Under the pieces are notes generated by a model. The model was not told the DNA's origin, did not search any database, and was given only the letters and a program-made list of their open reading frames with translations. From the NCBI RefSeq assembly GCF_029962835.1, contig NC_080588.1, forward strand, positions 64,504,001-64,568,000: a DNA stretch of 64,000 bases, in the 5' to 3' direction. This stretch comes from Magnolia sinica (Eukaryota > Streptophyta > Magnoliopsida > Magnoliales > Magnoliaceae). This document shows positions 1-64,000 of this stretch, piece after piece. The first letter of the stretch is position 1; each line of letters begins with the position of its first letter. The translations under genes and the position numbers were made by a program.

Positions 1-69
1 TAGATCAAGATATCTGTATTATCCCTCATCTAAGTTCATGTGACCCTATAAACAGGTTCAATGGCAACC

Positions 70-153
70 CTGTCAAGGGTTCGAGTATCCATAGATGGTG
101 AAATTCCACTAGCGTGAGTGTGTGGGGGTGTGTGTGCGTGTGTAAAAAAAAAT
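70..153 (+). mobile_element. tRNA-derived SINE, 5'-truncated copy
   Basis: Carries the box-B-like GGGTTCGAGTATCC and the family tail GTGTGTGCGTGTGTAAAA. Flanked by the 14-bp duplication GTTCAATGGCAACC (56-69 and 156-169). Confidence 0.75.
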
Positions 154-169
154 AAGTTCAATGGCAACC

Positions 170-320
170 TTAGGTTCAATGTCACTGTCATCACTACTTC
201 CTGTGGTGTGATCTACTTCAGCCTTGGAACTGCCTCATTTTTGAAAAGATGTGGCAAAATGGATAGACGGTGTGAATGAATATATCACGGTGGCCCCTCA
301 GAGCCTTCCTAGTTAGGAAG
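170..320. mobile_element. Mutator-like MITE right-end fragment
   Basis: CTTCCTGTGGTGTGATCTAC, AAAATGGATAGACGGTGTGAAT and CGGTGGCCCCTCAGAG are the right-hand part of the common family. The left part is missing. Confidence 0.5.
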
Positions 321-843
321 GGGCGGGGTAGTAGGATGATCCAATAGTCCGGATCTTATAACAGTGGCCACAGTTCTAGATACAATGCACAGGCCCTTGA
401 AATGGCCCCCCAGACGGTGGGGATGATGGGAGCTGCCCTGGATGGGCCATGCCCAAAAGTTGCAATATTGGAAGATCCTAGCCACTTGATCATTTGGGTC
501 AATGCAAGTCACCGACTGAAGCGACTATCTTGACCGGGGGGATTAAGTGGGACCCATGAGTAGTCTGGATAGTTGACCTATGGGCCCATTTTTGCTTATG
601 GATCATGATCCACAGACCCCGGGAGTGAAGATCACAGCCATCTATAGTGGCCCTTCTTTCAGATCTGATCAAGGAGTCGGGCTGTCATTGGGTGGGCCCT
701 GTCGGGCTATTAGGCCAGGCTTGTACTGAAATACGGGCCCTGTGGACCTGGCCCTAAAATTGGAGGACGTTTATTAATCAAGCTGCAGCTGTCTCGATTA
801 TGCCGTTTCAAGGGTATTTTTCCATCAGCCAGCCTAGTTCTTG

Positions 844-876
844 CTGGGTTGGGTTGGGTTGGGTTGGGTTGGGTTC
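844..876. repeat. (GGGTT)n microsatellite
   Basis: Six copies of GGGTT, in a segment (about 840-1020) rich in CCCAAC/GACCC words. It is not the plant telomere unit (TTTAGGG). Confidence 0.7.
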
Positions 877-1261
877 AGCCCAAGCCCTGACCCTTTTACT
901 AGATGAGCCGATAATTCTAGCCCCTAACCCAACTCATGACTAGACCTGACCCACTTAAATTTTTTCAAGCTCGGCTTAACTTGACCCAACCCATGTGATT
1001 ATAAATGGGAGAGGCTCGACAGGCTCCACTAAACTACCATGACCACCCAAGTTTTAAGAACGAAACATGACACTAGAGCCATGTAAAGTAATCAGTCCAT
1101 GCATGCATGCCCGTGAACACACATATAACTTCTCTTTATTTTATTTCAGGTTTAAGCTTTATGTCTTATATGGTCTAGTTGGGTAATTAGCATTAAAGCC
1201 AACCCCACCCTAACTTATTCACTTATGGTTCAATTTTAATCCAAGACTGGGTCATTTAAAT

Positions 1262-2034
1262 TGTTGATGCAAAAATCTGGTTCACCCTCTCTAAGCTCCT
1301 AGTACTCGCGCCAAACCCTATAAGCTTGCACAGGAGAAGGACAAAGGAGATCTTTGCGAGAGCAATGGACCCTCTGATGCCAAAGTCAGGCTAGGAATCT
1401 GGGTCTAAGTAGTGTGAGTAGTTTTCGGGTGAGAGATTCTGCGTATCTTTCAATGTAAATGAGACTCTTATTTATAGTGAAGACAAGACAATGTGGTCCG
1501 TAATTTTAGGCATAATTTCAGCCATTACATGAAATGTCAGAGAATGATGGATACTGGCAGTTATGCAAGAATCACGTCGTGAGCGGTTATTTCTGTCGTG
1601 TGTTACTGGGAGAGAATCTCGTACCTAACTGATCTGGCCGAGTCTTTCATGGTCGAGCAAAGACGTCCAGAGCTGAGTTTATCTCAGTTGAGCTTATCTC
1701 AACTGAGCTCTGTAAAACGATCGAGGACTACTTGGACTGGGCTCACCATAACTGAGCTCTATTACTCGATCATGAACAACTTGAATTGACCCAAGCAAGA
1801 CTAAATTGCTCCGAGCTATTGCCTATTGAGGTGAGCTGACCTGTCGAGGTCAAGCTATCCTACCAAGGCTGAGCTGAGCTGCCGAGGCCGAACTGAGCTG
1901 CCGAGGCCGAGCTGACTTGTTGAGGCCAAGGTAGTTTTGGTTGACATGTCTTCCTTGACCATTGAGGAACTCATTGGTCATGACTGGCACTGGCCGACCT
2001 CTTTTCTTTAGTCAGTCTATTTTTACCCATAACA
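1262..2034. mobile_element. Solo LTR of a Ty3/Gypsy-type element (fossil)
   Basis: 773 bp from TGTTGATGCAAAAATC to CCCATAACA, with 5-bp duplication TAAAT at 1257-1261 and 2035-2039. Its start matches, in reverse orientation, the end of the fragment at 29009-29405. Contains roughly 18-bp GAGCTGCCGAGGCC tandem units near 1870-1915. No internal region remains. Confidence 0.8.
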
Positions 2035-2181
2035 TAAATAATTATAACTTTTATTTGAATTTTTTCTTCAATATTTAGGAAAGAATCAGAATAATTAAAA
2101 TTTAAAAATTATATTTGAGTTCTAAATTTTATTTATTTTATTATTATTGCTCATTCTAAAAAGAGGAGCTGGTGTTTTGGA

Positions 2182-2382
2182 ATATATATATATATATATA
2201 TAGGATGCCTTACATGATCACTCTTGTACTCCAAAATGGTTCATTATCTTTTGAGAATGACTCATCTTGTTCCAATGATATGAGGATGACCCTTGACAAT
2301 CTAAAGATGTCCTTTCATCTTAAAAATAGATGTTTTTTCCTATTTAAGGAGGTGGCTTATATATATATATATATATATATAT
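2182..2382. repeat. Two (TA)n tracts about 155 bp apart
   Basis: TA runs at 2182-2202 and 2359-2382. Self-complementary, so they can pair with one another. Microsatellites with no other known role. Confidence 0.7.
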
Positions 2383-2784
2383 AAAGAGATTCATTTTTAA
2401 GCAGAAAACTTTTGGAATTGCACAATTACAATTTTTAATTATTATGAGGTGATAAAAAGTCACATAATTAATATATCCATTTGATTGGTTATAATCAAAT
2501 CATCTATATATTTACGGGCTTCTATGCCTTCTATCCAACTCAATATTAAAATGGAATACACTGATCTCCATTCACGCATTATGGTGAGCTGAGGGAAGTC
2601 TCATTGAGATTCATTTACTTCAATGGTGCAAGGTACACCTTTTATTCTATACAATATTTTATTTTCTTGAATGTATTAAGTCAAGATCCTATAAATTTAT
2701 ATTATTTGTAAAATCTAATAATTGCTAACACAATTCTTTGGTCGAGCTTAACCCGCTACTCATTTAGCTTAGGTTGAACTTGCC

Positions 2785-4015
2785 TGTTCACAACCCCAAG
2801 TGTAGGGTCGCGAGTAATAACTCGATAAGACAGAGGTCGAATCCACAAGGACTAAACTTGTACGTATTTTGAAAATAACTAGGACTAAAAATCTAAATTG
2901 AAATATGAATAATTGAGAATAATGGTGAATAATGTTGATTAAAACTTATGAATTTAAAGGTGGAAACTAGGGTGCCAAGGATCCACTTGTAGCTATCAAG
3001 ATGCTACGTTTCTTGATTCAATAAACACAATCGAATTGGAGTCTTATCCTAACCAATTAGAAGATAAAACAATTTAAATCAAATCTGAACTTTTCATTGA
3101 CCTAATTCTCAATGGATGAGAATTGTAAATATTAGAAGGGATTCTATCACCTTACCATGCTCAGGAGACGATGGTGAATAACGGGAATTACTAATCTCAC
3201 TATCTCAAAACAGAAAAACAAGATATCCAAAACTATCACAACATCTATTGTACTTTGAGTCGCAATAAATCATAGAAAACTGAAAATATTCCCTTAATAT
3301 CAAATTAGAAATCAATGAAGTTTAATAAGAACAAGAATCAAAGCAAAATAAACATCCCAACAAGCTACAAGTTTCACCTCTTACGCCTGACCAAGAGGTT
3401 TAGCAAACTACAGACATGATTGAAACCAAATCTCTTAAACAAAGCATGAAAAATAAACTAGAAAGAAAGAAAAACTCTTTGGCGACTGTTCCACCCTTGT
3501 ATTATGTTCCTTGAGATCTTTCCAAACCCTATAAGATGTATTGAAATATCCTAAAGAGTCCTATTTATAGTTGTGAAACTTCAACTTTCGCACTGAGTTG
3601 AAAAAATCTAGAAACCAACTCAAATTTACACACTCTGCGTAGTTTCCCAAATTTGCATTTCAAAATGTACTCGGAGTTTCAGAATATATTTTTTCAAGAC
3701 AATTTCAGGAATATGTTTATTTTCATGACAATTTTAGGATTCCTTTTCTTCACTTCAAATCTTTAATTCTCTTCATTCATCACTTGGTTTTCTTGAATCT
3801 TTGGCATGTAAATTATTTGTTAATGAATTCCAAATATCCAAATCTTCATTTAGTAATCTTCTGAGCATAAATCTTTCTTTTTACATTAATTTCACCTTGA
3901 GCTCTCGAAATTACCACGCACATAAAAATATGAATAATTAAATCGATTAAGCATTATCATGTTTATAAAACCAATGTATAAATATAGAAAAATATGCAAT
4001 ATTTTACACTTAACA
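2785..4015. mobile_element. Solo-LTR-like element (fossil), superfamily uncertain
   Basis: 1231 bp from TGTTCACAACCCCAAGTG to TTTACACTTAACA, with near-duplication TTGCC / CTGCC at the flanks. The words AAGTGTAGGGTCGCGAG and GGTCGAATCCACAAGGAC are common near ends of plant LTR elements. No coding region is seen. Confidence 0.65.
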
Positions 4016-5790
4016 CTGCCTCAAAAGCAAGTTGAGTCAATTGACCAACTAGCCAATACAACCCATTGCCACCCTTAATTCTTGCACCTATGTGGGCAAC
4101 CAAGCTCAAGCTTGGGCATACTTATGTAGCTCTCATGAGCTTGGGTTGTGGCTCAAACTTAGGACTTACCACGAGAATTAGGTTTGTATGAATCATGTGT
4201 TGACCTATTGACAAATCTATTAATAATATTCTAAAGGATCAAGACTGATGGTTCAACTACATTTATAGGCATAATGCATCAATGTCATCTCGTGGAGAAC
4301 AATTATCTAGATTAATGAACCATGGACCTCACTACAACAAATTAATTTAGACGTCATCTCTTTAATTTTCATTAAAGAATGGTCACATCTTTTTGATGTA
4401 GAAATATTTTTCTAAAACCCATACATGCTGTATAAAATAAACATCATTCATTCCCACAACATGGAGGCCCACCATTAAAAGTTCAATGAAAAGTCCAACC
4501 CTCTACACAAGATCACAACCTAATCTAAAAAATTCAAAAACAATTAATGCATAAATAAAATAAAACAAGCTAGTTTTTATTTTTCTCAAGGCACAAGTAT
4601 GATCTTACTTCCTATTGCCTGTAGGATAGTGCTGACATGTGGTAACATCCTATTGGGCAACGTGGATTGTGCCAAGACAGGTGTAAACACCATCCATTTT
4701 ACCAACTCATTTTAGGGCACAAGCCTTTGAATATCACCAGCGTGGAGGTATGTACGTGCACCCTTCTATTGATGTACCATTCTTAGTTAGATCAGGCTCA
4801 TTTTTGTTTTCATGGTTGTACAATTGTCCCACGAAGTATAGTTTAGGAGTGAGGGATATACTCCGAATTTTGGGAGTAGCCACTGGCCAACAAAGCTATT
4901 GAATCTATGGTTGACTATAAATGTAGAATCGCTCATGAGCCAGGGAATCACAAATTAATTATCCGATTCAAATTATTCTTGTGGTTAACTTATTAATGTA
5001 GATCTTAGGTAAGAGTCTCGGTGACAGAAGAGAAAGGTGTTAAGCATCCCTTTTCTGCCAAAATGATGTTTGGTCTCTACTTTACGAGGATCCTGATCTT
5101 ACTTCACAAAGTCAAATGACTCCAGATTGGCAAATATAATAAAGAAAATGATACGCAAATAAATAAAAATAAAAATGCGAGCTAATAATACAAGTATAAT
5201 GGAAATGTGTTAAGTGGAATGTGATATAAGCTTGATTGAGATGTGAGAAAGAAAATGGGATATCAAATATCTTTCTTATTCAAAAGGGATGGTTGGATAT
5301 CCTCAACTCCAATTATACTCTTGACTTTATTGGCTTTTTTAGGGGACTACCTTTTTCAAAATTGACCTTCTAAGTAAGGTAAGACGTCAGTCAAGAATCT
5401 AAGGTCTTTCGAGAAGAAGACTCACCCCAATGTTTTTCTCAGCCTCCCATTGATTCTCCCTCTCTCCCTTCGTATCTAGCCCCCTGAAATGGTAACTATT
5501 ATGCTAGATTTATAAATGTAAACTGTTAGCTTGTGAGTCGATGAATTGACATGTCCTCTATTTTGAGATTTCGGTGACTGGGAACCTGAGACAGGATCTC
5601 TGTTAGGTAAAAAGCATGCTAGTTGATCGTCAACATGCGGTGTGCTAATAGTATATTTCTCTTTTTTTATACATTTTTGGCCATGCACAAGGGTCGCGAA
5701 CCTCTTGAGGGATTAGGTTTTTTCCTCGATTATGGCCTGCTTGGTTCAAGATCACTCCATCGGAATTGTTTGATGCCTTTAGGAAGCATT
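4016..5790. other. No gene seen
   Basis: Unique-looking or eroded repeat sequence. CACTACAACAAATTAATTT near 4332 is weakly like a CACTA end. No exon with plant splice signals and conserved protein is recognised. Confidence 0.4.
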
Positions 5791-5806
5791 GGATTCTTGT
5801 TCATTC

Positions 5807-5944
5807 GGGTCCTTACTCTTACCCGGGTGGTAGACTCCTAGGAGTTTCAACACCGGGTCAAGGGTTCGAGTACCCATCAGTGGTGAAATCCCACGGCGTG
5901 CATGTGTGGGGTGTGTGTGTGCGTGTGTAAAAAAAAAAAAAGAA
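5807..5944 (+). mobile_element. tRNA-derived SINE, full copy
   Basis: 138 bp: GGTCCTTACTCTT, box-A-like GGGTGGTAGACTCC, box B GGGTTCGAGTACC, then the tail GTGTGTGTGCGTGTGTAAAA. Exact 15-bp duplication GATTCTTGTTCATTC at 5792-5806 and 5945-5959. Confidence 0.85.
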
Positions 5945-6209
5945 GATTCTTGTTCATTCACTTTCGTTCGATATTTTAATATTTATCGGGATGTCTGAGT
6001 TCAATTGTATCAGAAAGATATATGATTAGGGTTTTTCGAGCGGACATATTACTAGCTACGATTTAGGTTCCAAGAATAAGGATCCACTTATTAGGTCCAT
6101 TGTTTGTTCCCGTAACATGCCAAGGGTCATGTCTGATGATTTTAAATTGTCCAAAGATGATTTTATCGAAACTCTCTATCAAAGTTTTAAGAGTAACTTT
6201 CTGTCATTT

Positions 6210-7160
6210 TAGGAGTGGTACCCCAGGATTAAAGCATATTGAAAGCTCAAATTAACCGTACCATTGAAACAATTTGAAAGGAATGTTTACCTTTTAAAAC
6301 TTCTTTGGGGCCACACAGATTTGAAATAAGTTGGTATTTGTATTTTTCCTTCATCCATGTTTATAACAGGTTAGCTGACAAATAAAAATCACTGTTCCTT
6401 AAGGAGGTTTCAATGGTGGACGAAATTATCCCTACTGTTTCCTATGATGTAGTCAACTTAAGCTTTGGATATACTTCAATTTTTTGCCAATGCCTTAAAA
6501 TAAGGTTGGTAAAACCGATGGACTGTGTTGATAAAACGGATACATCAACAATGGGCCCTATGGAATTTGCTCCATATGCAATTGACTTCTACAATTTCAC
6601 TGCCCTTAGCACGTATAGCCCTACCATAACATCAAGCCAACCTGACAAACATGGCACGTGTATAGTGTAAGTGGATGTGGATTGCGCGGGTGTGAGGATT
6701 CTGTGGGACCCACTATCATATCAGTGTTTTATATCATGTATCCCTCCGTTTTGCCTGCTCATTTTAGGGCATGATACCTGAATTGAAGAATATCTGTAGC
6801 GCAAGTGGTCCACACCACGGTATATGGTGGGGATTGATTTAAAAACTTCTTGAGCCACAAAAGTTTTCAATCAAGCTGATACTTGTGTTTACCCCTGTGC
6901 AAGTCTTTGTGACCTTATGAATAGGTCGGATGATAAATAACATCAATATGGGCCCTATGAAGGTTTCAAAAGTGGACGATATTATCCCCACTATTTCTTG
7001 TGGCGTGGTCCACTTCAGTAATTTTAGGCTCAAACCTTAAAATGAGCTGAAAAAATAGATGGACCGCATGGATAAAACATATACATTATGATGGGCATCA
7101 CATAGTCTTGACGCCACGTAGCTACATGGTGCTGGGATCACCGAGCAATCGGCGTCCGAT
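6210..7160. mobile_element. Two Mutator-like MITEs, head to tail
   Basis: About 6210-6640 and 6690-7155 each hold the family interior (GGACCATTAC/GTGGTCCAC half-sites, AAAATGATCTG-like, GGGCCC). The second runs from GGATGTGGATTGCGC to a right end whose complement is GGACGCCGATTGC. Confidence 0.55.
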
Positions 7161-7455
7161 GCAAGTAGGTTGCACGTAACTGGAAAAAATGATCACGGTC
7201 CAATGCTTCGTACAGTCTAGTGATCCAGGCTTTTGGTACAGAGATTGTAAGATCATAACAGTTCATTTGACCGTTCCGACAAATGAACGGTTAAGAGAAA
7301 GATACAGATCCGGTGTAGTGGAATGGCAAACTAACGGTGGTTTGCAATTTCCATCAATGGAGCAGCTATCATACATTTGGAGCATCTTCCACCCACGGAG
7401 CAGCCATCACATCCATGCATGCCAGTTGGGTACTACCCCCGTCAGGACCTAACTA
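7160..7455. repeat. Dispersed repeat related to 13270-13510
   Basis: See shared words listed for 13270-13510. The copies are diverged and neither has a coding signature. It may be an older transposon family. Confidence 0.4.
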
Positions 7456-7469
7456 GAGACGGACGGTCC

Positions 7470-8800
7470 GACAGAGAATCAGTGGGGCCCACCGTAATGT
7501 AAGTGTTGTATCCATGTCGTCCATCCATTTGATCATTTTAGGTGATAAGCAAAAAAGTCGACAGATGGAAGGATCTACAATGGGGTTGAATGCCTACCGT
7601 TGAAAACTTCTTGACTGTTACAGAATTCCATGTGACCTTATGAAAGTGGGGCTACGAAGGTTTTAATGGTGAGCATCATAGTTAATACTGCTTCTTGTGG
7701 TGTGGTCTACTCGAGCCTCACTTTTTTGGACTCATCACTTGAGATAATCCATCAACATGCAACACAAAGCCCTGCATGGACGATCCATCTCTAGAGCTGG
7801 CCAAAACAGACCCAATCCGGTGGAGCTGACCCGATCCGACTTGATCAAAACCGAACCGCGGTCTGGATCGGTGCGGACTAGGTAGCCCCATCCATATCCA
7901 AAATCTTTTTGGGTCGAGTTCGGATTGGCCCTGATCTGACCCGACCCGACCCGACCCGAAAATCGATCCAAATGGATCCGGACCGATCCGGAGTAGTTTT
8001 TTTGATACTTCTACTTTTTCCTGTGGTATGGTCCGCTTGAGCTTTGGATATACATCAATTTTGGGTTCAACCACTAAAATGATCTGCAAAAATGAATGGA
8101 CGGCGTGGATAAATCACACGCATTCAAGGTGGGCCCCAACAGAGTTTACTGTGTACAATAGCAAAAGGATTTGCTGGTGTACCGCACACAGCTATGTAGC
8201 TGGGTTACGCACTAGGTGTAGGTACGTGTCGTGCCAAGACGATGCTTCTCGTGCTGCGAGTTGTACGAACGGTTCAAAGGAGATCAAAGTTATATGGCCC
8301 CATAGTGATGTATTTATTATATATACACTGTTAATATATATTTACAGATCATTTTAGAGCATTATCTAAAAAATTGGATCATATCCAAAGATCATTTGGA
8401 CCACACCACAAATAGCAACTGAGAATGATTTTCACCTTTAAACAATTTTTAGGGCCTACCATAACGTTTATTTTCCATCCAATCTGTTCATAAGGTCATA
8501 AAGACCTCAATTAAGAGGAAAAACAAATTGAAATCATCCAAAACTTCCGTCAGACTGTGACCCCAAAAAGGGTTTCAATGATAGACGTTCAATCTTCACT
8601 GCTTTTTTCAGTGTGGCCCACTTGATAGTTAGATCTATCTTATTTTTCATCTCAAGCCTTAAAACAAGCTGGCCAAATGGATGGACGGTTTTGATATAAC
8701 ACATGCACCATGATCAGACCCACCTAACTTGCTAACGTCAATACATTGTATACTACCAATGCGCACGGGACTTGACATTAACGCCGTTCACAGCTATTTT
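7470..8800. mobile_element. Mutator-like MITEs interrupted by a GACCCGACC-rich segment
   Basis: A left half (about 7480-7740) and right half (about 7990-8165) of one MITE flank a 7790-7985 segment dense in GATCCGAC and GACCCGACC words. A second member (about 8165-8790) follows and contains GAGTTGTACGAACGGTTCAA, a word shared with 8830 and 50575. Confidence 0.5.
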
Positions 8801-8819
8801 ACAGCTGTAACTTTTAAAG

Positions 8820-9205
8820 CCTCGGGCTCCGAGTTGTACGAACGACTCAAATGAGTTCAACATGGGCCCCACAATGATGTATTTATTATATCCATACTAT
8901 TTATCCATTTTTCGTGATCATTTTAGAGCATTTGGTAAAAAAAAAAGAATCATATTTAAAGCTCAAATGGACCACACCGAAAATAGCAACGAGGATAATG
9001 ATTTTCACCGTTAAAAAAAGGATCGTACCTAATCCGATCCGACTCGATTTCCCTAACCGAGTCAGACTCGGTTCAGGTCAGGCCAACCGTGCATCGGATC
9101 GGGTCAACTCCGATGTCCTGGACTCGGTGCCAGATCGGATCAAGTTCGGATCTAACCACGTAGATTTCAGACCAAATCGGGTTGGACCGAATCCGGTCCA
9201 ATGCG
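8820..9205. mobile_element. MITE left half fused to CGACTCG-rich segment
   Basis: 8830-9015 is the left half of the GAGTTGTACGAACG subfamily. 9016-9205 is a run of CGATCCGACTCG-type words like the hAT-like elements at 51564 and 53431. No right half is recognisable before the next element. Confidence 0.45.
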
Positions 9206-9210
9206 CGTAG

Positions 9211-9724
9211 GACGCGGATTTCCTGTGAAAGCCTTTCGAGGAAGTTCCTGTGTGCTAGAAACTTGGGTGGGGCCCAACGTGATGTTTTTGAGAAATCCAC
9301 CCCGTACATCTGTTTTTTGAGATCATTTTATGATTTGAGACCAAAATTGAGAAGGATCTAAGACTCAAGTGCGCCGCACTAGAGTAAAATGTGGGTAGGA
9401 AAATTCCTACCGTTGAAAACTCTCTGAGGTAGAAAGTGATGTTTATATGACATCCATGCTGTTAATAATGTCATTCCTACTAGGATGAACTGAAAACACA
9501 AATATTAGCATGATTTAAGACTTCTATGGCCCCACGAATATTTCAAATGGATACGTTCAATACTCACATTTTAGGCCTACTTGAGTATTAAATACAACTC
9601 ATTTTTGACCTATTATCCTAAAAATATTTTGTAAAACGGATGGCCGGGGTGGATTTCTCAAAAACATCACGTTGGGCCGCACCCAGATTTCCAGCGCAGG
9701 AACTTGCTTTCGCAGGAAATCCGC
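9211..9724. mobile_element. MITE of the GCGGATTTCCTGCGAAAG family
   Basis: Left end GCGGATTTCCTGTGAAAGCC with AGGAAGTTCCTG. Right end complement GCGGATTTCCTGCGAAAG. The interior shares GTTGAAAAC, GGCCCCACGAATATTTCAA and AAAACGGATGG with the Mutator-like group. Other members lie at 19850-20705, 30055-30690 and 36984-37447. Confidence 0.6.
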
Positions 9725-9966
9725 CCTCCTGGCGGGGGTAGTACCCAATACGTGTCTCAAATCAATGGTATGAATCAACTAACCATCTATCATTCGTTGA
9801 CACTCACCTTAGATGGACATGATTTAAAGATCTTCTTGATGTGATAGTAACAATGAAATCCAACCGTGGATAATAAAGAACATCCGCCATTCGCATATGA
9901 CGACATGCAGAGAGAAAATATTTATTTTTCTTATTCGCATTCCTAAAATAATAATTTAAATCCACC

Positions 9967-10599
9967 TCAGAACAACCCACGCCCGAAACCGAAACTCCGT
10001 GTGATGACCGTTGGAGCCTCGACCATGAAAGGATCGACCACACCAACAGAATTCATACCCAGGAACGCAGTTGAAGAAGACGCTTCCACCAACATCTCAT
10101 CCGCCCGTTTACGCACCTTCTTCCTCAGTTCCTCCATCGACGCTCCAAATTGCTCCAGCTCATCCAATCTCATATTCTCGATCGGTGATTCCCACCAGAA
10201 CAGATCCTGACCGTTCCTCACCACACAATCGAGCTTAGCCTTCTTCCTCTTCTCCTCTTCCACCTGAAAAGCCAGATCCGTATATTGACGGCTGAGATCT
10301 CGTAACGATGACCCACCACAGGCCAAATTGTCGCGATAGACGAGCGCGGTGGACGGATGATCGCGTGTGATGAACCGATCGATCACGGATTCAATGGACG
10401 GATGGCCAAATGAGAAGGCCTTGCCCGCTTGGGAGAAGATGATGATGGCGATCTCGGCTCCGCAGAGAATACAGAGCTCGCTCGCCTTCTTGAAGAGCCC
10501 AGATCGACGCTACGAGAAGCAGACCTGGCGAGCATCTTCGTTCTGGATTCTTTTGATCTCGATCTTCTGACGGCCTCTGCTCTGTTTCTTCATTGCCAT
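9967..10599 (-). pseudogene. Type I (AGL62-like) MADS-box gene with in-frame stop in the MADS domain
   Basis: Single-exon reading frame of 210 codons from ATG at 10597-10599 to TGA at 9967-9969, typical in length and lack of introns for M-alpha MADS genes, which act in the nucleus in female gametophyte and endosperm development. The MADS domain occupies codons about 8-66: GRQKIEIKRIQNEDARQVCF, then RRSGLFKKASELC and GAEIAIIIFSQAGKAFSFG. The C-terminal half has a coiled-coil-prone stretch (about 95-165). Codon 30, normally Lys between FS and RR, is TAG (10510-10512; one base from AAG). Everything else is open, so this is a recent pseudogene, a null allele, or a sequencing error. Translation could resume only at the next Met, far downstream, which would lose DNA binding. 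Confidence 0.87.
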
Positions 10600-10866
10600 T
10601 TAGAAGAGGAGAATTCAAGAAAATAAGAGAGAGATTGAAGAGAATGAGTAGGATTTTGTAGGGTTTTCATGGCCAGCGTCTAAAATCTGATTTCCATATA
10701 TTTATATATATTTTTTAATTTCCATATATATATTTTTACATTTAGATGCGTTTAAGAAGCTAAAAATCCTGTTGCCTACGTGGCAGTGTTACATACCGTT
10801 GATCTTGTATTCGTGTGTAATAACAGCGAAGGAACACGGTCAAAGATATTTGATTCCAGATTTTTT

Positions 10867-11387
10867 GGAAGCGGATTGCGTCCTTCCCCGCGTGGACCAT
10901 AATCCGTTCAGACAGTGCTCAAGTGGGACCCACATTAATGTATGTATTTTATCTACACCGTCCATACATATTTTCAGATCATTTTAGTATATGAACCGAA
11001 AAATGAGATAGATCCAAGTCTAAAGTGGACCACACAGTGGGGATTGAACTACCACCATTAAAAAATTCTTGTGAGCGGTAGAAGTTTTGGATCAATCAGA
11101 TATTTCTGTTTTACCTTCATCCAGGTATATATCACTTTATTAACAGTTTGGATGGAAAATAAATATCACAGTAGCCCCTGGGAAGGTTTCAACGGTGAGT
11201 TTCATTATCGTCGCTGCTTCTTGTAGTGCGGTCCACTGGAGCATTTGACCTGCCGAATTTTTATACTTATATGCTAAAATAATCTTAAAAATTGGATGGA
11301 CGGCGTGGATGAAATCCATACATCACTGTGACCCCACAGATCCCATGCCTGGACGCATTGGCGAGGACATAAGGCAATCGGGTTCCC
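10867..11387. mobile_element. Mutator-like MITE
   Basis: Left end GGAAGCGGATTGCGTCC and right end whose complement reads GGAACCCGATTGCC, with the shared interior (GTGGGACCCACATTAATG ... GTGACCCCACAG). No clean 9-bp duplication seen, so the bounds may be off by some bases. Confidence 0.6.
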
Positions 11388-11389
11388 AC

Positions 11390-11920
11390 TATCCGAATCC
11401 TAAACACCATAGCTTGTGGGACCCACCATGTTTTATACGTAGAATCCATTCTGTTCATCAGGTTCTATTCCTGGTTCTATGGCTTAGGGAAAACATTAAA
11501 TAGATACACAACTCATGTGGGCACACCACAAGGAATGATGGGAATGGGATGCTAATTGTAGGTTTTTGTGTGGAGCCACTGTAGTTTGTATCTTTCATCA
11601 AACCCGTCGGTCAGGTGTAATATACCTTGATCAGGTGAAAATAAAAAATATGCTTGATTAAAATATCGGCGGGCCAGACCGTGTGAATTTAGCCGTTTTG
11701 AGAGCAATTTTACATTGTTCATATTTGTGTGGCCAATATTAGTTTTGAATCGGGATCTTCTCACTCATGTACGGTCAAAATAATGTTTCTAACGTGATGG
11801 ACGGAGTGGATTTTAGATATACAACAAGATGGACCCCAAAGCTCGCATGTTTTACGCGCTACGTGAAAAATGTGCTGTGGGCGTGTCCGGTCCGGTAGCG
11901 GCCTACATGTCATTCCGCTT
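11390..11920. mobile_element. Degenerate Mutator-like MITE
   Basis: GTGGGACCCACC near 11410, half-sites and the GGATGGACGG-like TGATGGACGGAGTGG near 11795 mark another diverged family member. Ends not resolved. Confidence 0.45.
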
Positions 11921-11930
11921 GCGGATGCAC

Positions 11931-12469
11931 GGAATCGGATTGCGTACTGAGTTACTCAGTACGCTTTTATCGTACTGAGTAAACTCAGTTGGGCCCACTG
12001 TTAATGTATGTGGTTTATCCACACCGTCCATCCATTTTTAATGATAATTTTAGGGGTTGATACCAAAATTGAAGTGAATCCAAATCTCAAGTGGACCATT
12101 ACACAGGAAACAGTGTGGAATAATGATTTCCACCGTTGAAACCTTCCTAGGGTCCAAATTAATTTTTATTTGTCATCCAACCTGTTCATAGGATCGCAAA
12201 GACATGGATGAAGAGAAAATACAAACATTAGCTTGATCCAAAACTTCTTTGGCCTCTAAAAAATTTTCAGTGGTAGAGGTTCAATCAAACTGTTTCCTGT
12301 AGTGTGGTCCACTTGAGTATTTAATTTGCTTCATTTTTGGGCTATAGTCCTAAAATTATCTTTTAACATGGATTAACGGAGTGAATAAAATAAATAAATA
12401 ACAGTGGACCCCACACAGTTTACTCAGTACGCTAAGGGTACTGAGTTACTCAGTACGCAATCCGCTTCC
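11931..12469. mobile_element. Mutator-like MITE with palindromic ends
   Basis: 539 bp with ends GGAATCGGATTGCG and, reversed, GGAAGCGGATTGCG. Exact 9-bp duplication CGGATGCAC at 11922-11930 and 12470-12478. Both arms contain near-palindromes of GTACTGAGTTACTCAGTAC just inside the ends. The interior is the common GTGGACC...GTGGTCCACTTGAG repeat. Confidence 0.85.
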
Positions 12470-12479
12470 CGGATGCACG

Positions 12480-13520
12480 TGCCAGCCTGGCAAGTGCATG
12501 AGTCCAGCTTTTAAATACACTTGCACGCAGCAGTTCGTGGGGGCGCACCGTGCTCTGTGTGTGATATCTGCTCCGTTCATCAGTTTAGCCTTCTCATTTT
12601 CATCGTGGAACGTAAAAAATCAGTGTAAAATCACTCCTAAAACCTCTAAGTTCACTTGATGTGGCCCTCGTAAGCTATGGATAAGGCTTATATTTTTTAT
12701 GTCTATTCTTCATGGTGGAACACACCTGATTAACGGATTGGATGGAATATATGCGCCATGGTACGCTCTCCACACAACCTCAGGCTGACGTCCTTCTCAA
12801 TGTTCAGTGTGGTGTGGCACACCTAAGTTGATGATCATGCTGAATTTTGACCTCAGAGCCTAAAATCAAGGGACCTACTAGATGTACACAGTGGATTTCA
12901 GAATGACAACACGACAGGCCCACTGAACTCAATTGCTGTACGCACTGCGTACAGTCGGTGTCGCATAAGATAGCGGAATATCGAGATCGCACTTGATGAG
13001 GCCCACCGAAATGTTTATTTCCATCCAACCTGTTCATAAAGTCACATCACCCTGGATGAAGGGAAAACAAAAATATCAGCTTGATTCAATACTTCTGGGA
13101 TCCGAAAGAAGTTTTCAACGGTTGGCTTTCAATCTCCACTATATCCCGTGGCGTGGTCCACTTGAACTTTGGTTCTGACTCATTGAGCTGGCAAAAGGGA
13201 TGGACGGTATGGATAAAACATGGAGCTCACAGAGCTTTTCCACCAGCTAGCTGGCCGGTGTAGGGGTCACTAAACAATCTGTGTCCGCGCCAGTCCGTAC
13301 AAGTGTGGCCCACAAAATGGTTGCTCAGGAGTAAACAACGGCAACGGTCTGTAGGAAAGGCAAACTAATGGATGACTAGGATATTCCCTGCCGGGTAATA
13401 TTTGTGGCATCCTCCATCCACCAAGCAGCCCATCATATCAATGGTCAAGATCAACTAGAATGTCCTTCTAAGTACTGGGTTCATCAGGACGGTATTCCTA
13501 ATTATTCTTCTCGGTGAGTA
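12480..13520. repeat. Further MITE-like halves and a dispersed repeat
   Basis: 12520-12960 and 13000-13265 carry diverged family words (GGCCCAC, GTGGCGTGGTCCACTTGAAC). 13270-13510 is related to 7160-7450: both contain GGCAAACTAA, CATCTTCCACCCA/CATCCTCCATCCA, GGAGCAGCC/CAAGCAGCC and GTCAGGAC/ATCAGGAC words. No gene is seen. Confidence 0.45.
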
Positions 13521-14845
13521 GGAAGGGGTATTACTAGGCTGGGTTGGCCCGTTGGGCTTTCGAATTAGGCCCGTGTTGGGCTGGGCTTGGGCTCAAGGTT
13601 GAGTTCCAGCTTAACCTTTAAGCCTGCTTTTAAATTGAACCGGGCTTTGGCCAATACATCCCAAAGCTAGAAAGCCTATCCCGGCCCGTCTAGCTTTCAA
13701 ATTTCATTAAAATTTTTTTAAAAGGAAATGACGTTGTTCTTCCCATAAGGTTGAGCTATGTGAGCCCCACAGTTGATAGATCATTTCGGAGCATTAATAT
13801 AAAAGAAGTCAGATCACACCACATGAAGCAGTGGGTATTGAATTACTACGGTTGAAAACTTCTTAGGCTCACGGTGATGTTTATTTGCTGTCCAGCCTAT
13901 TCATGAAGTCGTGAAAACCTTCATACAAGGAAAACATAATATATAAGATTAATCCAAAACTTCTTCCAAGAAGTTTTCAACAATAGGCATTCTACCTTCA
14001 CGTGTATGTTCTACTTAAGCCTTCGATCTATTTCCTTTTTTTTTTCTTTTAATCTCTCTTTTTTTTTCATAAAAAAATTATGTCCTAAATTGATTTGTAA
14101 AAATAGATGTATGGTGTACATATAGATTATCGAGCCCTATCGAGCCTCGAAATTCGGGTACTTGAATAAGGTATTCGGGACCCGAATTCCAAAGTTCATG
14201 AGTTATAATATAATGATATTTATTACAATCCATGTGATTCAATTAAATTCAATAATTATTCAACGTCATCTAAAAGAAAATACAGCTAAAATGTTTATTA
14301 AATTCAACTCTCTTGATAGTTTTTCCTTTCTACATCGAAATTTGAACATAAACTAAACCTAAATAACAAAAATTGAATTGAATTCAAACTAAACCTAATT
14401 TTCTAGAAAATAAAACTAATAGTAGAGGCCCACCTGTTCGTCGTATTCCAGCTTTGTACCTGTGCATTTTTTAGTAGGATGAGCATAACAATCCAATATG
14501 GTCATTTCTTACCTAAAATTTAACATATTTAGATAATATCATTTTTTTTAACAATAGAGGAAAATAAAATACAGATAATGAATTTAAGCAACAAAAATGT
14601 GAAAATGCGATGCATGTGATAATTTCTATGAATTCTCATAACAATTATATCATTTCTTATAATACCGTACCCAAGTAGATGGTCACGTTACATTAACGCC
14701 CACGCACTGCTACCTTATGGTGATGGACTCATTTATACGTTAGCTAGTCAAACTATCGCTCCAGTTGTACCTCTGACGTATGTCCGCGCACACAATTATA
14801 CTCATACGCCGTACATAAAGGAGATTCCAAATGATCCAGTAGGTT
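13520..14845. other. No gene seen; GGGCTTGGGC-rich segment then AT-rich sequence
   Basis: 13535-13700 is rich in GGGCTGGGCTTGGGC-like words, as in several degenerate plant repeats. 13740-14060 is a diverged MITE half. The rest is AT-rich without recognisable coding. Confidence 0.4.
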
Positions 14846-15530
14846 TTAGGGTCTTTTACCCAAGGGACACAATTGCGCTACTTGCTGGCTTTAGGGCCTA
14901 TTTGTTTTTCAAAGAAATAGGAAATACCTGGAAAATAGTAATTATTACAATTTCACTGCGTTTGAAAATTCATAGGAATTTGTGCCTGTGAAATTGGTTC
15001 AAAAGATGTAATTTTAATTTTTGAACTGCAAGGTAATGCGATGATATATCCATTATGTTAGTCTGTTTTATTACAATATTTTGGAGCATGAGACAAAAAA
15101 TGAAGCGGATCCAACACTCAAGTGGCCCACGCCAAAAGAAATAGTGGCCCTACAAAGTTTTTAATGATAAGTATTCGATTCCCTTTTTTGTATGACGTGA
15201 TCCAATTGAGTACTGGATATGCCTCAATTTTTTACTCATGCTATGAATTCAACTGGAATAATGGATGAACGGTGAAGATAAGCGAAATGCATCATAGTGG
15301 GACCCACAAATATTTTGTAATATTCTTGGATTTCGTGTCAAAAAGTAAGTAGTCAAATTAGGTAAGTTGTAAATGTAGGGGGAAGTAATTATTACTTTTT
15401 TACACTGCATTTACCATTTCATCGAAAAATCAAACACGCCCTTAGGGTCTCTCACCCAAAGGACACGATTGCCCTACTTGCTAGCTATAAGGTCTTTACC
15501 CAAGGGACACGATCGCCCTGCTTACTGATA
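14846..15530. repeat. 45-bp tandem repeat, three units, split by a MITE
   Basis: Units begin TTAGGGTCTTTTACCCAAGG (14846-14890), then TTAGGGTCTCTCACCCAAAG (15442-15487) and TAAGGTCTTTACCCAAGGGA (15488-15530). The TTA at each unit start provided the Tourist target site. Confidence 0.75.
14894..15441. mobile_element. Tourist-like MITE containing MITE-like sequence
   Basis: Ends GGGCCTATTTGTTTTTC and its approximate complement (GATTTTTCG side ending ACACGCCC), flanked by TTA on both sides (14891-14893, 15442-15444). The middle (about 15050-15330) resembles the Mutator-like GTGGGACCCAC family, so it is probably a nested pair. Inserted between units of a 45-bp tandem repeat. Confidence 0.7.
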
Positions 15531-15539
15531 TAATTATAT

Positions 15540-16683
15540 TTTTTTCTCACAGTTAAATAATCAATAGAGAAGCATGAATGATATGAACAATTCTAAAATC
15601 AATAAAAATAAATAAATAATAATTTAATAAATCAAATTTCTACACTATAACGCAGGTTCTATATAAAGTGCATAAATTCGATGTTATTAAAATTTAGTTT
15701 CTGAAATTGTTGATTTCTTTAATAGTGCTGGAAAATTTACAAGAACTTCTAAAAATACTGAAATACCAATTTTTGTCTCAAATTTTGAAATTTGAATTTA
15801 TTTACTTATTTACAATGTAAATAATTTATCTTATTTGAAATTTAAATTCTTATTTATTAATTTATAAAAGTTTAGTTATACCTTATATTTAAATTATTAT
15901 TATTACTATTATTATTTTATTTTTATAACTTAAACTGAGTTTAAATTATAATAATAATTAGAAGTTTGAATTAATATCATATTAAATTTTGACTTAGTTA
16001 ATTTAAGAAATCATACAAGTCAGAGTTCTTAATACTTACCAAATAATTAAAATTTTGAATTATAATTAATTATTTTTAAAGCCTTCAAAGTCACATTAAA
16101 TTTATATTTACATTAATTTAATTCTTACAACAAAAATAATAATAATAATAATAAATTTTAATTCCCAATTAGTATAATTAATATTAATTATCAAACTCTA
16201 AATTTTTTATTTTATTTAACTGCTTACTAACAATTTAATTATAACCACTTTACTTTAAATTAAATTAACAAATCATTTTAATATTTGAAATTTCACTCAA
16301 TCTAGATTAATTCAATTAAATTAATTATTACTTATGAAATTAAATACATATATTAAACAAGGTTTAAAATTTACAAATTAATTTAAGTTGTTAATTCTAT
16401 TTTTTTAACTAAAAATAATTCTGAGTTAAATTCAACAATTCTGATATAAAATAATAAAATCTATCTACATATACTATATTACATCTGACTTAAAAATTCA
16501 TAACTTAATTTGAACATATTCTATTTTTAATAATTTATTTTTATATAAATGAATTTTAAAATTTAGGAATAACTCATTTTAATTTTAATATTAATAGATA
16601 TTTTTTATATATAGAATTTTTAAATTAAAATATAAACTTAAATAAATTTTTTATTTTATTCTGTAAATTTATTTTATTTATTT

Positions 16684-16716
<33 letters not shown>

Positions 16717-16880
16717 ATTTATTTCAACATTAAATATCAGAAATATATAAAATAGAAATTCATAAATGAGTATGATTTCTTATATAATAATCAACTGACA
16801 ATAATATTCCTATCAAAATTTTGGAATAAATAAGCATAATAATTAAATGAAAATAATAAACCTCAAGATAAGATCACCTA
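15540..16880. other. Very AT-rich block
   Basis: Long stretch of A/T runs, ATTATT and AATAAT words, and TATATA near 16695-16720. No gene, no clear repeat ends. It could be an eroded transposon or a scaffold-attachment-like region. Flanked on the right by a (CT)n stretch at about 16930-16950. Confidence 0.6.
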
Positions 16881-17393
16881 CTTTAAAAGTCTGATGATCC
16901 GGCCCCGCTTTAATCTCTCATAATCTACAAAGCTCTCTCTCTCTCCCCTTATTTATTTTTGATTGATTGTTTATTTCGTTTCTTTCTCTCTCTCGCGTAA
17001 TGGAATGAAAGAGAGGGGATTATGGGACAATTTCATTTAGTGGGAGGGTTCGACGCCCATTATCATACAAAAAGGAAGGAAGAATGAAGAAAGTAGTTTA
17101 GTCGACGTGCGAAAGATACAATTATTATTATTATTTTATTATTTTTTTTTAAAGATGTGGTGGGTCCCACCAACGATAATATAAATCTACTCCGTCTATC
17201 ATCTCGGCCTGGCCATGAGAAGATAAGCTAATCCAAAACTCAGGTGGGCCACACATAAGCGGACGGTAGGGTTAGTTCCCAAAAAAAAAAAAAGGATTGT
17301 TACATTATGGGGATACGTATTAGCTACTGTGGGCCCCACTATAATGTATGTGTTGTATTCACATACAAAGAATAATGAAGATCCAAAGCTTTA

Positions 17394-18597
17394 GGGCCTG
17401 TTTGGATTCGTGTATAAGGGTGTATTGTATTGTATTCGGCTACTGTTCATATATATGTTCGATCAATTTCAGAATACATTCAAATCAATATGTCATAAAT
17501 CAATGTTTGGATAGGATGTATTGTTCGGGCAAGTATACAAATTCTTCCTCAGATCAATGTTTGGATACGACATATTAGGGCTGCTTTTGTATATACGTAT
17601 AATATTGATAGCACTTGTAGTAGAGTGTAATTGAGAAATAGCTACGATGTTATTAGCCGCCAGGCCATTTTTCCTCATCATGGTCCCGATCCCGCCACTG
17701 CTGATGTGGCCGCCGACATCGACGGTGGGGCAGACCCCAGCCGAGAAGCCATGAGAGCCGCTCTTTTGCACAATCGTGTAGTAGAGTTTACCGAGTGTTG
17801 CTCCAGATTGGACCTATGCCGTGCTTTCTGCAAGATCAACGGTGATCGAGTGGAGATTGACGAGATCGAAGATGATGAACGGTTGATTGGGGAGAGAGAG
17901 GTAGGATAGCCCTTTGTAGTCTTGGCCCCCACTTTTGATTATGATGTCTAGGTCATGGGTTTTGGAGCAGATGATGGATGCTTGGATGTGGGATGCATTT
18001 GTGGGTGTGATGATGAAGAGAGGTTTTGGGGTTGTGAGGCTCAGGAATCTGAGGTTTTAGATGGAAGATTGGAGGGTTGAGATGTAGGAAGAGGTGTTTG
18101 GAGTGTAGATGAGTTGGGAAGCTGTGGAGGGAGTTGGAAAATGCGAGGAAAGGCATTGAAGGAAGTTATTTTGGATTGGGATTGAAACAGTAGAGGAAAC
18201 TGAGAGAAAGAGGAGAGAGATCAGAGCAAGATATGATGAAGAGGTTGATAGGCCCATTTGTGATGGTTTGATTCTGATCGTTGATTGCTCAAGCTGTTAC
18301 ACATATGGCCGGAACAGCATGTCAGATTCCAGCTGCCAATTGTATCTTCAAAGAGATAGAAAACCTCCAAAGAGATAGTTACGATGTCGCGTGAGAATAC
18401 AACACAATGAAGAGACTGCACTACATGATGCAGTGCCTTCTGAAAACACATTACCGCCATTTGAAAATTTTAATTTGCTGATGTATTCGTGCGCATGGTA
18501 ACCCATGGATGTGAGCTCCAATCCAAATAATGTATAATGAAAAAAATCACCTTTGAAACAATACTATACAATCTGTACCGTCAATCCAAACAGGCCC
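17394..18597. mobile_element. PIF/Harbinger (Tourist-like) non-autonomous element with captured gene fragment
   Basis: Terminal inverted repeats GGGCCTGTTTGGATT at the left and its complement at the right, flanked by the 3-bp duplication TTA (17391-17393 and 18598-18600), as expected for Tourist elements. Length 1204 bp. The interior holds a BBE-like gene fragment. It sits inside an older Mutator-like MITE whose halves are at about 17310-17390 and 18601-18960. Confidence 0.8.
17640..18257 (-). pseudogene. Berberine-bridge-enzyme-like (FAD-linked oxidoreductase) N-terminal fragment carried in a Tourist-like element
   Basis: From ATG at 18257 the minus strand reads as one frame of about 206 codons resembling plant BBE-like enzymes (secreted, flavin-linked oxidases). 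There is a signal peptide (MGLSTSSSYLALISLLFLSV), then [75 protein letters not shown], and HGFSAGVCPTVDVGGHISSG. Two in-frame stops occur, at codon 67 (normally Gln) and codon 148 (normally Trp). The FAD-attachment His of the RSGGHDYE-type motif is Gln112, while the Cys of GVCPTV is kept. Similarity stops near codon 206, so the substrate domain and C-terminus are absent. The fragment lies wholly inside the element at 17394-18597. Confidence 0.82.
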
Positions 18598-18600
18598 TTA

Positions 18601-18960
18601 GTAGACCCACCACATAAAACATTGGGGAGAGTGATTCCCACAGTTGAAAGCTTTTTAACGCCCACCACGATGTTTATTTGAAATCTAAAATGTTAGCAAG
18701 TTTACATAGGCATGAAAGACGGAGAGCATAAGTTTCTGCTTGATTGAAAACTTTTATGGGCCTTAGAAGTTTTTAATGGTGGGCGTCACTCTCCCCGCTG
18801 TTTTCTGTGGTGTGGTGTACTGAAAATTTGGATTAGACTCATTTTTTTAGTTATTTTCCTAAAATGACCTCTCCAAATGGATGGACAGCGGGTATACAAA
18901 ACATACATCATCACGGGGCCACAGAACTTAGTGACGTCACTTCAGTAGCGAGTCTCGCTG
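18601..18960. mobile_element. Right part of Mutator-like MITE split by the Tourist-like element
   Basis: GTGGTGTGGTGTACTG and ACGGGGCCACAGAAC are in family order. The left part is at about 17310-17390 (GTGGGCCCCACTATAATGTA). The Tourist-like element at 17394-18597 separates the halves. Confidence 0.5.
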
Positions 18961-19849
18961 CTTAATAGCTAATCTGGTGGGTTCTGGTGGGATGGTAGTA
19001 GTACCGGTGGGATAGTACCCAATCCTCGAGCTGACGGTCGAACGCATTCAACGATGTACAGCGCTGAGGATACTAATACAATAGTTGAGGATTTCAGTTT
19101 GTACAGATAGGCAAATAGTGCAGTGATCGAAAACGTTGATATGATGGGATTCACTGCGGATGGCCCATGTAAATGAACGCCTATTTGAAAATCCTAGCCA
19201 AAGAATGCCTGCCGTTTTATAGGTTGAATGTGAATCGTCTCCGTCTTTATTTCGTAACCCTTCTTTGTTTGTAAAAATGCCAAAATAAATGATATTCGAT
19301 CATCCATTATGGGGCCCATAATATGGACGGTTGGTATCCTTGTACAAACTAAAAACTGTATTTCACAATCACTCCGAGAATCTATTTTATGAGCCTAATT
19401 GCGCGTGGATTCGTAGGTATGCCCATATCTAGATTGTCCACTTGTCCAGTTTCCTTCATAGCCTGCCTTGGTAAAAATCATACTGATTGGATGATCAAAA
19501 CCGTCCAATCATTAGCATGCGAAATTTGATAGACGAGATCGTTTGTATTTGCTGGATAACGCGAGTTGCGGATATTTAGAGATGTTCCGTGATATTTTCC
19601 ATGTCGAAGGCGGGGATATGAGGCCATGAATCCTGCCAGTAGTCCCCGCTGGTTGGTGGTGGAAACACTCTATCGGCCCACTATGATGTATGTGTTTTAT
19701 CCATGCCGTCGGTACATTTTGCCAGCTCATTTTAAGATATGAACCAGGACGAGAGGTATATCAAAATCTTAGGTGGGCCACACCGGAATAAAACCCACAC
19801 ATCACGATGACCACCCAGATCTCTTGGCCGTTCCCAGCTTGAGAGGGGG
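18961..19849. other. No gene seen; eroded MITE pieces
   Basis: Contains GGTGGGATAGTACCCAATCC (related words at 7430 and 9735) and an inverted MITE half at about 19660-19800. No coding region is recognised. Confidence 0.4.
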
Positions 19850-20705
19850 TCGGACGCGGAAGGGGATTTACTACGAAAGCCTTTACCATGAAGTTGGCAT
19901 TGTGATGTTTGTTAGAAATTTATGAGTGGGATCATTTTAGTACATAAGGCCAAAGAATAAGCCTGATCCAATACTAAAGTATGACGAAAGCACGAGCATT
20001 AAACGTTGAAATATTCATGGGCCATAGAAGTTTGAATCATACTAATATTTGTATCTTCAGTTCATCATGATAGCACTGGTGTTACGAGCGGAATTAATGG
20101 CATATAAACATTACCATAGACCCTAACCACCTTTTTCTTTGACGAGGGCCACTTGAGTTTTGGATCCTGATCATTTTGGTATAAAATTCTAAAATGATCT
20201 CACAAAATGGATGGATATAAGAATTTCTCACAAAAGTCACAATGCCCCGGCCTAGGTTTAGAGTGCACAAACTTCTTGCAAAAGGCTTATGCAGTAAATT
20301 TGACTCCGCATAGGGATTAATTGCAAAAGGCTACATGTGAGACATTCATAAGTTTATTCGTTTTTTGAGATTATTTAAAAACTTATAATAGAAAATAGTC
20401 GGATCCAATGATCAAGTGGGTTAAAAATGTGACTAGTGAACAGTATGGATGTCAGGTAAACATCACATGACTAGGGAGGTTTCAATAGTAGAAATTTCCT
20501 AACCCACCTCTTCTCAAGGTGGCCCACTTTGAGTATTGGATTTTGCTAACTTTTGAGCTCAGGTTCGAAAATGATCTCAAAAAACGGATGAGCTGGGTGG
20601 ATGACTAAAAAAACATGAACTGTGGACGACTAAAAAAACATCACGGTGGCCCACCTAGGTTTCGGGAACTTCGTGCGAAAGGCTTTCGCAGGAAATCCGC
20701 GTCTA
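19850..20705. mobile_element. Two GCGGATTTCCTGCGAAAG-family MITEs upstream of RPS29-A
   Basis: First about 19850-20310, second about 20325-20705, ending AGGCTTTCGCAGGAAATCCG. The same pair, partly truncated, lies upstream of RPS29-B, and the truncation point marks the left breakpoint of the duplication. Confidence 0.6.
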
Positions 20706-20802
20706 TCCGCGTTCACGAGGTGTGACGTTCGCCGGACTACAGTACCCGTATGTCGGACTTAAAAAGACAAAGATACCCTCAACCAAGTAGCCCGGAAGCC
20801 GC

Positions 20803-20891
20803 TATAAAAGAGGTCGGGATTAGGGCTCTTTCTCTCAGCAGCCGCGCTTCCGAACTGTGATTCTAAAACTAGGGTTTTTGAAGAGCGGAAG
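20803..20891 (+). promoter_or_regulatory. RPS29-A core promoter and 5' leader
   Basis: TATAAAAG lies at 20803-20810. It is followed by a pyrimidine-rich CTCTTTCTCTC stretch near 20827-20836, about where transcription should begin, and by TAGGGTTT at 20870-20877, the reverse of the telo-box (AAACCCTA) that is common in plant ribosomal-protein genes. The same order is kept in copy B, which supports functional constraint. The start point itself is inferred. Confidence 0.7.
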
Positions 20892-25380
<4,489 letters not shown>

Positions 25381-26199
25381 GAAGACAAGTACTGGGTAGA
25401 CGATTTTGGTAGATGGAATCCAATGGAGGCAGAAAAGGCAAATATTTTTGAGTATCTGTTTAGTTGGGACTTGTTTTCTACAACATGCTTAAAAACTATC
25501 TGGGTGGGGTTGTTTGCATACCCCAAACATGCAGGAACTTGCATACTTATCTGAGGATCTTATAGGTTGCTTTCTCTAAATATTTAATGATGCCTCTTCT
25601 AATTTAGAAACTCCGTGGTTATCCATGTTCATCTGCTGAACTTGTTTTGATCTCACAAATAAGCCATTGGAAGTGGCCTTAAACTGTGGTCGCCAAGAAT
25701 CTGCAAGGGAACCTCCAAATCTGCACCTGCTAAAGGTGTTTGTTATACGCATCTGCAACCATTCCAGCATGCGTTTTCAGATGGGTCCCCCTTTTCATGT
25801 GCTCTGGCCCCAGATTTTGCCTATGCTTGCAGGTTAGCTATGCTTAATCTTAATCATGGTGTTGTGGCCAACCCTTTTCAACAACAATCAATTAAAACTT
25901 GTGAGAATGTGAGAGTACTGAGGAGTGAAATGGCCTGATTAAAGGATATGATAGTGCAAACCATCTGATGAACAGTCTGGGTCTGGCCATTGACACATGT
26001 TGCTGATGGGCTAGGTAGGTGGTCTTTTTGTCCATGTGAATGCTTCACCATAGTTATGCCCAAACCAAGCATTTTGGGAGATGTTAGTGGGTTGCTTGAC
26101 TTGTGAAAAGGCATGTTTTTGTTTTGTCGTGGAAAAGCTGAAATGGCATTTGGTTGTGCTAGTTTGTGGGCCCAGAGATTTATTTTTACTTGATGGTGT

Positions 26200-26560
26200 C
26201 CTCGGGAGCGGATTAGGATGTGGTGAGGCCCTTACTGTGGGGCCCACATAAAAAATGAAGCAGATCCAATTATCAGGAGGACTATACCATAGGAAACAGT
26301 GGTGATTTGCTTGATAAGGACACATAAGCCTGGATGGAAGGAAATAGCAAATATCAGCTTGATCCAAAACTTTTGTGGCCCATTTATCGTCAATCACCAC
26401 TGTTTCCTATGGTATGGTCCACCTGATAATTAGATCTGCTTCATTTTTTGGATAATGCCCCAAAATGATCTGGAAAAATGGATGGAAAGCATGGATACAG
26501 AACATACGTCAAGGTGGGCCCTAGCGTCAGTGCTGCACCGTCTTGTGCTAGTCCGAGGTA
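26200..26560. mobile_element. Mutator-like MITE 3' of RPS29-A
   Basis: GGGGCCCACATAAAAAATGAAGC to AAGGTGGGCCC, with paired CACTGTTTCCTATGGTATGG half-sites forming a long inverted structure. The matching sequence in unit B (about 37450-37650) is partly deleted. Confidence 0.5.
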
Positions 26561-27342
26561 TTACCTATCCCTACTGTTTCGGGTGCTAAGGTCCTCCTGG
26601 AAATTTAGATCTGCCTAGCTCTTAGATACACGTCTTAAAGGAGCTGTTGGAACTAATGGCATGGAGTAGATGTGGCATAGGGCATCACATGGGGTCTCCA
26701 CGGCTTTTTGTTGCACGGGGCTTCCTAAGAGGCTTCAAGAGAAGGAAGAAAAGGCTAAAAAAAGTTGTTTTCCACACCCATATTGACTTCTTGATGTCAA
26801 GAAAGAGTTTGGCCTTTCTGGCAACCCTCTAGATTGCAAAATGTTCCACATTCAACCTACATGTGAGCTCACTGGATGAAGGGGTTTGGTTGAATCCAAG
26901 ACTATTGGTATAGCCAATTAGGTTGGTTGAATAGGCATCATCTTGATAGGGATTAGGAATAGAGCCCGGCTAACAAACTATGGGGTCATACTGGGCAGTG
27001 TGGATTTAAAATCCTGTGGAATCATATAGATTTTGAAACCGGTGAAATTGAGAGGATTTTGCAAATCAGACGAGTTGGGAATGCCAAAAGGGCTCTTTGG
27101 AGGTATTTTGAAGGAATCAAAATCTAAAAAAACCTTCAAAATTCTTGCTACCGAGGATCCCACATAATCCACGCTGCTGCCAAACAACTCTTACAAAGTG
27201 GCAATAGTCAAATGTTGAAATCTTTAATAGGGTGACATAGTCAAACTTCTCATCTCCATCTGATTCGGGTCCAACGGTGATAGGAAGTTGATTCCCCCAA
27301 TACAGCCTACCATCAGACCATTTATTTATGGAAAGCTAACGG

Positions 27343-27412
27343 AACCAGGGGGATTGAACCCTGGATCACTTACACTAACTACATTGTCTCTACCCACAGT
27401 GAAGAGAACTGG
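27343..27412 (-). mobile_element. Fragment of the second SINE family
   Basis: Minus strand GGGTAGAGACAATG and CAGGGTTCAATCCCCCTGG match the box regions of 41246-41391. Unit B keeps only the CATTGTCTCTACCCA part near 37930. Confidence 0.5.
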
Positions 27413-28344
27413 CCCTTCATTATTGTGAGAAACTCACTCTCCACATAATTTCACCACTCTAGACAACTTCCATTTGTGCCAGGCATTCTCTATTTGCATT
27501 TGATTTGATCTGAGCACTAAGGACAACAATCCAAGTAGAAATCACCTTTGGTTACAAGAACAGTTCAATCCCTCCCATTTAAAACAGTCAGTTTAGAAAC
27601 TGAGGCACAAATAAAAATAGAAACAAAAATAAACAACAATGTAGAGATAAAATGGAGAGCAGTGCAAGGAGAATTGCAATAGACTTGACAATCCAGGAAG
27701 ATTACCTGGAAAAGGAACATGATATTTGGATCCTGTGTGTGGAGATGATTAAAAATTTAAGGCAACCGTGCAAGAGAAATGAGAAGGACATTCATGTGAA
27801 GGCAGATTAAGGGGAAGATTAGCACACACAAGTGCCAATAATGGCCATTCACTTAGACAGGGTCGCCAAAAATCACACTGGTACACTCAGGCGCGGTGCA
27901 AACCTGTATGAGGACAATGGGTTGCTCAGGAGGAGCAAAAGGCATGGTCCACCTGATGAGTGGACTGGCTTTATTTTTTTTTATTTTAGCCAGGGCATAT
28001 TCAAGACAGTTCCCACCTGATGAATGGCTCCATTCTTGCATTTCTCAATCAGCATTCACTCTCAAATCTCATTGGCATTTCTCATCAAGCAAGCGTATTA
28101 ACAGAAAGATAAAAAAAGGTTCTTTGTTATTGGACAAGCTTGTGTACATGATAAAGAAGCTTAGAAAGAGGTATGCCATGCCAGAAATAATTACAGCAGC
28201 AGCTACAATACCTCTCTCAGCTGCAAGCACAGATCATACAAGTGTTTGTACATGGAATTCAAGGCATATATGGGTAAAACCCTCTTTTGGGATTTAGAAG
28301 GTCAGCACGCTATTTGCAAGTCAAAAGTGCCTGCCACCGCACCT

Positions 28345-28889
28345 TCAGCTGTTGTTCACAGGACGTCTTTTTTACTTGCCTTGAACCAGGCTTAGGAGGA
28401 AGTCTGTAAATATGTGCTCGTATTCCGGCATCTTCCCATACTCTGAAATAGTTTAAGAAGGCTCTTTCAGAACCAAACAGAATGTGTGTATGAGTCCACA
28501 CAATGCATGCGTACAAGTGAGACAGATGAGATAATGTGGACCCCAACTTTTCCTGCGAGAACAGTAAAAAATCAATGTAATGATAGTGCAGTAAAAAAGT
28601 GGGATTGTCTATACAGATGAGTGGATTATGTGAGCTGCTATTTACATTCATCACTCATCATCTTTTGTACACAAGTGTCCAGATATGAGATTGACAATCT
28701 CTATTCAATGAAATATTTCCAACCCATTCTTCTTCTTCTGGGATAAGTACTACAAGAATTACCATAACAGTTGGATAAGTTCAAATCAGCCACATCCTGG
28801 AGTATCAATTGGCGGTTGTGCACATGCTGTATAGCATCTGGTGGGTCAAAGACTGGACTGTAACTTACAGGATGCTTTAGCCTCTAATC
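28345..28889 (-). pseudogene. ITPK 3' relic in duplication unit A (exons 10, 5-stub and 4)
   Basis: Homologue of the ITPK 3' part. Exon 10 equivalent is 28345-28442, with an earlier in-frame TAA at 28372-28374 and GAG in place of the GGG glycine codon at the splice junction. About ten bases of exon 5 remain near 28543-28552. The exon 4 equivalent is at 28763-28889, with a changed splice acceptor (AG to AA) and six extra bases in two small insertions. Everything between the unit-B positions of about 39235 and 43152 (exons 6-9 and most of 5) is missing. No promoter or N-terminal exons are present. It is a by-product of the duplication, not a gene. Confidence 0.9.
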
Positions 28890-29008
28890 TTTTGAAACAT
28901 AAAAAGAAGAAAAAGAACATTACAGATGCACTGATATTTCAGTTTTAATAGGAAAATAAATAAATAAATTTAAGCGATAGATGATTAAGGGGAGGTGAAA
29001 TTTCAGCT

Positions 29009-29405
29009 CCCTCAGGTTGGCCGATCTTGACCTAACCAACATCCAGTCAGCCCACGATTCACGCCAAAGATCGTGGAAACCAGCTCCAAATGGTTCTCCT
29101 CAATATCCTAGCTGAAGATCCAGGGGAATTTGTCGCGCGTAAACTCAGAATCCTGTTAGGATTCTATCCCCGCCAAAGTAGGGATGAACGCCCTATACGC
29201 CATTGCCTTTTCTTGCCTATAAATGAGAACATCTCCAAAAGTGAGAAGCACAATCTCTAGCCCTAAACCTTTGACACTCAACTAGACCCAAATTCCTGAC
29301 TTAGGCATAAGAGGGTCCCCGACATGAGCCAAGGTCTTCTTTATTTGTTCTTTGTGCATGTTCATGAGCCAAGGAAGGCTAACCAGATTTCTGCATCAAC
29401 AGAGC
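29009..29405. mobile_element. Gypsy-type LTR fragment, unit A only (fossil)
   Basis: Runs to GATTTCTGCATCAACA, the complement of the LTR start at 1262, and includes CCTGACTTAGGCATAAGAGG and a TATAAATGAG promoter-like stretch. Absent from the equivalent place in unit B (about 43610), so it arrived after the duplication. Confidence 0.65.
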
Positions 29406-30054
29406 CCGAGAGTAAGAATGTTCTTGACACAGAAGAATAACTATAACATAAATATTAATAATCTAATACTTAGATCTTTGGGTGCCGGCAACATACGCTA
29501 GAGGAATCTAAACCATAAGATGTTCATTCAAGAAGACCCAGGCATGAAAGGAGCATGCTTGAATGGCTAGAGTGACAAAGGCTTGAGGACTTCTTGAAAC
29601 TTCCCTGAGTTAATTCAAAGACATGAAATTTCAAGGTCTGCTAGAGATGACAACCACACTTGCTAACATCGATGCTTATAGACTTCCATTTTTCATTTTC
29701 TTTAATTGAAGCTACTTACTAGACTTTCTGAGATAAGCCTAAGAAGTTCAATGATCCTGAGAAGGAAATGAATTTCTTAAGTTGTCAAGAACCAATAACG
29801 CTACCGATGAATAATAAATGTCCTCTTGGACCCAATGGCATGCTGCAATTGAAGGCATGCATTCATACTCTCATGGAACTCTAGGGAATTATGATATAGC
29901 TTCATATGACCTCATGAGAAAAAGACAAACCGGGGTATGCACAGACAGAAAAAATGCTATTTTACAAGTCAATCGGCTTGTGAAATAGGATAGCACAGGT
30001 CATTAGAGGTTGCATTTGGTAGCATTTCTATGAGACACACTTGTAAGAATTCAC

Positions 30055-30690
30055 ATCACCACTTGAGTCTTGGATCCTTATCACTTTTGATCTCAAGTCC
30101 TAAAATGAGCTTAAAAAGCAGATGGACGGGGTGGATTTGTCAAAAACATCGCGGTGGGCCGAAGTGCAGGAACTTCGTGGGAAAGGCTTTCTCCTGCAAA
30201 AGCCACTCGTAGGAATTTCCTGCGCAAGTTTTTGGAAAATATTCTTCGTTCATTCGTTTGGCGAGATCATTATAAAAAAAACTTCGTTTGGCGAGGTGGA
30301 TCGAAAGCTAAAGTAGGCCACACGAGAGGGAAAATTTTGAAAAGAAATACATACCGTTGAAACCTTCCCGGGATCCACCTTGATGTTTATATGCCATCCA
30401 AACCGTTTATAAGGTGATTAATGCAGGGATGAAGGGAAAATACAAAAAATTTAGCCTGAAACAAAGCTTTTATGGTCCTAAGAATGTTTCAACGGTTCTC
30501 ACTGAATCCCTACTATTTCCTCTCGTGTGGCCCACTTGAGTCTTGGATCCACCTCGTTTTTTGTTTCTTGTCCTAAAATTAGCTTGCAAAACGGATGAAA
30601 GGAATATATTTCCCAAAAACATGGTGGTGGGCCCCACCCAGCATCCTTGTGGATGAACTTCCTGCGAAAGGCTTTCGCAGGAAGACCGCG
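30055..30690. mobile_element. Truncated MITE pair upstream of RPS29-B
   Basis: Begins abruptly in the right half of MITE 1, then the second MITE (about 30225-30690) ends AAAGGCTTTCGCAGGAAGAC. The flank after it (GTTCACGAGGTG) equals that of unit A. Confidence 0.6.
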
Positions 30691-30732
30691 TCAATCACCG
30701 TTCACGAGGTGCGACGTTCCCCGGACTAAAAT

Positions 30733-31250
30733 GGAAACGGATTCACTGCTCCTCTGCCACCAGCCGGTCGGTGCTCTGTGGGCTCCACTATGATGTATGT
30801 GTTTCATCCATGCCGCCTATCTATTTTTATAGATCATTTTAGGCATGAGACAAAAAATTATATATATTCCAATCTCTAGTCGACCACATTACAGGAAAAA
30901 GTGTTGAATGAGTGTCGACCATTAAAAAATTTTTGAGGGCCAAAAAAGTTTTGGATCAAGCTTATATTTGGTTTTTTTCCCTTCATATGGGTCTGTATGA
31001 CCTGATTGGATGTCAAATAGACAGTACATTGGGCCTTAGGATGATTTTAATGGTGGATATCCAATCGCTATTATTTTCCTATGGTGTGTTCCATCTGAGA
31101 TTTATACCCATTAAAATTTGGGATCAAGCCTTAAAATGATCTGTAAAAATGAATGAACGGAATGGATGAAACACATAAATCATGGAGGGGCCACATAGAA
31201 CCAACCACCAGCCACCGGGCTGATGGCAGGGGAGAAGCCAATCCATTTCC
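30733..31250. mobile_element. Mutator-like MITE in RPS29-B promoter
   Basis: 518 bp with ends GGAAACGGATT and (reverse) GGAAATGGATT and further matching CTCCTCTGCCACCAGCC-type arms. Exact 9-bp duplication GACTAAAAT at 30724-30732 and 31251-31259. The homologous spot in unit A (about 20734) is empty, confirming a discrete insertion. The 9-bp duplication and G-starting terminal repeats point to the Mutator superfamily. Confidence 0.85.
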
Positions 31251-31317
31251 GACTAAAATACCCCTATGTCTGACTTAAATAACAAATATACCCTCATCCA
31301 AGGAACCCGGAAGCCGC

Positions 31318-31404
31318 TATAAAATAGGTCGGGATCAGGGCTCTTTCTCAGCAGCCGCACTTCCGAACCACGATTCCAAAACTAGGGTTTTTGAGGAGAG
31401 GAAG
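31318..31404 (+). promoter_or_regulatory. RPS29-B core promoter and 5' leader
   Basis: TATAAAAT at 31318-31325 and TAGGGTTT at 31383-31390, with the pyrimidine-rich start region between them, match copy A closely. The conserved segment upstream of the TATA box is only about 60 bp long before it meets the MITE at 30733-31250, so any distal elements have been moved about 520 bp away. Confidence 0.7.
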
Positions 31405-35972
<4,568 letters not shown>

Positions 35973-36983
35973 GAAGACAAGTACTAGGTAGACGAGCATC
36001 CGATGGAGGCAGACAAGCAGATTTTGGTAGATGGCATCCAATGGAGGCAGAAAAGGCAAATATTATTATTTTTAGTGTCTGTTTAGTTGGGACTTGTTTT
36101 CTACAACATGCTTAAAAATCTCTGGGTGGGGTTGTTTGCTTACCCCATGCTTAAAAACTTGCATACTTATCTGAGGATCTTATAGGTTGCTTTCTCTAAA
36201 TATTTTAATGATGCCTCTACTGATTTAGAAAGCCCGTGGTTATCCATGTTCATCTGCTGAACTTTTTTTGATCTGGTGAATAAGCCATTGGAAGTGGCCT
36301 TAAACTGTGGTTGCGATGGTACGGAGCTGAGAATCTGCAAGGGAACCTCCAAATCTGCACCTGCTAAAGGTGTTTGTTATACGCATCTGCCACCATTCCA
36401 GCATATGTTTTCAGATGGGTCCCACTTTTCATGTGCTCTGGCCCCAGATTTTGCCTATGCTTGCAGGTTGGCTATGCTTTATCTTAATCATGGTGTTGTG
36501 GCCAACCCTTTTCAACAACAATCAATTAAAACTTGTGAGCATGTGAGAGTACTGAGGGAGTGAAATGGTCCAATTAAATGATATGATAGTGCAAACCATC
36601 TGATGAACGGTCTGGGTCTGGCCATTGACACATGTTGCTGATGGGCTAGGTAGGCGGTCTTTTTGTTCATGTGAAATCTTCGCCATATGGTTATGCTCAA
36701 ACCATGCATTTTGGGAGATGTTAGTAGGTTGCTTGGCTTGTGAAAAGTCATGGCGTTTTTGTTTTGTTTTGTTTTAGAAAAAGCTGAAATGGCATTTGGT
36801 TGTACAGCTTGTTTGTGGGCATGTACCTGGGGAGAGGGAAGAGAGTATGGTAGGCGGCCAACCTTCAACAGAATGTCCAGAGATTTTTATTTCCCCCAAC
36901 TGGAGGGTGTCCCCATCGCCAGCAGATTAAGTGAGACTGTATTCTGTATCCACACTATCCACATTATTTTAAGGCATTAGGAG

Positions 36984-37447
36984 GCAGATTTCCTGTGAAG
37001 GCTAATGCTGGATTTCCTGCGAAAGCCTTCGTAGGAAGTTCCTGCACTGGAAGACTAGGTGGGGCACACTGTGATGTTTGTGAGAAATTCATTTTGTGAC
37101 TCCATTTTAGGACTTGAGACCAAAAGTGAGGAGGATCCAAGACTCAATTGGGCTGCACTAAAGGAAAAGGTAGATAGGGAAATTTCCACTGTCGAAATCT
37201 CCCTGGGGTGAACAGTGATGTTTACATGCCACCCATACCGTTCATAATGTCATTCCTACTGGGATGAACTGAAAACACAGATATTAACCTGATTCAAAAG
37301 TTCTGTGGCCCCACGAATATTTCAACTGTGGACGTTCAATCCTCACATTTTGGGCCCACTTGAGTATTCAATCTGGCTTATTTTTTGCCAAAGCCCCACC
37401 TAGGTTCCCAGCGCAGGAACTTCCTGCGAAAGGCTTTTGCAGGAAAT
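36984..37447. mobile_element. GCGGATTTCCTGCGAAAG-family MITE, unit B only
   Basis: Starts GCAGATTTCCTGTGAAGGC with the terminal word repeated once more at about 37010, and ends CGAAAGGCTTTTGCAGGAAA. Absent from the homologous place in unit A (about 26230), so it inserted after the duplication, apparently into an older MITE. Confidence 0.55.
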
Positions 37448-39036
37448 CAAACTCCTTACCATTAAAAACTTGTTAGTGGGCAGCTTAATGTTTCGGTGGT
37501 GTTTGTTTGCCCCCTCTGTTGATAAGGTCACATAAGCCTGGATGAAAGGAAATAATAAATATCAGCTTGATCCAAAACTTGTGGCCCATTAATGGTAGTC
37601 ACCACTGTTTCCTAAGGTATGATCCACCTGATAATTAGATCTGCTTCATCTTGATAGGGATTAGGAATAGAGCCCCGGCTAACAAACTATGGGGTCATAT
37701 TGGGCAGTGTGGATTTAAAATCCCGTGGAATCTTGTAGATCTTGAAACCGGTGAAATTGAGAGGATTTTGCAAATCAGACGAGTTGGGAATGCCAAAAGG
37801 GTTCTTTGGAGAGATTTTGAAGGAATCAAAATCTAAAAAATCTTCAAAATTCTTGCCACCGAGGATCCCACATAATCCATGTAGCATCTGATTCATGTCC
37901 AACAGTGATAGTGCCATTGCATGCACTGCATTGTCTCTACCCACTCATCTAACAAATGGGACACAACTGGAACTCTTGACTATTTACAATGGGATTTCAT
38001 GTAATAGTGACATTGTAGAGGTATTTCATAACAATGGGATTTCATGTAATAGGGACATTGTAGAGGTATTTCATTACTTGAGGGCTGATATTTCTTACAC
38101 TTTAACACACTCTCATTCCCCTACTCTATTATATACAAAGTGGAGAGAACTGTCCCTTCATTATTGTGAGAAACTCACCCTCCACATAATTTCACCACTC
38201 TAGACAACTTCCATTTGTGCCAGCCATTCTCTATTTGCATTTGATTTTGATCTGAGCACTAAGGGCAACAATCCAAGTAAAAATCACCTTTGGTTACAAG
38301 AATAACTAAGAACAGTTCAATCCCTATCATTTAAAATAGTCACTGTACAAACTGAGGCACAAATAAAAATAAACAACTATGTAGAGATAAAATGGCCAGC
38401 ATTGCAATGAGAATTGCAATAGACTTAACAATATCCAGGAAGATTACCTGGAAAAGGAACATGAGATTGAGAATATGAAAATTTTTATGGTAACCGTGCA
38501 AGAGAAATGAGGAGGAGCTTCATGTGAAGGCAGATTAAGGGGAAGATTACCGCACACCAGTGCCAATAATGGCCATTCACTAGAAATCACACTGGTACAC
38601 TCATGCGCGGTGCAAACCTGTATGAGGACAATGGGTGGTTCAGGAGGAGCAAAAGGCATGGTCCACCTGATGAGTGGACTGGCTTTATTTTTTTTAGCCA
38701 GGGCATGTTCAAGACAGTTCCCACCTGATGAATGGCTTCAATCTTGCATTCACGCTCAAATCTCCTTGGCATTTCTCATCAGGCAAGCATATGAAAAGAA
38801 AGATAAAAAGTTTCTTTGTTATTGGACAAGCTTGTGTACATGATAAAGAAGCTTAGAAAGAGTCATGCCATGCCAGAAATAATTACAGCAGCAGCTACAT
38901 TACCTCTCTCAGCTGCAAGCACAGATCATACAAGTGTTTGTACATGGAATTCAAGGCATATATGGGTAAAACCCTCTTTTGGGATTTAGAAGGTCAGCAC
39001 GCTATTTGCAAGTCAAAAGTGCCTGCCACCGCACCT

Positions 39037-42000
39037 TCAGCTGTTATTCACAGGACGTCTTTTATAATTGCCTTGAACCAGGCTTAGGAGGAAGTCTGTA
39101 AATATGTGCTCGTATTCCGGCATCTTCCCATACCCTGAAATAGTTTAAGAAGGCTCTTTCAGAACCAAACAGAATGTGTGCATGAGTCCACACAATGCAT
39201 GCGTACAAGTGAGACAGATGAGATAATGTGGACATATCGAAAGCATATGAGTGTTGTGGTCTGATCATTTTTGAAAGGAGAACGTTTATTTATTTATTTA
39301 TTTTTCCTAACACTGCAAATGTATATGCAATAGGGACCCCATACACAGATCACACGCTCTGTAACAAGCTCATAAACTCAATATGGTATCAAACAGGTTT
39401 TGATTGAAGCAACTAACCTATGAGATGGAAAAATTGCTTGGCTATTATCAAACATAGGGGTGTAGTTTCCACAAACAAAGGTGTATTGATAATATTATAT
39501 AATTGAGAATATCTCTGTCATCCTCACGAAAAAAGGGCCCGTTTGGATGCACTTTCACGAAAAATGCCTACTTTTTTCTGTCGACTTGATAAAACCAATC
39601 GACGACTACATTTTCAGTCGACTTGATGATAACCAATCTGATTGGTTTTTGTTTAGTCCGCATTTTAGCACCTATTTTGCGGAGCAGTGGATGAAACAGG
39701 GTTTGTGAAAGTGCATCCAAATGCACAACACAAAGTGAAATGTGGCTAAAAACACTGTTTAGGTGTCAAATGCCCTTTTTGAAGGTGCCTCAAGCGAGCC
39801 CTAAAAGAGTCTTTCATTTGAATGTAAGCAAACATGGACTTTTGTTTCCAATACTTGGGGCATGATGAGAAATGGATATGCACCATCCACTTCCAACATT
39901 TGAGTTACAAGATAGACATTGCTGAAGAAGATGGTAGGAATTTAATATTCTCAAATAGGGTTTCACTCACCAGGGAAGTAGTTGATGTCAATGACATAAA
40001 AACGGTCTCTGGTACCAAGCTCTCGGATTATATCGAGGTTGAACAGTCGTAGTCCCTACATATATCAAATAAACAATAAAGAAATTTGATTACATGAATG
40101 CTACAAAGCGTGAGAGGAATCGACACACGAATGCACCACAATGATGTGAGAATTCTAATAAACTTACCAGTTTACGACGTAGCTCCTTTGCAAGCCTCTC
40201 GAGCAAAGGTCGTGGTGGAAGCTCTGTTGCATAAAGCTTCAAAATAAGAACATATGATTTGGAAGCTGAAAGGACCCTAAACAGTCTACAAGCTTATCAC
40301 AGGAAAATCTAACTACAATATGCTGCAACACAGTAAGTCAATTTTCTAATGCATTAAGTGCCATTTTCACACCTGCAACACTTGGGTCAAGATCTGCACC
40401 ATCGGCACAAGCTGCCGCACAAGAAACCCTTGGAAACTGATAGACACCTCCGTTATTCAAAAGTTCATGTTTATTGACATCAGGTAGGGAAAACCGTCGA
40501 ACAACCTTTATAGCTTCGCCAACAATATAAACCTTAAACAGAAGACCACCTGAAATTGGACAAAATGAATCTTGATTATTAAAGATGCAAAGCACTGACA
40601 TGATGAAATTGATGGCATATTTGGACTAGTCATAGTATACCATGATTAACAAACTCCTGTAGTACCAAGGGAGGATCGAGTTTTGATAGGGCGAACTGAT
40701 CGTATGCAAGAGAGAGTTCATGTGATTTTGCACTTCCATCCACAACCAATGGTTTTGCAACTGAAACAGAAGGGAGCTGATAAATACACAAAAACTTCCT
40801 CGTAAAAAGCATCACAAGAAAAAAGAAAGAAGCCAATCAGGTTAGGATTCTGGACAGTGTTTGTGTTGCCAACTTATGTTCTTGGGCATTAAATTGGATT
40901 TGGAGGCTCCTGTAGTTACATTCAAAAGATTTCAGGGGATTTCAGGCTTTTAAGGAATTTCAGTGCTTGGGTTTGGCCTACAGGATTAACACACTATAAT
41001 AGGAAGACCAGACTTGCTCCTGAGTTGTGATGTCGCCCAAAACAGTTATTTCTATACACATGAGCACACGTCTCCATGCATTTATCTTCAAATATAAAGC
41101 TTGTAGAATTCACTCTCTTAACAACAAGGTCACAAGAGCACACTGCAGCAACACAGAAAGTATGCTTGCAAAGAAAAGGGGTCATCAACAAGACTATGCA
41201 AGAATGTCCTTACCTTCTTCAAGGAATCATCAGTGTGCCAGATGAATTTTTATTTTTTTTTTCTTCTTCTTTCTTTCTTTCTTCTTCTTTTTTTCCTCGT
41301 TGCTTGGAAACTTCCAAGGTGGTGAGGTTTACAAGTAAGACAACCAGGGACCGAACCCTTGACCACGTGCAGACACTACTGTCTCTACCAATGTGCCAGA
41401 TGATCTGCACACTGATGCTTTCAGATTAAAAGGGGTCTAGTCCTTTTCCTGGGATAAGATGCAAAGTGTTACAACCTCAACATTCCAGCAAGATGTGACA
41501 AAGATGGCCATCTTTTAGGTATAAAACAGGTGTCGGCAAAAGGCAACCCTCACCTTCCCATGTTTGAGAATCATTCATGGTATTCCAACTGACTTCATTC
41601 AAAATACACCTTTAAAAAAAAGAAAGATACGGGCAAACTTGGAACAAATGACAACATTTACTAGTAATATGAACAATAGATCCAACAGATAAGCTTAGGC
41701 TGTGTTTGTATTCTAGATCAAATTGAATTGCAATAACACAATTTAACAAAGTGGCAATAACCCTAGTAGGTTAGCCTCGCTCCATTGATTATGAGAGATT
41801 AGCTTCCAACTAGCAATCCAGATTGCTCCAAGTCTAACTTGAAATGCATAGAATTGCAACTGGGAGCATGGTTTTAAGGCTTGACCAGTCCAATTGATGC
41901 AGGGACATGTGATAACCTAACCCTAGATGCATGTATAATAAGGTTAAATAATATTCAAATAAATACAACAATTAACTAACTGTTTCCAAACAAAGGGATT

Positions 42001-45000
42001 AGGTAAATCTCAACCCAAAGATGAGGTTATTCCGTCAGGATCATGCACCTTACCATAAGATCACGTAAACAGTAAAAAGGGGGGAACTCGGGATATGAGG
42101 ATATCCCAGATCTAGCATAAGTCAGTCCACTAGTAAGCTTGGATCTGATTCTACTGACTAATCATCCATTTTTTCTGTTCGAACTAGAAAGGGGTATCTC
42201 GAGAGAAACGAAATGGGTGAAGGATGAGGGGTTCGAGATGAAGAAAGTACAAGTCCTTTGTCGTCAAAAGAAAAGGAGGAGGATGATTTTTACCTTTTCC
42301 TGCACCTCGAAGATCTTAGAAAGAGGGAAACCTGAAATCGGGGTGGAATCCTCAACACCCAAGGGCCAATCCTGAAACCCTAATCTTTTTAATAAAGAGG
42401 AAGAAAATAAACGAATTCTTATTCATTCAATAATAACGAAAATAGGGTTCCTCACAACGTTTATATAAGCTATGGAAAAAGTAAAAGTGCACTAAAGCCC
42501 TTGAAAACAAGAAAAATAACAAAAAAAAAGAACAATAAAGAAAGTTGCAATAAAGCCCTTGAAACAAGAAAAATAACAAAAAAGTCCAAAACTAAAACAC
42601 TCATATGATAGGGTGTGAAATCCGACCCGTGGATTTATGGTCGGGGTGAACACCTGTGTGGTAGGGTGTGAAATCCAACCCATGGATCTATGATCGGGGT
42701 GCGTTCATGCCGCTCCTGCAATCGTAGTGCGTCGAAAAGTGGGTCCGATAGACCCATCATCCATCCACATCAACTCCTCCGCTCCGGTACTCTGTCGGTG
42801 ACGCCTCCTCCTTTGGTACACTCTAAAGGGCGCACCACTGATGTCCACATCACCAATACAACTTGTTTGAGTTGACTCATATTTGATAGTACCCGATTCG
42901 GTTTGGTACCATGAGTCACACCCCCTTGCGACTCGACTCGGGGCCAACAAGTTGATCAGTATCTAGGAATTGGTTGTCACAACTAATCAAAATGTCCCTC
43001 CCATTATTAATAGTTTCCCCATATTTGATTGAATTATTAGTCCAACTAAGCATCCAAAAGCACCTTACCTAAGGGTAGTGTTAGCCCCGCTTTAGTCACC
43101 GCATCAGGAATAGATGATGGGTCTTTGGTGATGACAAGTTGCCTAGGAACACCAACTTTTCCTGCAAGAACAGTCAATAATCAATGTAATGATAGTGCAG
43201 TCAAAAAGTGGGATTGTCCATACAGATGAGTGGAATAAGTGAGCCGCTATTTACATCCATCACTCATCACCTTTTGTACACAAGTGTCCAGATATGGGAT
43301 TGACAATCTCTTCTCAGTGAAATATTTCCAACTCATTCTTTTTCTTCTGGGATAAGTACTACAAGAATTACCATAGCAGTCGGATAAGTTCAAATCAGCC
43401 ACATCCTGGAGCATCGATTGGCGGTTGTGCACATGCTGTATAGCATCTGGTGGGTCAAGGACTGTAACTTCAGGATGCTTTAGCCGGTAATCCTTTGAAA
43501 CATAAAAAGAAGAAAAAGAACATTACAGATGCACTGATATTTCAGTTTTAATAGGGGAAAAAAAAACATAAAGAAATAAATGATTGAGGGGAGGTGAAAT
43601 TTCAGCTCCAAGTTAGGAGCCTGAGAGTAAGAATGTTCTTGACACAGAAGATTAGCTATAACAGAAATATTAATAATCTAATACTCGATCTTTGGGTGCC
43701 AGCAACATATGCTAGAGGAATCTAAACCATAAGATGTTCATTCAAGAAGACCCAGACATGAAAGAAGCATGCTTGGATACCTAGAGTGAGAAAGGCTTGA
43801 GGACTTCTTGAAACTTCCCTGAGTTAATTCAAAGACATGAAATTTCAAGGTCTGCTAGAGATGACAACCACACTTGCCAACACGATGCTTATAGACTTCC
43901 ATTTTTCGTTTCCTTTAATTGAAGCTACTTACTAGACTTTCTGAGATAAGCCCAAGAAGTTCAATGTTCCTGAGAAGGAAATGAATTTCTTGAGTTGTCA
44001 AGAACCAATAGGGCTACCGGTGAATAATCAATGTCCTCCTGGACCCAATGGCATGTTGCAATTGAAGGCATGCATTCATGCTTCCATGGATCTCTAGGGA
44101 ATTATAATCTAGCCTCATATGACCCCTTGAGAAAAAAAATACCGGAGTATGCATAGACTGAGAAAAAGGCATATTTTACTAGTCAGTCAGTTTGTGAAAT
44201 AGGGTAGCACAAGCCATTGGAGGTTGCGTTTGGTAGCATTTTTAGTCGACGCAACATTTAACAAAAAACTCATCAAAAAACAAGGAACCTATGCTAATAA
44301 AAGAGGAGGAGGAGGAGGAGGAGGATCTACATGTGAGCAGAATATAGGACTCGAGATTCAAAGAGTCAGGAATACTATGGCTACTTCTCTGGTGCAAATT
44401 CATAAACTCAGACAAATTGAAAGTAAAGCACCAAAGCATTGCATAACTTCAGGGTTTGTTTGTAAAAGAAATCCCCCCAAAATCAGGATTACAACTTAAT
44501 CTAATCTTGGCAGGCCCCATGTCTTGTTAAGAAGTGCTTTGCCCCAATTAATCACAACCTTGGAACATTTTACTTCTGTTAGAATGTACAGATGTTGTGA
44601 TTAAGTGCTCCTATTAAAATGTTCGGAAGTCGTGACTATGTGGGTGAAAATGCCGTTTAACACACCTTAATCTGAAATCAAGGACATGAACACTTCCATA
44701 ATTAGAATTTTAGGTGTTAATCCTGATATTGGGGGATTTCCTTTCCAATCAGAACCTTAACCAGAACCTAGAACTAGAAATAAGAACCATCATTAGAGCC
44801 TTAACCACAACATAGATCTAAAAATAAGAACCATCACTGGTCCATCTTGGCCATTCATATACCAGAAAACCAACTTAAATACTACATGCACATGAAAACT
44901 ATCAAAAACAAATCCTCATCCCTGCATACGTCGTGAAAGACGAAAATTAATGTGAAGGTAAAACCTCAGTCTGATAAACTACCTACCAACAGTGTCAGAG

Positions 45001-48000
45001 CTACAGTAGCTCGTTACTGAAGGTAAAACCTCACTCATTGGAATTCTCAAGGCTTTGATCTAAAAAATCTGATCATGGTTCATAATGGAGGAAAGAGCAG
45101 CTCTCTGAAAATATGTTAAATGCAAATGAGTTTTGGGCTCTAAAAGATCAATATACAATGAGTGCTTACACTTCATATTTCGTAGTCTGCAAGAAATGAT
45201 AACATTGTAGCAACACAACACAATATCTGCAGAACAGAGAATTTGAAATCAAGAGATGGGTCCTTACTCTTGCTCCGGTGGTAGCCTCTCAGGAGTTTCA
45301 ACACCTGGTCAAGGGTTTGAGTACCCATAGGTGGTGAAATCCCACTATGGCGTGCGTTTGTGGGGGTGTGTGTGCGTGTGTAATAAAAAATAAAAATAAA
45401 TAAATAAATAAATAAAAATAAAATCAAGAGATCTATGCGAAGCATGCATGGGACTTAATCTTCAAGGTGTTCAGACTGACTAACCTCGAGAATCTGGCGC
45501 CACTCCTTTCCTGACAACTGGAGAAGCCAAAAAAATATAAAAATTATCACATGAATTTTTTTTGGTAACCTATGGTTTCAATCGAGGTTATGGTCCTTGA
45601 TAGAGTAGAATGGCAGAACAGGATTTGCCTAGCCAACCCCAAATAGTTGTGATAGGGCTTAGATGATGATATGGAATTTTAGAAAAGTTGATCAGTCAAT
45701 TGCTCAACTGAGGTCTGAAACAACTTGCATTCTAGACCTCATCAAGTCCAAGTAAAGTTTCATAATATTGAATGTTGGAATTAAATAGAATAGGGAAAAA
45801 GCTGGGGTCTCTACTGACCTTATGTAAAACAATGTCGAAAGGACCTTGATCTGAAAGAGGCCTGTTGTGGTCGATCGCAACAAATAAGATCCCCTTCTTC
45901 CTACATGGATTTTTTGACAGTTGGTCAGTAGTAGCTAGTAGAATCATCAAGCAGGAGCAGGAGAGAGTGTGGGAATTTTGACCGAGAGTGGAATAATTTA
46001 GTGTTCCCAGTGCCAAGAAATTAAAAGGCAGGACAGTGGGAGCTCTGCCACATGTAGAAAAGACTTGACCACATTCATTGCAATGACTCCCCCACCCCCC
46101 CAAAGACAACGCAGTTCTTTTATCAGCAAACAGTATATTTTAGTAACCAAACCAGTGCAAAGTAATAAAAACTCAAAAGCCAAGACAATCAGAGCCCAAT
46201 CAGTCATCAAGAACTCTGCTACAAAGGGTCGGGCAAAAACAACTATGCGGCATAGGACGGGACGTGCATCTAACACTACACATAGATGCCAACATTTTGA
46301 CTTTAACAGTTACAGTTCAGAAATAAAAATAGTCAGGAACTAAAAATGCAATCTTCTTAAGAATAATATCCACATAGATGCAGAATCTTATTTTCTGGTG
46401 GACCTTCAGATGGTTGGCAGCGTTGGGGGTGTTTTTATGATAATGCACCCCAGTCAACTCTTGATATTTATGACTGACAATGAAATGTGAGGAATAAAGA
46501 TATATCCCTGCTAAGGATATTCTGTGCCAAGAAGACAGTGAAGCATCTTCAAGGCACATGTGCAAGTGTTTCACATGTGTGCGAGATAAGGCACGCCCAT
46601 TAAGCAGGCCTGCTGAACCTGATAGAGGAAAAAGGAAAGGCTGGTCCACTCATAAGGTGGACTACCAGTGTACAATAAAATGAACACCAATCATCCACAA
46701 TCAGCATACATGGCCCACCTGCAGAGGGGAATGACTTTTTCTTTTCTTTTGCTATGGTAAACTAGGATTGAACTCAAGCCCTGAATGAACTGAATTTTCG
46801 AGCCAGAGCAGGTCCACAGTGGGGGCCTGCCTAACAAACAGCCTGATCTCATGTATGCGTACCACTCTCATCCGTGCATAAATATCCTTCATGTCTCAGT
46901 TCTCTCAAAAAGAGCAGAAAAAGTCATGTTTATGAAGACATTAGAAATCAAATCAATGTCCCTTTCAAGCGGACCCTTGTAAGCATACGCCAATAGTCCG
47001 TCTTCAAAGAACTACCACACATTCTTGATGTTGTCGACACAAAATTTAAGAAATTTACAATTGTATCAGACCAAGAAAAACGTAAAACAAGTGAATTTTA
47101 ATCCGAAACCAGATCCCAATGTCAATGTATAACATTTTTTCTTTCCTCACGGAACAAGGACGTCAAAAATTGATTTTTTTTTTAATTTCATGTCCAAGCA
47201 CGAGGAAGAATATTCCAATTTTTGAAACACAAAGATCAAAAGATTCTTGACACCAAAAATGATTCCATATACCAAAACAAGCATCTTGGAGAATTACATG
47301 AACTGCCATTCCACATAGGCTAGGTACAAGTTTGCCACTCCCATATAGTGGCAACTCATCCACCCATCATGTGGCACACATGCAAGCCAATCCAGACCAT
47401 CCACATCAAGGGCCTTGTTGTGTATGGAGCATAGCCATAAAATATCACTGATTGGACCATCCTAATCATCCAACTCCTGATCATCAAATAGAATAGTTAA
47501 AAAAGAAAAGGGTCAACTATCCACATTCAACGGGTGAAATCAGATGATTATGATCATCAAATTGATGTTACTTGGGCTATATGCTCCATCCACAATTTGG
47601 CCCATTATTTGGATATTTTGGTTGAAATAAATACACGACACATGTTCGATGGACAATTTGCAAACTGCAAGCTTTTACATGATTAGTCTAGCTGTTTAGA
47701 AAGTCAATATGTAAAAATGAAATCGACTGTGAAAAAAAATAAAAAGAGCAGAGGATTCTTATTTCATGCCACAAGAAAATCTGAAAGACACCAAATTGAG
47801 CAGGACACGGCATATTTTGCCAAAATTTTGATTTTTCTTTCCACTAAAATTCCATTTTAACTGAAATTCCCATTTTCTGATGACTCTGTATGGTAAGCAA
47901 AAGAACAGGGAAAGACTGAGCTGGGCAGTTTGCACCATTTCTTAAACCATAGCAACTCAATCTACTGTACATGTGAATAAATGCAAGTCAATCCAGGCCA

Positions 48001-48750
48001 TCCAAAACCATCAGCCCATTCTAGATGGAGCATATCTCCATAACCATCTGATCTCCAGCCATCAAATGGACATTAGAAAGAAAAACTGCCAGAGGTCCAA
48101 ATCGGAGGAGTTCAAACCATCCGATCGGTCCAATTTTCAGGCTATGCTCCATCCAAGACAGGCCCAATAATCAGTCGCCTGATAAACAGAATCAGTTAGA
48201 GAAATTATGTTTAACCAGAAAATGCGGTCTTATCACTGCGATTTTCTACCCATAACTTATCCACAGGAACGTGCACTAGATCAACGGTCCTGATCACTAG
48301 AAATGCTTGCCACAGGCACCTTGAGGACCGAAACCCATGGATTTTCCATGCAGTGTCACATTCCACTGAAAATAATACCAATCAGCAGACAATTAAAGAG
48401 TTTCTACTCATAATTACAGAAAAAAATTACATATTTTAATTTTTTTAAAGAAAATTTTCTTTACATACATACATACATACTTATAAAGCTTGAAATTTTC
48501 TTTAAATACATGCATGCATACATCTAGAGCTTGAGATTTTTGGAAATTACCGAGCCAATCCCTCGAGCTTAGGTTGCAAGAAGCTCTTCGCCTTCTTCGA
48601 CGTCAGAGCGTATCCCACAACGAGCTTCTGCTGTGGCGGAAATCCTGCAGCGGAGATCGCATACAGTTGCTGCTGCTGAGGATTCCGATCGTTTTCCTTC
48701 TCTTCCTCATTTCTGAGCGAGATTTCTCCCTTCAATCTCATCAAAAACAT
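39037..48750 (-). CDS. ITPK: Inositol-tetrakisphosphate 1-kinase / inositol-1,3,4-trisphosphate 5/6-kinase (ITPK2/3-like)
   Basis: ATP-grasp kinase of inositol phosphates in the phytate pathway (family knowledge). Ten exons, read high to low: 48551-48750, 45819-45900, 45485-45517, 43372-43492, 43069-43161, 40641-40760, 40373-40549, 40168-40223, 39971-40055 and 39037-39134. All introns are GT-AG, phases agree, and the spliced CDS is 1065 bases (354 residues plus TGA). Recognisable parts: [20 protein letters not shown] in the N-terminal domain, [38 protein letters not shown] (about 208-218), [11 protein letters not shown], and [17 protein letters not shown], where D317 and N319 should bind Mg2+. 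A second Met at codon 4 (MRLKGEIS) matches the usual ITPK2/3 start as I remember it, so translation may begin there. Exon 1 adds a QQQQ tract. Convergent with RPS29-B, with stops about 3.1 kb apart. Introns hold SINEs and other repeats. Confidence 0.95.
41246..41391 (-). mobile_element. Second tRNA-derived SINE family, ITPK intron 5
   Basis: On the minus strand: CATTGGTAGAGACAGTAGTG (box-A-like), GGGTTCGGTCCCTGG (box B), then a GAAGAAG-type tail. Exact 12-bp duplication TGTGCCAGATGA at 41234-41245 and 41392-41403. Distinct in sequence from the other SINE family. Confidence 0.8.
41870..42990. repeat. Unclassified insertion in ITPK intron 5 with internal tandem pairs
   Basis: Contains two local duplications: a 58-bp period (AAAGCCCTTGAAAACAAGAA at 42493 and again at 42551) and a 53-bp period (TAGGGTGTGAAATCCGACCC at 42609, variant at 42662). 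Sequence style is LTR-like, but I find no defined ends. Confidence 0.4.
44302..44325. repeat. (GGA)n microsatellite
   Basis: About eight GGA units in ITPK intron 3. Confidence 0.8.
45258..45420 (+). mobile_element. tRNA-derived SINE in ITPK intron 3
   Basis: Same family, ending in an (AAAT)n tail. Exact 12-bp duplication AAATCAAGAGAT at 45246-45257 and 45421-45432. Opposite in strand to the host gene. Confidence 0.85.
47370..48175. repeat. Paired dispersed repeat in ITPK intron 1
   Basis: About 47370-47610 and 47970-48175 share CAAGCCAATCCAGACCATCC/CAAGTCAATCCAGGCCATCC, TGGAGCATA and CTCCATCCA words. A related inverted version lies in both RPS29 first introns (about 21680-21960 and 32200-32480). 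Probably an old MITE family. Confidence 0.45.
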
Positions 48751-49030
48751 CTAGAAAATACAGAAAAAAATCGAAAATTTCGGTTTTGGATTGCAGTCGA
48801 TTATGTGGCTTTTGCTGGTATGGGATCTTGAGATCGAGTCGAGGGAGGAGAAAATGCTGCGAATTTGATATTTTGAGGATGAGATTTTCAGAAAGGGAAG
48901 AAGGGAGAGAGAGAAAGAGAAAGGAAGGAATCAGTTAGAATCAGTGGCGAGAGAGAGAGAGCGAGCGGAAGAAGGAGATGAGCGTACAGAGGTCTGTATT
49001 TGTAAGAGGGAGTCTCAATTTCTCGCGATA
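48751..49030 (-). promoter_or_regulatory. ITPK upstream region and leader
   Basis: On the minus strand the sequence before the ITPK start is rich in CT runs (GA tracts at about 48905-48922 and 48950-48963 on the plus strand), typical of plant 5' leaders. I see no convincing TATA box. Extent is a guess. Confidence 0.4.
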
Positions 49031-49594
49031 TTTTCATATGTGAAATTCGCCCTGGTTTTTAGAAGAATTACTAGAATACCTAAAAATCACCTTGTTTTGT
49101 AGCGAGATTGGATAGCTATCCGCATGTACGTGACAAATTAGCACGAGCGTGCGAGATCCAGGCCACTCGTTTGATGGATCTCTGTTAAACTACTGGATCA
49201 TAATTAATTGGTCGTCTTTTTCTGATTGTCCATTTTTCATAGATACATGTGGCCCACCACCCAATGGTAGACCCACGTGCATATGTTCAGGGCGGGAGCT
49301 GTGGGGCCCACCTAATTACCCAACACCTGTGACAGATTGCGTTGTCGGTCTCTCTCAGGAATTTAGATAATATTTCTCATAAAAATGCTGGGCTGAGCTT
49401 GGCCGGGCTGACGGCCACCCATTTTCGGCTGTCAGTAGGGGCCCATGGGGTGGGACCCAGGGCTGGATGTAGATTGTATTTGCAAAAGACCCGACAAGTA
49501 GACCCGACAACTAGTGCGCTGGGCCTTGGAATTGGGTCATTAGATCTGGACTGGGATTGGACGGGCCCAGATGCAGGTGAGAGTTTGTTTTTAA

Positions 49595-49742
49595 TGGTCG
49601 AGAGTTCAATCATCACTGTTTCCCATAGTATGGTCCACTTGAGATTTGGATCTACTTCAGTTTTGGGGTCATACCCTAAAAAGATCTTTAAAAAATGAAT
49701 GGACGGCGTGGATATAGAATATATACATCAAGGTGGGCACAA
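49595..49742. mobile_element. Mutator-like MITE right-end fragment
   Basis: CACTGTTTCCCATAGTATGG, CCACTTGAGATTTGGATC, ATGGACGGCGTGGATA and CAAGGTGGGC are in family order. Its left half is not present. Confidence 0.5.
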
Positions 49743-49747
49743 GGTAA

Positions 49748-49822
49748 GGGTCCTTACTTTTGCTTGGGTGGTAGACTCTCAAGAGTTTCAACTCCCGATC
49801 AAGGGTTCAAGTATCCATAGGT
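49748..49822 (+). mobile_element. tRNA-derived SINE, 3'-truncated copy
   Basis: GGGTCCTTACTTTTGCTTGG through box B-like GGGTTCAAGTATCC, then unrelated sequence. Tail missing, and no duplication seen. Confidence 0.6.
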
Positions 49823-49869
49823 CGCACAGTCTTAAGTAAGGCCGCGGCTGCACCTAATTGGCTCCCGGT

Positions 49870-51075
49870 AAGGGAAGCGGATTGCCTAGGGACCTCATAC
49901 CAGCTTTACTGTATTGATGCCAGCAAGTTATGTGGGTCTAATCATGAAGTATATGTTATATCCAAATTGTTTATCCATTTGGCCGGCTTGTCTTAAGGCT
50001 TTTGATGAAAAATAAGATAGATTTACCTATCAAGTAAACTACACTTCAAAAGCAATGAGGAATTAAACTTATACCATTGAAAGCCTTTTTGGGGTCACAT
50101 AAGTTTTGGATCAATATAAACTTTGTTTTTCCTTCCCATTCAGGTCTTTGTGAGCTTATGAACAGATTGGATGAAAAATAAATATTATGGCAGGCATTAC
50201 AAATTGTTTAACAATGAAAATTATTATCTCCACTATCCATGGTGTGATCCAGATGATCCTTTGATATGATTCATTTTCTGAATAATACTTTAAATTAATC
50301 TCTAAAATATATAAAATATAGATATAATAAATACATGTAACTTTGATCCCTTCTGAACGGGTCGATACAACTCGGAGCTCGATGAGCGTCGGTGCTCGTC
50401 CTTGCACGAGCTTAGACTGACAGTGTTGTGTGTACGAACGAACTAATCGAAAAAAAATAAAAAAAGAAGGTATATAGCTGGTGTGTGTTACATCAGCTAA
50501 TCCGCTTGCTTTCGTGTACCATACACCAGCGAAGTTGCTGGCGTAGATACATGTCGCGCGTAAGACAAACACCTTCGAGTTGTACGAACGGTTCAAAGGA
50601 GATTAAATTTACGTGGGCCTCAAAATCATATATTTATTATATCCACACTGTTCATCCAATTTTTGAGATAATTTTAGACAATGGGACATAAAATGAATCA
50701 TATCCAAATCTCAACTGGATCATGCCACAAATAGCCGCAGGGAGAATGATTTTCACCGTTAAAACATTCATTGGCCCACCATAATGTTTATTTTCTGTTC
50801 AGGAGGTTACAAAGACCTTGACGGAGAGGAGAAAATTTTCATATTGATCCTAAAGGGTTTCAAAGGTAGACGTTTAATCCCTCACTACTTTTTTTCAGTG
50901 TACGGGACTTGATCTTTATATCTATCTTATTTTTCATCTCAAGCCTTACGACTAGCTCTCTAAATGAATGTACGGTCTGAATAAAATATATACCTCATAA
51001 TGGGACCCACAGAACTTGCTGCAGTCAATACACAAGCTAGATAGCTGGTGTGTGGTACACCAGCCGATCCGCTTC
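49870..51075. mobile_element. Two adjacent Mutator-like MITEs, GTACGAACGG subfamily
   Basis: The first runs from GGAAGCGGATTGCC (about 49875) to CTAATCCGCTTGC (about 50509), the second from about 50510 to CGATCCGCTTCC (about 51076). GAGTTGTACGAACGGTTCAA at 50575 and a diverged inverted version near 50340-50378 suggest that this subfamily has long, word-rich terminal repeats. Confidence 0.55.
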
Positions 51076-51563
51076 CAAGATTTTGGGCTCGGTTGGTACG
51101 GACGTCTCTTGAGTTACGAGTGAGTCTACCATGATCGAGGGGAATGATCACATCCGTTGGAACCTGTGGTAATTAGGCACATCCGACCTGTGTGGAGCCC
51201 ACCTGTACATGTGGAATCCAGACCGTGAATCCAGTGCACCTCTTCATATTCACCGTACATAGCAAAAATCGTTCTACCCCAAAGCACAGGCAGGACATAC
51301 CAGAGGGAGCAACGTGAAAATCATGCCTAAAACACATACATTCATGTTTATAACATGACCCACATGATTTTGTAATAATGGATTTATTTTATTATTAAAA
51401 AAAAAAGAAAAAAGAAGAAGAAAATCTCACACCAATGAAACAAGGGAAAGAAAAAAAATCTCACACACCATGGTGGGCCTCACAAGCTCAAATGGCACCA
51501 ATTGTCATTGATTACATGCTCCCCAACAATCCCTTAGCAATCATCCTTTTTAAAGGTGGTAAG

Positions 51564-51920
51564 TAGAGTTGGGCACGAAATGACTCGACTTGATTCGGAT
51601 CCAGCTTAATCCAAGCCGAGTAGGCTCTATCCAATCCAAATTTAAACCGAATCGAGTCCGAGTTACTCAATAACCTTGTCCGACTCAACCTAAAACTCGA
51701 TCCAATTAGACTCAACTCGATTTTAAACCCAACTCGACTCGGATTCGGATGTGTGCGTGTGTGTGTATATATATATATAAACCCTAGTTTTTAAATATTT
51801 TTAAACCTACTTGCCACATTCGACTTCAATCATAACCCAAACTTTCTCTCTCCCTCCCTCATCCTCCTCTTCCAAATCTGGCGGCCACCCACTACCACCA
51901 CCATCCTCCTCCTCCTCCTC

Positions 51921-51973
<53 letters not shown>

Positions 51974-52185
51974 TCTTAATCTGACTCGGTGTCAACTCAA
52001 CTCGGCTTGGTTCTTTTGACGGGTTCAGACTCGGTCTGGATCAGTCTAGGGCGTACCGGACTCGGAACGGTCAGGCATGCTGTATTCGGTACCTAGTTGG
52101 GTTGAGTTCGGGTCAGGTATATTTCGAAACCGGATCAAGTCGAGTCAGCCCTAACTCGGTCCCCTGGACACGATGCCCAACTTTA
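51564..52185. mobile_element. hAT-like non-autonomous element
   Basis: Terminal repeats TAGAGTTGGGCA and (reverse) TAAAGTTGGGCA, with exact 8-bp duplication GTGGTAAG at 51556-51563 and 52186-52193, the hAT signature. Subterminal regions are packed with CGACTCG/CGAGTC words. The centre holds a GTGTGTATATATA run, a CCTCCT run and a long (CT)n at about 51926-51970. No transposase. Confidence 0.82.
51904..51970. repeat. (CCT)n-(CT)n microsatellite
   Basis: CCTCCT run followed by about 45 bases of CT inside the hAT-like element. Confidence 0.8.
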
Positions 52186-52945
52186 GTGGTAAGGTTTATG
52201 CTGGTTGAATTGTCTTATCATACTCCATCATTGATCCAATGGTGATAAGCTAGCTCATTTACGGCAATTCTTGATATCTACACTTCCATCCTACTGCCAA
52301 CACTGATGTGTGGGTCCCACTTATACTGCTGATGATAAACGATGATGAGATTCTTGTATGAGTAGTTGACCATACATCACGCATGACTTAAAACAACCAT
52401 ATATGGACAATCAAGACCGTACAATCAAATCATTCAAAGTGGACCGAAGGGTACATTGGTCCAGCCCATTTAGTTGGATGTCCTTATTTGAATAGTTTTA
52501 CGACCGTCCATTGAAGGGATGTGCAGAGGCCCACCAGAATAAAGAACCAAGAATGGGTGGACACTAATCATTTCTTAAGATTCATTAGTCGATATAAAAT
52601 CATAAATCAATTGAGGATATTAATTTAATAATATGCAGAAGAACCAACGTACAAAATGACACTGCTAACGACATATAAAGGTGATGAAATGGTCCTTTCA
52701 AATGATGGAAATGTGGGCCCACACATCATTTTAGTCAACCAATAAAAACTGTGTCTGTCTATATCTTGTAAAACTAATGTTAAATGACCTTATAAAGGTA
52801 ACCGGCAAACCTTTGATACTCTGGCAGAGCTGATGGATACGAAGGCACTCAGAAATTTCTTAGAAATTGCGTACTTTTTTAATATAAGAAGTTAAGCTGT
52901 CCAGCTAATGGGTCTATTTTGGATTTATCATAGACCAAAAGTTAC

Positions 52946-53077
52946 ACTTATCTGATTATTAGACAATTGAATTTGAAGATATTTAGGGTCCTTTAGCAAC
53001 TTCAGAAATTTACTTATCTGATTATTAGACTATTGAATATGTAGATATTTAGGGTCGTTTAGCAACTTCGGAAATTT
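52946..53077 (+). repeat. 66-bp tandem duplication
   Basis: Units start ACTTATCTGATTATTAGAC at 52946 and 53012, with a few differences, and both end CAACTTCxGAAATTT. It lies in gene-free sequence next to a SINE. Confidence 0.8.
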
Positions 53078-53124
53078 CGAAGTGAAATTCAGGATTTGTA
53101 GAAGTGAGGTCATTTGACAGATTT

Positions 53125-53276
53125 TTATTTTTATTTTATTATTATTATTTTTTTAACACGCACACACAACTTACACACTCACGACGTAGTGGAATTTCAC
53201 CACCTATGGGTACTTGAACCCTTGACCTTGTGTTGAAACCCCTAAGAGTCTACCACCAGAGCAAGAGCAAGGACCC
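53125..53276 (-). mobile_element. tRNA-derived SINE, minus strand
   Basis: Reverse copy of the same family. Exact 14-bp duplication CATTTGACAGATTT at 53111-53124 and 53277-53290. Confidence 0.85.
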
Positions 53277-53430
53277 CATTTGACAGATTTCAAAATCTTG
53301 AATATCATCATTTCCAAAGTGGTTCAAAATTTTATTTTTATTTTTAAAAAAATTCACCCTTTCTCAATTCTAAGGCAGAACCCTAGTGAACAAAATCTAG
53401 AATTTGGGGGTTACCTTTAAATACCATAAC

Positions 53431-54472
53431 TAGAGGTGGGCGGGATCTGACCCGACTCGACCAAACCGATCGGATCCGACTCGACTCGAACTAAAAGCCA
53501 GGGTCGGGTCGGATCGAGTAGACCCACTTGGATTTGATGCCCGATCGAGTCGAGTTCGAGTCACGTATTAACTCGATCTGATCTGATCCGGACTGGAATT
53601 GGGTAGTATAAAGTTAATTTTTTATTTTTTATTTTATTTTGACCTTTACCCTTTATCTACCTGAACCCTAACCCTACCGGAGCCAGCGCCGCACCGAACT
53701 CGATCAGAATCTATGTCACTCAGTAGCCCAACATGCTATCTTCACCGGTCATCATCGACCATTTATCAGGTAGGTTCCATTTATATATTTTTTCTGTGTA
53801 TTTTTGAGCTCCTGCCCTAGCTTGGGACCTCGGGTGTAGCCGTGTAGGCCACTGGTGGCCCGCCCTAGCTGGGGACATCATTCGTGGCCCACCCTGGATC
53901 AGGACGGACACGAATTAGCTACTGAACACGACGGTGGGTCCCGCCCTGGCTCGTTGGTGGATCGCGCTTCATGGTGGGTCCCGCCCTATCTCGTTGGTGG
54001 TTCGACCAATTTCCAAGTGGTCTCTCCCCCCCCACAATTCCCTCTCTTGGAAGTTGAGAGATCAAGATTTAAGCACTTGTTATTTAATTCATTGTTTAAT
54101 TGATTTTATTTCTTTCGAATGTATTTTAAATATGTAAAATTAGTTATTTATTAACTTAGGAAAGTTATTCTTAATTTCTTCTTCTTCTTCTTTTTTAAAC
54201 AATGTTTCGGTATTTTTTCATATTTTTTGATTTTTTAAAAATTTTCAAAAATAAATCAATAAAACAACAGACTCGATCCGAATTGTACTCGACCGATTTC
54301 TTTGACCAGTTGGACTCGATTTAGGTCAAGCCAGCAAGGAATCGGTTCAGATCGGGTCGGCATTGCTGGACTCAATCCCAAATCGAATGAAGTTCGGGTC
54401 AAGTACTCGTAAAAACCGAATCCAGTCGAATTGGACCTAATCTGGTCCAACTCGACTTGATGCCCACCTCTA
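53431..54472. mobile_element. hAT-like non-autonomous element, longer member
   Basis: Terminal repeats TAGAGGTGGGCG and (reverse) TAGAGGTGGGCATC, with exact 8-bp duplication ACCATAAC at 53423-53430 and 54473-54480. Length 1042 bp. Subterminal CGACTCG-type words as in the other element. The GC-rich centre (about 53640-54020) contains two GGTGGGTCCCGCCCT units about 40 bp apart. No transposase. Confidence 0.82.
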
Positions 54473-54480
54473 ACCATAAC

Positions 54481-56574
54481 TATCATTTTTTATTTTATTT
54501 TTTCTTTAAGGCATTTGCATTCATTTGCACTGTTCTATTTTTTATTCCCCTACCATTCACACCATGAGAACAAGATGCTGTAAAAATTAATGTTACGAAA
54601 TTATTATGTGACCCATGTCATATAAAAGTTGACGGTTACGAAAAAGCAAATGTAAGATTTAGTTTCAAGTGTGAAATTAATAGCCCTACATTTGCAGGCC
54701 AGCAAAAGTTTAGAATTGCCTTATTTTTAGGCCAAAGCTATAATATAATATGCTTAGTGTGATAATTGTCTTATGTTGCACATACATGTCATGTTCGAAT
54801 ATTTAAATGCTTGTTTGAAATTATTGAAATTTTGAAAAATAATGATAAATGCATCATCACGACCTTAATAAGGTGTTTGAAAAGATAGAGATGCCCTCTA
54901 TATTTTTGAAACTTTTTCATTGACACCCTATTATCCATCTATGTAAGGCCTAAGATTAAGGATAGGATTCTTTTTATCTCAGAGATATCTAAACTGTGGT
55001 ACATCCATGATGGGTCCAAATAGGCCAACCGTCTGAATTAAAAAAACCATGGAGCGCAGTTGTACAAATCGAAAAGCGGAGCATATTGTATTTTTGATCC
55101 ACGGTCGAGGACTATATTATTCCTTTGAATGTGGTTAACTAGTAATGAAAATCAAAATGACTATGATTTTACTTCCCTTGTATTTCACTCCAATCAAACA
55201 AGCTCTAAGAGAATTGAATTCAACACATTTATTATAATGTGAATATAATACAAAATAATTTTAAAAATTCTAAAGTTAAAATACAACTTGCCAAACATAA
55301 TTTTTTAAATCAACAAAAAATAATTAAAATCTAAGATTAAAAATCCAATATTTCAACACGATGCTCCCAAGCGAGCCTTCATGGGGACGATTAAACTAGA
55401 AATATTGGATGATTCTATTTTAGCAAACAAGCGTCCACAAATTTGAGGCCAGATTATTCAACCAATCTATTTTTTGTGACTGACTTTGCAACGAGAAGTT
55501 CTGCAATTTAGTGGACTTTAGGGTGGCCCAAATCCTCCGCAAACATAGTAGAATAAGCTTGTTTTACAACCATTGTTCAACTAGATATAAAGGTTATTCA
55601 ATTACTTTTGTGGAGCTAGCTATGTTCTATATGCCATCCAAACCCCACCCATCAAGGGGTACCATGACATTCAGATGCACAAAAATCAGGCCTATTCAAC
55701 AACTGGGTGGGCACACACCATAGAAAAAAATAATGGACAACTAACTAAAGACCTCAAAATTCAAGTGGTGACTTATATGATAATTGGATTGTTTCCATTT
55801 TTGGGATGTCCAACTTTCATAGTTAGATAACCCTTATAGATGAGTTAGATTATATGAACACACCATAATGGCTTCACTTGCAATGTTTTGAAAAATAAGC
55901 TTTTTCTACAAAAGTCTTAGATGATCCAACATTCACTTTAAAGTGTTACATTCCATTGTCTAAAAACACTCTATTTAGAAAGGGGAATAAAGGTAACACA
56001 CCTTGTGGCACCGTGCCATCTTTCCTGCTAATATGCTACTTTTGCTGGACACTAGTACCACTGAAATGATAGGGATCACTTAGATGAAAAAATCAAAGTG
56101 TTCCACTCATTAGGTGTGCCATATCTTTGGAATAGATAGATAACCAATGGTCAGACTCCACATGCAGGTGTTGCCCACGTATTGAGAGGATCGACCCCAT
56201 TTTTTGGAGCAGTAATCTTCAGTGGGGCCTACTACTTTTGCGGCACTGATATACTACACAAGTGGCATTTTGTATGAAAAGATTTACGGTACAAGTTGTC
56301 TACCCTTGCTTGTGTGCGATTACTAATATAATGCTTGTAATCATCATTGCTACTGGATTCAATGTAAGCACCATTTGTCCAATTTTATCCCTGCAATTAG
56401 TCATGGGATAAGTGTAAACTTTTAAAATTTTAAATGTGTGGTATTGCAACTAAGGGTATTTTTCATTTCAGTTCATTCCTGCAGTAGTTGACTCGTTATT
56501 TTCTCTTTGTACGTACTTTACACCGACTGTAATATTAGGGAAGCCTATGAAATAATATATATATTTTTTTTTTG
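54481..56574. other. No gene seen
   Basis: AT-leaning intergenic sequence. Short reading frames only, none recognised. Scattered GGGCCC- and GTGGGC-type words hint at eroded transposons. Confidence 0.4.
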
Positions 56575-58094
56575 CGTAGAGCCTGTTGAGTGCTGAAATC
56601 CCATAATGTGTGTAAAAGCAACCTCAAAACGAATCAAACAAGCAATAGAGAACGAAAATGAATAACCAAACATAAAGAACACATGAATTTTAATGTGGAA
56701 AACCATTGCGAGAAAAATTCACGATACAAAGCAATGATCAATCCACTATATCAAAAAAATTACAAGAGATGGAACAACTTACAAAATGAAAAACCCTAGG
56801 TCCCTTTGAAAACCCTTCTCTCCGTGCTTAGCTCTAATTGTTTTAACCTTAATTAAGATTATAAAGAATATTAATACACTTATATATACAATTATAAACA
56901 AAACCTGCACTTATACACCTCTGTCGATTGAATTGATAATGTCTAAAAACATCCAATGAACAAACTGAAATTTTTGAAAAATTTTCGATCTAGTTAACAA
57001 CCTTGTCGATGGAATTGAAAACTTTGTTTTTGCACTAGGATTAAAGGCACTCAATCACATTATCTAATCTTCAATAGTAATACAATCACTACCGCTTGTC
57101 ATGCACATTTTATCTTAATTTCTTCTTTGCCAACCCTAGAAAAGTCGAGCAAATCCTGAACTTCTTTATACGAACAACTTTCGTAAGTATGTCCACTAGA
57201 TTCTCATTAATATGGATATTCTCAAGAGTAAATCACATTCTTCTAGCATTTACTAGATAAAATGATGACGAACATCAATGTATTTAGTTTGGAAATAATA
57301 CGCTGATTTTTTTGCTAAATTGATTGTGTTCTCGCTGTCACATTGCACATGCACGACTTCCTACCGGAGCCTTACTCATTCATCATCCATTTTAACCAAA
57401 CGACTTTTATGAATGCTTCCGTCACTGACATATATGCAACTTCAACTACAGAAAGTATAACCACAGACCAAAGCTTCGGCATCCAACTGATAGCACCACT
57501 CACTAAACAAATGAGTAACCAAAATTCGACCTTATATTGCCCATATTCTCTACATAATCCGCATTCACATATTATATAAATTTCTCCTCAGAATTTTCAA
57601 ATGTTAAGACATGATTCATCATATCTCGTATGTAACAAAGTAACCATTTCACTGCTTCCAATGTTGGTTGCCGGGGTTTGATATGTATCTGTTAGCAACA
57701 CCCACCCTGTGTGAAATATCTAGTCTAGTACAGATCATAGGATACATAAGACTGCTAACCATGCTTGAGTAGGACACATGGGACATATAACACTTTTTTT
57801 CACCTGATATAAAACATTACTTCAAATAAAGTAGAAATTGAGCAGCGTGGGGTGGGTTAACTAGTTTAGCCTTTTTTAGTTTAAAATTTACCAAAACCTT
57901 CTCAAGATACTCCTCCTTAGACAATTATAGCTTACTCCTTTCCTTATCTCTGTATATATAAATGCCAAGAATCCTCTTTTCAACCCCCAAATCTTTCATC
58001 TCAACTGTCTTGGATAACTAAGCCTTCAATATGTTGATTTTAAATATGTTACGGATATAAGCATATCATTAACATACAACACCATAATAATGAA
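56575..58094 (-). mobile_element. Second Ty1/Copia relic, same orientation (fossil)
   Basis: LTR-like region about 56575-57000 shares the AACATGAAAAACCCTTGCGG-type stretch with the LTR at 58095. 57100-58090 holds degraded reverse-transcriptase and RNase-H-like coding on the minus strand. Heavily broken, and older in appearance than its neighbour. Confidence 0.65.
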
Positions 58095-60981
58095 TGTTGG
58101 CGATTTGTGCTACGGAATCACACAGATCTAGATCTAGAATAGCAATCCAATGACACCAAGCATACAAGAGAACACACAGATTTAACATGAAAAACCCTTG
58201 CGGGAAAAAACTACGGTACAAAGCGATAGATCTTCACTATGAAAATAGAAATTACAAAGAGAGAGGACTTACTTGATTTGAACAACCTCGAAACTCACCC
58301 TTGTTACACCCTTTAAAAACCCTAAAACCCTTTTAGGAACCCTTGAAAAACTTTTAAAAACTCTTAAAAATTTTTAGAATAGCTCTAGAGACCCTTATTC
58401 ATAGTTTAGGCAACTTCTCTTTCACACCGTTGCGAAACCACCTCAAATTTACGTAGTCCGTACCAAATCTGCACAAGAATCTATGTAACCTCGACTAATC
58501 GAGCCGAGGCCTCGACCGGTCGAGGAACCCCCTCGACCAGTCGAGTGGACCCTCGACTAGTCGAGCCAGCCTCTCGACCGATGGAGCAGCCCCAAACCAT
58601 TGAAGACTTTAAAAGTCTGACAATAATCTCCACCAAGTCTTAAATCTTCAATCGTGTATCTTCCTGCCCTCTTCTCTTATTTCTGCATCATATCTTTTTG
58701 TGCACACTCCGTCTTTCTTTTCCGTCATCGCCAAGCCCAGAGAAGTTGCACAGAACTTGAACTTCTCTTTAGGAACATTCTAGGTGAGCATGTCTATTGG
58801 ATCAGAATCCACGTGCCCAACTACCTTTTGCTCATGTCTTTTCAAAAGGAAAGACGTAGTCTTCTTACCATCTCACCGCTACCCAATATTGTTTACCGGG
58901 GTATTTGCTCACAACACCGATAGCCTGTGAAATAACCAGTCTAATCCAGACCATGACATATATTGTCGACCACATTCGAATATGACTCATAAGATATCCT
59001 GATTTTCCCCATCTGTTTTGGGACATGTCCTGAGGAAAATTTGAGGAGAGAAGTATAGGGAATGCTCTCCGACTTTACATGGTCCATCACCTCCTTGATT
59101 AATACATACCTAAGGTATTCTTCCTGAGATAAACAAAGCCTACTCCTCTTCCAGTCTCAATGCCGAGAACCCTCTTTGCAGTCCCCCAATCCTTCATCCT
59201 TAATGTCCCACTTAATTGAGTCTTCAGTATATTAATATCAGACATGTCATAATTGATGATTTATATGTCATCAACATACAATACCTTACCCACCATGAAG
59301 GAATTAAACCACTGCCTAGGCGACAGGTTGAACCACGACCTCCTGTAAACTTTTTTCTCAGCCCTTTTAACTTCAAACTGCTCTGGTTGCTTCATGTAGA
59401 TCTGACTTCACTTTCCCTTACAGAAGTGCAGACTCCACATTCATCCTTCCAGCTCAAGATCACATTGGCCAACTACTGTCAATCACGGATCTAATAGACA
59501 CTTGTTATACCGTCGGCGCGAATATCTCTAAGAGGTTGATCCCTTCTTTCTGAGCAGAACCCATCACCACCAACCTCACTCTGTATCTATGTTGAATCCT
59601 CCTAAAGATCCACCTGCATCAAATCGCTTCCCAGCCCACTGGAAGCTCCACCAGCTCCCATGTGTCGATCTGGTACAACGAGTCCATTACATCTCACATA
59701 GTCACCTTCCACTTCTCAACATCAGGCTCATCTAGAGTCATCTGAATAGAAGATGAATCCTCTGCGATATTAGAGTCGTCCATGTACCTCGCCGATATCC
59801 TGCGATTATGCCATGTGATTCTTCTCATAGGTGGCTGCTCCACCTGCTCTGTATCCTTTTCTGCACGTCTCAGCCTTCCTACCCTGCCCACTCATGTGAC
59901 CATGCCCAACATGCCACACACGTGCAGAGGTGAAATCCGCTATAACTATTATAGCTCCACCTTTTGAAGTGCTCCCGATCAACCTATACATGTTACCGAG
60001 TTGTTGCACTTTCATGATTACCGGTGCCCCCTTAGATACCTTAAGAGTACCATCAATACCTGTGAACTTGCAGCCCATCGCCTCAAGTACACCAAGAGAA
60101 ATCAGATTCTTCTTCAAGTCAAGAACGTGCCTGACATCAGTAAAGGTACACTTCACCCCATCAACCATCTTAATGCGCATCGAACCAACGACCACAACAT
60201 TACAAGCAATGTCATTGCCTATAAATACATGTCCACCATCGTACTCCCTATAGCGGGTGAACCAACTCCGATGAGAAGTCATGTGAAAAGATGTCCCTAT
60301 GTCTAGCATCCACTTGTCCTTACGAACATCGTATGGCCGTCTAAGCGAAGACACATACAAAATATCACCATCACATCTACTCAATCCATCTGATGTGACA
60401 GCATTGGCCTCCCTGTATGAAGCCTCAGAATCTTCTCTCTTCAATTTCACAATCCTTCTTCACATGTCCTTCCTTCCCACAGTTCTAACACTTTACATTT
60501 CCCTTGCCCTTGCCTTTAGATTTGGATATAGAACCTGAAAAACTTGTACCTTGTTTAGAATTTATACCCCTTGTAACCAGTGCATCAGAAGATATTCTCA
60601 TGTCGACGTTAAGCTTTCTCATAGCCTTTCCTTAAAGGGTTGAGATAATGGTGTCGACACTAAGGGTTTTATTCGTTGAGCACATTGTTCCCTTGAATGA
60701 CTCATAAGACGCCAGAAGAGAATTCAACAATATACATGTTTGTTCTTCATCTTTCATCACTTCCTCTATATCCAACAATTTGTAAACCAGTTTATTAAAG
60801 TTGCTGATGTGAGCCTTCAGATCTCCACCCTCTGCCATCTTGAAGTTAAACCACTACCGCTTCAAGTGTAGGCGATTTTTAGAGGATTTTTTTTTACATA
60901 AACATCCTCTAACTTCGCCCATAACTTAGCTGCAATTTTTTTCCTCATGACATTGTAAAGAACCTCATCTGTGAGACATAA
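58095..60981 (-). mobile_element. Ty1/Copia element relic (fossil)
   Basis: Minus-strand element. LTR at 58095-58622 (TGTTGGCGATT to AGTCTGACA on the plus strand). Reverse transcriptase remnant around 59230-59290 (LYVDD-type motif). Protease and gag-pre-integrase part at about 59806-60450 (WMLDIGTSFHMTSH). Gag part at about 60632-60838. It is broken in many places and truncated on the right by the Gypsy-type LTR. Clearly old. Confidence 0.8.
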
Positions 60982-61157
60982 TGTAACACCCTGAAAATCG
61001 GGGGTCGTGCATACGCTCGACTCCCGAGTTCCCGGGGTCACTTGTAATTGGTTTTCATTAATATGCGATTAATCTATGTTTAAATGCGCAGCCTGGAGTT
61101 CCTGGAACATGAAGCACAAATGCACCTGCCGACTGAAATGAAAGAGAACTAGCATAC

Positions 61158-61188
<31 letters not shown>

Positions 61189-62840
61189 TGAGCAAGAAAA
61201 ATATAAAGGGTCACACATGGTGTCACCTAACAAAATCACAAAAGAATAATATGTTAAAAAGGAATAAAGCTGAGCCCTCTGCGCAGCGATCCAACGACCC
61301 ATCTACTGATCCGACGGGGTCCTGCTCATCAACTGGAAGTAAGGGAACTCGTCCTCCTCCTCGAGGTTCGCATCGCCAGGCTCCATGAAATCTGTATTAC
61401 CTGCATCTATGAACGGGTCTGGTTGGTGTTTTAAAACACCGTCCCAGAGTGGGAGTGAGTGATCAACTCAGTGGGTGCTATTAGCCTTAAGTCACAACAG
61501 GCATCAATTATAATAAGAATTTAATGAAAAGCAATCAATCATAAACATCTATCTAGTCTTGTTAATGTGCATGGATGCAGGATGATATGATGTATGCCCT
61601 CACCACAACGCTCTCTCGTGCGACAACATCTAACGATCGCCAATGCAACACTCTCTCAGTGCGACCTCGACTGCCAAGTCGCCAACCTAGCTAATGCCAT
61701 GTAATGATGATGTTAACCAGGTTCTTAGTTAAGTCCATTCATCCAGCAGATTTGAAAATCTGATACACCCCACGTATCAAATGCCCTGAACTAGTTGCGA
61801 GGCCAAGACCTCCCAATGTGTGAGGCCGAGACCCCGCGATCCTTGACCCCGTCGGGTTTCCCCCATCCCCGACTTCAAGCACATGGGGGTGCTGAATGTG
61901 GGGTCGCTCGCGGTCACTACGGGGAGGCGCGTCACCCCAGCATAGGCCGACAGCTCGGACATAGTGTCCCATTCCACCATGCCCGGCTCACGAGACTGTG
62001 GATCAATATTCCATCCGGTATCGATAGGCTACAATGGTGGTAGGGTGTTCCAGTTTCCATACATATGTGAGCAAACAAGGTTAACAAACTAGGTGGGTCA
62101 GCCAGTGGACTAAACCGCACGAGCTCAGGCAAGTATGTGGCGGAACGACATCGGGTACAAGCGACCCATGTAGCCTGACTACTGCCGCCCACACATACTC
62201 GTCCAAACCCATGTGTTTAGCCTCAAGGTGGTCCTACCAACGGAACCACCTTCGCTCTCCTCATGTTCCTGACCAACCCAAGGGTAGGAGTAGTGACTTA
62301 TAGCATGCCAACTACCAATGCCGCATCAAGCATATTCAACACCGTGATCTCATGTTACTCAACATACAATTCAAATTCTTCTATAAGCAAATCATTAATA
62401 TTATAAATAAAGTGTATGTGTGTGGTGTGGGTTATTGAGGAAGTTAACACTTCCTCCATGTTGAGAAATCATATACACAAGAGTAATGAAATCATACGAA
62501 ATATGAAGCAACAACGTATAAAAAAAATCAACACGGCATGAGCATATGATCATCCATACATCGAATCATGTGAGAAACATAAACGACATCATGAGAGAGA
62601 GAGTCAAACATATAAATCCATACCATTTCAACCAACATACAATTCCTAGGATTTTCTAGGCTTTTAAAAATAACATCCAAGCAATCAAAATCATTAATCT
62701 CGTATTAAAATTGGTGCTAGGTCACCTAAGAGTAATAGTCCGCACCTATGGATCGTTGAGATCTTGGAAAATGACCTAGAAACGCCAAACTTGATGTTGA
62801 TCGGCCGGAATCCTAAGACAATGCACTTGCATGTTAGGAT
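60982..62840. mobile_element. Long Gypsy (Tekay/Del-like) LTR or LTR fragment (fossil)
   Basis: Begins TGTAACACCCTGAAAATCGG, a start typical of chromovirus LTRs, and contains ATCAACTCAGTGGGTGC. Cuts into the Copia relic. No coding region. Its right boundary is not certain because a CACTA-like end follows. Confidence 0.55.
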
Positions 62841-62841
62841 T

Positions 62842-62945
62842 CACTACCAAAAAAAGGGGCAAAAGCTACAAACTACGTCAGTTTTTTGCTACGGATATAA
62901 ACCGTAGCTAATGTTGCTACGGTTTTAATCCGTAGCTAAAATGTT
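62842..62945 (+). mobile_element. CACTA-type terminus
   Basis: CACTACCAAAAAAAGGGGC followed by inverted subterminal words GCTACGGATATAAACCGTAGC and GCTACGGTTTTAATCCGTAG. The element would extend to the right. Its other end is not in the window. Confidence 0.65.
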
Positions 62946-62959
62946 GCTTCACCATTCCT

Positions 62960-63270
62960 AATTAACGGTGGTGTAAGGGGCCCTACAGGGCTTAAAAATA
63001 TATATATGTTATATCTAAGCAGTCCATCTGTTTTGAAATATTATTTTAGGATAGGAAATAAAAACTCAGGTAGATCGAAGGCTCAAGTGGACCACACGGT
63101 AGGAAACATAGAGATTAAATCACATTTGCTTCCTATGGTGTGGTCCACTTGGGGGTTAAATCTACTTTAATTTTGGGATCATCAAATAAAATAGTTTATT
63201 AAAATTAATGATCGGAATGGATGACCCAAATACATCATGGTGGACCCCACAGAGCTCTTGATAGGACCGT
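62960..63270. mobile_element. Mutator-like MITE
   Basis: GGGGCCCTACAGGG to GGACCCCACAGAGCTC with central paired AAGTGGACCACAC and GTGTGGTCCACTTG half-sites. A short member of the common family. Confidence 0.5.
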
Positions 63271-63329
63271 CCAGGTCCGTCTCACGAAAGGACGCCCAAA
63301 ATTGGGCGCGTGCTAAAAATTGGAGCCGC

Positions 63330-63333
63330 GCCC

Positions 63334-63379
<46 letters not shown>

Positions 63380-64000
63380 TCCCTAATCCTCTGTTCCTCC
63401 ATTCCCCGATCTTCTCTCTCCCTCCCGGTCTCTCCTCCATCTTCTCATTCTCCTCGCTCTCTCTCCAACGCATCTCCGCCCTCTCTATCTCTCTCTCCCA
63501 CTCTCCTTCTCAACCCAAACCCAAACCCTCCTCTCCCAACATCTATGTCCTGGGATGGCGCTCTCTCCTCTGTCCGATTGATAGTCCAAGGCAAAAATCA
63601 TGTCCAGAGATCGGGAAAGGCCCGAAGCTCCGCAGGTGCGAGGTGCGTGTAGTGGTATTTTCGTAGTTCTTATTCTGGGTGTGTCGTTTTCCGATGGAAA
63701 TTAGGGTTTCGAGGGAGTGATCGGCGGTAAAAAATCAGGTATATTGTTCTTCCTTCATTTCCTTTCTTATAATCTATGTTGAATTGAGATTTGATCGGAA
63801 TTAGGTTTATCTTTGTTGAATTCCTTGTTCTGCTTTTTGAAATGTTGATTTATGGTTTTAGTGGAGAGATCATTGATTGTAGAAATGAGTCCTTTTTCGT
63901 TATGAGATCATTAAGGATAGAAGCTTCTTCAATGATCTGATTTGCATGATTTTTGGTTCTTATATTTACAATAATGATGCCAACTGTGGTAGCATTGATG
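63330..64000 (+). other. CT-rich leader-like segment, possible 5' end of a gene leaving the window
   Basis: (CT)n at 63339-63375, then pyrimidine-rich sequence, AAATTAGGGTTTCGAGGG near 63700, and AAAAATCAG|GTATATTG near 63738 looking like an untranslated first exon with a donor site. No protein is recognised. Alternatively this is interior of the CACTA element. Confidence 0.35.

Follow-up and report, generated by a model that had tools for sequence, protein, structure and literature searches.

The window analysed here, a stretch of 64,000 nucleotides from Magnolia sinica, is plant DNA, to judge from its genes, and it has 0 ambiguous bases. Its central part is occupied by a direct tandem duplication, each unit of which (A and B, Table 1) contains an RPS29 gene encoding ribosomal protein uS14, and an inositol-phosphate kinase (ITPK) gene runs convergently from the opposite strand. 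The ITPK gene joined to unit B is complete, whereas its counterpart in unit A is broken.

Table 1. Features of the duplicated region and its flanks, in coordinates of the window.
Feature	Coordinates	Strand	Structure or basis
Two adjoining MITE-family elements left of unit A	19850-20703 (about 19850-20303 and 20310-20703)	.	ends judged by inspection
Unit A of the direct tandem duplication	20666-30030	+	BLAST matches to unit B in colinear order; global alignment with it
RPS29/uS14, copy A	20892-25380	+	exons 20892-20953, 24241-24340, 25372-25380; spliced frame, GT/AG introns; 56 aa, N13S; Pfam PF00253, E=3e-15
ITPK pseudogene remnant in unit A	28345-28889	-	exons 4 and 10; in-frame stops
Point in unit A where 3917 bp are deleted (B 39232-43148 missing)	28539-28540	.	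about 2 bp common to the ends
Sequence at the A/B junction, source not assigned	30031-30058	.	28 bp; no other match in the window
MITE-derived junction sequence	30059-30654	.	truncated arm (30059 to about 30200) and a second element; arm identities to unit A counterparts 0.69, below the best other family copies
Unit B of the direct tandem duplication	30655-44244	+	BLAST matches to unit A in colinear order; global alignment with it
518-bp MITE, unit B only	30733-31250	.	9-bp target duplication GACTAAAAT at 30724-30732 and 31251-31259
RPS29/uS14, copy B	31405-35972	+	exons 31405-31466, 34742-34841, 35964-35972; spliced frame, GT/AG introns; 56 aa; Pfam PF00253, E=6e-16
Predicted complete ITPK gene	39037-48741	-	10 coding exons (48741-48551, 45900-45819, 45517-45485, 43492-43372, 43161-43069, 40760-40641, 40549-40373, 40223-40168, 40055-39971, 39134-39037); spliced frame, nine GT-AG introns; 351 aa

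The tandem duplication claimed in the initial annotation is borne out by a long, colinear, direct diagonal between the two units, which is present in a BLAST self-comparison of the window, including the region 19000-45500 that had been singled out for this check, and in a global alignment. Among the matches listed, seven plus-strand blocks follow each other in the same order in both units (A 20735-24433 = B 31251-34935; A 24427-26171 = B 34999-36820; A 26311-26447 = B 37519-37652; A 26935-27171 = B 37643-37879; A 27395-28541 = B 38136-39233; A 28540-29010 = B 43149-43609; A 29402-30030 = B 43617-44244). The similarity is lengthened leftward by a 74-bp match (20666-20739 with 30655-30728, 89% identity), which in unit B stands 527 bp away from the remaining matches, the gap being made up of the 518-bp element and one 9-bp copy of its target. 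The copied segment was roughly 12-13 kb in size.

Global alignment of 20666-30058 with 30655-44280 gives 8192 paired columns at 92.6% identity, and 32 of the 33 windows of 250 columns lie at 0.88-0.98, the last one, which extends past the breakpoint, being at 0.81. For the core count, 274 columns were dropped beforehand, namely everything past A 30030 and three stretches whose alignment is unreliable owing to insertions (A 26172-26310, 27175-27394, and 29011-29401); the remaining 7918 contain 557 differences (311 transitions and 246 transversions; K2P 0.074). With assumed neutral rates, this would correspond to an age of about 3 to 23 million years. The duplication is old and of an ordinary kind, and it raises no new mechanism. 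The longest identical run between the units, 145 bp at the 3′ end of ITPK (28209-28353 and about 38901-39045), is reached in 26 of 2000 simulations of uniform divergence; either constraint in unit B or gene conversion might account for it.

Each unit carries insertions that the other lacks. The 518-bp MITE of unit B corresponds in unit A to an empty site, GACTACAGT at 20735-20743, where 7 of 9 bases are alike; a target duplication of 9 bases is the usual size for Mutator-like elements. Another MITE of unit B, at about 37005-37456, is absent from the corresponding place in A. Unit A alone has about 497 bp at 26441-26938 and about 390 bp at 29011-29401, the ending of the latter giving, from its sequence, the impression of an LTR fragment. 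Many degenerate foldback MITEs of related families are scattered through the window, for example, among the matches listed, at 9211-9724, 11931-12469, and 37010-37387, and several MITEs have a near-palindromic end motif.

The gene joined to unit B is predicted to encode a complete ITPK. Its product matches the Pfam families PF05770 (E=3e-92) and PF17927 (E=4e-39) and the PDB entry 7tn5 (E=1e-84), the structure of a plant ITPK1 from maize; the pre-ATP-grasp and ATP-grasp domains characteristic of such proteins are thus both present in one frame. Exons 1-3 are situated outside the duplication, and exons 4-10 belong to unit B; the complete ten-exon frame confirms the full gene proposed at this end. 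In contrast to the plant enzymes, the copy in unit A is a dead remnant: exon 4 has an in-frame stop and 6 inserted bases, exon 10 has a premature stop, and a 3917-bp deletion took exons 6-9 and all of exon 5 except 13 bases. It had been described as a headless 3′ half of the gene; headless it is, but only exons 4 and 10 and those 13 bases are left. Since the segment absent from A includes coding exons that the intact ITPK uses, it was much more probably deleted from A than inserted into B. Taken together, the stops and the loss of exons characterize the piece in unit A as a pseudogene.

The two units might be regarded as uncollapsed haplotypes or another assembly artefact, given that the evidence is the assembled window sequence. 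This is, nevertheless, very improbable because of the 7% divergence between the units, the MITE with a 9-bp target duplication found only in B, and the 3.9-kb deletion found only in A; moreover, there is no N in the window, and a haplotype would be expected to carry a complete ITPK of its own.

Both RPS29 copies have an open three-exon frame of 56 residues with a full-length S14p/S29e domain, in agreement with the two intact genes reported earlier, and both keep a TATA-like element and, just 5′ of the start codon, the motif TAGGGTTT, the telo box. Like other members of this family (PF00253), both copies are full length, and they are closest to plant-type PDB chains. Copy A has Ser at position 13, where Asn is found in four and Lys in one of the five PDB homologues displayed (5 of 6 matches). 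Of the four coding differences between the copies, two are synonymous, N13S in A is the only nonsynonymous one, and the fourth affects the stop codon (dN 0.0075, dS 0.060). With an estimated 128 nonsynonymous sites, the probability of a single change at most is p=0.0009 under neutrality of both copies and p=0.058 under neutrality of one, which supports constraint on at least one copy and only suggests it for both. One could imagine that selection has maintained the copies as two different proteins, the Asn13 and Ser13 forms of uS14, and that a MITE-associated duplication thus gave rise to ribosome variants, with gene conversion, as read from the 145-bp identical run, still acting between the units; such a scenario seems highly unlikely.

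The left end of the duplication had been placed at about 20145/30055, inside a MITE, and here the initial annotation has to be corrected. What is found at this place is similarity within a MITE family (20149-20381 matches 30059-30278 directly, with 65% identity over 237 columns), and the arms are 69% identical, as against 93% in the units. Among 13 MITE arms, hand-picked from the larger set of window matches and compared pairwise (52-81% alike), both E1a-E1b and E2a-E2b are 0.69 identical, while E1b is 0.81 like arm 9373-9208 and 0.80 like arm 37153-37007, E1a is 0.76 like the latter, and comparison with other arms gives 0.76 for E2a and 0.75 for E2b. The arms differ at 42 of 137 (E1) and 48 of 154 (E2) sites versus 557 of 7918 in the units, the E2 count even taking in the last 38 bp, which belong to the duplication. 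Since they are more divergent than the units and closer to other family copies, the left arms are separate members of the family, and 20145/30055 is, therefore, rejected as an end of the duplication. That the left MITEs are orthologous, with methylation-driven transitions masking it, was ruled out: transversions alone (18/137 and 28/154 versus 246/7918; Fisher p 5e-7 and 2e-13) run at about 4 to 6 times the unit rate.

Similarity attributable to the duplication starts at about 20666/30655. Of the MITE pair left of unit A, only the last 38 bp are within the duplicated stretch, and the element ends at the same base in both units (20703/30692). The case demonstrates that similarity within a MITE family can be mistaken for a duplication breakpoint.

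At the right end, the BLAST similarity stops at 30030/44244. The latter position is located in intron 3 of ITPK, between the end of exon 3 (45485) and the start of exon 4 (43492), as had been claimed (at about 30027/44241). A match search found no copy of the junction MITE family in 44245-45230, to the right of this breakpoint; the same flank has a weak inverted repeat of its own at 44448-44760.

Between the units lie 624 bp (30031-30654), which are mostly MITE-derived and have no copy of the 93% kind in the left flank of unit A. The first 28 bp have no other match within the window; by eye, they might continue the similarity to intron 3, but 2133 of 5000 shuffles score as high against the intron beyond 44244. 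The MITE that follows begins internally, without a left end, and, by the arm identities, its sequence up to 30654 is not a copy of the MITEs that precede unit A. No target-site duplication was seen at the junction by inspection.

It is likely that a break occurred inside the MITE cluster at the junction. With a probability of roughly 0.6, the units arose by illegitimate end-joining, in which such a break was joined to a break in ITPK intron 3; no simpler account presents itself. In an ancestor, a segment that carried RPS29 together with the downstream portion of the convergent ITPK was duplicated in direct tandem; its right break lies in intron 3 and its left break, we infer, in the MITE cluster upstream of RPS29. 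The ends were probably joined without long homology, by end-joining or template switching, and the join would have left the 28 bp against an internally cut MITE arm. Later, the units would have diverged by about 7% and gained their separate insertions, unit A would have lost most of its headless ITPK through the 3.9-kb deletion and point stops, and both RPS29 frames would have stayed open. Two facts speak against end-joining. First, no source of the 28-bp sequence was found in the window. Second, in both units a pair of adjoining MITE elements terminates at the same base ahead of the common flank, which would be odd for unrelated elements; this common end suggests that MITEs at one unit later underwent exchange or conversion.

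Repair or unequal exchange involving the repeated MITE had also been put forward. A break in the MITE cluster probably stands, but a simple MITE–MITE exchange does not agree with the absence of a family copy in the right flank and the internal start of the junction MITE. A more elaborate form, which we consider unlikely, assumes unequal crossing-over that paired a MITE upstream of RPS29 with one located on another chromosome in ITPK intron 3 and so created a hybrid MITE at the junction; the intron MITE would either have been missing on the other parental chromosome or have disappeared from B afterwards. Consistent with this, most of the junction is MITE sequence, the terminal 38 bp of its element and the flank match unit A at 89% and the body does not, as expected of a hybrid, and locally close copies do exist (30060-30160 and 9371-9271, 87% over 101 bp). 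When compared with a hybrid full-length repeat, however, the junction element shares its right end with unit A and differs in the body, but its left end, cut at 30059, is missing; the same repeat has not been found at both ends of the segment, with none in 44245-45230, and most copies are today poor substrates for homologous exchange, to judge from the 13 chosen arms. The exchange model would be rescued if the right breakpoint had a MITE that is heterozygous or has since been lost.

Reversed-ends transposition of Ac in maize makes direct tandem duplications (PMC3744419). Alternative transposition of DNA elements with reversed ends is conceivable here too, as direct tandem units and transposon-derived sequence at the junction are common to both cases. 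Unlike in the maize case, the junction family was not found at the right breakpoint (44244), and the element at the junction is truncated internally; since the element ends that this mechanism predicts were not found at the breakpoints and no target duplication, likewise predicted, was noticed on inspection of the junction, such an origin is very unlikely.

Plant tandem direct duplications of the partial-gene type have a partial gene copy at the junction that later decays, and the present one resembles them in its direct orientation, its one partial gene copy at the junction, and its later decay; nothing of note sets it apart, the left break here being in a MITE cluster. A search of the literature found no paper tying MITEs, unequal crossing over, and a truncated gene to a tandem duplication breakpoint. 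The locus clearly illustrates that a tandem duplication can yield a second complete copy of one gene together with a dead piece of its neighbour.

Scans of the window for tRNA genes (bacterial code) and for Rfam families (gathering threshold) gave nothing. Outside the duplication, a 180-aa frame at 9970-10509 on the minus strand matches the SRF-TF (MADS) domain (E=2e-16, profile positions 15-48 of 48). A minus-strand piece at 17496-17813 matches Pfam FAD_binding_4 (E=2e-6) and resembles a berberine-bridge-enzyme-like gene; the adjoining frame 17817-18056 has no Pfam match. Finally, pieces of a Copia-type retrotransposon are found on the minus strand at 59809-61068, with Pol_BBD in 59809-60459 and Retrotran_gag_2 in 60635-60853; a further, weak match to Retrotran_gag_2, in 60865-61068, stays under the cut-off of that family.
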